From IMG/VR virus record IMGVR_UViG_3300036985_004145, positions 1-35,894 of that record: a stretch of DNA of 35,894 nucleotides; one strand, written 5' to 3'. Positions 1-35,894 of the stretch are shown here, one piece after another. The DNA is from a virus. The stretch's first letter is position 1, and each line of letters starts with the position of its first letter. The notes under the pieces are model-generated. The model had not been told where the DNA came from. It searched no databases and saw only the letters and a program-made list of their open reading frames with translations. The position numbers and the translations under genes are program-made.

Positions 1-2
1 AC

Positions 3-1430
3 AACGAGGACGGCTTCAATCCGGCGCTGCTCTTCTCTGACGGCGGCAATGGCATCCTGTGGGACTTCACAGCAACCGGGCCGCTGTTTACGGACAGCGC
101 AGGAACGACCCCGCTTACGGCGGCGGCGCAGACTATCGGCATGGTGCGGGATGGATCACGGACTCGTTCCCCTGCGACGGCTTATGCCGGGGCGCAAGCA
201 AGCGCGGGGCTGCGGCCAAGCTATGGCATTGCTCCGGTATCGCGGCGGCAGCTGGCTATTTATAGCGAGGATTTTTCTAACGCGGCTTGGGCAAAAGGCA
301 ACGGAGGGACGGGGTCCGTCCCGACGGTAACAAGTGATTACGGCATTGCGCCAGACGGAACGACCACGGCGGCGCGCGTTCAATTGTCGCTCGGCGGCGG
401 AACCACGATATCTGATCAAAGCCTTCTTGTGCAAATAACTGCAATCACGAATTGCAGCCAATCATGGTATATCAAAACCACCGACGGGTCTTCCAAGACT
501 ATCTACATGAGGGGGCAATCCGCGCAGTCCTTTGTCGTTACTGGAGATTGGGCGCGCTACAGTTATGACGTTGGAACCACTTTACCGACACAGATCGGAA
601 TTGGGCTGCGTGGGGGGCAAACTCCGACAAACTCTGACACCGCCGATCTTCTGGTCTGGCACCCTCAATTCGAAAGTGGGATCGGGACTGTCACCACCTA
701 TCAGAAGTCTGTCACCGCGCTGGAAATCACCGAAAGCGGGGTTTCGTCGCACGGTTACGCGCGCCCGGATCGCTCTGACGATATTCTGTCCACCGTCCTG
801 ACATTGGCGCAAACCGGCGATGTGATGGTATTCGGGCGCACGGGGTCTTGGATTGAAACGGGCCGGGTTTACGGGGCAGGGGCGACGTTCTCGGTGGGTC
901 TGGCAAGTAACGCTCTTACTGGTGCAACAAGCGTTTCCGCGCTTACAGCCCTAAACATCCTGCGGGCCGTTGGCGATGTCGTCGGCATCGTGGCAATGGG
1001 CAGGGCCAGCACGGCGGCGGAGCAGGCGTCCGCAATGGCCTATTTCCGGGCGCGGGGGGCAGCTGGGTTTTTTGTGGCGGGCGCTGAAATTCTGCCGAAT
1101 GGCGGGTTTGACAGCGCTACGGGATGGTCAGTTCCTGCCGGGTGGGCGATTGCGGCGGGCGTTGCGACATCATCCTCGTTGAATAATTCTCTTGCGACGA
1201 CAGGAGTGACGCTTACTGCTGGCCAACCATATCTTGTTGAGTTCACATGGACCCGCACAAGTGGAAACCTTTACGCAAGAGTGGGTGCTGGATCGGCGGT
1301 TGTAATCCAAACCACTGGAACCTTTCAAATGACTTTGGTTGCCGTCAACACCTCAGGAGTTGAATTTTACGGGGGCCTCGCTGTCGGAGTTCTTGACAAC
1401 GTATCCTGCAAGCTTCTGGTGGCATCATGA
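3..1430 (+). CDS. Tail fibre / receptor-binding protein, 5' end cut off by window edge
   Basis: The frame is open from the first bases, so the gene begins outside the window; the ATG at 141 is internal. The visible 475 or so residues look like a phage tail fibre. A Ser/Thr/Gly-rich segment around 141-260 leads to a motif reading YSEDFSNAAWAKGNG, typical of jelly-roll carbohydrate-binding modules on phage fibres. A second similar module lies near the C-terminus, starting around the residues NGGFDSATGW and ending in a DNVSCKL strand. It probably binds a host surface glycan. Its stop overlaps the next gene (ATGA). Parts have visibly lower GC than the rest: the 60 bases at 421-480 contain 24 G+C. 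That suggests recent exchange, common for receptor-binding genes. The role is inferred from domain style and context. Confidence 0.75.
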   Translation, partial: NEDGFNPALLFSDGGNGILWDFTATGPLFTDSAGTTPLTAAAQTIGMVRDGSRTRSPATAYAGAQASAGLRPSYGIAPVSRRQLAIYSEDFSNAAWAKGNGGTGSVPTVTSDYGIAPDGTTTAARVQLSLGGGTTISDQSLLVQITAITNCSQSWYIKTTDGSSKTIYMRGQSAQSFVVTGDWARYSYDVGTTLPTQIGIGLRGGQTPTNSDTADLLVWHPQFESGIGTVTTYQKSVTALEITESGVSSHGYARPDRSDDILSTVLTLAQTGDVMVFGRTGSWIETGRVYGAGATFSVGLASNALTGATSVSALTALNILRAVGDVVGIVAMGRASTAAEQASAMAYFRARGAAGFFVAGAEILPNGGFDSATGWSVPAGWAIAAGVATSSSLNNSLATTGVTLTAGQPYLVEFTWTRTSGNLYARVGAGSAVVIQTTGTFQMTLVAVNTSGVEFYGGLAVGVLDNVSCKLLVAS

Positions 1431-1735
1431 CAAGCGCAGTTCTAATCATCCCCGCCGCCATGCGGGACGCGGCCAATGCAGTCGGAATGGCCATGAATTG
1501 GGGGCCGGATAACTACACGATCCCCCTTTCCAGCGATGGGGTAACTGTGACACACTACGGGTGCCGAACGGGCGTAAGTCAGGAGTTTATCGCCATGCTT
1601 GACGCGCCCCCAAACATCCCCGGCATTGCCGAAGTGATTGCCGCGCTGATTGTGGACTTGAGCGACAGCCTAGCGCCATGGGATCATGCAGATGCGGCCT
1701 TTGCGGCGGCTGGGCTTGTGAGGGCCACGTCATGA
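1427..1735 (+). CDS. Small hypothetical protein next to tail fibre
   Basis: 102 residues, no recognised domain, no signal peptide or TM segment. The start ATG overlaps the stop of the fibre gene (ATGA) and its own stop overlaps the next start (ATGA at 1732), so it is translated as part of a tight operon. Short proteins directly after a fibre gene are often fibre chaperones or attachment factors. Nothing in this sequence proves that; the position is the only hint. Composition is ordinary and mildly acidic. Confidence 0.65.
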   Translation: MTSAVLIIPAAMRDAANAVGMAMNWGPDNYTIPLSSDGVTVTHYGCRTGVSQEFIAMLDAPPNIPGIAEVIAALIVDLSDSLAPWDHADAAFAAAGLVRATS

Positions 1736-2148
1736 CCCCGTTCCGCGCAACCGTCCTAGCCTGCGGTGTTGCCCTTGTGGCACTCTATGGCTTCGCTGCA
1801 TCCCTGCAAGCCCGGACAGTCACCAATGACCCCGGCGGCGTGGCATCTGACCGGCTGGTCTATGTGGTCGGCCATTGGTATGAGGAGGTGCGGGTAGTCG
1901 GCTTCTGTGCCTCGGCCTGCACCTTCTATCTCGGTATGCCGAACGCCTGCACAACCAAGAAAGCCCGATGGCTTTTCCACGGGCCAAAGGGCGGCACCGA
2001 CGAGGAAAACGCAGCATGGGTGCCGGTCATTGCGAACATGTATCCAGAGCCGATCAAGACCGCGTTTCTCACGGATTGGCAGTATCGTGAGACCACGCTT
2101 CGCGGGGCTGAGTTGATCGGGATAGGGACGATCAAGGAATGTGAATAA
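1732..2148 (+). CDS. Secreted ClpP/crotonase-fold-like protein (short)
   Basis: I chose the ATG at 1732, which overlaps the previous stop as ATGA. The upstream in-frame ATG at 1678 would overlap the previous gene and spoil the signal peptide. The 138-residue product starts with a hydrophobic segment (residues 7-26, ending in a SLQA-type cleavage site). The mature part has a CASAC motif (C59, S61, C63) followed about 20 residues later by an FHG motif (H83). In periplasmic ClpP-class proteins (COG3904-like) the Ser in a C-x-S-x-C setting is the putative nucleophile and a downstream His the base. Four cysteines fit an oxidising compartment. It lacks the usual N-terminal half of the ClpP fold, so enzymatic activity is uncertain. 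It lies between a fibre gene and a membrane protein gene and may act in the periplasm late in infection. Confidence 0.6.
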   Translation: MTPFRATVLACGVALVALYGFAASLQARTVTNDPGGVASDRLVYVVGHWYEEVRVVGFCASACTFYLGMPNACTTKKARWLFHGPKGGTDEENAAWVPVIANMYPEPIKTAFLTDWQYRETTLRGAELIGIGTIKECE

Positions 2149-2375
2149 TGCTAGACGTATTCGATACAATGATGCAATGGATTGTGGCTCCGGTGGCCGC
2201 GTTCGTTTTCATGATGCATCGCCGGATGCAGGGGCACGATACTGACATCGCCGTGCTGAAAGCCATGCAGGTGTCGACCAAGGAAGCGTATGACCGCGAG
2301 TTCAGCGAAGTGGGCGAAGGGTTCAGGAACGTGCTGACCAAGCTTGAAAGCATCGAGCAGCACTTGAGGAAGTGA
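2148..2375 (+). CDS. Single-TM coiled-coil protein (holin- or spanin-like topology, unproven)
   Basis: 75 residues. The start overlaps the previous stop (TAATG). An N-terminal hydrophobic segment (about residues 9-22) is followed by the basic patch HRRM and then a mostly helical charged region, with heptad-like spacing in the last 40 residues. The topology is one membrane anchor and a cytoplasmic or periplasmic coiled coil. Small proteins of this shape are often annotated as holin-associated or as DUF-type phage membrane proteins. No other obvious holin is seen in the window, so this is a candidate, but the true lysis cassette is 6.5 kb away. Confidence 0.6.
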   Translation: MLDVFDTMMQWIVAPVAAFVFMMHRRMQGHDTDIAVLKAMQVSTKEAYDREFSEVGEGFRNVLTKLESIEQHLRK

Positions 2376-2395
2376 CCAACGCCGAGGAGGCAACC

Positions 2396-2566
2396 ATGGC
2401 TGTTACCAAGACCCCCACGAACTATTCGACCAACAAGCGCGTCAAACCGGCGGCCGCAGGCGCTCCGGCGTTCGGCGCGGGCCCCAAGACCGCTGCAGGC
2501 AGCAAGCGCATCAAGCCCGGCGACAAGAACACGACCTCGGCGAAGTTCGTGCGCCCGCCCAAGTGA
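2396..2566 (+). CDS. Small Lys/Ala/Pro-rich basic protein
   Basis: 56 residues from the ATG at 2396, which has a strong GAGGAGG ribosome site five bases upstream. The GTG at 2372 in the same frame overlaps the previous gene but has a worse context. The product is strongly basic (many Lys, few acidic residues), low in hydrophobics and probably unfolded alone. Such peptides in virion operons may bind DNA or decorate a structural protein, but no family is recognised with certainty. Confidence 0.6.
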   Translation: MAVTKTPTNYSTNKRVKPAAAGAPAFGAGPKTAAGSKRIKPGDKNTTSAKFVRPPK

Positions 2567-2575
2567 GGTTGCCCG

Positions 2576-2854
2576 ATGGCCACGAAGCGCATCGACAAGG
2601 CCAACACGCCGTGCAACAGCCCGAAGCGGACGCCGCTGCACCCGAATAAATCGCATGTCGTCAAGGCGTGCGTGGGTGAAAAGCAGAAGGTGATCCGCTT
2701 CGGAGAGAAAGGTGCCAAGACGGCAGGTGCGCCCAAGCTTGGCGAGGGCACCTCGGTCAAGAACAAACGGAAGAGTGTCAAGGCTCGCCACCGGGAAGAC
2801 ATCGCCAAGGGTAAGATGTCCTCGGCGTGGTGGTCGGATAGGGAGAAGTTCTAA
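2576..2854 (+). CDS. Small conserved basic phage protein
   Basis: 92 residues. Motifs seen: SPKRTPLHPNKSHVVKAC near residues 15-32, VIRFGEKGAKTAG, and a C-terminal KARHREDIAKGKMSSAWW. I recognise this pattern (SPKRTP..P.KSHVVKA, then RF(G), then FKARH...I.KG..SA.YW) from many marine and podovirus-like phages, where it is a hypothetical protein, possibly the family listed as DUF6321. Function is unknown. It lies in the operon just before the adaptor gene, sharing a TAATG overlap with it, so a virion or assembly role is plausible. Confidence 0.7.
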   Translation: MATKRIDKANTPCNSPKRTPLHPNKSHVVKACVGEKQKVIRFGEKGAKTAGAPKLGEGTSVKNKRKSVKARHREDIAKGKMSSAWWSDREKF

Positions 2855-3522
2855 TGGCCAGCGTCGTGCCCGATCTGCCCGAACTGTTCGAGGAAGCCTT
2901 TGAGAGGGCCGGCTTCGAGATGCGCTCCGGGTATGACCTGAAGACCATCCGGCGCAGCTTGAACCTGCTGTGCCTCGAGTGGGCCAACCGCGGCTTGAAC
3001 CTCTTCACGGTCGAGGCTGGGACACAGGCGCTTGTTGCGGGGACCGCGACCTACACGATGCCGACAGGCACCATTGATCTGATCGAGCACATGCTGCGCA
3101 CCGGGTCAGGGACGTCCCAGCAGGACACATTCCTCGAGCGCATCAGCGTGTCGACCTACGCCCAGCAGACCAACAAGGCGATGCAGGCGCGGCCGACGCA
3201 GGTCTACATCAACCGGGGGCCGGTGAACACGACCGTGACCCTGTGGCCGGTGCCAGACAGTGCGCAGACCTACACGTTGGCCTACTATCGCCTCAAGTAC
3301 ATCGACGGGGTTGCGTCGGGCATCGGCGGCGACGTCACCTCGGTTCCTCCGCGCTTTGTGCCCGCTCTCGTGGCCGGGTTGGCCCTCCATGTGGCGTCCA
3401 AGCGCCCGGACGCCGAGATGCGCATTCCGCGGCTCAAGGCTGATTACGAGGAGCAGTTCACGCTCGCCGCTGGAGAAGACCGCGAACGCGCTTCCGTGTT
3501 CCTCACACCCGGAGGCAACTGA
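2854..3522 (+). CDS. Neck / head-tail adaptor protein (P22 gp4- or T7 gp11-like)
   Basis: 222 residues. The start overlaps the previous stop (TAATG). The N-terminal half is helical with the signature LFEEAFERAG...SLNLLCLEWANRGLNLF. The middle has a beta-rich stretch with TATYTMPTGTIDL and TVTLWPVPDSA. The C-terminus is a helical hairpin with PPRFVPALVAGLALHVA and a KADYEEQF helix. This order is characteristic of podovirus adaptor proteins that form the dodecameric ring below the portal. A second adaptor-like protein is encoded 1.2 kb downstream at 4075; phages of this type often carry two such proteins. Assignment rests on recognised pattern and operon context. Confidence 0.75.
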   Translation: MASVVPDLPELFEEAFERAGFEMRSGYDLKTIRRSLNLLCLEWANRGLNLFTVEAGTQALVAGTATYTMPTGTIDLIEHMLRTGSGTSQQDTFLERISVSTYAQQTNKAMQARPTQVYINRGPVNTTVTLWPVPDSAQTYTLAYYRLKYIDGVASGIGGDVTSVPPRFVPALVAGLALHVASKRPDAEMRIPRLKADYEEQFTLAAGEDRERASVFLTPGGN

Positions 3523-3836
3523 TGTATGCCAAGGGCACCAAGGCTTTCGGGTTTTGCGATAAGACCGGGTTTCGGTATCCGCTGAAGGATCTCGTGTATG
3601 AGGTCGTCAACGGGCGCCGCACCGGCTTCCGTGTCGGCAGGGACATGCTTGATCCGGATCACCCCCAGAACTTCCTTGGGCGGGTAAAGGCGAGCGATGC
3701 AATCTCGCTCCGCGACCCGCGCCCGGACACCGGCCTCGCCGAGTCTCGTGCGATCTGGGGCTGGAACCCCGTAGGCAACCCTGTGCAGAGTATGATAGGG
3801 TCTGTTGGAACCGTCATCGTAACCTCCGAGGAGTGA
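3522..3836 (+). CDS. Conserved phage protein next to adaptor
   Basis: 104 residues, start overlapping the previous stop (TGATG). The N-terminal motif CDKTGFRYPLKDLVYE and the central GRDMLDPDHPQNFLGR are familiar from hypothetical proteins encoded between the two adaptor-like genes in many tailed phages. The fold looks small and beta-rich, with one cysteine and no convincing zinc ribbon. Function is unknown. Because it is co-transcribed between two neck genes it may be a neck or head-completion component. Confidence 0.7.
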   Translation: MYAKGTKAFGFCDKTGFRYPLKDLVYEVVNGRRTGFRVGRDMLDPDHPQNFLGRVKASDAISLRDPRPDTGLAESRAIWGWNPVGNPVQSMIGSVGTVIVTSEE

Positions 3837-3840
3837 TCTC

Positions 3841-4071
3841 ATGGACTCGTCCCCGCGCCCGAAAGCGAACCCCCGCCTTGCAGCCATGACCAAGTCGACG
3901 CGGCCGAAACAGCGCTCCCAGAAAGCCATGGACGCCGCGTTTGACGCCGAGATGAGTGCCACGGTTGCTCGGGGCAACAAGAACGCCCAGCCGGACAAGA
4001 TGGCCAGCGGCGGCATCTGCCGGGGCATGGGTGCAGCAACCAAGGGCGGCAAGTTCAGCCGGTCGGCCTGA
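3841..4071 (+). CDS. Small basic hypothetical protein with Gly-rich C-terminus
   Basis: 76 residues, preceded by a GAGGAG ribosome site. The N-terminal half is rich in Lys, Arg and Ser. The C-terminus has GGICRGMGAATKGGKFSRS, resembling short C-terminal tags in other small phage proteins of the RGMGAA.KGG type. No enzyme motif or TM segment. Located between two structural genes with gaps of four bases or fewer. Function unknown. Confidence 0.6.
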   Translation: MDSSPRPKANPRLAAMTKSTRPKQRSQKAMDAAFDAEMSATVARGNKNAQPDKMASGGICRGMGAATKGGKFSRSA

Positions 4072-4074
4072 TAA

Positions 4075-4722
4075 ATGAACTATGCCGAGCTCACAGCTGC
4101 GCTGCAGGACTATCTCGAGACCCGCGAACCCACGTTCGTGGCCAGCATCCCCACGTTCATTCGTCAGGCAGAGCAGCGGATCTATCGCACCGTGCTCATC
4201 CCGGAGTTCCGCAAGAACTCCACCGGGCAGATGACATCCGGGAATCGCTACCTCGCGCGCCCGACGGACTTCATCAGTGCCTTCTCGCTGGCTGTGATCG
4301 ACGGGGACGGGGACTATACCTACCTGCTCGACAAAGACATGAACTTCATGCGGGAAGCCTACCCGAACCCCACCACGTCCGGGGTGCCGCGGTTCTATGC
4401 GCAGTTCGTCGGGGACAGCACCGAGAGTGCCGCAGGGTCGTTCCTTCTGGGGCCGACGCCGAACGCCAACTATCAGGTTGAACTGCAGTATTATTACGAC
4501 CCGCCGTCCATCGTGGACGCGGGCACGTCTTGGCTCGGCGACAACGCGTCGACGGCCCTGCTCTATGGTGTGATCCTCGAGGCCTACACCTTCCTGAAGG
4601 GTGACGCGGACATGGTGGCGACCTACAAGGGTCGCTATGACGAGGCGCTCACGCATCTGGGTATCATCGACGTGCGCAGCAAGCGCGACAGCTACCGCGA
4701 CGGCGACATGAGGGTGGAATGA
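4075..4722 (+). CDS. Second adaptor-like neck/tail protein
   Basis: 215 residues. Helical N-terminus (MNYAELTAALQDYLE, then FIRQAEQRIYRTV), a beta-rich middle containing RYLARPTDFISAFSL, VPRFYAQF and FLLGPTPNANYQVELQYYYDPP, and a C-terminal helical pair with NASTALLYGVILEAYTFLKG and YDEALTHL. This matches the pattern of phage adaptor proteins of the SU10/P22-gp4/T7-gp11 superfamily, which link portal and tail. The stop overlaps the following start (ATGATGA region at 4719-4722). Whether this or the product of 2854-3522 contacts the portal cannot be told from sequence. Confidence 0.75.
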   Translation: MNYAELTAALQDYLETREPTFVASIPTFIRQAEQRIYRTVLIPEFRKNSTGQMTSGNRYLARPTDFISAFSLAVIDGDGDYTYLLDKDMNFMREAYPNPTTSGVPRFYAQFVGDSTESAAGSFLLGPTPNANYQVELQYYYDPPSIVDAGTSWLGDNASTALLYGVILEAYTFLKGDADMVATYKGRYDEALTHLGIIDVRSKRDSYRDGDMRVE

Positions 4723-5153
4723 TGTTCACGGGCAACTTCCTCTGCACCAGCTTCAAGGTCGAGCTTTTCAAGGGCGTCCACGACTTCGCTGTCGGCGGGG
4801 CCGTCTTCAAGCTTGCACTCTATGGCGACACTGCGTCGCTCAATGCAGCGACCACCGCCTACACGGCGACCGGAGAGATTGCCACGACAGGGGATTACGT
4901 CGCTGGCGGCGTCACGTTGAGCCAGATCGAGCCGGTCGCCTCTGGCACCACGGCCATGGTATCCTTCGACTCTGCAGTCGTGACCGGCGGGGCTGTGTCG
5001 GCGCGCGGCGGGTTGATCTACAACAGCTCGGTGGTCGGAAACCCGGCAGTCATGGTCATGGACTTTGGCCTTGTGCGGACCACGGTGGCAGGCTTGTTCA
5101 CGGTCCAGTTCCCCTTGATGACTGCGGAGTCGTCGATCATCCGAATCCAGTGA
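4719..5153 (+). CDS. Conserved phage virion protein (beta-rich)
   Basis: 144 residues; ATG at 4719 or 4722, with GAGG upstream. Motifs: TSFKVELFKGVHDF at the N-terminus, FKLALYGDTASLNAATTAY, a GDYVAGGVTL loop, and ARGGLIYNSS. This order is seen in a widespread small phage protein encoded near tail genes, predicted as all-beta. No catalytic motif. It probably is a minor virion or tail component, inferred from context. Confidence 0.7.
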   Translation: MMFTGNFLCTSFKVELFKGVHDFAVGGAVFKLALYGDTASLNAATTAYTATGEIATTGDYVAGGVTLSQIEPVASGTTAMVSFDSAVVTGGAVSARGGLIYNSSVVGNPAVMVMDFGLVRTTVAGLFTVQFPLMTAESSIIRIQ

Positions 5154-5159
5154 GGCGTC

Positions 5160-5837
5160 ATGGTCAAGTTCGTCAACCGCGCCAAGATGACCACGTCAAC
5201 GGTTGGGACCGGTCTCATCACGCTTGGGTCGGCGGTGGCCGGGTTTCAGAGCTTCGCCGCGGCGGGGGTCGCCAATGCCGAAACAGTTCGCTACGCCATC
5301 GAGGACGGGGACGCGTGGGAGATCGGCGCGGGGGTCTACAGTGCCAGCGGCACCACCCTCAGCCGCACCGTGTTGGAGAGCAGCAACAGTGATGCGCCCC
5401 TGAGCCTCAGCGGGCTGGCGATGGTCTTTGTCACGGCGGCCGCCGTTGATCTGGCTCAGGCGTCCTCAGATACGCCCGCTCCGCTGGGCGCGGCAACGGC
5501 CGGGGCATCTGCGGCATACGCTCGTGGGGATCACGTGCACGCGCTACCGACGGCGTCGACCTTCGGCATCCGGACCGAAACCGCCAGCTATGTGCTCGCA
5601 GCAGCCGACTGCACCGTTCTGGCGGACGCCACGGCGGGCGCGGTGACGATCACGCTACCCTCGGCCGTGGCGTCCGGGCGCGTCTTCAACATCAAGAAGA
5701 TGGACGCCACGGCGAATGCCGTGATCCTCGCGGCGGCGGGCGGCGACACTATCGACGGATCGAGCACGGCTTCGATCTACGTCCAGTACCTCACCCTGAC
5801 CGTGCAGTCGTTCGGCTCCGGCTGGGCCATCATCTAG
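5160..5837 (+). CDS. Phage tail/virion protein with repeated beta domains
   Basis: 225 residues with GAGG before the start. The N-terminal domain (residues 1-90) has KMTTSTVGTGLITLG, GFQSFAAAG and GVYSASGTTLSRTVLESSN, a pattern known from many phage structural proteins. A linker with GAATAGASAAYARGDHVH is followed by a C-terminal domain typical of phage fibre-like proteins (VTITLPSAVASGRVFNIKK, then GGDTIDGS). Probably a tail spike or fibre-associated protein. Role inferred. Confidence 0.7.
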   Translation: MVKFVNRAKMTTSTVGTGLITLGSAVAGFQSFAAAGVANAETVRYAIEDGDAWEIGAGVYSASGTTLSRTVLESSNSDAPLSLSGLAMVFVTAAAVDLAQASSDTPAPLGAATAGASAAYARGDHVHALPTASTFGIRTETASYVLAAADCTVLADATAGAVTITLPSAVASGRVFNIKKMDATANAVILAAAGGDTIDGSSTASIYVQYLTLTVQSFGSGWAII

Positions 5838-5846
5838 GAGCGTGAC

Positions 5847-7013
5847 ATGTCATATGTCCCCATAGCGGCGAATCAAGAGATCACCTTCGACGCAGGTGCA
5901 CGGGCCCGCACGTCCCAGCTGACCACGCTCTTTGACGGCAAGACGCTGAACGCCGACGACACCAACATCTGGTCCTCGGCGGGCACCGGCAGCCAGACGT
6001 TCAGCAACTCCATCGTGAGCATGGCGGTGACGGCGGGGCAATATGCCATGCGCCAGAGCCGCCTCTACATGCCCTACTATTCCGGCAAATCGCAGACTGT
6101 CGAGATCACCTTCGACACCTTCGCCAACGACGCCAACGTGGTCAAGCGCGTCGGGTATTTCTCCAGCAACGCTGTCGCGCCTTACGACAGCACCTATGAC
6201 GGGGTCTGGATCGAGGCCACCGGCACCAGCTACAAGCTCTGTGTCGCCAACGCGGGGTCGCTCAAGCTCAACCTCGACTGGACCTTGTGGGATGGTTACG
6301 ACCAGCTGTCCGGATATGACTGGGACAGCTTCACGGTGGCCCTGATCGACTTCCTGTGGTTGGGCGGCGCGGTCCTGCGTTTGTTCCTGAAGACTCCGAC
6401 GGGGTTCGTTCTGGCCCACACCTTCAGCTATGCCGGTAGCGGCGTGGCCGGGACGTTCATGAAGTCCCCGCAGCAGCCGGTGCGGTATGAGATCCGCAGC
6501 ACGACCGGTTCAGGCAGCCTGTCTGTCATCTGCTCGCAGGTGGCCTCCGAGGGTAGCGCCTCGGAAGTCGGCCAATCCCGGGCGCTCTACAACCCGACGG
6601 CCATCACGTGCAACGCCGTTGGTACGACCTACGCGCTGAAAGGCACGCGGGCCTTGGCGGCATTCCGCGATCAGGGGGTCTTCGTCTCCCAGTTCGGCGG
6701 TGCCATCACCGCGACGACGGACGTGGGGCTGCTGCTCTTGCTGCGAAACCCGACACTGTCGGCACCACTGACGTGGGAGACCCTCGGGAGCATCGAGGCT
6801 GGCACAGCGACAACTCAGACCGTCACGGATCTTGGGTGGGTGGTGGATGTCGTACCTCTCGTCTCGAACGGCGTGTCCCGTCCGCTGGACCGGAACCTTC
6901 TGGCCGACCTGACGATCTCGGTTGCCAACGTGCCCGACGAGCTGGTGCTTGCCTATCGGCCGCTCTCCATTAACCAGACCATCATCGGCACCATCACCAC
7001 TTACCGGCGGTAA
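5847..7013 (+). CDS. Phage tail protein, beta-sandwich-rich
   Basis: 388 residues, ribosome site GGAG upstream. The first 230 residues contain a lectin/concanavalin-like pattern (TLNADDTNIWSSAGTGSQTF, later FLKTPTGFVLAHTFSYAG and QQPVRYEIRSTTGSGSL). The second part (LLLLLRNPTLSAPLTWETLG, LVLAYRPLSINQT) is also beta-rich. The same N-to-C order occurs in large virion proteins of other tailed phages that follow the adaptor genes. It may bind carbohydrate or form part of the tail tip. No catalytic residues identified. Confidence 0.65.
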   Translation: MSYVPIAANQEITFDAGARARTSQLTTLFDGKTLNADDTNIWSSAGTGSQTFSNSIVSMAVTAGQYAMRQSRLYMPYYSGKSQTVEITFDTFANDANVVKRVGYFSSNAVAPYDSTYDGVWIEATGTSYKLCVANAGSLKLNLDWTLWDGYDQLSGYDWDSFTVALIDFLWLGGAVLRLFLKTPTGFVLAHTFSYAGSGVAGTFMKSPQQPVRYEIRSTTGSGSLSVICSQVASEGSASEVGQSRALYNPTAITCNAVGTTYALKGTRALAAFRDQGVFVSQFGGAITATTDVGLLLLLRNPTLSAPLTWETLGSIEAGTATTQTVTDLGWVVDVVPLVSNGVSRPLDRNLLADLTISVANVPDELVLAYRPLSINQTIIGTITTYRR

Positions 7014-7015
7014 CC

Positions 7016-7261
7016 ATGCTCGGATTTTCACCCATCGCGGCGCTACCGCTGGGGACGAGCACCCAAGGCGGCATCTGGGGCCCGATCTCGCCCTCGCAGG
7101 TGCCGGGATACGCCGGAGTCTCGCCATCACAGGTGCCCGGGTGGGGTGTGATAACACCTGCCCAGACACCCTTGTACGCCGCGGTTGCTCCGACGCAGAA
7201 TCCGGGCTATTCTCCGATAACTCCGGCTCAGGTCCCCGGGTGGGCCCCGACAACATCGTAA
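7016..7261 (+). CDS. Small virion-operon protein built of 11-residue Pro/Gln repeats
   Basis: 81 residues. After a 24-residue lead, residues 25-79 are five consecutive 11-residue units: SPSQVPGYAGV, SPSQVPGWGVI, TPAQTPLYAAV, APTQNPGYSPI, TPAQVPGWAPT. Consensus is [ST]P-x-Q-x-P-[GL]-[YW]-x-x-[VI]. Regular Pro, Gln and aromatic positions suggest an extended or solenoid structure. Related short proteins with QTPNW-type repeats occur in other phages near fibre genes. No known activity. It lies two bases after one tail gene and eight before the next. Confidence 0.7.
   Translation: MLGFSPIAALPLGTSTQGGIWGPISPSQVPGYAGVSPSQVPGWGVITPAQTPLYAAVAPTQNPGYSPITPAQVPGWAPTTS
7088..7252 (+). repeat. Five 33-bp coding repeats (11-residue units)
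   Basis: In-frame units of 33 bases encode the 11-residue Pro/Gln/aromatic repeats. DNA conservation is partial and protein conservation stronger, so the repeats are old and kept by selection on the protein rather than a fresh tandem duplication. Confidence 0.75.
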
Positions 7262-7269
7262 GGTGAACC

Positions 7270-8685
7270 ATGCCAAGTACATTTACCGGGAACCTCGGTA
7301 TCGAAAAGCCCGGAGACGGTGAGCAGGCGGGCCTCTGGGGAGGGACGGCCAACACGTCCTACGACATCCTTGATGCAGCCATCAACGGCGTCCTTGCGCT
7401 CGCGCTGACCGGGACTTCGTCCACCCTGACGACCTCTGACGGGGTTGTTTCCTCGGGCCAGTATCGGGTGCTTGTTCTTGGCGGGTCACCTTCCGGGACG
7501 CACACGATCACCGTCAGCCCCAACGATGCGCAGAAGCTCTACTTCGTGCAGAACTCGAGCGGTCAGTCGGTCGTCTTCACGCAAGGGTCTGGCGGCAACA
7601 TCACCATCGCCAACGGTGACAGCGCGGTCATCTACTGCGACGGGGCCGGTGCGACCGCAGCGGTGTCGAACCTAACGAACAACATTGCCTCGTCGAGCAT
7701 CAAGATCAGCGGCGGCGCCATTGACGGCACGGCAATCGGCGGCACGACCCCGGCAGCAGGGGCATTTACCACCCTCACCCTGACGACCGATCTGGCCGTA
7801 GCAGACGGCGGCACCGGGGTCTCCACCCTAACAGGCATCGTCAAGGGGAACGGCACTTCGGCCTTCTCTGCGGCAGTTGCTGGCACAGACTACCTCGCCC
7901 CTGCTGCCGTAGGGGTTTCGGTGCAGGCGTATGACGCGGGCCTGACATCCATTGCGGGTCTGACCACGGCTGCTGACCGGATGATCTACACAACCGGCTC
8001 AGACGTGTATGCCGTGGCCACCCTCACGGCTGCTGGGCGGGCGATCCTCGACGACGCTAACGCCGCCGCGCAGTTGGTTACCCTTGGGGCGCAGGGGAGC
8101 GATCCGACGCTGACCGCGCTTGCGGGCTTGAATACGACTGCCGGTGTTGTGGTGCAGACTGGCACTGACACGTTCACCAAGCGGACGATCACGGCGGGCG
8201 CGGGTGTGACGGTCACCAACGGCGACGGGGTAAGCGGAAACCCGACGATTTCCACACCGGGCTGGACCCTTGTCTCCAACAGTAGCACATGGACGGGCGG
8301 CAAGCAGACCATCGCCGGCCTTGGTGGTTATCGCCGGGTTATGGTGTCTTTGGTGCTGACAACAGCAGATGCCGCACAAAACCGCCTCTTGCGGGTCGGT
8401 GACGCGGGCGGGATACTCTCCACGTCAATCTATCAGCGCAACGAGGGGGCGGCGCTGACGAAGGCGGTTGCGTCAGGTAACAATGCAACAACTGCTCTCA
8501 GCAGCTCGCTGGTCATCGAGAACTTCAACACGACCGAACCCTACAAGCCGATCATCGGTGCGCCGTATAGAAATACCGACACGGCAATGGGTATCCTGAC
8601 CAGCGCGGTTCTGACGCAGATCGAAGTCTTGAACGATGGCGGAAACATCTTGACCGGGCAGTTGCTTGTATGGGGGGATAACTAA
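7270..8685 (+). CDS. Tail fibre protein
   Basis: 471 residues with ribosome site AAGGTGA. The N-terminus ([29 protein letters not shown]) is the familiar virion-anchor start of many phage fibres. The middle has fibre-type repeats such as [20 protein letters not shown] followed by [13 protein letters not shown], and [20 protein letters not shown]. The C-terminal 140 residues (from [19 protein letters not shown]) form a distinct beta domain likely to be the receptor-binding tip. Low cysteine, high Ala/Gly/Thr. This is the second fibre-like gene in the window; the first is the truncated gene at the left edge. Confidence 0.8.
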
Positions 8686-8810
8686 TGGTAGTTTCAAATA
8701 AACCGCCAACAATGGCGCGTGTGCCTGTCGCACCACAACGTGCGGCGGTTCCCACGCAAGCGCCCGCGCAGCGCTTTCCAAGAAAGGGAATCGGACGTGA
8801 GACGCATTGA
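8685..8810 (+). CDS. Possible 41-residue Pro/Arg/Ala-rich peptide
   Basis: A short frame starts with an ATG overlapping the fibre stop (TAATG) and runs to a TGA at 8808-8810, overlapping the amidase start at 8797 by 14 bases. The product begins [19 protein letters not shown] and is basic with many prolines. The overlap style matches real gene pairs here, and without it there would be a 111-base gap before the amidase, unusually long for this operon. No homolog is recognised and there is no strong ribosome site, so it could be leader sequence. Confidence 0.35.
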   Translation: MVVSNKPPTMARVPVAPQRAAVPTQAPAQRFPRKGIGRETH

Positions 8811-9441
8811 CGAAATTGTCGTCCATTGCACGGCCACCGTGCCGGACTGGATGGCGAACAAGCCGACGACCGCCAAAGTGGCCGAGGTGCGCGCGTGGCA
8901 CATAAAGGATCGCGACTGGAAGGACATAGGCTATCATTTTCTGATCGACCGGGATGGCACTGTCGCCAAGGGCCGGCCTCTTGGGCAGGTCGGCGCGCAT
9001 GTGCAGGGGCACAACACCGGCACCATCGGGGTGAGCCTGATCGGGGGCTTCGGCTCGTCGGCGGATGACGCTTTTGAGGACAACTTCACGCCGGAGCAAG
9101 ACGAGGCGCTGCGGGGTCTGATCGAGCGTCTGGAGCATGAGTATCCAACGATCACCAAGGTCACCGGCCACAATGCCTATGCCGCGAAGGCCTGCCCCGG
9201 GTTCCGGGTCGACAAGTGGCTTGGCACCGCTCCGCCGGAGCGCACGAGCCTTCTCCAGTCCACCACGGTGCAGGCGTCGGCTGTGCAGCTGGCCACGGGC
9301 GTGGGCGCTGCTGCCTCGGGTGTCGCGGCGCTTGACGGGACCGCGCAGCTTGTCGCTCTCGCCGTCGCAGGGGTCGTTATCCTCGCCGCGGCGTGGATCA
9401 TGCGCGAGCGGATCAAGAAATGGGCGAACGGTGTGCGATGA
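8797..9441 (+). CDS. N-acetylmuramoyl-L-alanine amidase endolysin with C-terminal TM anchor
   Basis: 214 residues from GTG at 8797 (GAAAGGG upstream). This start gives the usual family beginning RRIDEIVVHCTAT. It cleaves the amide bond between N-acetylmuramic acid and L-alanine in peptidoglycan. Amidase_2/T7-lysozyme-type residues are visible: zinc ligands H10, H125 and C133 (GHN...ACPGF), plus Y46 in the YHFLIDRDG motif and K131, matching the catalytic Tyr and Lys of T7 lysozyme. Unlike T7 lysozyme there is an extra C-terminal 70 residues: an Ala/Val/Thr-rich linker and a TM segment (about residues 181-200) followed by RERIKKW. The enzyme is thus likely membrane-tethered. It heads the lysis cassette; the stop overlaps the i-spanin start (ATGATG). 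Confidence 0.9.
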   Translation: MRRIDEIVVHCTATVPDWMANKPTTAKVAEVRAWHIKDRDWKDIGYHFLIDRDGTVAKGRPLGQVGAHVQGHNTGTIGVSLIGGFGSSADDAFEDNFTPEQDEALRGLIERLEHEYPTITKVTGHNAYAAKACPGFRVDKWLGTAPPERTSLLQSTTVQASAVQLATGVGAAASGVAALDGTAQLVALAVAGVVILAAAWIMRERIKKWANGVR

Positions 9442-9668
9442 TGGCCCGGCTGAAACTCTGGCTCGCGGTCGCGGGCGCCGTCATCGTCGCTCTGGCAGCA
9501 AGCTGGTTTGGTGGCAGAAAGTCAGCCGCGGCTGACATCAAGGCAAAACAGACCGAAGCTGACCTGACGGGAACCCTGCGCGCGGAGGAGATCGAGAATG
9601 AAGTTGAAGCTCTCGCTGATGATGATCTCAAGCGTCGGGCTCGTAAGTGGGTGCGTAACCCCTCGTGA
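9438..9668 (+). CDS. i-spanin-like inner-membrane lysis protein (Rz-like)
   Basis: 76 residues from the ATG at 9438 (or 9441), overlapping the amidase stop. N-terminal TM segment (about residues 6-24, rich in Ala, Val, Leu) followed by GGRKSA and an alpha-helical charged periplasmic domain with coiled-coil character (KAKQTEADLTGTLRAEEIEN). The topology and position after an endolysin gene, with a lipoprotein gene partly nested in its 3' end, identify it as an Rz-type spanin. It would pair with the o-spanin to fuse inner and outer membranes. It is shorter than lambda Rz, which is common in alphaproteobacterial phages. Confidence 0.75.
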   Translation: MMARLKLWLAVAGAVIVALAASWFGGRKSAAADIKAKQTEADLTGTLRAEEIENEVEALADDDLKRRARKWVRNPS

Positions 9669-9795
9669 GTGCGTCTGGACAGACACGATTCTCTTCGATA
9701 ACGAAAGTGTCGTTGACTGGCTGGGGAGCAATGACCCCGAGCTGCTTGTGGGCGTGACGGCACACAACGAGAAGCGTGCAGAGTTCTGCCCGTAG
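9598..9795 (+). CDS. o-spanin lipoprotein (Rz1-like)
   Basis: 65 residues, ATG at 9598 with GGAGGAG eight bases upstream; its first 71 bases overlap the end of the i-spanin gene in a different frame. The N-terminus is a lipoprotein signal: MKLKLSLMMISSVGLVSGC with an LVSGC lipobox, so C19 would be lipidated. The mature part has two more cysteines (in PRECVW and EFCP) and a helix ending in AHNEKRAEFC. Short lipoproteins with C-W...HN..W/R...C near an Rz gene are frequent in alphaproteobacterial phages. It would anchor in the outer membrane and bind the i-spanin. Confidence 0.75.
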   Translation: MKLKLSLMMISSVGLVSGCVTPRECVWTDTILFDNESVVDWLGSNDPELLVGVTAHNEKRAEFCP

Positions 9796-9821
9796 CGGTG
9801 CCGCCCGGTCTGGTGTATTGT
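9793..9821 (+). promoter_or_regulatory. Putative phage promoter motif before the stabilisation gene
   Basis: TAGCGG at 9793-9798 and TATTGT at 9816-9821 are separated by 17 bases, in one of only three plus-strand gaps of about 50 bases. The same spaced TAG...TAT..T layout occurs at 12793 and 17506. The second hexamer resembles a sigma70 -10 element; the first does not resemble TTGACA. TAT begins 27 bases before the ATG. Confidence 0.35.
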
Positions 9822-9842
9822 GCCTGAGCACAGGAGATCGAC

Positions 9843-11711
9843 ATGCCTCTGACCAAGCTCCAGTTCCGGCCCGGGATCGACCGCGAGACCACCGACTACA
9901 CCAACGAAGGTGGCTGGTGGGATTGTAACCGCATTCGCTTCCGCGACGGCATGCCGGAGACTGTCGGGGGCTGGTCCAAGTATTCGAGCAGCACGTTTCT
10001 CGGCACCTGCCGGGCTCTGATCGGCTGGCGGACGCTGGACGGCAACCAACTCTTGGGCGTCGGGACCAACCTCAAATACTACCTGAACCGCGGCGGGCAG
10101 TTCTTCGACATCACCCCTCTTCGTGCCACGACTGCTGCCGGGGGCGTAACTTTCGCTGCGACAACGGGCAGCACGGCGGTCACGGTTTCTGACACATCGC
10201 ACGACGCGGTCGTGGGCGATTTCGTGACGTTTTCTGGCGCGGTGTCTCTGGGCGGGGATCTCAGTGCTGTGGTTTTGAACCGCGAATACCAAGTCGTCAC
10301 TGTCATCGGGGCCAACAGCTACACCATTACGGCGCCGACTCCGGCCACCAGCGGGGACACCGGGAACGGCGGAATACTGACCGTGGGTGCCTATCAGATC
10401 CAAGTGGGACTCGACACCTCGATTGTCGGCACCGGCTGGGGCGCAGGTGCGTGGGGAGCTGGCGGCTGGGGCTCCCCTGCCGACACGAGCGTTGCGGGCG
10501 CGCAGTTGCGTCTCTGGTCGCACACGGCCTATGGTGAGGACCTTGTCTACTGCCCTAGTGGCGAGAACATCTACTATTGGGACCGGACCAGCGGCCTGAC
10601 CGCCCGCGGCGTGACGCTGGCGTCCCTGCCCAGTGCCAACCAGAGCCCGACCGTGGCGAACATGGTCTTGCTGTCGGAGCGGGACCGGCACCTTCTCGCC
10701 TTCGGGGTCGACGATGCGTTCACCCCCGGGGTTCTCGATCCCTTGCTCATCCGGTTCTCGTCTCAGGAGAGCCTGACCGATTGGGAGAGCCGGCCGACAA
10801 ACACCGCAGGCAGTCTGCGCATCAGCTCGGGCATCAAGATCGTCACCGCGGTGCAGACTCGGCAGCTGATCCTTGTTCTGACAGACGCGAGCGTGCACAC
10901 CGTGCAGTTCCTCGGGCCCCCGTTCACCTTCGGCCTGTCTGAAGTTGCCTCTGGCACGACCATCGCAAGCCCGAACGCGGCGGTATCTGTCGGCGACGAA
11001 GTGCTCTGGATGGGCCAAGGCGAGTTCTATCGGTTCAACGGCCTCGTGCAGCAGGTCCCCTGCGGCGTGAAGTCTTACGTCTTCGAAGACATCAACACGA
11101 CGCAGTATGCGAAGGTCACCGCGGGCCACAACTCGTCCTTCGGCGAGGTCTGGTGGTTCTACCCGTCGGCCGACAGCCAAGAAAATGACCGCTACGTCAC
11201 CTACAACTACCTGCAGCAGATATGGTATTACGGGGAGCTCGCGCGCACGGCGTGGATCGACCGCGGCGTGCTGCAGAGCCCGATTGCGGCCAGCCCAGAG
11301 GGCTACCTGTACTACCACGAGACCGGCGTCGCCGACGGGGAATACACCCCGGCCACCAGCCTCGGTGCCTATGTCGAGTCGAGTGCGGTGGACCTCGGCG
11401 AGGGTGACCAATACATGTTCATCACCCGGATGATCCCGGACATCACGTTCGCGCGGTCGACCGGAGAGACTGCGCCGACGGCGACCATGACGATCAAGAT
11501 GCGGAACTTCCCGGGCGGCGGGAACACAACCAACAACGCCCGGATGATCACGCAGACGGTTGCGGCCCCCGTCGAGGAGTTCACCGAGCAGCTCTACCTC
11601 CGCCTGCGGGGCCGCTCCGCAATCTTCCGGGTGGAATCTGACTGCGCCTGCACCGCGTGGCGGCTTGGCAGCCCGCGGGTGGACATCCGAACTGATGGCC
11701 GCAAATCATGA
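9843..11711 (+). CDS. Phage DNA-stabilisation / tail-hub protein (P22 gp10-like)
   Basis: 622 residues. The N-terminus (MPLTKLQFRPGIDRETTDY, NEGGWWDCNRIRFRDG, PETVGGWSKY) is a clear match to the family annotated as packaged-DNA stabilisation protein in many marine podovirus-like phages. A Gly/Trp motif, GTGWGAGAWGAGGWG, lies around residues 197-211. The C-terminal half has a beta-propeller-like pattern (LYYHETGVADG, YVESSAVDLGEGDQYMFITR). In P22 the equivalent gp10 forms the tail hub that binds spikes and closes the portal. The gene follows the lysis cassette after a 47-base gap that may hold a promoter. RBS is AGGAG. A long minus-strand frame opposite is a shadow. Confidence 0.85.
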   Translation: MPLTKLQFRPGIDRETTDYTNEGGWWDCNRIRFRDGMPETVGGWSKYSSSTFLGTCRALIGWRTLDGNQLLGVGTNLKYYLNRGGQFFDITPLRATTAAGGVTFAATTGSTAVTVSDTSHDAVVGDFVTFSGAVSLGGDLSAVVLNREYQVVTVIGANSYTITAPTPATSGDTGNGGILTVGAYQIQVGLDTSIVGTGWGAGAWGAGGWGSPADTSVAGAQLRLWSHTAYGEDLVYCPSGENIYYWDRTSGLTARGVTLASLPSANQSPTVANMVLLSERDRHLLAFGVDDAFTPGVLDPLLIRFSSQESLTDWESRPTNTAGSLRISSGIKIVTAVQTRQLILVLTDASVHTVQFLGPPFTFGLSEVASGTTIASPNAAVSVGDEVLWMGQGEFYRFNGLVQQVPCGVKSYVFEDINTTQYAKVTAGHNSSFGEVWWFYPSADSQENDRYVTYNYLQQIWYYGELARTAWIDRGVLQSPIAASPEGYLYYHETGVADGEYTPATSLGAYVESSAVDLGEGDQYMFITRMIPDITFARSTGETAPTATMTIKMRNFPGGGNTTNNARMITQTVAAPVEEFTEQLYLRLRGRSAIFRVESDCACTAWRLGSPRVDIRTDGRKS

Positions 11712-12790
11712 GCCGCGGACTCAACACCCCCTACTTCTCGAATCCGACCCCGCAGTATGACCAGCGGTATATGTCGCAGCTGGTGCAGGCGTTCGCAATC
11801 TTCACGAGGCAGGTGCAGACCCCCGGGTCGTGGCAGGCGACCGAGCTCACGCTGACGGCCGAGACCGGGAACGTCGACCGGGGGCAGCTGTCGTGGAACA
11901 TCACCGAGGACACAGTTGACATCACCATGGGGGACGGGATCACCCAGCAGGTGGGGTTCGAGACCTATATGAGGTGTGAAAACGACACCGGGGTGACAAT
12001 TCCCAACGGCACTGTCGTAGGCTTCGCTGGGGTCAACGGCGAGATCAAGGTCTCCCCGTACATCGCAGATGGCACGGTTCCGGATCTCTATTTCGTCGGC
12101 GTCACGACGTCGGACATCCTCGACGGTGAGGTTCGCCCGGTCACGATCTACGGCAAGGTGCGCGAGCTCGACACAAGCGCTTGGTCCGTCGGGGACATTC
12201 TTTACGCCTCGCCAAGCGCCGCGGGGGACTTCACGAACGTGCGGCCCACCGCACCCAACTCCGTCATCGTCGTCGCGGCAGTTCTGGTGGCGGATGCCAC
12301 AAACGGTGCCATCTTGGTGCGTCCGACAATCCCCATCGGGCTTAACTACGGGACGTTCACCTCGTCGGCCGACCAGACGCTCGCGACGCCGGGCACGGCG
12401 ACGGCCGTCACGTTCAACACAACCGAGATTTCCCACAATGTCGCCATCGGATCGCCCACTTCGCGGCTCGTGGTGGATGAGGCAGGCCTCTATCAGGTCG
12501 CCATATCCGCACAGATGACATCGGGTAGCGCGAGCGCCAAGAACGTATTCATCTGGCTCGACAAGAATGGAAGTAACGTCCCGGACTCAACCCGTGCCGT
12601 GACGCTGTCCGCAAACTCGCAGTATTTCCCGTTCTCGACAACCTATGACATCTCGCTCGCCGCGACGGATTATGTCCGGGTCATGTGGGCTTCAAGCGAC
12701 ACCAACGTCACTCTCGACGCCATTGCCGCCAGCGCCTTCGCACCCGCAGCCCCCTCCGTGATCGTCTCGGTCACACAAATACAGCTATGA
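11708..12790 (+). CDS. Virion protein with C-terminal C1q/TNF-like jelly-roll domain
   Basis: 360 residues, start overlapping the previous stop (ATGA). The N-terminal part (GLNTPYFSNPTPQYDQRYM) is a virion-anchor-like start. The middle domain (residues 65-210) has the pattern NDTGVTIPNGTVVGFAGVNG and DILYASPSAAGDFTNV, known from phage fibre or decoration proteins of the DUF2190-like beta type. From about residue 215 it looks like a C1q/TNF-like jelly roll (GTFTSSADQTLATPGTATAV, NVFIWLDKNGSNV, DYVRVMWASSDTNV). Such domains trimerise and often bind receptors. Probably a fibre or spike component linked to the hub protein. Confidence 0.7.
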   Translation: MSRGLNTPYFSNPTPQYDQRYMSQLVQAFAIFTRQVQTPGSWQATELTLTAETGNVDRGQLSWNITEDTVDITMGDGITQQVGFETYMRCENDTGVTIPNGTVVGFAGVNGEIKVSPYIADGTVPDLYFVGVTTSDILDGEVRPVTIYGKVRELDTSAWSVGDILYASPSAAGDFTNVRPTAPNSVIVVAAVLVADATNGAILVRPTIPIGLNYGTFTSSADQTLATPGTATAVTFNTTEISHNVAIGSPTSRLVVDEAGLYQVAISAQMTSGSASAKNVFIWLDKNGSNVPDSTRAVTLSANSQYFPFSTTYDISLAATDYVRVMWASSDTNVTLDAIAASAFAPAAPSVIVSVTQIQL

Positions 12791-12792
12791 GG

Positions 12793-12821
12793 TAGTCAAG
12801 CCGCTCTGGCTTTGCTATCTT
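12793..12821 (+). promoter_or_regulatory. Putative phage promoter motif before the internal-protein block
   Basis: TAGTCA at 12793-12798 and TATCTT at 12816-12821 with a 17-base spacer, in the 56-base gap before 12847. It aligns without gaps to the motifs at 9793 and 17506; shared positions are TAG, a G and C in the spacer, and TAT..T. TAT begins 31 bases before the ATG. Confidence 0.35.
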
Positions 12822-12846
12822 GCATTAACCGTTCAGGAGTACCGCC

Positions 12847-14085
12847 ATGGTCCTACCCCTTCTTCTTGGCGCGCTGGCGCCGCAGCTTCTGACAGGCATG
12901 TCGCCTCTGCTGGCCGGGGCCATCGGGTCAGGTATCGGCGGAGCGATCCAGTCAGGTGACCTCGAGACAGGTCTGCTGACCGGCCTCGGTGCCTTTGCCG
13001 GTGGCAGTCTTCTTGGTCCGATGCTTGGCGGTGGCGCTGATGCAGCTGCGCAGGCAGCTGCATCTGCCGCCCCGGTCGCGGTGCCCGCGGGGCAGATTTC
13101 CACAGGTTCTCTGGCTGCCGGGCAGACGGCTCTCGCGCCCGGTGCCGCAGGCGTGACGGGGATGTCGCCCGCACAATTCATGCCGCCGCCCACGGCGACT
13201 GCGATCCCGGCCCCGGCCCCGGCGAATGCCGGTATTGCCGGAGGCCTCAAAGGTCGCATCGGGGAGGCCTTCAAGTTCGCCAAGTCGCCCACGGGCATGG
13301 GCGTCGGCATCGGTTCCATGGCGGGGCCCATGCTGGCCGGAACGCTCGGCCTCGGCGATGACGGTGGTGGCAAGAAGGGTGGCGGCAAGGGTCGCCCCGG
13401 AGACAAGGAGCCTCGTGCGATCCCGCGTATCCCCGTGATGCCCGGGGTGGGCTACCGACCGGGGACGAGCGGCGAGCACAACTACGGCATCGGCACCCCC
13501 TATAGTGCCGGCCAGATCATGAATTACACCAACAACGGGGTGCTTCCCTATGCCGACGGCGGCATGCTGCAGCGCATGGTGAACCCGAATCTTCCGATCC
13601 TCGGCCCGGTCCGGCTGTCGCGCGGCGGTATCGTGGCGCTGGCCGAAGGAGGCGACCCCGGGGAGCAGGCGCAGGCTCCGAACGAGCGCGAAGTGATCTC
13701 TGCGGCCGTCGCGGCGGTCAAGGGGCAGCACCCGCAGCCCGAGATCGCCCTTGGTGCCTTCCTTGCGCAGTACGGCGAGGAGGCTCTGCGCCAGCTCGTT
13801 GACGCAGTTGAGGGCGGGAAAATGGGCGAGACCGCGGATCGGTTCGCCGAAGGCGAGAAGGGTGAAGTCCGCGGCCCGGGCGACGGGTCCGGCAAGGACG
13901 ACATGGTGCCCGCCAAGATGGACGACGGTTCTGGCGACGTTCTGCTCTCTGATGGCGAGTTCGTGCTTCGCAAGGACGCCACCGACTCCCTCGAGCGCAT
14001 GTTTGGCGGCGGATTCCTTGACTCGGTCAACAAGGCCGGGCCCAAGGCCGCGGATGTCGCCCGTCGGCGGATGGCAATGGGATGA
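12847..14085 (+). CDS. Putative internal virion / ejection-block protein, Gly/Ala-rich
   Basis: 412 residues, RBS AGGAG. The first 70 residues are hydrophobic and glycine-zipper-like (LLAGAIGSGIGGAIQ, GAFAGGSLLGPMLGGG), a trait of proteins that insert into or cross membranes during ejection. The centre is Pro/Ala-rich and Lys/Gly-rich. The C-terminal third carries a known phage signature: VRGPGDGSGKDDMVPAKM followed by VLLSDGEFVLRKDATD and a Gly-rich GGGFLDSVN. That signature occurs in internal or tape-measure-like proteins encoded before giant ejection proteins. Function is inferred. The stop overlaps the next start (ATGA). Confidence 0.65.
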   Translation: MVLPLLLGALAPQLLTGMSPLLAGAIGSGIGGAIQSGDLETGLLTGLGAFAGGSLLGPMLGGGADAAAQAAASAAPVAVPAGQISTGSLAAGQTALAPGAAGVTGMSPAQFMPPPTATAIPAPAPANAGIAGGLKGRIGEAFKFAKSPTGMGVGIGSMAGPMLAGTLGLGDDGGGKKGGGKGRPGDKEPRAIPRIPVMPGVGYRPGTSGEHNYGIGTPYSAGQIMNYTNNGVLPYADGGMLQRMVNPNLPILGPVRLSRGGIVALAEGGDPGEQAQAPNEREVISAAVAAVKGQHPQPEIALGAFLAQYGEEALRQLVDAVEGGKMGETADRFAEGEKGEVRGPGDGSGKDDMVPAKMDDGSGDVLLSDGEFVLRKDATDSLERMFGGGFLDSVNKAGPKAADVARRRMAMG

Positions 14086-14522
14086 GGAACGTCCGGTGCC
14101 TCCCTGTGCCGAAGGAGCACCTCACGACAATCTGGCCGGTCGTCTCCCCCCTGTTGGCGAAAGCTGTGGCAACCGCGCCGGGCAAGTTGAGTGTTGAGGA
14201 CGTTCTCGACGGGGCTTACAACGGCACCTACTTGCTCTGGCTCATCCTCATTGACGAGAAGATCGTCGCGACGGTCACCACCCGGATCATCGTTTACCCC
14301 AAGTGCCGCGCCATGGCGCTGGACTGGATCGGCGGGGAGCGTATGCGGGAGTGGCTTAGCCCCGCGATGCGTGTTATGAAAGAGCATGCCCTTCGGAACA
14401 ACTGCTCCCATCTTGAAGGTTACGGCCGGGAAGCTTGGGACAGGTGGGGTAGACGAGAGGGCTGGCGGCCGGACTATGTGGCCTTCAAGATGGATTTGAC
14501 CGATGGCGAACTCCCTGTATAA
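14082..14522 (+). CDS. GNAT-like phage protein
   Basis: 146 residues, ATGA overlap with the previous gene. The layout fits the acetyltransferase (GNAT) fold: an N-terminal strand-helix (RCLPVPKEHLTTIWPVV), strands LLWLILIDEKIVATVTTRIIVYP and AMALDWIGG, a long helix (MREWLSPAMRVMKEHALRNN), then HLEGYGREAWDRWGRREGW typical of the GNAT C-terminal GR..W.r....Gw motif. The canonical acetyl-CoA loop (R/Q-x-x-G-x-G/A) is poor, so it may be inactive or structural. Similar small GNAT-like proteins sit in virion operons of other podovirus-like phages. Substrate unknown. Confidence 0.65.
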   Translation: MRNVRCLPVPKEHLTTIWPVVSPLLAKAVATAPGKLSVEDVLDGAYNGTYLLWLILIDEKIVATVTTRIIVYPKCRAMALDWIGGERMREWLSPAMRVMKEHALRNNCSHLEGYGREAWDRWGRREGWRPDYVAFKMDLTDGELPV

Positions 14523-15591
14523 CCCGTTCAGCATCTTGCGCCACGTGCACCCGCGGAGCGCGGGCATGATGGTTTTTGGCGGCTCTGGCAACACGACGTC
14601 GACGGTCACGCAGCAGGACATCCCCAAGGAGTTCTACCCGTATTTCGAGCGGATGCTGGTGCGTGGGGAAGAGGCGAGCCTTGAGCCCTACATGCCATAC
14701 GACGACCCCCGCATGGCGGGTCAGACGGCCGACACCCTCGCGTCGCAGGACATGATTCGGAACATTGCGTCGGCCGGTCAGCCGGGGCTCGACTTTGCCA
14801 CCGACACCGCGACGCAGAACATCACCAACATCGAGGGTCTGGCCGAGGGCGACCCCTATCAGTTCTCGCAGTATCAGTTCGGCCCATCGGGCACGTTCAC
14901 CGGCGACGCGGTCTCGCAGTACATGTCCCCCTACATGGAGAACGTGCTCGATCTGCAGAAAGAACGTGCACAGGAAGACTATCTGACTGCCCAAGGCGGC
15001 CGGAGCGCTGCCGCGGTGAGCGCAGGGGCCTTCGGCGGATCACGCCAAGCTGTGGCGGAATCCTTGGCCGAACGCGACATGTTGTCGCGCATGCGCGACA
15101 TCGACGCCACCGGGATGCAGTCAGCGTACAGCGACGCCCAGCAGATGTTCGAGGCCGACCGGGCCGCCCGGATGCAGACGGATCAGTCGCAGGCAGGTGA
15201 GCTTTCCCGGGTGCAGGCCGGTCAGTCCGGGGAGAACCTTGCGCGCGATCAGTTCGGGATGCAGGCCTTCAGCACCTCGTCGGATATGGCTGGGCAGTTG
15301 GCGGACCTGTCGGAGAGGGCCCGTGCCGGCGACATCCAAGCGGCACAGCTCCTCGAGCTTGTCGGGCGGTCGAATGAGGCGCGGTCGCAGGCCGAGCTTG
15401 ACCTTGGCTATGAGGACTTCATCCGCCAGCAGGACTATCCGATGGACCGGCTCCAGCAGCTGTCCGCGATGCTGCACGGGCTGCCCATCGCCAACGCAGG
15501 CACAACGACACAGCAGGTGCCGTACAACCCGATCCAGCAGGCGCTCGGCATGGGCATCTCGGCGATTGGCCTCTACAACGCCATGGCATAA
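14503..15591 (+). CDS. Putative internal virion / ejection protein, helical
   Basis: 362 residues; the start lies 20 bases inside the end of the previous gene. The N-terminus has VFGGSGNTTSTVTQQDIPKE. The central and C-terminal parts are long, Gln/Ala-rich and helical (AVSQYMSPYMENVLDLQKER, then repeated Arg/Gln/Ala helices), ending in QQDYPMDRLQQLSAMLHGLP and a Gly/Ile/Leu tail. The YMSPYMENVLDLQK and SAMLHGLP patterns recur in internal proteins encoded upstream of giant ejection proteins in marine phages. Probably packed in the capsid or ejected. No enzymatic motif. Confidence 0.65.
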   Translation: MANSLYNPFSILRHVHPRSAGMMVFGGSGNTTSTVTQQDIPKEFYPYFERMLVRGEEASLEPYMPYDDPRMAGQTADTLASQDMIRNIASAGQPGLDFATDTATQNITNIEGLAEGDPYQFSQYQFGPSGTFTGDAVSQYMSPYMENVLDLQKERAQEDYLTAQGGRSAAAVSAGAFGGSRQAVAESLAERDMLSRMRDIDATGMQSAYSDAQQMFEADRAARMQTDQSQAGELSRVQAGQSGENLARDQFGMQAFSTSSDMAGQLADLSERARAGDIQAAQLLELVGRSNEARSQAELDLGYEDFIRQQDYPMDRLQQLSAMLHGLPIANAGTTTQQVPYNPIQQALGMGISAIGLYNAMA

Positions 15592-15600
15592 AGGTGCGGC

Positions 15601-17502
15601 ATGAACATCCTTGACGTACAGGACAAGCTGAAAAATCTCTCCGAGCAGCAGCTCGTGCAGGAGATGCAGATGCCGTCTGGCTCAGCGCCGCAGTTTCTCG
15701 TCTTGTCGGAGATGTCCCGGCGCAAGCGGATGCGGGATGATCTGACGAGCGCCCAGCAAGCTCCGCAGCGCACGGTTGCCGAAGAGGCCGTGGCCGCCGC
15801 AGGCGTCCCGCAGGCAGGTCTTGGGCAGATGGCCCGTGCCATGGCTCCACAGACCGACGTGACGCAGAACACTGGCATCGGTTCATTGATGCCGCAGGCC
15901 CCCGTGCAGGGTATGGCTGAGGGCGGCGAGGTCGGCGGTCCCACCGTCGTGCGCAACGGGCGCCGCTATACGCAGTTGCCGAACGGCATGCTGATCGACG
16001 CAGCGACAGGCCTCCCCGCCAATCCAACGTCTCCCCAAGATGAGATGCTCCTCGGCGCACAGGGCTTTGAGCGGCGCACCGGCCTGCCCGCAGACATCGA
16101 CGCCTACCTTGCCCGTCCGATGGACGGCGACTTCTGGACGACTGGCGTACCTCCCGCTCTGACCGGCTACGCTACTCATGCTGGCCCCCCGTCGCATGCC
16201 GCCCGCGCAGAGGTCGGGATTTCTCCTTATCAGGAAGATAACGTCTACGACTGGACGACTGGCGTACCTCCCGCTCTGACCGGCTACGCTACTCATGCTG
16301 GCCCCCCGTCGCATGCCGCCCGCGCAGACATCGACGCCTACCTTGCCCGTCCGATGGAGGGCGACTTCCTCCTCGGTGCCGAGGGCTTCGAGCGTCGCAC
16401 CGGGCTCTCTGCAGACATCGACGCCTATCTGGCGCGCACCGCGCCTGAGAACGGCGACTTCCTCCTCGGTGCCGAGGGCTTCGAGCGTCGCACCGGGCTC
16501 CCTGCAGACATCGACGCCTATCTGGCGCGCACCGCGCCTGAGAACGGCGACTTCCTCCTCGGTGCCGAGGGCTTCGAGCGTCGCACCGGGCTCCCTGCAG
16601 ACATCGACGCCTATCTCAACCCACCGGTGCCGGCACCGTTTTACGATTTCCCACCCTTCCCCGGGCGCAGCGGGTATGGCGGGGACCCAGACTTTGGGCC
16701 AAATAGCTTGGCGTCCATCCCCGAAGTTCTGCGGGGGCGAGTCGTCTTTGCTCCCGACGGGACCATGTCGTTCGAGATGCCCCCCGCACCTACCCTTGAC
16801 GAGTCGCGGGCTGCCCTGTCCGATACGTTTATGGGGGCCATTGAAAAGGACGAAGACCCGACGGCCACTGAAGATCCAGCCGCAGCAAAAGACGCCCCTG
16901 TTGCCCCCCGCCTGCCCGGCGGCCCAAGTGGGCCTAGCGGCTCCGGCTCCGGCTCCGGCGCGAGCGCCGCCCCTGTCTCGTCCTACGAGCAAGAGCTCAT
17001 CGACGCCATGAAGCGGTCGGAGAAGCGCGCAACGCAGGACAAGTGGCTGGCACTGGCGCAGGCTGGTCTGGCGCTCATGTCTTCTGCACAGCCGACGCTC
17101 GGCGGTGCCATTGGCGAAGCCGGACTTCAGGGTCTTGGTGCCTTCCGCGAAGGTCGCGACGCGTCCGAGGCCGAGCGCATGAAGCTGCTCGAAGCGCAGT
17201 ATGCCGTGCAGATGGCTCGGCAGCAGGCGACCTCTTCTGGCGGTGGCGGTGGCGGTGGCAGCGGCTTCGACCTCGGCGACATCAAGGAGCTCGTGGGCCT
17301 GTCCGCGAGCTTCGGCGAGCAGATGGCTACCATGACCGACATGAACGGTAGTCCCATCCCTGCGATGCAGGACGAGTACGAACGGGCGGCTGCCGCGCGG
17401 GCGCAGTTGAACAACATGATCTATAATATGTCGCTCTACCTTTTCCCGCAGACAGGCTCTGGTCCTGCAGGGGCGACGGATGACGTTGACGACATCAGGT
17501 GA
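15601..17502 (+). CDS. Internal virion protein with long in-frame repeats
   Basis: 633 residues. The N-terminus (MNILDVQDKLKNLSEQQLVQ, PSGSAPQFLVLSEMSRRKRM) is highly characteristic of a conserved protein encoded just before giant ejection proteins in marine podovirus-like phages. Residues 140-340 are a repeat region: 31-residue units containing DFLLGAEGFERRTG and PADIDAYLART, and two exact copies of a 25-residue block starting WTTGVPPALTGY. The C-terminal part is Pro/Gly/Ser-rich, then a long helix (EQELIDAMKRSEKRATQDKW, LAQAGLALMSSAQ) and a poly-Gly linker. The repeat block may act as a length-variable spacer. Function inferred only. Confidence 0.7.
   Translation: MNILDVQDKLKNLSEQQLVQEMQMPSGSAPQFLVLSEMSRRKRMRDDLTSAQQAPQRTVAEEAVAAAGVPQAGLGQMARAMAPQTDVTQNTGIGSLMPQAPVQGMAEGGEVGGPTVVRNGRRYTQLPNGMLIDAATGLPANPTSPQDEMLLGAQGFERRTGLPADIDAYLARPMDGDFWTTGVPPALTGYATHAGPPSHAARAEVGISPYQEDNVYDWTTGVPPALTGYATHAGPPSHAARADIDAYLARPMEGDFLLGAEGFERRTGLSADIDAYLARTAPENGDFLLGAEGFERRTGLPADIDAYLARTAPENGDFLLGAEGFERRTGLPADIDAYLNPPVPAPFYDFPPFPGRSGYGGDPDFGPNSLASIPEVLRGRVVFAPDGTMSFEMPPAPTLDESRAALSDTFMGAIEKDEDPTATEDPAAAKDAPVAPRLPGGPSGPSGSGSGSGASAAPVSSYEQELIDAMKRSEKRATQDKWLALAQAGLALMSSAQPTLGGAIGEAGLQGLGAFREGRDASEAERMKLLEAQYAVQMARQQATSSGGGGGGGSGFDLGDIKELVGLSASFGEQMATMTDMNGSPIPAMQDEYERAAAARAQLNNMIYNMSLYLFPQTGSGPAGATDDVDDIR
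16135..16328 (+). repeat. Exact 77-bp direct repeat (two copies) in a virion gene
   Basis: Copies at 16135-16211 and 16252-16328, identical by eye, offset 117 bases (39 codons, in frame). Each encodes the WTTGVPPALTGY block. The 40 bases between them encode a non-repeated stretch. Identity at DNA level, including silent positions, means a recent duplication. Confidence 0.85.
16363..16616 (+). repeat. 93-bp tandem repeats in a virion gene (2.7 copies)
   Basis: Units begin at 16363, 16456 and 16549, each 93 bases (31 codons); the third stops matching at 16616. Units one and two differ at one visible base (CTCTCT versus CTCCCT). A more diverged copy lies upstream at about 16041-16134. The near-identity shows recent expansion by slippage or recombination. 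Confidence 0.85.
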
Positions 17503-17505
17503 CCC

Positions 17506-17534
17506 TAGCTTAGACCGCGTGATCTGCGTATAGT
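17506..17534 (+). promoter_or_regulatory. Putative phage promoter motif before the giant ejection gene
   Basis: TAGCTT at 17506-17511 and TATAGT at 17529-17534, 17-base spacer, in the 56-base gap before 17559. TATAGT is a good -10-like hexamer. Same layout as the motifs at 9793 and 12793. TAT begins 30 bases before the ATG. Confidence 0.4.
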
Positions 17535-17558
17535 CGGTGTTACACACGGAGTAGCCCC

Positions 17559-20500
17559 ATGTCCATCATCAGCGTCCCCGGTCCCATCAGCGGTAAAGGC
17601 TATCGCTTCCAGATCACCGGGGACACCCCGACGGTGGACGAGCAGCTGCGGATCGACCAGCGAATCAGCTTGAAAGAGCAGGCCTTCCGTGCCGATTACG
17701 AGTCGAAATATGGCGAGCTCAACTACGAGAACGGTTGGGAGCCCGCCGAGCAGACCGGCGAGTTCTTCAAAGGCATCGCCTCCGGCGGGCTTGGGATGGT
17801 GGAATCCGGCCTTGTTGGTGCCGCCACGCTGCTGCCCGAGTGGATGGAAGATCCGACGCGGGAATACATCAAGAGTACGGCATACGGCTGGAAGCCGCAG
17901 GCGGACATCGGCCGGGAAGACAGCACCATGGGCGCTCTCGGCTCAGGGCTTGGCTCTCTGATCCCTATCGCGGCTGCGACCTATTTCACGGGCGGCCTCG
18001 GGGGTGCTGCACTGTCGGGCGGCGCAGGTGTCGGAGAAGCATCAGAGCGTGCACGCGGTGCCGGTGCCACAGAGGAAGAGCGGACCAAAGCCGCGGCCCT
18101 TGGCATCATCCCCGGTGCATTCGATTACCTGCCTGTCGCGAGCATGGTCAGCCGGTTCGGCTCGCCTGTCGTCAAGGGGCTCAAAGCGACGCTCGGCCGC
18201 GTTCTTTTGCAGGGTGGGGAAGAAGCGCTGCAGGAAGCTGCGCAAGAAGCTGCGCAGAACCTGATCGCGAAAGAGGTCTACAACCCGGATCAGGAGATCG
18301 TCGAGGGCGTGGCCGGGGCCGCCGGCATGGGCGGCAGCGTTGGTGCTCTTGCACAGTCTCTCGTGGAGCTTGTTCTGCCGGGCAAACCCCGCCGTCAAGC
18401 ACGCATCATACCCGCAGGTCCGGGACCAATATCCCCCGGCCCTGCAACAACGGGCAGCAAAACAACGGTCACAACCGGCGGTCAGACCGTCACGCGCGTG
18501 AAACTCAGCGACGGTGCAGTGCTGGAGTTCGGGAGTAGCCCGACTCAAGCGCAGATTGACGCAGCACTGGCCCAGTACAACGCTACGAAGGAAGCCCCGC
18601 CTTCCCCGCCTCCCCCGCCTCCCCCGGCGACTGGGGGCGTAAGCGTCGACGAAGATGTCGTCGACGTGCAGAGTGTCTTTGAAGCGCGCAGGGCGAGGCT
18701 TGAAGAAGCCGGGGCGACGCCTGCTGAGGCACGTGCCGGAGCTGCGAGCGCGGCGCTCGACTATATGGACACCCTGCCTGCAGACCTAGCCGCGAGGCTC
18801 TCGTCACATCACAGTGTGCTGGAGCGGGCGGCCGGGCGCAAGCCCGTTGGCACGCCGCCTCCGGTTGCCCCGCCCCGAAGCACGTCCACGCGCGGTGATA
18901 TGTCCCCCTCCCTGCCGGATGCGGCCTACGCGTCTGAATTTGGTCCGACAGGGAAGCCGGACCTTTTTAGTACACCTGCGACGAAAGCTACGCCTGCGAC
19001 GGGTACCGCGTCGCCTCCGCCTGTGGCAACCCTCACCCCGGACTTCGTCACCAGCACTCTTGGGTTTGCCAAGGGCACAGCTCTTGCCAAGGCGGCAGCG
19101 AACGACCCTGAACTTGCCAGCAAGCCTCTCTCAGACCCGAAGGTGCAGGCTCGGCTGAACAGCCTGCTGTCCAACACCGTGGTGCCCGCGGCGCGCAAGG
19201 ACGCAATCCGTGCGGCGATGGCCACGCCTGTGCCCGCGTCGCCTCCGCCTGCGCTGTCCAACTACGAGGCCGAAGCCGACGCGTTTGAACGGGCTGTTCC
19301 GCCCGTGGCTGCGCCCGTGGCTGCGCCCGTGGCTGCGCCCGTGGCTGCGCCCGTGGCTGCGCCCGTGGCTGCGCCCGTGGCTGCGCCCGTGGCTGCGCCC
19401 GTGGCTGCGCCCTCGCAGGCTGTCGCCGATACCATGGCCGAGGAGCGTGTTCTCCGTCGACTGGCAGCGGGATCAATATCAAACCTAAAGAGCAGGTCAG
19501 ATCTGCCCGCAAAGAACGTCGCTGAGCTGGAAGCAAGGCTCGTCGAAGCGCGTGCTGCTGCCGCAACCCTGCGGAAGGGGGTGCCCGCCGACGTGCTCAA
19601 GCGGACTATGTCCGGTGATGAGGTGCCCGCAGAACTCCACGAGGCCGTGGAGAAACTGCAGGTGAAGGTAAACTGGGCACGGGCGGCGGCAAACACGGCC
19701 AAGGCCGCGGTGCCCGCCAAACCTACCCACCCGGCGCGGCCCAAGAGCCTTGCGGCTTACAACGAAGCCTTGACCAAGCTACGCGACCTCGAGACGCAGC
19801 TCGCCGCCGCCCAAGAAACCCTCTCCGTGTCGGAGATGTCGGCAGCAATGCGACGCCGCGTGGACACCGCAGAGAACGTAACCGAGAAGGACCAGAAGGC
19901 TTACGTGAAGTATGTAGGCGCCCTCCGCGAGGCACACGGCCTACGACAGGAGCTGGACACCGAGCGCGCTCGTGCGGAGGCTCTCGAGCCGCCTGCCCCG
20001 ACGATGCCCGATTTGAACACCCCCGTGACCCCCGACACATGGTTGACTGCCCAGCGGGGGATGTCGCCCCCGGTGCCCGCTGCGCCCTCGCAGGCTGTCG
20101 CCGATACCATGGCCGAGGAGCGTGTTCTCCGTCGACTGGCAGCGGGCTTCATAGAACGCACGACAGAGATCTATCGCAAGTTGACGTCCAGTCGCGGCGC
20201 CATCAACAACCGCTACTCTTGGGTAACCATCCCAGACCAGACCACGCTCGAGGACAAGCAGGCAGTTCTCACCCTCCTTGGGCGCGTCCCCAACGAGGAG
20301 CAGTCGAAGCGCGGACATCCAGTGGCGGGGCGGTTAACGCCCCAAGAGACGGCCGCGAGTCTGTATTTCAGCAAGGTGGTCCGCCCGCAGGACGCCATCG
20401 ACCTGATGATTGACGATACCATCGTAGATTACGATGTGTACCGCGAACAGCCTGACGTGGTCGGGGAAGAGGCTGCGCTGAAGGAATTGTTCCGTGGCAC

Positions 20501-23500
20501 CGGCTCCAAGGCCGCCAAGCTCGCCCTCGAGTGGGTGCGGGCCAACATGTCACCGAAGACGAACCGGCGCGTAGACAACTTGGCGATGATGAACGCCCAG
20601 TGGACCGAGAACCAACAGACGTGGACTGGGCTATCCATGGCAGACCTCAACAATCCGGACACAGCCCTTTCGAGAAGCCTTCCCGACCGGGTTGTCGTGA
20701 AGCGCGCGGCGAAGAAAAAGCACAAGGAAGACCTCGCGGCAGCGCTCAGGGACTTCTTCGACGACGCGGGTGTGACTATTGCCAAGATGGCCAAGCGTAA
20801 CCCGCTCGTCGGACTCGACACCCGCCTGCACTACACTGTCAGGCTGGCCCTCGTCAACGGGAACCTGCGCATGGCGCTGCGGGCTTTGGCGGTAACCTCG
20901 CCGAGCCCTGACGTTCGAGCCCTTGCAACAGCCCTTGCGGATCGTGTCGGCACAACGCGTGTGGAGATTGTCGAACCGGGCACAGAGGGGTTTAACTTAC
21001 TCACCGACGAAGGTTCCGACGCTGGGTACACCTCCGCGACAGCGACTGAGCCTTACTGGCAGAACCTGATCTTGCTGCACCCGACGCGGGGCGTCAACGC
21101 CCACGCCCTTCTACACGAGATGATGCACGCCGTCACGGCTACCATCGTGCGCGACCCGCCGAACCACCCGGTAACGGAGCAGTTGCAGGCCCTGCTGGAG
21201 TCGGTGCGCAAAGAAGGACCCGCGCCAGTCGACGGCGTGTATCCGGATGGCTTCTATGGTCTGACGAGCGTCGAGGAGTTTGTGGCTGAGGTCATGGGGC
21301 GCGTCGGAATCGGATATAAAGACAACGGGCTGCGCGATCTGATGTCCCGTACGATGGCAACCCGACCGGGAGCACCGCCGCTGACCAACGGGCAGTGGTT
21401 CTTGGAGATTATTGCCAACATGGCCAACTGGATGATGGGTCGGCCGACCAGACCTTGGCCGCGCAGGATGAACCGCAAGGTCATTCAAGAGACAACCCTC
21501 GACGCCGCCGAGCGCCTGATCAAGGGTATCATGTCCCCGGCACAGCAGGCGCTCCCGGCAACAGTTCTGGCGGACGCGGCGACCAACCCGACGATTGCCC
21601 GGCTGGCTATGAGGAACGCGGTCATGTCCGCACCCGTCTGGGATGCGGAGGGGCGAGAGCGCCTGCGGTCGAACCTGCGAGCGAGCTGGTCCTCCAAGGC
21701 TCGACAAACCTTGCTTGGGGCCCTGCAGTTGAGCTGGCTCGCCGACATTACCGGCAAGTGGCTCCCGGAAGTACGGGAGCTGCAGCGGCTCGACGATCTC
21801 AAGCGCGGGTACTTTGACAGCCTGTACCGCAAGACCAAAGTGACGATGGACGATATTTCAAAGTTCCTTTCCGCAAACCCGGACGGGTTCCGCGAGCTTA
21901 TGGCCCTTGAAGGTCAAGCCACGCTCGCCGGGGTGGACCCAACCAAACCGGGGACTAACTACGACGGGGACCAAGAAAAGCTTTCCGAGTGGCACGCGCT
22001 TTCCCTCAGGCTCGCCGCGCTCGGGCCCGACGCCAAGGCGCTTTTCCAGAAGCTGCGCAATCACAACACTGCGTATCGCAAGGAAATCGAGTCGGCCTTG
22101 TGGGAGCAGGTCAAGGCCGTCACCGCCGACGAAGTGACGCGCAACAACCTCTATACCAAGCTGATGGAAAAGCTCACCTCGGAGGGGGTCATTGACCCGT
22201 ACTTCTCTTTGATGCGGGAAGGGGATTTCTGGTTGGCATACACTGCCGAGGATCTTTCAGCCTCGCCAACCACGCTCGACGGGGTGACCCGCTACCCGCC
22301 CGACCGCTTTGTGCACGCATTTTCGTCAGCGTGGGAGCGTGACAGGGTCATCCAGAAGATCAAGGCGGCGCGAAACGACCGTGGGGAGCCGGTTCTTATC
22401 GGAGAGCCCGAGTCCTTCATGCGCCAAGACGCGTTCAGTTCGGATCGCAGTGTGCAGCCGGAGTTCATCCAGTCTACGTTGCAAATCATCAACAACATCC
22501 TCCCGGGCAGGGAGTTCGACGCTGAGCGGGGCGCGGCAGTTGAGGCGATCCAAGATCTGTTCATGAAGTTCACTCCGGCCCACTCGCTGCTGCGGTCGTT
22601 CACCAAGCGCAAGGGGGTCAGAGGCTTCATCGGAGACGTCACTCCCGCAGGCATCATCGACACTCCACACAACATGGCCCATGTACTGGCAGAGAAGGCG
22701 TCGAGCATGGCGCACCAGCTGGCAAACATGAAGTATGGGGCCAAGGTTCAGGCTCTGACGAACAAGGCGCAGCAGACCTACTCTGAGCAGAACGCACGAT
22801 CGGACCTCAACTCTGGGGACAAAGTCGAGCTGAAGGCTTATTACGAGGAGTTCAGACTGCGGGCGGCGTTTGTGAAAAACCCGAAGAGCAGCCGTGGCGC
22901 GCAGATGGTGCGGGGCATAGCGTTCAACATGACGCTGGGCTTCAACATCTCCGCGATGACAAACGCCCTCTTCCAGATCCCGATGGTTGCCTACCCGATA
23001 CTTACCGGGCGCTACGGGAGTAAAGCGACGCTGAGGGCGCTCGGGTTTGCCACCAAGATGTTGGCAAACGCGGGAAAAACATACCGACAGACTGCTTTCG
23101 GCGCCGAGGGCGATGAGGCGAGAACGCAGTCCGACGTAGACCACATTGGTGCCATAACCAACTATTTCGAGGTGGCAGAGGACGGCACGCTGCGGCTGCG
23201 CACCGACGCGGACGCGCCGAACTTCCTACTCGTCGACGCAAACGCAGACCCCACCTCGCCAAAAGAGGTGAAAAATGCAGAGCTGCGCCGCCGCATCGGC
23301 GAGATGGACGCTCTCGCCGAGGCCCTGTCCTCCCATGGCATGCTGACCCACTCGCAAGGTATGGAACTGCTGGCCGCGGACAACGATTGGCTCACCAGCC
23401 TCAACAAGTGGTCGGGCTTCGGACTGCACCACGCAGAGCGGTACAACCGGCAAGCCACGGCTATTGCGGCCTATACGCTGGCGCTTGGCAAGGTGCGTGC

Positions 23501-24620
23501 GGCAGACGGTAGCGTTACCCAAGCGGACAAGGTGGCTGCCGCAGAGGAGGCGCTCTTTACAGCCGACGAAGTCAACGGCAGCATCGGCCACGCGGTGGGG
23601 TCACGGATCGGGTTTACCGGTGTCGGCTCCGTGATCATGCTGTTCAAAAACTACGGTCTGTCGATGGCCCGTACCCTCGTCAAGATAACAAAGGCTGCAC
23701 TCAAGACCATCGACCAGAATCTCGGCCCCGAACACGCCCAGTACGCTCGGGAGCAGCGTGCGATCGCACGCTACCAACTCGGTGGGCTGCTTGGCGCCGC
23801 TGCGCTGTTCTCCGGGGTGCAGGGTCTGCCGTTCTACGGCGAGCTCATGTCTCTGCTGAACGCCCTGTTTACGGACGACGATGAGGAAGACTTTGAGACG
23901 ATCCTGCAGAAATACATAGAGCAGCCCTTCTACCACGGAGCCGTCAACTACCTGAGCGGGGCCGAGGTCGCGTCGCGGATATCGTTCAGCGGGCTGTTCT
24001 TCAGAGAGAACAAAATCCAGAAGGATCAGTTCTGGCTATACGACCTGATCGAGACTTTCGGCGGCCCAGCTGTCGGTGTGGCGATGAACGCGTCCCGAGG
24101 GGTTGACCTTATTGCGCAGGGGGAGGTGTATCGCGGCGTAGAGGCCATGGCGCCCGCAGTGGTAAGAAACCTGATGAAGAGTGGTCGCTACGGCTTTGAA
24201 GGCGCGCGAACAATCCGGGGTGATGAAATCATACCGCTATCCAAGTGGGATATCGCGCTGCAGATGGCTGGGTACACTCCCGCGGTCTATGCGCGCCGGC
24301 AAGAGACTGTGTCTGGCGAGCGGAAAATCCGGGAGTCGATACGCAAGGAGAAGAGCAGCCTGTACCGCAAATACTTCCTCGCCCAGAATGAGGGGGACTA
24401 CGAGGAGGCTCGCGAGATCATGCGCGAGATGCAGGAGTTCAACAAACGCAACCCGACCACTGCTATCACGCGGGATACCCTGAAAAAGTCGATGGACGCT
24501 TACAAGAACCGGACGGCGGAAATGATCAGCGGCGTGAGCTTCAGCAAGTCTGATCGTCCCCTCGTTCTCGCCAGTCTTGCGGAGTACGACGACAACCCTA
24601 CCCTCTGGTCCGGCGAATAA
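17559..24620 (+). CDS. Giant polyvalent ejection-type virion protein with HEMMH metallopeptidase motif
   Basis: 2353 residues. Residues 1-250 hold Gly/Ala-rich amphipathic segments and a GEEALQEAAQEAAQN helix. Residues 270-640 are Pro/Ala-rich linkers with a (PVAA)9 run at 582-617. Residues 640-840 are coiled coil. A zinc-metallopeptidase site, HEMMH, is at 1186-1190 inside ALLHEMMHAVTATIV, with a likely third ligand in TSVEEFVAEVMG about 50 residues later (E1240 or E1244). The C-terminal 1100 residues resemble large polyvalent-protein-associated regions, with hydrophobic stretches near 1786, 2007 and 2072 and a charged helical tail. By analogy with T7/N4-type internal proteins it is probably packaged and ejected with DNA, the peptidase acting on wall, membrane or host proteins. 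A minus-strand-specific terminator follows directly. Specific domain-family names cannot be verified here. Confidence 0.75.
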   Translation: MSIISVPGPISGKGYRFQITGDTPTVDEQLRIDQRISLKEQAFRADYESKYGELNYENGWEPAEQTGEFFKGIASGGLGMVESGLVGAATLLPEWMEDPTREYIKSTAYGWKPQADIGREDSTMGALGSGLGSLIPIAAATYFTGGLGGAALSGGAGVGEASERARGAGATEEERTKAAALGIIPGAFDYLPVASMVSRFGSPVVKGLKATLGRVLLQGGEEALQEAAQEAAQNLIAKEVYNPDQEIVEGVAGAAGMGGSVGALAQSLVELVLPGKPRRQARIIPAGPGPISPGPATTGSKTTVTTGGQTVTRVKLSDGAVLEFGSSPTQAQIDAALAQYNATKEAPPSPPPPPPPATGGVSVDEDVVDVQSVFEARRARLEEAGATPAEARAGAASAALDYMDTLPADLAARLSSHHSVLERAAGRKPVGTPPPVAPPRSTSTRGDMSPSLPDAAYASEFGPTGKPDLFSTPATKATPATGTASPPPVATLTPDFVTSTLGFAKGTALAKAAANDPELASKPLSDPKVQARLNSLLSNTVVPAARKDAIRAAMATPVPASPPPALSNYEAEADAFERAVPPVAAPVAAPVAAPVAAPVAAPVAAPVAAPVAAPVAAPSQAVADTMAEERVLRRLAAGSISNLKSRSDLPAKNVAELEARLVEARAAAATLRKGVPADVLKRTMSGDEVPAELHEAVEKLQVKVNWARAAANTAKAAVPAKPTHPARPKSLAAYNEALTKLRDLETQLAAAQETLSVSEMSAAMRRRVDTAENVTEKDQKAYVKYVGALREAHGLRQELDTERARAEALEPPAPTMPDLNTPVTPDTWLTAQRGMSPPVPAAPSQAVADTMAEERVLRRLAAGFIERTTEIYRKLTSSRGAINNRYSWVTIPDQTTLEDKQAVLTLLGRVPNEEQSKRGHPVAGRLTPQETAASLYFSKVVRPQDAIDLMIDDTIVDYDVYREQPDVVGEEAALKELFRGTGSKAAKLALEWVRANMSPKTNRRVDNLAMMNAQWTENQQTWTGLSMADLNNPDTALSRSLPDRVVVKRAAKKKHKEDLAAALRDFFDDAGVTIAKMAKRNPLVGLDTRLHYTVRLALVNGNLRMALRALAVTSPSPDVRALATALADRVGTTRVEIVEPGTEGFNLLTDEGSDAGYTSATATEPYWQNLILLHPTRGVNAHALLHEMMHAVTATIVRDPPNHPVTEQLQALLESVRKEGPAPVDGVYPDGFYGLTSVEEFVAEVMGRVGIGYKDNGLRDLMSRTMATRPGAPPLTNGQWFLEIIANMANWMMGRPTRPWPRRMNRKVIQETTLDAAERLIKGIMSPAQQALPATVLADAATNPTIARLAMRNAVMSAPVWDAEGRERLRSNLRASWSSKARQTLLGALQLSWLADITGKWLPEVRELQRLDDLKRGYFDSLYRKTKVTMDDISKFLSANPDGFRELMALEGQATLAGVDPTKPGTNYDGDQEKLSEWHALSLRLAALGPDAKALFQKLRNHNTAYRKEIESALWEQVKAVTADEVTRNNLYTKLMEKLTSEGVIDPYFSLMREGDFWLAYTAEDLSASPTTLDGVTRYPPDRFVHAFSSAWERDRVIQKIKAARNDRGEPVLIGEPESFMRQDAFSSDRSVQPEFIQSTLQIINNILPGREFDAERGAAVEAIQDLFMKFTPAHSLLRSFTKRKGVRGFIGDVTPAGIIDTPHNMAHVLAEKASSMAHQLANMKYGAKVQALTNKAQQTYSEQNARSDLNSGDKVELKAYYEEFRLRAAFVKNPKSSRGAQMVRGIAFNMTLGFNISAMTNALFQIPMVAYPILTGRYGSKATLRALGFATKMLANAGKTYRQTAFGAEGDEARTQSDVDHIGAITNYFEVAEDGTLRLRTDADAPNFLLVDANADPTSPKEVKNAELRRRIGEMDALAEALSSHGMLTHSQGMELLAADNDWLTSLNKWSGFGLHHAERYNRQATAIAAYTLALGKVRAADGSVTQADKVAAAEEALFTADEVNGSIGHAVGSRIGFTGVGSVIMLFKNYGLSMARTLVKITKAALKTIDQNLGPEHAQYAREQRAIARYQLGGLLGAAALFSGVQGLPFYGELMSLLNALFTDDDEEDFETILQKYIEQPFYHGAVNYLSGAEVASRISFSGLFFRENKIQKDQFWLYDLIETFGGPAVGVAMNASRGVDLIAQGEVYRGVEAMAPAVVRNLMKSGRYGFEGARTIRGDEIIPLSKWDIALQMAGYTPAVYARRQETVSGERKIRESIRKEKSSLYRKYFLAQNEGDYEEAREIMREMQEFNKRNPTTAITRDTLKKSMDAYKNRTAEMISGVSFSKSDRPLVLASLAEYDDNPTLWSGE
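19301..19408 (+). repeat. Nine perfect 12-bp repeats encoding (PVAA)9
   Basis: The unit GCCCGTGGCTGC is repeated nine times without change and gives a Pro-Val-Ala-Ala linker in the giant virion protein. Silent positions are identical, so the tract is recent and likely length-variable. Confidence 0.95.
19404..20146 (+). repeat. 68-bp exact direct repeat pair flanking a coiled-coil segment
   Basis: Identical 68-base copies at 19404-19471 and 20079-20146, offset 675 bases (225 codons, in frame). Each encodes SQAVADTMAEERVLRRLAAG. The first copy follows the (PVAA)9 tract. Recombination between copies would cleanly remove the coiled-coil module and keep the frame. Confidence 0.9.
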
Positions 24621-24646
24621 AAAAAAGCCCCCGCCGAAGCGGGGGC
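24619..24646 (-). terminator. Intrinsic terminator for the leftward (minus-strand) transcripts
   Basis: On the minus strand: an 8-bp GC stem GCCCCCGC/GCGGGGGC (24646-24627) closed by a TTCG tetraloop and followed by eight T (24626-24619). On the plus strand the A-tract precedes the stem and no T-run follows, so it should not stop rightward transcripts well. It begins right at the stop codon of the giant gene. The rest of the 87-base gap to 24708 shows nothing else. Confidence 0.9.
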
Positions 24647-24707
24647 AAGAGTCCACACAGGAAATGATGTGCCGGCATGGCGGTGCTAGCACACTACGTG
24701 GACTATA

Positions 24708-24929
24708 TCATGTGGTCCTCCATAACCGCAACCCCAAGATACCGGCCTCAACCCTAACCCTTGTGGTGCACAGTATCCCATAATCACGGGACAAGGTACG
24801 CAGCTGCACTCGAGCCAGCTCGACATTGACGCAGGGGATGAAGCACGAGTCCCCCACCTCCATCTCGAACCACGGTATCCGGATGACGAGGCCGTCCGGG
24901 TTAAGATCACGCAGGCGTTTCTGGGCCAT
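24708..24929 (-). CDS. Small conserved phage protein downstream of primase-helicase
   Basis: 73 residues starting MAQKRLRDLNPDGLVIRIPW, with GDSCFIPCVNVE in the middle and a C-terminal GILGLRLWRTT. This order (DLNPDG..I.IPW..M..G.S.FIPC, then R.R.E.G..G.R.WR) is familiar from short proteins in T7-like and marine podovirus early regions, apparently a small alpha/beta DNA-binding-like fold. Function unknown. Its start lies 23 bases inside the end of the primase-helicase gene, so it is translationally coupled. It is the last gene before the terminator. Confidence 0.7.
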   Translation of the reverse strand: MAQKRLRDLNPDGLVIRIPWFEMEVGDSCFIPCVNVELARVQLRTLSRDYGILCTTRVRVEAGILGLRLWRTT

Positions 24930-27792
24930 CCTCGGGTCCGATATCCATGTCCAGTGCGATACAGGCCGCCGGGGGCAAATTCATCGCCGTCCCGCGCGTA
25001 AGTTTCACGTTCATCCGCTTGGCTCCGTGGTTGGTGCAGAGTTCGTCGATTGTTGAGGCGAAGTTGAACTGCTGCTCCCCGAGCCACGTCCGGAGCGGTT
25101 TGACCAGAAGATACAGGCGCCTCTTGTCGGTCTCGTAGCGACCGATAATCTCGGTGCCTTTCGGCATCTGTTCCGGCACAACGAGCAGGTCGAGGCCGTT
25201 GTTGTGCCCGTTGCGGCCGGTCGCCGTTGACTGGATTTGCAGGATGCGCCCCCAATTCTGGTAGACGTAGTCCGTCACGACCGGGAGTGCGTCGATGGTC
25301 ATCGCTCCGCTCGCTTGCTGGTTAACCTGCAAGACCTTACGCAAGACATAGTCGCGCAGCCCCTTCACGTCGTAAGGCAGCAAGCCGAGGTGATTGCAGA
25401 TCACTGCGGCCGATATGGTTGCTGCCGCGACCGCAGACCAGAACCGATTTTCAGGGCCGAGGTTGGCGGCGCGGTCGATCTGGCGCTGCATGGTGGTCAG
25501 GAGAATGTCTACCTGATCCTTGTTCTGCATGACGTAGCGCACGAAGATTTCGCCAGCGTGCCCGTGGTGTTCATGCAGCTGGCGCGTGAACTTGTCGGTG
25601 ACTTCCTTGTCTTCGGCCGCCGTGAAGAGCTTGCTGACCTCGATCTCCAGCACGCGCTGCGCTTCCGCTTTCGGCATGGTCTTGGCCATGGACACCTTGT
25701 CGATCAGGCTGGTGTTGCCGGTGCTGATGAACAACAGGTTCCACGGTTCCCCCCGATAGCGCTCGACGTTACCTGCGGCTGTTAGACGGTTGCGCTGCTG
25801 CCCGCCGGTGATCTGGTAGATCATGTCCGACGCGTCGGTTGGACGGATGTTGGTGATTTCGTCCATGCACACGGGGACGCTGTGCAGAAGGTCAGCCCGG
25901 TTCATCTTGGAGTAGTAGGTGTCGCGCTCCCCTATAAGAAGGCGAGAGGGATCGCCCCACGGGGACAGCGCCGCCTGTAGCGCTGTTGTTTTCCCGAAAC
26001 CCGAGTCCTTGGACCAGAGGTGGATCAACGCCGCGTTGATCGGTAGGAATTTCATGAGCACCGACCCAAAACCGGCGCACACCACGAATTGATGCAGCTC
26101 GAAGCCGGGGCGGTGGTAGAAGTTCATGGCCTCCTTCCACCCATCGAGGGTGCCTTTGGGCTCGAAATAGTCCATCATGGAGCGTGTGGCGGTCGACGGG
26201 GCGTTGTACTCGGTGCCAGTGGCGGTCACCAACCTCTCGCCTAGCACGAAACCGTTGAAGTCTTTGTCCCACCCAAATTGGCGGCGAGCGTTGTCGGCGA
26301 CGGTAGTGTACTGCAGTTCTTTCACCCAAGTCTGCGTGTAGGCCATGAGAGTGTCCACTTCCTTGTTGATGGCAGCCACGCCCTGCATGGCCAGCGTTTT
26401 CCTAAACTCTTCTTTCGAGGTGACAGCGTACAGCGGCACGACGAAATTCCTGACCCCGTCCCTTGGTAGGTGGTGGCGCATTTCGACGATTTCGCCCATC
26501 TCTGGATCAGTCAACCGACGGACGACATACAAGTCATTGTGCCAGACAATGCGGGTATCGTCTTCCTCCCCCGGCTCTCCCTTTACCTTGAGGCCCACGC
26601 CACCGCTCGGCAGCCTGAAGTATGGCGCCGGGTACAGGGGTATTTCGCCCGGCTTGGGTGCCGCCGTAGGCGTGTCGTCGCGGAGCTTTACCGGTTCAGA
26701 TGCCACCTCGGGCGCTATCTCGGCAACCAGTTTGCCTATGGATATCGGGGACTTGATCTTGCCCCAGAGGGGACACCCGGCGCAGATCCCGGGGTTTATA
26801 TTGTCGAAGGACGCGCACAAGTATGGGCCCTTGACGAGAGCCGCCTTCCCCTCCGTCTCTTTCGGGTCGTACTCTGGGTGCCCCTGCGACACCCAGTGAA
26901 TGGCCGACTTCTCTTTGCAATGGGCTGCAATGGACAGGCCCGCCCGCCACAGCGGCTCCGACACCGACGCGGGGTCAGCCAGCATCTGTCCGATCTGCGC
27001 GCACCCCGTTCCGGCGATGGTCTTGCGGGCGATTTTTTTGAACGAGGACTCAAAATTGCCCATCAGGGCTTTCATGGTCTCACTCACCGCCGAGGCCACC
27101 GCTGCCGAAATCACCGGCATGGGGGCATTCTCGAACAACCCCGCCATGGTGCCAACCTTGGCGGGCACCGCAACTTTCCCGGCGTGGGGGGCCAAGAGCC
27201 CGTCAATCAGCTCCAGCGGCAACGGCTCGTCACCACCAGCGAGGATCGCAACAGGCTTCGGTGGGTCGTCTTTGTGGTTGTGCGTCCCGGGAACGCGCAG
27301 AACGCGCGCTGCGTCTGATGTCGCGGTCGTATCTGTCCGCAGGCCAAGAGCCACGCAGGCGGCCTTCAGGCGCAGCGCCACAGGGTGCCACGCAGCCACC
27401 GGCACGGACGCAGCCAAGGGCCAGTAGACGTGCAGGCCGCGGCCAGAGTTGACGATGATCGGCTTCGGGAGCTTGGTCTGCTTGACGAAGGTGCGCAGCG
27501 CCCGCAGTGCTTCGGTCTGGTCCGGATAATCTTTGGTGGGACCGCAGTCCACGTCGAGGTAGAGAGAGCCCATGCTCGCAACATTTGTTGCTTCGCGGCT
27601 CCCGTCTGTCTCGAACCGCCCGAGGGCAAAATAGGCGTCCCATCCGCCTGCGTCGAGGTTCCCCGCCCCCTGTAGAAGGCCTTCGACCGAGTTGAAGAAC
27701 TTCTGCTTGCGCCGCCTTGACTGTGTAAGCCCCAGTGCGCAGTAAAATCCGGCGGTGCCCAAGACCCGCCGTAGAAAGTCTGATGTATCCAT
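24907..27792 (-). CDS. Primase-helicase (AEP-type primase plus superfamily-3/DUF927-like ATPase)
   Basis: 961 residues from ATG at 27792; a GTG nine bases upstream (27801) is possible but has no better ribosome site. The N-terminal domain is an archaeo-eukaryotic-type primase: LYLDVDCG (D80, D82), NSGRGLHVYW (H121) and DAARVLRVPGTHNHK (around 160-174). A cysteine-bearing region with CAGCPLWGK follows at about 340. The C-terminal helicase-like ATPase has Walker A SKDSGFGKTT (about 595-604) and Walker B VCMDEITN (about 640), then a sensor-like ISTGN. It would prime and unwind DNA for the phage polymerase. The neighbours are the SSB-like gene upstream and a small gene overlapping its 3' end. A GC hairpin lies 25 bases before the start. 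Confidence 0.85.
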   Translation of the reverse strand: MDTSDFLRRVLGTAGFYCALGLTQSRRRKQKFFNSVEGLLQGAGNLDAGGWDAYFALGRFETDGSREATNVASMGSLYLDVDCGPTKDYPDQTEALRALRTFVKQTKLPKPIIVNSGRGLHVYWPLAASVPVAAWHPVALRLKAACVALGLRTDTTATSDAARVLRVPGTHNHKDDPPKPVAILAGGDEPLPLELIDGLLAPHAGKVAVPAKVGTMAGLFENAPMPVISAAVASAVSETMKALMGNFESSFKKIARKTIAGTGCAQIGQMLADPASVSEPLWRAGLSIAAHCKEKSAIHWVSQGHPEYDPKETEGKAALVKGPYLCASFDNINPGICAGCPLWGKIKSPISIGKLVAEIAPEVASEPVKLRDDTPTAAPKPGEIPLYPAPYFRLPSGGVGLKVKGEPGEEDDTRIVWHNDLYVVRRLTDPEMGEIVEMRHHLPRDGVRNFVVPLYAVTSKEEFRKTLAMQGVAAINKEVDTLMAYTQTWVKELQYTTVADNARRQFGWDKDFNGFVLGERLVTATGTEYNAPSTATRSMMDYFEPKGTLDGWKEAMNFYHRPGFELHQFVVCAGFGSVLMKFLPINAALIHLWSKDSGFGKTTALQAALSPWGDPSRLLIGERDTYYSKMNRADLLHSVPVCMDEITNIRPTDASDMIYQITGGQQRNRLTAAGNVERYRGEPWNLLFISTGNTSLIDKVSMAKTMPKAEAQRVLEIEVSKLFTAAEDKEVTDKFTRQLHEHHGHAGEIFVRYVMQNKDQVDILLTTMQRQIDRAANLGPENRFWSAVAAATISAAVICNHLGLLPYDVKGLRDYVLRKVLQVNQQASGAMTIDALPVVTDYVYQNWGRILQIQSTATGRNGHNNGLDLLVVPEQMPKGTEIIGRYETDKRRLYLLVKPLRTWLGEQQFNFASTIDELCTNHGAKRMNVKLTRGTAMNLPPAACIALDMDIGPEDGPETPA

Positions 27793-27816
27793 AGCCGCCA
27801 CTCTGAGGGAAAGCCA

Positions 27817-27839
27817 CGCCGGGGTTTCCCTCCCCGGCG
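27817..27839. other. GC-rich stem-loop before the primase-helicase gene
   Basis: CGCCGGGG (27817-27824) pairs perfectly with CCCCGGCG (27832-27839) around a 7-base loop, inside the 74-base gap between the SSB-like gene and the primase-helicase. On the minus strand the stem is followed by TGGCTTTCCC, which is a weak T-run. It could attenuate transcription, stabilise the upstream mRNA 3' end, or control primase-helicase translation. Confidence 0.6.
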
Positions 27840-27866
27840 CAGGATTATTGCAGTCTCGGAGCGACG

Positions 27867-28880
27867 TCAGTCTTCCGAGTCATCCCACTGGCTGATGACG
27901 CTGGCGAGGTCGGTCTTGGTGACGCTGCCGACAGCACTCTTCGCGGTGCGCTTGATCGGCTCCTCATCCTCGTCTTCTTCGACGGGCTTGGTTTTTGCCT
28001 TCGGCTTGATCGGCTCCTCATCCTCGTCTTCTTCGACAGGCTTGGTTTTTTCCTTCGGCTGCGTCTTCGGCTTGGCCTTCGGAGCTTCTTCCTCCTTGAC
28101 CTCGATCGCCCGCGTCTTCGGGTTGTAGCTATGGGTGCCCCCTGCGGAGACCCCAGCCGTCTGCGACACCGTCATGGTGATCGCTGCAAGCGCCGCGGCG
28201 CTGTCCTTGGCATCGACCGCGACCTGCAGTTCTGCCTCACTCAGCGGGCGGACCGGCTTGAAGTAGAGCTTCGGGGTCTCGGTGTCTTCGTCAAAGGAGA
28301 TACCCGTCACCACGGCGATGGCCGGGGTGTTGTGCGCAGCGAGCAGCTTGGCGTAAGCCTGCATGCCCATGTTCCCCGCCTTGGCTTCCCCGAAGATTGA
28401 CGTCGCCGGGAGCTGCATCTGGTAGACGGTGTTCTCGGTGTCGCCTTCGACCGTCACAGCAAGACGTTGGCTGTATCGGCAGGCACGGCTGTCGCCTTGC
28501 CCCGAACCTTTCACGTTCATCGGGCAGTTTGCGCAGCTGGGGGACATCCGCTGATCGGCAGGCACGTCCGCGTTCGGCGCCTTCGTGTCCGAGGACCAGC
28601 ACTGCGGCGGCGTCGCCACATTCGGGTTGTAGGTCCCCTCGAAGTAGGTGCGGCCGATCGGTGCGGCGTTCACGATGACCACATTCAGTTGGTCACCCTT
28701 GAACACCCGCACCTGCTCGCCGCCGACGATCTCGCGGAAGCGGCCGCCCTTGATGCTGATACGCGGTGCACCTGTGCCGGAACCAGCAAGGGTCTTGTTC
28801 ATGCCCAGCAGGGACTTGAACAGATCGCTGCCGGCCAGTGCGTTGCCTTTTCCGCCGAAAAGGGTCATTTCGCTCGTCAT
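27867..28880 (-). CDS. ssDNA-binding-like phage protein with Cys cluster and acidic tail
   Basis: 337 residues, start overlapping the HTH gene stop (ATGA), RBS AAGGAG. The N-terminal 240 residues form a conserved phage domain with ISIKGGRFREIVGGEQ and a cysteine cluster, one Cys in PPQCWSSDTKAP then SPSCANCPMN and SRACRYSQRLAV; these four Cys may bind zinc or an Fe-S cluster. The tail (from about 250) is Lys/Glu-rich with two 18-residue repeats (TKPVEEDEDEEPIK) and ends WDDSED. A terminal acidic aromatic-containing tip is a hallmark of SSBs such as T7 gp2.5 and bacterial SSB, where it recruits partners. Position directly before the primase-helicase supports a replication role. SSB assignment is inference; no OB fold can be proven by eye. 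Confidence 0.65.
   Translation of the reverse strand: MTSEMTLFGGKGNALAGSDLFKSLLGMNKTLAGSGTGAPRISIKGGRFREIVGGEQVRVFKGDQLNVVIVNAAPIGRTYFEGTYNPNVATPPQCWSSDTKAPNADVPADQRMSPSCANCPMNVKGSGQGDSRACRYSQRLAVTVEGDTENTVYQMQLPATSIFGEAKAGNMGMQAYAKLLAAHNTPAIAVVTGISFDEDTETPKLYFKPVRPLSEAELQVAVDAKDSAAALAAITMTVSQTAGVSAGGTHSYNPKTRAIEVKEEEAPKAKPKTQPKEKTKPVEEDEDEEPIKPKAKTKPVEEDEDEEPIKRTAKSAVGSVTKTDLASVISQWDDSED
27951..28058 (-). repeat. Two tandem 54-bp repeats in the acidic tail of the SSB-like gene
   Basis: Units 27951-28004 and 28005-28058 differ at two visible bases and encode the 18-residue acidic block containing KPVEEDEDEEPIK twice. In-frame, recent duplication. Confidence 0.85.
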
Positions 28881-29077
28881 TTGTCGTCTCCTTCGTGTGT
28901 GGATTGCGCTTTCAGCGCGGCTTCTACCGCGGCCAAGTCGAACCGGTAAACCGAGCCGAGACGGATGTAAGCCGTCTTAGGCACGATGCCTCGGTGCGTC
29001 CAGTTGCGGAAGGTCGATGTTGACACCTGAAAATGCTTCGCAGCCTGCTCCAGTGTCAAGAAGGTTGTTTGGGTCAT
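28877..29077 (-). CDS. Small helix-turn-helix DNA-binding protein (MerR/excisionase-like)
   Basis: 66 residues, ATGA overlaps at both ends. The pattern TFLTLEQAAKHFQVSTSTFRNWTHRGIVPK is the winged HTH of the HTH_17/excisionase group: helix, turn, recognition helix with FRNW, then wing (YIRLGSVYRFDLAAVEAAL). It most likely binds phage DNA as a small regulator or, less likely, as an architectural excisionase; no integrase is visible. It sits second in the operon read from the promoter at 29.5 kb, so an early regulatory role is plausible. Confidence 0.8.
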   Translation of the reverse strand: MTQTTFLTLEQAAKHFQVSTSTFRNWTHRGIVPKTAYIRLGSVYRFDLAAVEAALKAQSTHEGDDK

Positions 29078-29478
29078 GTTTTCCTCACCGAGAGTGTGTA
29101 CTCCGAGTCGATATTCAACGCCGGAGGTGGGTTGTCGGGATTTTCCTCGATGAAGGCCCTCACGGAAGTCTGGTTCAGCCGCTTCTCAAGGAAGTCCGGT
29201 ACGCCGTTCTCCATGATAAATGCGTGCATTGCAGCCCAGTCTCCGGTCCAGTACCGGGTCTTGACGCTGCGGTAAAACAGACCACTTGACGTGCGGACCG
29301 AGTCCACACCGTGTTCCTTGCAGTGATCGAGGAGCGCCCGCTTGATCGCGTCCATCTGGTCAGTCAGCACCTTCTCCTCGGCCTCAAAGCTGGCCTTGAG
29401 TTCAGCCTTGGCGTCCCGGATGCGGATGTAAGCCTTGGTCAACTTCTCGAGCGTCTTCGCGCCGGCATCCGTTGTCAT
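29074..29478 (-). CDS. Conserved phage coiled-coil protein (Gam/Gp157-like shape)
   Basis: 134 residues. The N-terminal half is a long coiled coil (LEKLTKAYIRIRDAKAELKA, then EKVLTDQMDAIKRALLDHCK). The C-terminal part has VDSVRTSSGLFYRSVKTRYW, PDFLEKRLNQTSVRAFIEEN and DSEYTLSVRKT. I recognise this order from proteins common in podovirus-like and cyanophage early regions. The layout recalls Gam-type host-nuclease inhibitors and Gp157-like proteins (coiled coil plus small alpha/beta domain), but the identity is not certain. First gene after the promoter at 29506-29534; RBS GGAG. Confidence 0.7.
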   Translation of the reverse strand: MTTDAGAKTLEKLTKAYIRIRDAKAELKASFEAEEKVLTDQMDAIKRALLDHCKEHGVDSVRTSSGLFYRSVKTRYWTGDWAAMHAFIMENGVPDFLEKRLNQTSVRAFIEENPDNPPPALNIDSEYTLSVRKT

Positions 29479-29505
29479 TGGGTGGTCTCCTGTGGTGGTT
29501 GTGTG

Positions 29506-29534
29506 GTTCTATTCGCATATCGTGGCTTAGTCAA
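29506..29534 (-). promoter_or_regulatory. Sigma70-like promoter for the leftward SSB/primase operon
   Basis: On the minus strand TTGACT (29534-29529), a 17-base spacer and TAGAAC (29511-29506). The -35 matches TTGACA at five of six positions; the -10 is weaker. The start would be near 29499, giving a short leader before the ATG at 29478. It lies in the only 48-base gap in this part of the arm and overlaps the stop of the helicase gene. Confidence 0.6.
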
Positions 29535-31068
29535 GCACCTCCTTGTACAAATCTACAAGCCGCGTGTTTGCCTCCACACGGCGGTCCAGCATGGCGTAGA
29601 GTTTGCGCTCGACAGGCGACCCCTGTAATTGCACAACCGTGCATTTGTGGGCCTGCCCTGCGCGGTGCACCCGGGCGTTTGCCTGTGCATAAATCTCCAT
29701 GGAGGCGACCGGGCCCCACCAGATGACCGTGTCAGCTGCCGTGAGCGTCACGCCGTGCGCAGCAGCCTGTGGCTGGATCAGAAGCACCTGCGGATTTTTC
29801 TCTCGCTGGAACCGGTTGAATATCTCGGTGCGACGGTTGACCGGCACGTCACCGCGGATGATGTCGACGGTGTACCCGTCGGCGCGCATCTTGTCCGTCA
29901 AGAGGTCGATCACGTGGATATAGGGGACGAAGATCAGTACCTTCTTGGCCGCTTCGGCGATGGCCTCCTCCATCACCGAGTAGCGGTGGCGGATGTCGAA
30001 CTCCAGCGTGTTCCCCTCTGTGTCGTAAACGGCGCCGGCCGACACTTGCAGGAGCTTGTTCATCTGCACGGCGGCGTTGACGGCCGTCACGACTGACCCG
30101 GCAGCCTCCATCACCAGCTCTTTGCGCAGCAGCTCGTAGTATTTCCGCTGCTGCCGGGTCAGCTCCACCTCACGCTTCACGTAAAGCTGCTCAGGCAGGT
30201 CGAGGCATTCTTCCTTGGTGAACCGGATGGCGGGCTGCAGCGCCCGGTGCACGATCTCGTGCGACTCTGGCCGGGGCTCCCATTTGAACTGGGATATCTT
30301 TATCATCACCATGTCCTTGAAGCTGCCAAACGTGCGGGGCACCCCTTTGGGATTGACGAGCTTGGCAAGGCCGTAGGCATCTTCCGGCCCCTGCGCGGCG
30401 GGCGTTCCAGTCATCATCCAGAGGCGAGGGTTGCCCAGCGTCTGTAGCAGGTTCTTCAGCACCTTCCAGCGCTTGGTCTGTGCGTTCTTGAGGCCCGTAC
30501 ATTCGTCGACGATGACAAGGTCGAAACCACCCGCTGCCAGTTCCCTCTGCACAACATCAACGCCGTCGAAGTTGATGACAACAAACTCGCTGCCTTGGGC
30601 CAACACCTTGCGGCGTTTCTCGGCACTACCGTGGGCGATTGCCACTGTTCGGTGCATGGCGACAGTGAAAAGGTCCGCGCGCCACGCCACATCCATGATT
30701 GACACCGGGCAGATCACCAGCACTCGGCGAACCGCGCCGATAGTCATCAGGTAATCGGCTGCCCAAATAGCACTCGCAGTTTTTCCGACCCCCTGTTCAG
30801 AGAAGCAGAACGCGGCATGGTTCAGCGTCAGAAACGCAGATGTCGTCTTCTGGTGGGCCATGGGCGTGAACTTGCCCGGCCAGTTGTATCTCCCCTCGAT
30901 AGGTGACGGTGCTTTGATCCCCATATCGCGCAGCCGTTTGGCTTGGTTCAAGTCCCATTTGACCAGCACGTCGTTCGGACCGACCCGCTCGGCATGGTCA
31001 AGTGCGGCCAATAGGTGTTCGGGCTGCTTCACACGAAGCAGCAGTGCCTTGTTGTCGATGATCTGCAT
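29527..31068 (-). CDS. SNF2-family helicase/translocase
   Basis: 513 residues. Superfamily-2 motifs in order: a Q-motif-like MAHQ (70-73), motif I SEQGVGKTASA (90-100), motif Ia VLVICPVSIMDVAW, motif II VDECTGLK (187-194; DECT instead of DEAH), motif III MTGTPAA (219-225), then VLIFVPYIHVID, a motif V-like QAAAHGVTLTAADTV and motif VI QANARVHRAGQ (about 468-478). The AR-HR-GQ motif VI and short length are typical of phage SNF2-like proteins. It probably translocates on dsDNA in replication or recombination and could remodel host proteins on DNA. It sits two bases after the HNH-like gene and is co-transcribed with polymerase and nuclease genes. Confidence 0.9.
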   Translation of the reverse strand: MQIIDNKALLLRVKQPEHLLAALDHAERVGPNDVLVKWDLNQAKRLRDMGIKAPSPIEGRYNWPGKFTPMAHQKTTSAFLTLNHAAFCFSEQGVGKTASAIWAADYLMTIGAVRRVLVICPVSIMDVAWRADLFTVAMHRTVAIAHGSAEKRRKVLAQGSEFVVINFDGVDVVQRELAAGGFDLVIVDECTGLKNAQTKRWKVLKNLLQTLGNPRLWMMTGTPAAQGPEDAYGLAKLVNPKGVPRTFGSFKDMVMIKISQFKWEPRPESHEIVHRALQPAIRFTKEECLDLPEQLYVKREVELTRQQRKYYELLRKELVMEAAGSVVTAVNAAVQMNKLLQVSAGAVYDTEGNTLEFDIRHRYSVMEEAIAEAAKKVLIFVPYIHVIDLLTDKMRADGYTVDIIRGDVPVNRRTEIFNRFQREKNPQVLLIQPQAAAHGVTLTAADTVIWWGPVASMEIYAQANARVHRAGQAHKCTVVQLQGSPVERKLYAMLDRRVEANTRLVDLYKEVLD

Positions 31069-31070
31069 GT

Positions 31071-31331
31071 TTACTTCGTCTCGCCTTTCTTGTGCCCGTT
31101 GCGGGCACGGTTCCTGCTTGGAGCCTCCAGCTTGTAGCCGTCGGCGTTCGTGCCCCCTTTGGCGAGGGCCTTCTTGTGGCTGATGTCCTTACCCGTGCGG
31201 GCAGACTTGCCGTTCTTGGCGTCGAACGCCCGGCGAGCACGCTGCCGCTCCATGCGGTCCGCATTCTCGCCACGTTCCAGCTGCTTCTGGTATTCGTGTT
31301 TGTAAGGGCGAGGCGATTTCGTGTAGGGCAT
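31071..31331 (-). CDS. Small basic HNH-like protein
   Basis: 86 residues from the ATG at 31331 (GGAGA six bases upstream); the longer frame to 31367 has no better signal. Very rich in Lys, Arg and Gly. The C-terminal part, KDISHKKALAKGGTNADGY followed by PSRNRARNGH, matches the core of a short phage family related to HNH endonucleases: D-x-x-HK...L.kGG.N, then SRNR. The usual HNH asparagine-histidine pair is incomplete and there are no zinc cysteines, so nuclease activity is doubtful. It probably binds nucleic acid. It lies between the Cas4-like nuclease and the SNF2 helicase. Confidence 0.7.
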   Translation of the reverse strand: MPYTKSPRPYKHEYQKQLERGENADRMERQRARRAFDAKNGKSARTGKDISHKKALAKGGTNADGYKLEAPSRNRARNGHKKGETK

Positions 31332-31368
31332 GGCAGGTCTCCTTGGGGTGTGCCCACAGCTTACCACA

Positions 31369-32040
31369 TCATCCGTTGTGAGGGCACTCGGTTACTGGGC
31401 AATAGTTGCGGCACAAGCCCGAGGGTTTCGCGTTCCAGACGCCGTTGTCGTAGGCGGCGGTGAGCTGGCTGTATTTGGCCAGCCAGTCGGCCCACATCTT
31501 CTTGCGATCCTTCCGGAGGTACACACCATCGACCGCCTCTGTCGGCACCACGAAAAGGAGCTTGCCGCGCACTTCCTTGATCTCCGGGAACAGGATGAAG
31601 ATCATCATCGACATCAGCTCCAGCTGCCCGGTGTCGGCGTAGCGGCTGCTCTTGCCCGTCTTGTAGTCGACCACATAGGCCACGCCCTTGTTCCGCTGCA
31701 GGATGATCAGGTCGCCGATGCCCCGCACGAAACAGTCCTTGGCGAAGAACTCGCAAGGCTCGAGCTTGTCGTTCAGGGCCATCTTGAGCTCGCAGAAGCG
31801 CTCACCCTTGATCGCCCGCAGCGCGTCCAGCAGGGGCTTCACGTGCGCAAACCGAAACTCCAACGGGGTCTCGTCGCGGACGTAATCCTCGCAGGCCTTG
31901 TGGAACTCGGTGCCGTAGGTCGTGGCGACCGTAGGGGCGCTGACGTAGTCCTTGGCCACCCGTAGGTGGTAGTACTGCTTGGGACAGGTCAGGAAGCCCT
32001 TGAGGCTGCTGAACGACCACGCTGGAAGTTTCACACCCAC
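31369..32040 (-). CDS. Cas4/RecB-like PD-(D/E)XK nuclease with probable Fe-S cluster
   Basis: 223 residues from the GTG at 32040, which has AAAGGGG seven bases upstream; ATG at 32046 (ribosome site too close) and GTG at 32034 (GTGA overlap) are alternatives. Motifs: WSFSSLKGFLTCPKQYY (RecB N-terminal motif), GTEFHKACEDYV (H47), E84, GIGDLIIL (D110), VVDYKTGK (D125, K127) and Q139. Cysteines C19, C210, C214 and C219 (LCRNYCPVTECPHNG) fit the 4Fe-4S arrangement of Cas4 and AddB-type nucleases. It is likely a DNA exonuclease for recombination or end processing. No CRISPR array or other cas gene is present, so this is a phage recombination enzyme, not an adaptation module. The start overlaps the polymerase stop. 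Confidence 0.85.
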   Translation of the reverse strand: MGVKLPAWSFSSLKGFLTCPKQYYHLRVAKDYVSAPTVATTYGTEFHKACEDYVRDETPLEFRFAHVKPLLDALRAIKGERFCELKMALNDKLEPCEFFAKDCFVRGIGDLIILQRNKGVAYVVDYKTGKSSRYADTGQLELMSMMIFILFPEIKEVRGKLLFVVPTEAVDGVYLRKDRKKMWADWLAKYSQLTAAYDNGVWNAKPSGLCRNYCPVTECPHNG

Positions 32041-33917
32041 GCCCATACCCCTTTGTGGTTCTCGGCAATCTTGCCTGTGTCGCGCAGCTCTTTCCACGCA
32101 TTACTGTTCTTTCGCGGCAATTTCTCGACAAACGGCCGAGGCTTCGCCCCGATGTCCATCAGGATGTCTTCAGCCTCACGGATATACCACTGGAAGTCCA
32201 GATCCAGCGGCAGCTGGTCTGGCAAGTCCATCAGGGGGCGTGCACCGTCGGAGCGAGGCACCGTGTTGCCGTTGGTGGCGTAGTGCATCGCACCCTGCTC
32301 CTGCGTCGAGTAATACCAGCGGATAGCCTTGCCGACAGGCTCGCCGTCCTTCACCGCGCCGCCGTTCACGGTACGAAGTGTCAGGAACTTGGTGATGTCG
32401 CGGCACCCGCAGATCGTGTGCTGCACGGCTGTGCCCCGTAGCAGGTACGCAATGACAGCCTCGGTGCAAATCGTGTTCTGTGGGTTCTTGGACAGCGTCG
32501 GAGGACCATACGCCCCCTTACCCTTGACACCGCCGTCGTCCTTGATCGCGATGTAGTTGTTCACGTCGCGCGAATAGAGCGCCTTGTAGGTCGTCTCTTC
32601 CGTCTTGAGGCCGGTGTGCTTCTCCCAGTGGGCGATGATCGTCTCGACGTCGCCCCGCATGTGGTGCGGGCACTTGATGACGATACCGTCAGTGTTGGCC
32701 GAGACCACGGGCACGCCGTAGCGCTCGAGAGCTTCGATCAACATGAGGATGGTGAACTGACCGGTCAGTGTCGTCCGGATCATGAACTCGGGCGAGTAGA
32801 GGGTGCTGTATCGGCTTGACGTCTTCCCGAAGGTTCCGTTGAGCACGATCTTGAGGGCGTTCGACTTCACCTTGTCGCCCGCGTGCTTGGCCGCGAGCCG
32901 CTCTTCGAGGATCTTGCCAAACACCGGGTTGAAGTATTCGCCGAACCCGCCCGGCTGCATGTTCATGTTCAGCATCATGCGCGGGTAGTAGCTCTCCACG
33001 TCCCGGTCGATCAGCACGTACTCTCCGTCGCTGAAGTGCGCGACCTCAGACTCTTGGCTATGCAGGCCACCGATGCCGATCTTGTATTGGCTGTTGCCAA
33101 TCTTGATGACGAGTTTCTCAATGACGGCAGGCATCTTGACGTGACCGGTTTTGCCGTCGAGGGTCATCTCGGCCGCGCATACTGTGGCGAAGGTTTCGCG
33201 CAGCTCGGGTGTGGAGAACTTCACATATGCCGGAGGCTGGTAGAAGAAACGGTCGTTGCGCGCTATCGTCTTGGCAGGCTGAGACCCCGTCATGCGCGTG
33301 TACTCGGCCTTGAGCACGGCTTCGGCGATCTGTGCATTCGACTTGGATCGCAGGTCGACCCCGTAGGTCTTGCTCATGGTGCGTCGGATGTCGATTTGTT
33401 CACTCAAGGCGTTGTAGAGCATCTGCGTGACCCGCAGGTCGTTCCGACAGTACTTGCGCAGCAGAGGCACCTGTTCGGGCTGGATTACAGCCGACGGTTC
33501 AATCGGAAGCTCCTGCAATCGCGGGCTGTGCAGACGCCCGCCGTATATCTTCAGGCTCACCATACCCGGGGCGACTTCGATCAGGTCGATGTGGTTCAGC
33601 TCCGGCTCGCGCAGGCCCTCATCGCGGTAGAACGCCCACGGCTTCACGTTGCGCTCGATGATCCGATCGCTGGCCCGCTTTGCCTCCACCGTGTCTTGGT
33701 TGATCAGCATGTGGGTCAGCACCGGGATGTCGTAGGTGTTCCCGTTGAAGGTGACGATTTCGGCGTCCTCGTGCGAGATAGCCTTGTAGAAGTCCGGGGC
33801 AGACAGGCCGCTGTGTTCGCCGTTGAACACCTCGTAGCGCGCGGTGCGACCATCCTCGCCCATGATCAGGGCGAGGAAGTAGTTTTTGTAGACTTCGATG
33901 TCGAGGAAGAGGCGCAT
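32031..33917 (-). CDS. Family-B-like DNA polymerase with 3'-5' exonuclease domain
   Basis: 628 residues. Exonuclease motifs: Exo I FLDIEVY (D6, E8), Exo II TFNGNTYDIP (N58, D63), Exo III YCRND (Y156, D160). Polymerase motifs: IGGLHS near 282 (a YxGG-like linker), motif A DRDVESYYPRMM (D306), motif B KIVLNGTFGKT (K356, N360, G364), motif C SANTDGIVI (D410), and a downstream KALYSRDVNNYIA. Motif C is NTDG rather than the usual DTDS, but the Asp equivalent to the second, catalytic one is kept. The A-B interval is only about 50 residues, so there is no phi29-type TPR1 insertion. It replicates phage DNA with the primase-helicase. RBS AAAGG; the stop overlaps the Cas4-like gene. Confidence 0.85.
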   Translation of the reverse strand: MRLFLDIEVYKNYFLALIMGEDGRTARYEVFNGEHSGLSAPDFYKAISHEDAEIVTFNGNTYDIPVLTHMLINQDTVEAKRASDRIIERNVKPWAFYRDEGLREPELNHIDLIEVAPGMVSLKIYGGRLHSPRLQELPIEPSAVIQPEQVPLLRKYCRNDLRVTQMLYNALSEQIDIRRTMSKTYGVDLRSKSNAQIAEAVLKAEYTRMTGSQPAKTIARNDRFFYQPPAYVKFSTPELRETFATVCAAEMTLDGKTGHVKMPAVIEKLVIKIGNSQYKIGIGGLHSQESEVAHFSDGEYVLIDRDVESYYPRMMLNMNMQPGGFGEYFNPVFGKILEERLAAKHAGDKVKSNALKIVLNGTFGKTSSRYSTLYSPEFMIRTTLTGQFTILMLIEALERYGVPVVSANTDGIVIKCPHHMRGDVETIIAHWEKHTGLKTEETTYKALYSRDVNNYIAIKDDGGVKGKGAYGPPTLSKNPQNTICTEAVIAYLLRGTAVQHTICGCRDITKFLTLRTVNGGAVKDGEPVGKAIRWYYSTQEQGAMHYATNGNTVPRSDGARPLMDLPDQLPLDLDFQWYIREAEDILMDIGAKPRPFVEKLPRKNSNAWKELRDTGKIAENHKGVWAWV

Positions 33918-33935
33918 TGCTAAACCTTTATTTTC

Positions 33936-34673
33936 TCAGAGTGCAGGTGAGTAGACCGAACGCACGGTGCCGTAGGCAGGGTGCCCTGACCAGAAGCCCT
34001 CGATCCACATTCGTGCCAGTCCGTCGTCGTGCACATGGGCGCGGGGCAGGTGATCTGAACAGCGGCGCCAATGGCCCCGGCTGTAGTGAAGCGGCATGTG
34101 CCGCCCCGTCCCGACGCTCTCGCCGGTTTCGAGTTTTGGCTTTGTCAGGTTCCATGAAATCACGCTGACGCGGTTTCCGGTCCCACCCCCGAAACGCTTG
34201 TCCAGCCTGCGTCGGTTTGATCGCGGCAGCGAAGACGAAACCGTGTAGTTTGGAGTGTTCAGCAGAACAAGCAGGTTCACTAAAAACACGAGTGCGTCCC
34301 GCATGTCATTCTTAGTGGTCCCCCTAAACGGTTCTCCGGCCCTGACGTAAATATCCCCGCCGCGGAAGGAGCCAAAGTTCTCGTATAGTCCCGTCGCTGT
34401 GTGGACGAAGACACGCACATAGCCGTCGTCCACCGTTTCGAACAGCAGGGCCATGGGGAGCACACCCAACCCGTCCAACGTGTAGTCCGCAACAACAAAC
34501 ATCCGCTTTGAGTAAAGCTTGGCCGTGAGCGGGACGGGATCGCCGTATTTCTGTCCACCCTCCATGTTTTTGGCAGTATCAACAATATCCGTGTTGACTA
34601 ACACGACCGTGTCGCCCGGGCCCAGATTTTCCATAGCCAGCCACGCTTCTAAGCGTGATGCCACGTCCGTCAC
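33936..34673 (-). CDS. Conserved phage protein of unknown function with RGHWRR C-terminal motif
   Basis: 245 residues from GTG at 34673, overlapping the exonuclease stop (GTGA), with GGGGG six bases upstream. The first 150 residues look alpha/beta. The C-terminal 75 residues carry a recognised conserved pattern: MPLHYSRGHWRRCSDHLPRA, then RMWIEGFWSGHPAYG and VRSVYSP. This RGHxRR...W..G.W.GHP..G signature recurs in unnamed proteins encoded near polymerase genes in diverse phages. The histidines and arginines suggest nucleic-acid or metal binding. Not a recognised enzyme. Confidence 0.65.
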   Translation of the reverse strand: MTDVASRLEAWLAMENLGPGDTVVLVNTDIVDTAKNMEGGQKYGDPVPLTAKLYSKRMFVVADYTLDGLGVLPMALLFETVDDGYVRVFVHTATGLYENFGSFRGGDIYVRAGEPFRGTTKNDMRDALVFLVNLLVLLNTPNYTVSSSLPRSNRRRLDKRFGGGTGNRVSVISWNLTKPKLETGESVGTGRHMPLHYSRGHWRRCSDHLPRAHVHDDGLARMWIEGFWSGHPAYGTVRSVYSPAL

Positions 34674-35224
34674 AGGAAGCCCCCGTGCGTCTGGTCGATC
34701 ATCATCAGGTGTTCCGCCTGCGAGCGGGCGTCGTCGAGAGCGTTGTGGTGCGTTCCCGAGCGCTCGAGGACGACATCCGGGTACATGTTCTTCACTGTGC
34801 GGTAGCAGCGGTCCTGATAGAATTTCCACGGGGCCTTCATACCGAGGCGCACGTAAGTCTCCGACAAGATCACGTTGTCGAAGCTGGCACCGTTACCCCA
34901 GACCCCTTCGATGGTGTCGAGCGTGCTCAACCACGTCGAGAAGCGTGTCAGCGCCACACGAGGCTCGATGCCGCGCCGGGTTATAGCCTGCCGGGCCTCA
35001 TCGCTCTGCCCAAGCCACCAGATAACCGTCTCCGGGTCCATGCTGGCACCGTCTCGGACGCCCCATGCAAGGTCGAGCACCTCGTAGAACTTGTCGTAAA
35101 GGCCCCCAGCTTCGACGCTACCATCCTTGTGTTGCCGATCCGGAATGAATGCGACAGCGCCGATTGCCAAGATAGGTGCGTTCGGGCGGGTGCCCATGGT
35201 CTCAAGGTCGATCATGATGTGCAT
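34670..35224 (-). CDS. DnaQ-like 3'-5' exonuclease (DEDDh)
   Basis: 184 residues from ATG at 35224, one base overlapping the previous stop (TGATG); the upstream in-frame methionine lies inside the preceding gene. DEDDh residues: MIDLETMG (D6, E8), GNGASFDNVIL (D116), HNALDDARSQAEH (H160, D165). The layout APILAIGAVAF, then PETVIWWLGQSDEARQAI, resembles the Rv2179c-like group of exonucleases found in many phages. Probably trims RNA or DNA 3' ends. The polymerase at 32031-33917 has its own proofreading domain, so this one may act in degradation or processing. Confidence 0.85.
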   Translation of the reverse strand: MHIMIDLETMGTRPNAPILAIGAVAFIPDRQHKDGSVEAGGLYDKFYEVLDLAWGVRDGASMDPETVIWWLGQSDEARQAITRRGIEPRVALTRFSTWLSTLDTIEGVWGNGASFDNVILSETYVRLGMKAPWKFYQDRCYRTVKNMYPDVVLERSGTHHNALDDARSQAEHLMMIDQTHGGFL

Positions 35225-35526
35225 CACAGTTCCCCTATCAGCAGCCATGCTGCGGCCAGATAGTTGATCGCCCCGAGCAGCTCGGCACGGGCCCGCTCGA
35301 TCTCGGACCGGTCGTGCATACGCATCGCCTCCTGCCCCTTCTTCATCGCCTGCCCGATCTGGTAGCCGGGGCCGACCATGCGGGCGATTGTCATGATGGG
35401 CTGCTGGTCGAACGGCTCGTCGTTGGCGTGCCGATCCTTGCCCTTTCCCACGGCGGCCTGCTCGTAAGCTGCGGCCAGCGCAAACTCCAGCGCCTCGTAG
35501 TTCGGGTCTTTAACTCTGTGGTTCAT
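35224..35526 (-). CDS. Small conserved phage protein, helical
   Basis: 100 residues. The motif RHANDEPFDQQPIMTIARMV followed by GQAMKKGQEAMRM and ERARAELLGAINYLAAAWL is familiar from short proteins in phage early regions; the pattern (RHA..EPF..QPIM, GQA.KK..EA.R, ELLGAINYLAAA) recurs widely. It is mostly helical and similar in shape to small all-alpha nucleotide-hydrolase-like proteins, but metal ligands of MazG-type enzymes are not evident. Function unknown. ATGA and TGATG overlaps link it to its neighbours. Confidence 0.7.
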   Translation of the reverse strand: MNHRVKDPNYEALEFALAAAYEQAAVGKGKDRHANDEPFDQQPIMTIARMVGPGYQIGQAMKKGQEAMRMHDRSEIERARAELLGAINYLAAAWLLIGEL

Positions 35527-35777
35527 GGTTTGCGTTCCTCACTGTAGCGTTGATAGATATACTTTGCCGCTGGATAGACACGCGACGGGGTGTCATTGGC
35601 GACGATCCAAAGCCCCACGACAGCCTCCCCGCCCGGCGTGGGACCGCAGTAGCCCATCACCAAAATACCGCCAGCGTCGTCCTTGATGAGGTTCATGCCC
35701 CCCAACCGGGCACTATCCGGGAAGGCAAACGGTGGGTTCTGGGGAGTTGCGCCAAACTTCGATGGTACGTCCGTCAT
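35523..35777 (-). CDS. Small hypothetical protein
   Basis: 84 residues, ATGA overlaps on both sides. No recognised motif. It has a Pro-rich N-terminus and a central beta-like stretch (GGILVMGYCGPTPGGEAVVG, then LWIVANDTPSRVYP), with a charged C-terminus. Part of the leftward early operon. Function unknown. Confidence 0.6.
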   Translation of the reverse strand: MTDVPSKFGATPQNPPFAFPDSARLGGMNLIKDDAGGILVMGYCGPTPGGEAVVGLWIVANDTPSRVYPAAKYIYQRYSEERKP

Positions 35778-35894
35778 TCCACACCCCCAATCGCGGCGCG
35801 GATGCGGGCGTCGTGGTCTGCTTGAGCGGCGGCTTTGGCCCCGGACCGCTTGTCAAAATCCCCCATATAAGTGCTCGGACCTACGCTGGCTCGC
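35774..35894 (-). CDS. Partial CDS at the right edge (3' end only)
   Basis: A minus-strand frame is open from the window edge to a TGA at 35774-35776 that overlaps the next start (ATGA). At least 39 residues are visible, including TYMGDFDKRSGAKAAAQADH and a helical, Ala/Arg/Asp-rich end. The overlap style matches true gene pairs in this arm. Too little is seen to name it. Confidence 0.5.
   Translation of the reverse strand, partial: RASVGPSTYMGDFDKRSGAKAAAQADHDARIRAAIGGVE

What the first reader, a model, noticed from the sequence alone, without database searches (positions are those of the whole stretch)
17559..24620. A 2353-residue polyvalent virion protein with a zinc-metallopeptidase core
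The sequence shows HEMMH at residues 1186-1190 with a possible third ligand (E1240 or E1244 in SVEEFVAEVM), embedded in a huge multi-segment protein: membrane-active-looking N-terminus, Pro/Ala linkers, coiled coil, peptidase, long helical C-terminus. Known biology: some phages eject large multi-domain proteins with DNA. Inference: this peptidase would be delivered into the host at entry, where it could cut wall-associated or host proteins, or mature the virion.
Basis: partly seen in the sequence, partly recalled or inferred. Interest (0 to 1): 0.6.

Follow-up and report, generated by a model that had tools for sequence, protein, structure and literature searches.

The report
Phage DNA-ejection protein carrying a protease
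A short-tailed phage carries a giant protein of the class that is normally packed in the virus head and shot into the bacterium with the DNA, and this one contains a well-preserved zinc protease; that makes it a new member of a known class of phage proteins whose protease target is still unknown.

Summary
The ORF 17559-24620 (2353 aa) is intact, and HEMMH lies at residues 1186-1190. In 42 diverse relatives H1186, E1187 and H1190 are the only invariant columns, and E1240 is acidic in all 42 (40 E, 2 D), so E1240 is the likely third ligand; E1244 is second-shell. Of 67 long relatives, 64 have HExxH in this slot and the other 3 have HExxxH; shuffles give 0.6%. AlphaFold2 folds residues 1076-1310 well (pLDDT 85). 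The best structural match is the anthrax lethal factor catalytic domain (M34), followed by Pro-Pro endopeptidases and the N4 virion RNA polymerase C1 domain. The rest carries LPD39 and the PLxRFG 'tail-700' domain. Its C-terminal body is distantly but collinearly related to the ejection-core protein of PhiM1/phiKMV, and gene order fits a podovirus ejection operon. I conclude it is an internal ejection (polyvalent) protein with a probably active gluzincin: a new member of a known kind (Iyer 2017). The fresh point is that the same zincin sits in PhiM1 gp48 and phiKMV gp37, which are labelled endolysin-like. Virion presence, catalysis and substrate are not shown. Action after ejection is favoured over virion maturation.

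The parts
17559..24620 (+). Giant ejection/polyvalent protein, 2353 aa
   Evidence: Open frame; NF032893 E 3e-90; LPD39 E 7e-14
17559..18458 (+). N-terminal domain, residues about 1-300: Gly-rich, weakly hydrophobic, probable membrane/ejection segment
   Evidence: Homology of the N-terminal region in 16 relatives; G157 invariant in 40 aligned; weak match to virion RNA polymerase family phrog_2206, E 2e-4, and N4 vRNAP N-terminus, hhalign E 9e-5
18519..19418 (+). Pro/Ala-rich linkers, residues about 321-620
   Evidence: Pro-rich segments 321-380, 421-500, 551-620
19300..19412 (+). 12-bp tandem repeat, 9.4 copies, coding (PVAA)n
20109..20798 (+). Poorly conserved middle region, residues 851-1080; no Pfam match
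   Evidence: Homology to 8 relatives only; no Pfam
20826..21458 (+). Zincin (gluzincin) domain, residues about 1090-1300
   Evidence: AF2 model pLDDT 85.1, pTM 0.82; VIA Z 8.0 to lethal factor; A2 profile
21114..21128 (+). HEMMH, residues 1186-1190 (two Zn ligands and general base E1187)
   Evidence: Invariant in 42 relatives; 64 of 67 long relatives
21255..21257 (+). Y1233, counterpart of the catalytic Tyr of lethal factor/PPEP (inferred)
   Evidence: Y in 35 of 42; YG(x5)E alignment to lethal factor
21276..21278 (+). E1240, predicted third Zn ligand
   Evidence: 40 E + 2 D of 42
21288..21290 (+). E1244, probable second-shell residue
   Evidence: 33 E of 42
21690..22193 (+). LPD39, residues 1378-1545
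   Evidence: Pfam PF18858 E 7e-14, above cut-off
22413..24548 (+). PLxRFG / tail-700 domain, residues 1619-2330, helical body
   Evidence: NF032893, 303.6 bits against cut-off 100; AF2 model pLDDT 79; distant homology to PhiM1/phiKMV ejection protein
14503..15591 (+). 362-aa predicted DNA ejection protein, same operon
   Evidence: phrog_4287 E 5e-17; homologues in 41 loci, upstream of the giant gene in the 14 listed
15601..17502 (+). 633-aa protein directly upstream, possible second ejection protein
   Evidence: Homologues directly upstream in L020 and L021; in L031, L032, L048, L054 and L060 the 362-aa homologue is a single longer ORF reaching the giant gene

Best explanation
The ORF is the large internal ejection protein (the gp16-class or 'polyvalent' protein) of a podovirus. 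It is predicted to be stored in the capsid core and shot into a Gram-negative host ahead of or with the DNA (inferred from homology and synteny). Its N-terminus associates with the envelope (inferred). Its C-terminal LPD39/PLxRFG helical body builds the core (shown as homology, function inferred). The zincin between residues 1090 and 1300 binds Zn through H1186, H1190 and E1240, with E1187 as base and Y1233 probably helping. This is shown as conservation and predicted fold; catalysis is inferred. I commit to the protease working after ejection, on a host-side or envelope target, rather than maturing the virion. The reasons are that in PhiM1 gp48 and phiKMV gp37 no separate payload domain is known that self-cleavage could release, and that the N4 relative is reported to be packaged uncut.
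For: Motif and third ligand conserved across divergent relatives. Well-predicted zincin fold, with M34 lethal factor, PPEP and N4 vRNAP C1 (residues 2135-2356) among the closest solved structures and phage internal core proteins and a virion-encapsulated RNA polymerase among the closest viral models. Zincin profile against the PhiM1 gp48/phiKMV gp37 family: hhalign probability 97%, E 7e-11, and against PDB sequences: 9sfn_G E 8e-7, 8vb2 E 1.7e-6. C-terminal body against the same family: E 4.6e-5 over 427 collinear columns, while 13 reversed or column-shuffled controls gave E 0.3 or worse; that family in turn matches T7 gp16, E 3e-4 over 303 columns. LPD39 and PLxRFG domains. Ejection-gene homologues in 41 related loci. 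Bacterial genome hits are mostly from Pseudomonadota. Papers: PMC11440229, PMC12633501, PMC5512222.
Against: No proteomics shows the protein in virions. No activity is known to me for any member. The C-terminal model found no significant PDB fold and T7 gp16 only at Z 3.7-4.0. The N-terminus has weak hydrophobicity in this member. Phages exist whose equivalent protein lacks the zincin: 14 of 57 bacterial-genome ORFs with the body have neither HExxH nor HExxxH upstream, so the protease is not universally required for ejection.
Confidence: 0.55

Rival explanations
1. Self-processing: after ejection (or late in assembly) the zincin cuts the giant protein at its Pro/Ala-rich linkers and separates the N-terminal envelope segment from the rest.
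For: Iyer et al. propose autoproteolysis for polyvalent zincins and cite cleavage of P1 DdrB (PMC5512222). Pro-rich segments lie between N-terminal domain and zincin here and in 34 of 52 relatives. PPEP (Pro-Pro endopeptidases) are among the closest folds, Z 6.6.
Against: 18 of 52 relatives lack such a linker. PhiM1 and phiKMV proteins have no recognised payload to release. N4 vRNAP is reported to be packaged unprocessed.
Confidence: 0.25
2. Envelope clearing: the zincin cuts peptide cross-links or envelope proteins to open the path of the ejection channel, taking the place of the transglycosylase of T7 gp16.
For: No transglycosylase or lysozyme domain was found in this giant protein, while Skulduggery's has an SLT domain. 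The PhiM1 authors assign their zincin-bearing region to peptidoglycan digestion.
Against: Skulduggery has both SLT and an HExxH domain. The M34/PPEP fold cuts proteins, not murein, in characterised members (own knowledge). A separate amidase gene lies at 8719-9441.
Confidence: 0.12
3. The zincin fold is kept for a structural role (folding, packaging) and catalysis is unimportant.
For: The region containing the MPTase is needed for encapsidation of N4 vRNAP (PMC5512222).
Against: H, E, H and the third acidic residue are kept while the rest of the domain diverges to 13-41% identity with the window, the signature of catalysis; and the slot is exchangeable for other domains.
Confidence: 0.06
4. 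A DarB-type antirestriction protein, as the PHROG label says.
For: phrog_10089 'DarB-like antirestriction' E 1e-50.
Against: The best stretch covers the C-terminal body (1952-2328) only; no helicase or methylase domain is found, whereas Skulduggery and PBC5 have helicase domains, and Skulduggery a methyltransferase-like match.
Confidence: 0.02

Closest known systems
Polyvalent proteins with zincin-like MPTase (Iyer et al. 2017, PMC5512222); N4 virion RNA polymerase gp50
   Same: Giant multi-domain phage protein, zincin followed by a large helical C-terminal part; zincin matched at the right place of N4 gp50; N-terminal weak match
   Different: No RNA polymerase; the C-terminal body shows no detectable homology to N4 C2
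Ejection-core proteins PhiM1 gp48 (PDB 8vb2) and phiKMV gp37 (1337 aa, same length as PDB 9sfn_G)
   Same: Zincin domain E 7e-11 and C-terminal body E 4.6e-5, collinear; last gene of an ejection operon
   Different: This protein is about 1000 aa longer, with Pro-rich linkers and an N-terminal part that does not match theirs; their domain is labelled endolysin/transglycosidase-like
DarB-like/PLxRFG giant proteins of Skulduggery, Lastavirus, PBC5
   Same: LPD39 + PLxRFG body; after virion structural genes in Skulduggery and SopranoGao
   Different: They are 2.5-4.4 kaa and several carry helicase, methylase or SLT domains; this one has none detected
M34 lethal factor catalytic domain and PPEP Pro-Pro endopeptidases
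   Same: Fold (Z 8.0 and 6.6), HExxH...YG(x5)E(x3)E pattern
   Different: About 14% identity; phage context; substrate unknown

Membership tests
Gluzincin zinc peptidase | HExxH plus a downstream Glu third ligand | tested here: met
   64 of 67 long relatives HExxH, 3 HExxxH; E1240 acidic in 42 of 42
Gluzincin zinc peptidase | Zincin fold | tested here: met
   AF2 pLDDT 85, pTM 0.82; best matches are zincins. Z 8 is moderate; the sequence profile agrees independently
Gluzincin zinc peptidase | Metal binding and proteolysis | not testable with these tools
   Needs protein
M34 (lethal factor) peptidase family | Sequence relation to M34 | tested here: inconclusive
   Profile E 9e-4 to lethal factor; Pfam ATLF in 3 of 42 members at weak E; other zincin families match as weakly or better
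Polyvalent protein (Iyer 2017) | Large multi-domain protein with LPD and MPTase domains | tested here: met
   LPD39 above cut-off; zincin; relatives with ART-PolyVal or FtsK_gamma
Polyvalent protein (Iyer 2017) | Delivered into the host with the DNA | not testable with these tools
   Inferred from homology
PLxRFG / tail-700 family (NF032893) | Score above curated cut-off | tested here: met
   303.6 bits against 100
gp16-class ejection-core protein | Homology of the C-terminal body | tested here: met
   To PhiM1/phiKMV: E 4.6e-5, 427 columns; controls E 0.3 or worse. Direct match to T7 gp16 not significant by sequence
gp16-class ejection-core protein | Third gene of an ejection operon | tested here: inconclusive
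   362-aa ejection-protein homologue and 633-aa gene directly upstream; a gp14 counterpart was not identified
gp16-class ejection-core protein | Present in the virion core | not testable with these tools
   No proteomics
DarB antirestriction protein | Helicase/methylase domains | tested here: not met
   Pfam finds only LPD39 above cut-off

The most novel reading that the evidence does not exclude
A catalytic zincin is a standard module of the podovirus DNA-ejection core: the same domain in N4 gp50, phiKMV gp37, PhiM1 gp48 and many PLxRFG giant proteins. In PhiM1 and phiKMV it goes under an endolysin/transglycosylase label. Each infection would then inject a protease with an undiscovered host or envelope target.
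Probability: 0.4. Interest if true: 0.6.

Novelty: new member of a known kind. Interest (0 to 1): 0.38.

Why it matters
Zincins in polyvalent phage proteins were predicted in 2017, but the papers read here report no substrate for them. This finding links that prediction to ejection-core proteins with solved structures and genetically tractable phages (phiKMV, PhiM1), where published annotation calls the region endolysin-like, or reports no proteolytic domain in phikmvvirus genes (PMC7552054). That makes the question 'what does the ejected protease cut?' directly testable.

Tried and rejected
The search for related loci with the single full protein or the peptidase alone found no relative; the alignment A1 was needed. 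Pfam on the window's peptidase region alone gives nothing. tblastn of the peptidase against isolated phages: no match. The C-terminal model has no significant PDB fold; T7 gp16 appears twice at Z 3.7-4.0 with about 200 aligned residues, kept only as suggestive. C-terminal body against N4 vRNAP: no homology. The CRP-901 and DSL-LC04 last structural genes (759 and 1068 aa) are not detectable homologues and lack HExxH. I considered that the phiKMV zincin might be the unknown protease behind Rac-induced cleavage of RNA polymerase alpha, because a GNAT gene lies in this operon; I rejected it because Rac alone causes the cleavage (PMC7552054). The DarB label is rejected on domain content.

Full report
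What is there. Window 17559-24620 is one intact 2353-residue ORF at the end of the + strand structural module of a 35.9-kb viral contig. Ahead of it lie an SU10-type adaptor (2854-3522), an amidase (8719-9441), a virion structural protein at 9843-11711 (phrog_3287; some matches are annotated stabilization or needle proteins), a small GNAT-like gene (14082-14522), a predicted ejection protein (14503-15591, phrog_4287) and a 633-aa protein (15601-17502). Behind it, on the other strand, are DUF927, SNF2 helicase and nuclease genes. The same neighbours (362-aa homologue upstream, opposite-strand DUF927 and SNF2 genes downstream) recur in dozens of related contigs.

The peptidase. HEMMH is at 1186-1190. 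No Pfam model or isolated-phage sequence recognises the region alone, so I built an alignment with giant proteins of Skulduggery, SopranoGao, PBC5, douglas 12A4 and Mwe-JY07 and used it to fetch 80 IMG/VR relatives out of 322. Of 67 ORFs long enough, 64 have HExxH in the slot and 3 have HExxxH, a variant Iyer et al. describe; shuffles give 0.6%. These ORFs were fetched with the whole C-terminal alignment and the scan patterns lay in the body, so the motif was not what selected them. The 42-member peptidase set (A2) itself was chosen by having HExxH, so the informative columns there are the others: E1240 acidic in 42 of 42, Y1233 in 35, E1244 in 33. E1240 is therefore the best candidate for third ligand. 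Pseudomonas phage Rollin shows HEMGH...EEVLAD in the same place.

Fold. AlphaFold2 with A2 gives pLDDT 85, pTM 0.82. VIA-align ranks the lethal factor catalytic domain first (Z 8.0, rmsd 4.1, 155 aligned; 4dv8), then Certhrax (6.9), PPEP-2 (6.6) and N4 vRNAP C1 domain residues 2135-2356 (6.0). Foldseek against PDB is weak (best E 0.056, probability 0.96, lethal factor); against viral models it finds phage internal proteins and polyvalent proteins. The sequence profile independently finds 9sfn_G 'Internal virion protein' (E 8e-7), 8vb2 PhiM1 gp48 (E 1.7e-6), 23sg gp10 and lethal factor (E 9e-4). Two independent methods thus agree. From memory, lethal factor uses H686, E687, H690, Y728 and E735; the spacing from Tyr to the ligand Glu is seven in both.

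The rest of the protein. LPD39 at 1378-1545 and the PLxRFG domain at 1619-2330 define the C-terminal body. An AF2 model of 1286-2353 is good (pLDDT 79) but has no significant PDB match. Profile comparison shows the body is related to the PhiM1/phiKMV ejection protein: E 4.6e-5 over 427 columns in the same order relative to the zincin, against E 0.3 or worse in 13 reversed or shuffled controls. That family matches T7 gp16 (E 3e-4), while A3 alone does not. The N-terminal domain is conserved in relatives and weakly related to the N-terminus of N4 vRNAP (phrog_2206), whose isolated N-terminal domain enters nanodiscs (PMC12633501). The middle is variable: Pro/Ala linkers and, in some relatives, ART-PolyVal or FtsK_gamma.

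The slot is modular. Among 57 bacterial-genome ORFs with the same body, 27 have HExxH, 16 HExxxH and 14 neither in the 450 residues upstream. In PBC5, a Thauera and a Pseudothauera protein a RadC/JAMM-like motif (HNHPxG...D) sits at the same distance from the C-terminus. So the protease is an exchangeable catalytic module, which speaks against a purely structural role.

Mechanism. Shown: conserved catalytic set, predicted fold, homology to packaged ejection proteins, operon position. Inferred: packaging, ejection, membrane contact, catalysis, target. I favour action after ejection on a host or envelope target (about 0.55), then self-processing at linkers (0.25), envelope clearing as a murein-type substitute (0.12) and structural (0.06). 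Virion maturation is disfavoured because the related N4 protein is reported to be packaged unprocessed (PMC5512222) and PhiM1 gp48 is modelled inside the capsid as part of the ejectosome (PMC11440229).

Novelty. Polyvalent zincins, including the one in N4, have been known since Iyer et al. 2017, and PMC8472413 repeats it for Schitoviridae. The present protein is a new member. Not found in the papers searched: recognition of the zincin in PhiM1 gp48 (its region Asp268-Asp528 is called endolysin/exotransglycosidase-like) and phiKMV gp37 ('endolysin domain'), or its tie to PLxRFG giants. The library lacks most subscription papers, so prior recognition cannot be excluded.

Noticed in passing
16360-16616: 93-bp tandem repeat (31 codons, 2.8 copies, 99%) in the 633-aa gene directly upstream of the giant gene.
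   Followed up: no
19300-19412: Perfect 12-bp repeat, 9.4 copies, coding (PVAA)n in the giant gene: likely length-variable linker.
   Followed up: partly
14082-14522: Small GNAT-like protein in the ejection operon; homologues at a corresponding upstream position in 7 related contigs, and an acyltransferase gene in the same area of Lastavirus and CRP-901.
   Followed up: partly
L091:7198-10986: PhiM1 gp48 residues about 379-517 (inside the region its authors call endolysin/exotransglycosidase-like) match the zincin profile, HEAAH at 385.
   Followed up: yes
L092:9567-13577: phiKMV gp37 carries HEAVH at 423 and the zincin profile match, although PMC7552054 states no proteolytic domain is predicted in phikmvvirus genes.
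   Followed up: partly
L116:3596-7552: T7 gp16 has HERLH at residue 559; the zincin profile hit to T7 gp16 is only E 0.01 and lies at 678-708. May be chance.
   Followed up: no
L081, L082, L085, L006: HExxxH instead of HExxH in the same slot of large relatives.
   Followed up: partly
L004 (PBC5), L128, L148: RadC/JAMM-like HNHPxG...D motif at the zincin position, about 1085-1126 residues from the C-terminus.
   Followed up: partly
27950-28060: 54-bp tandem repeat, 2.1 copies, in the minus-strand 337-aa gene 27867-28880.
   Followed up: no
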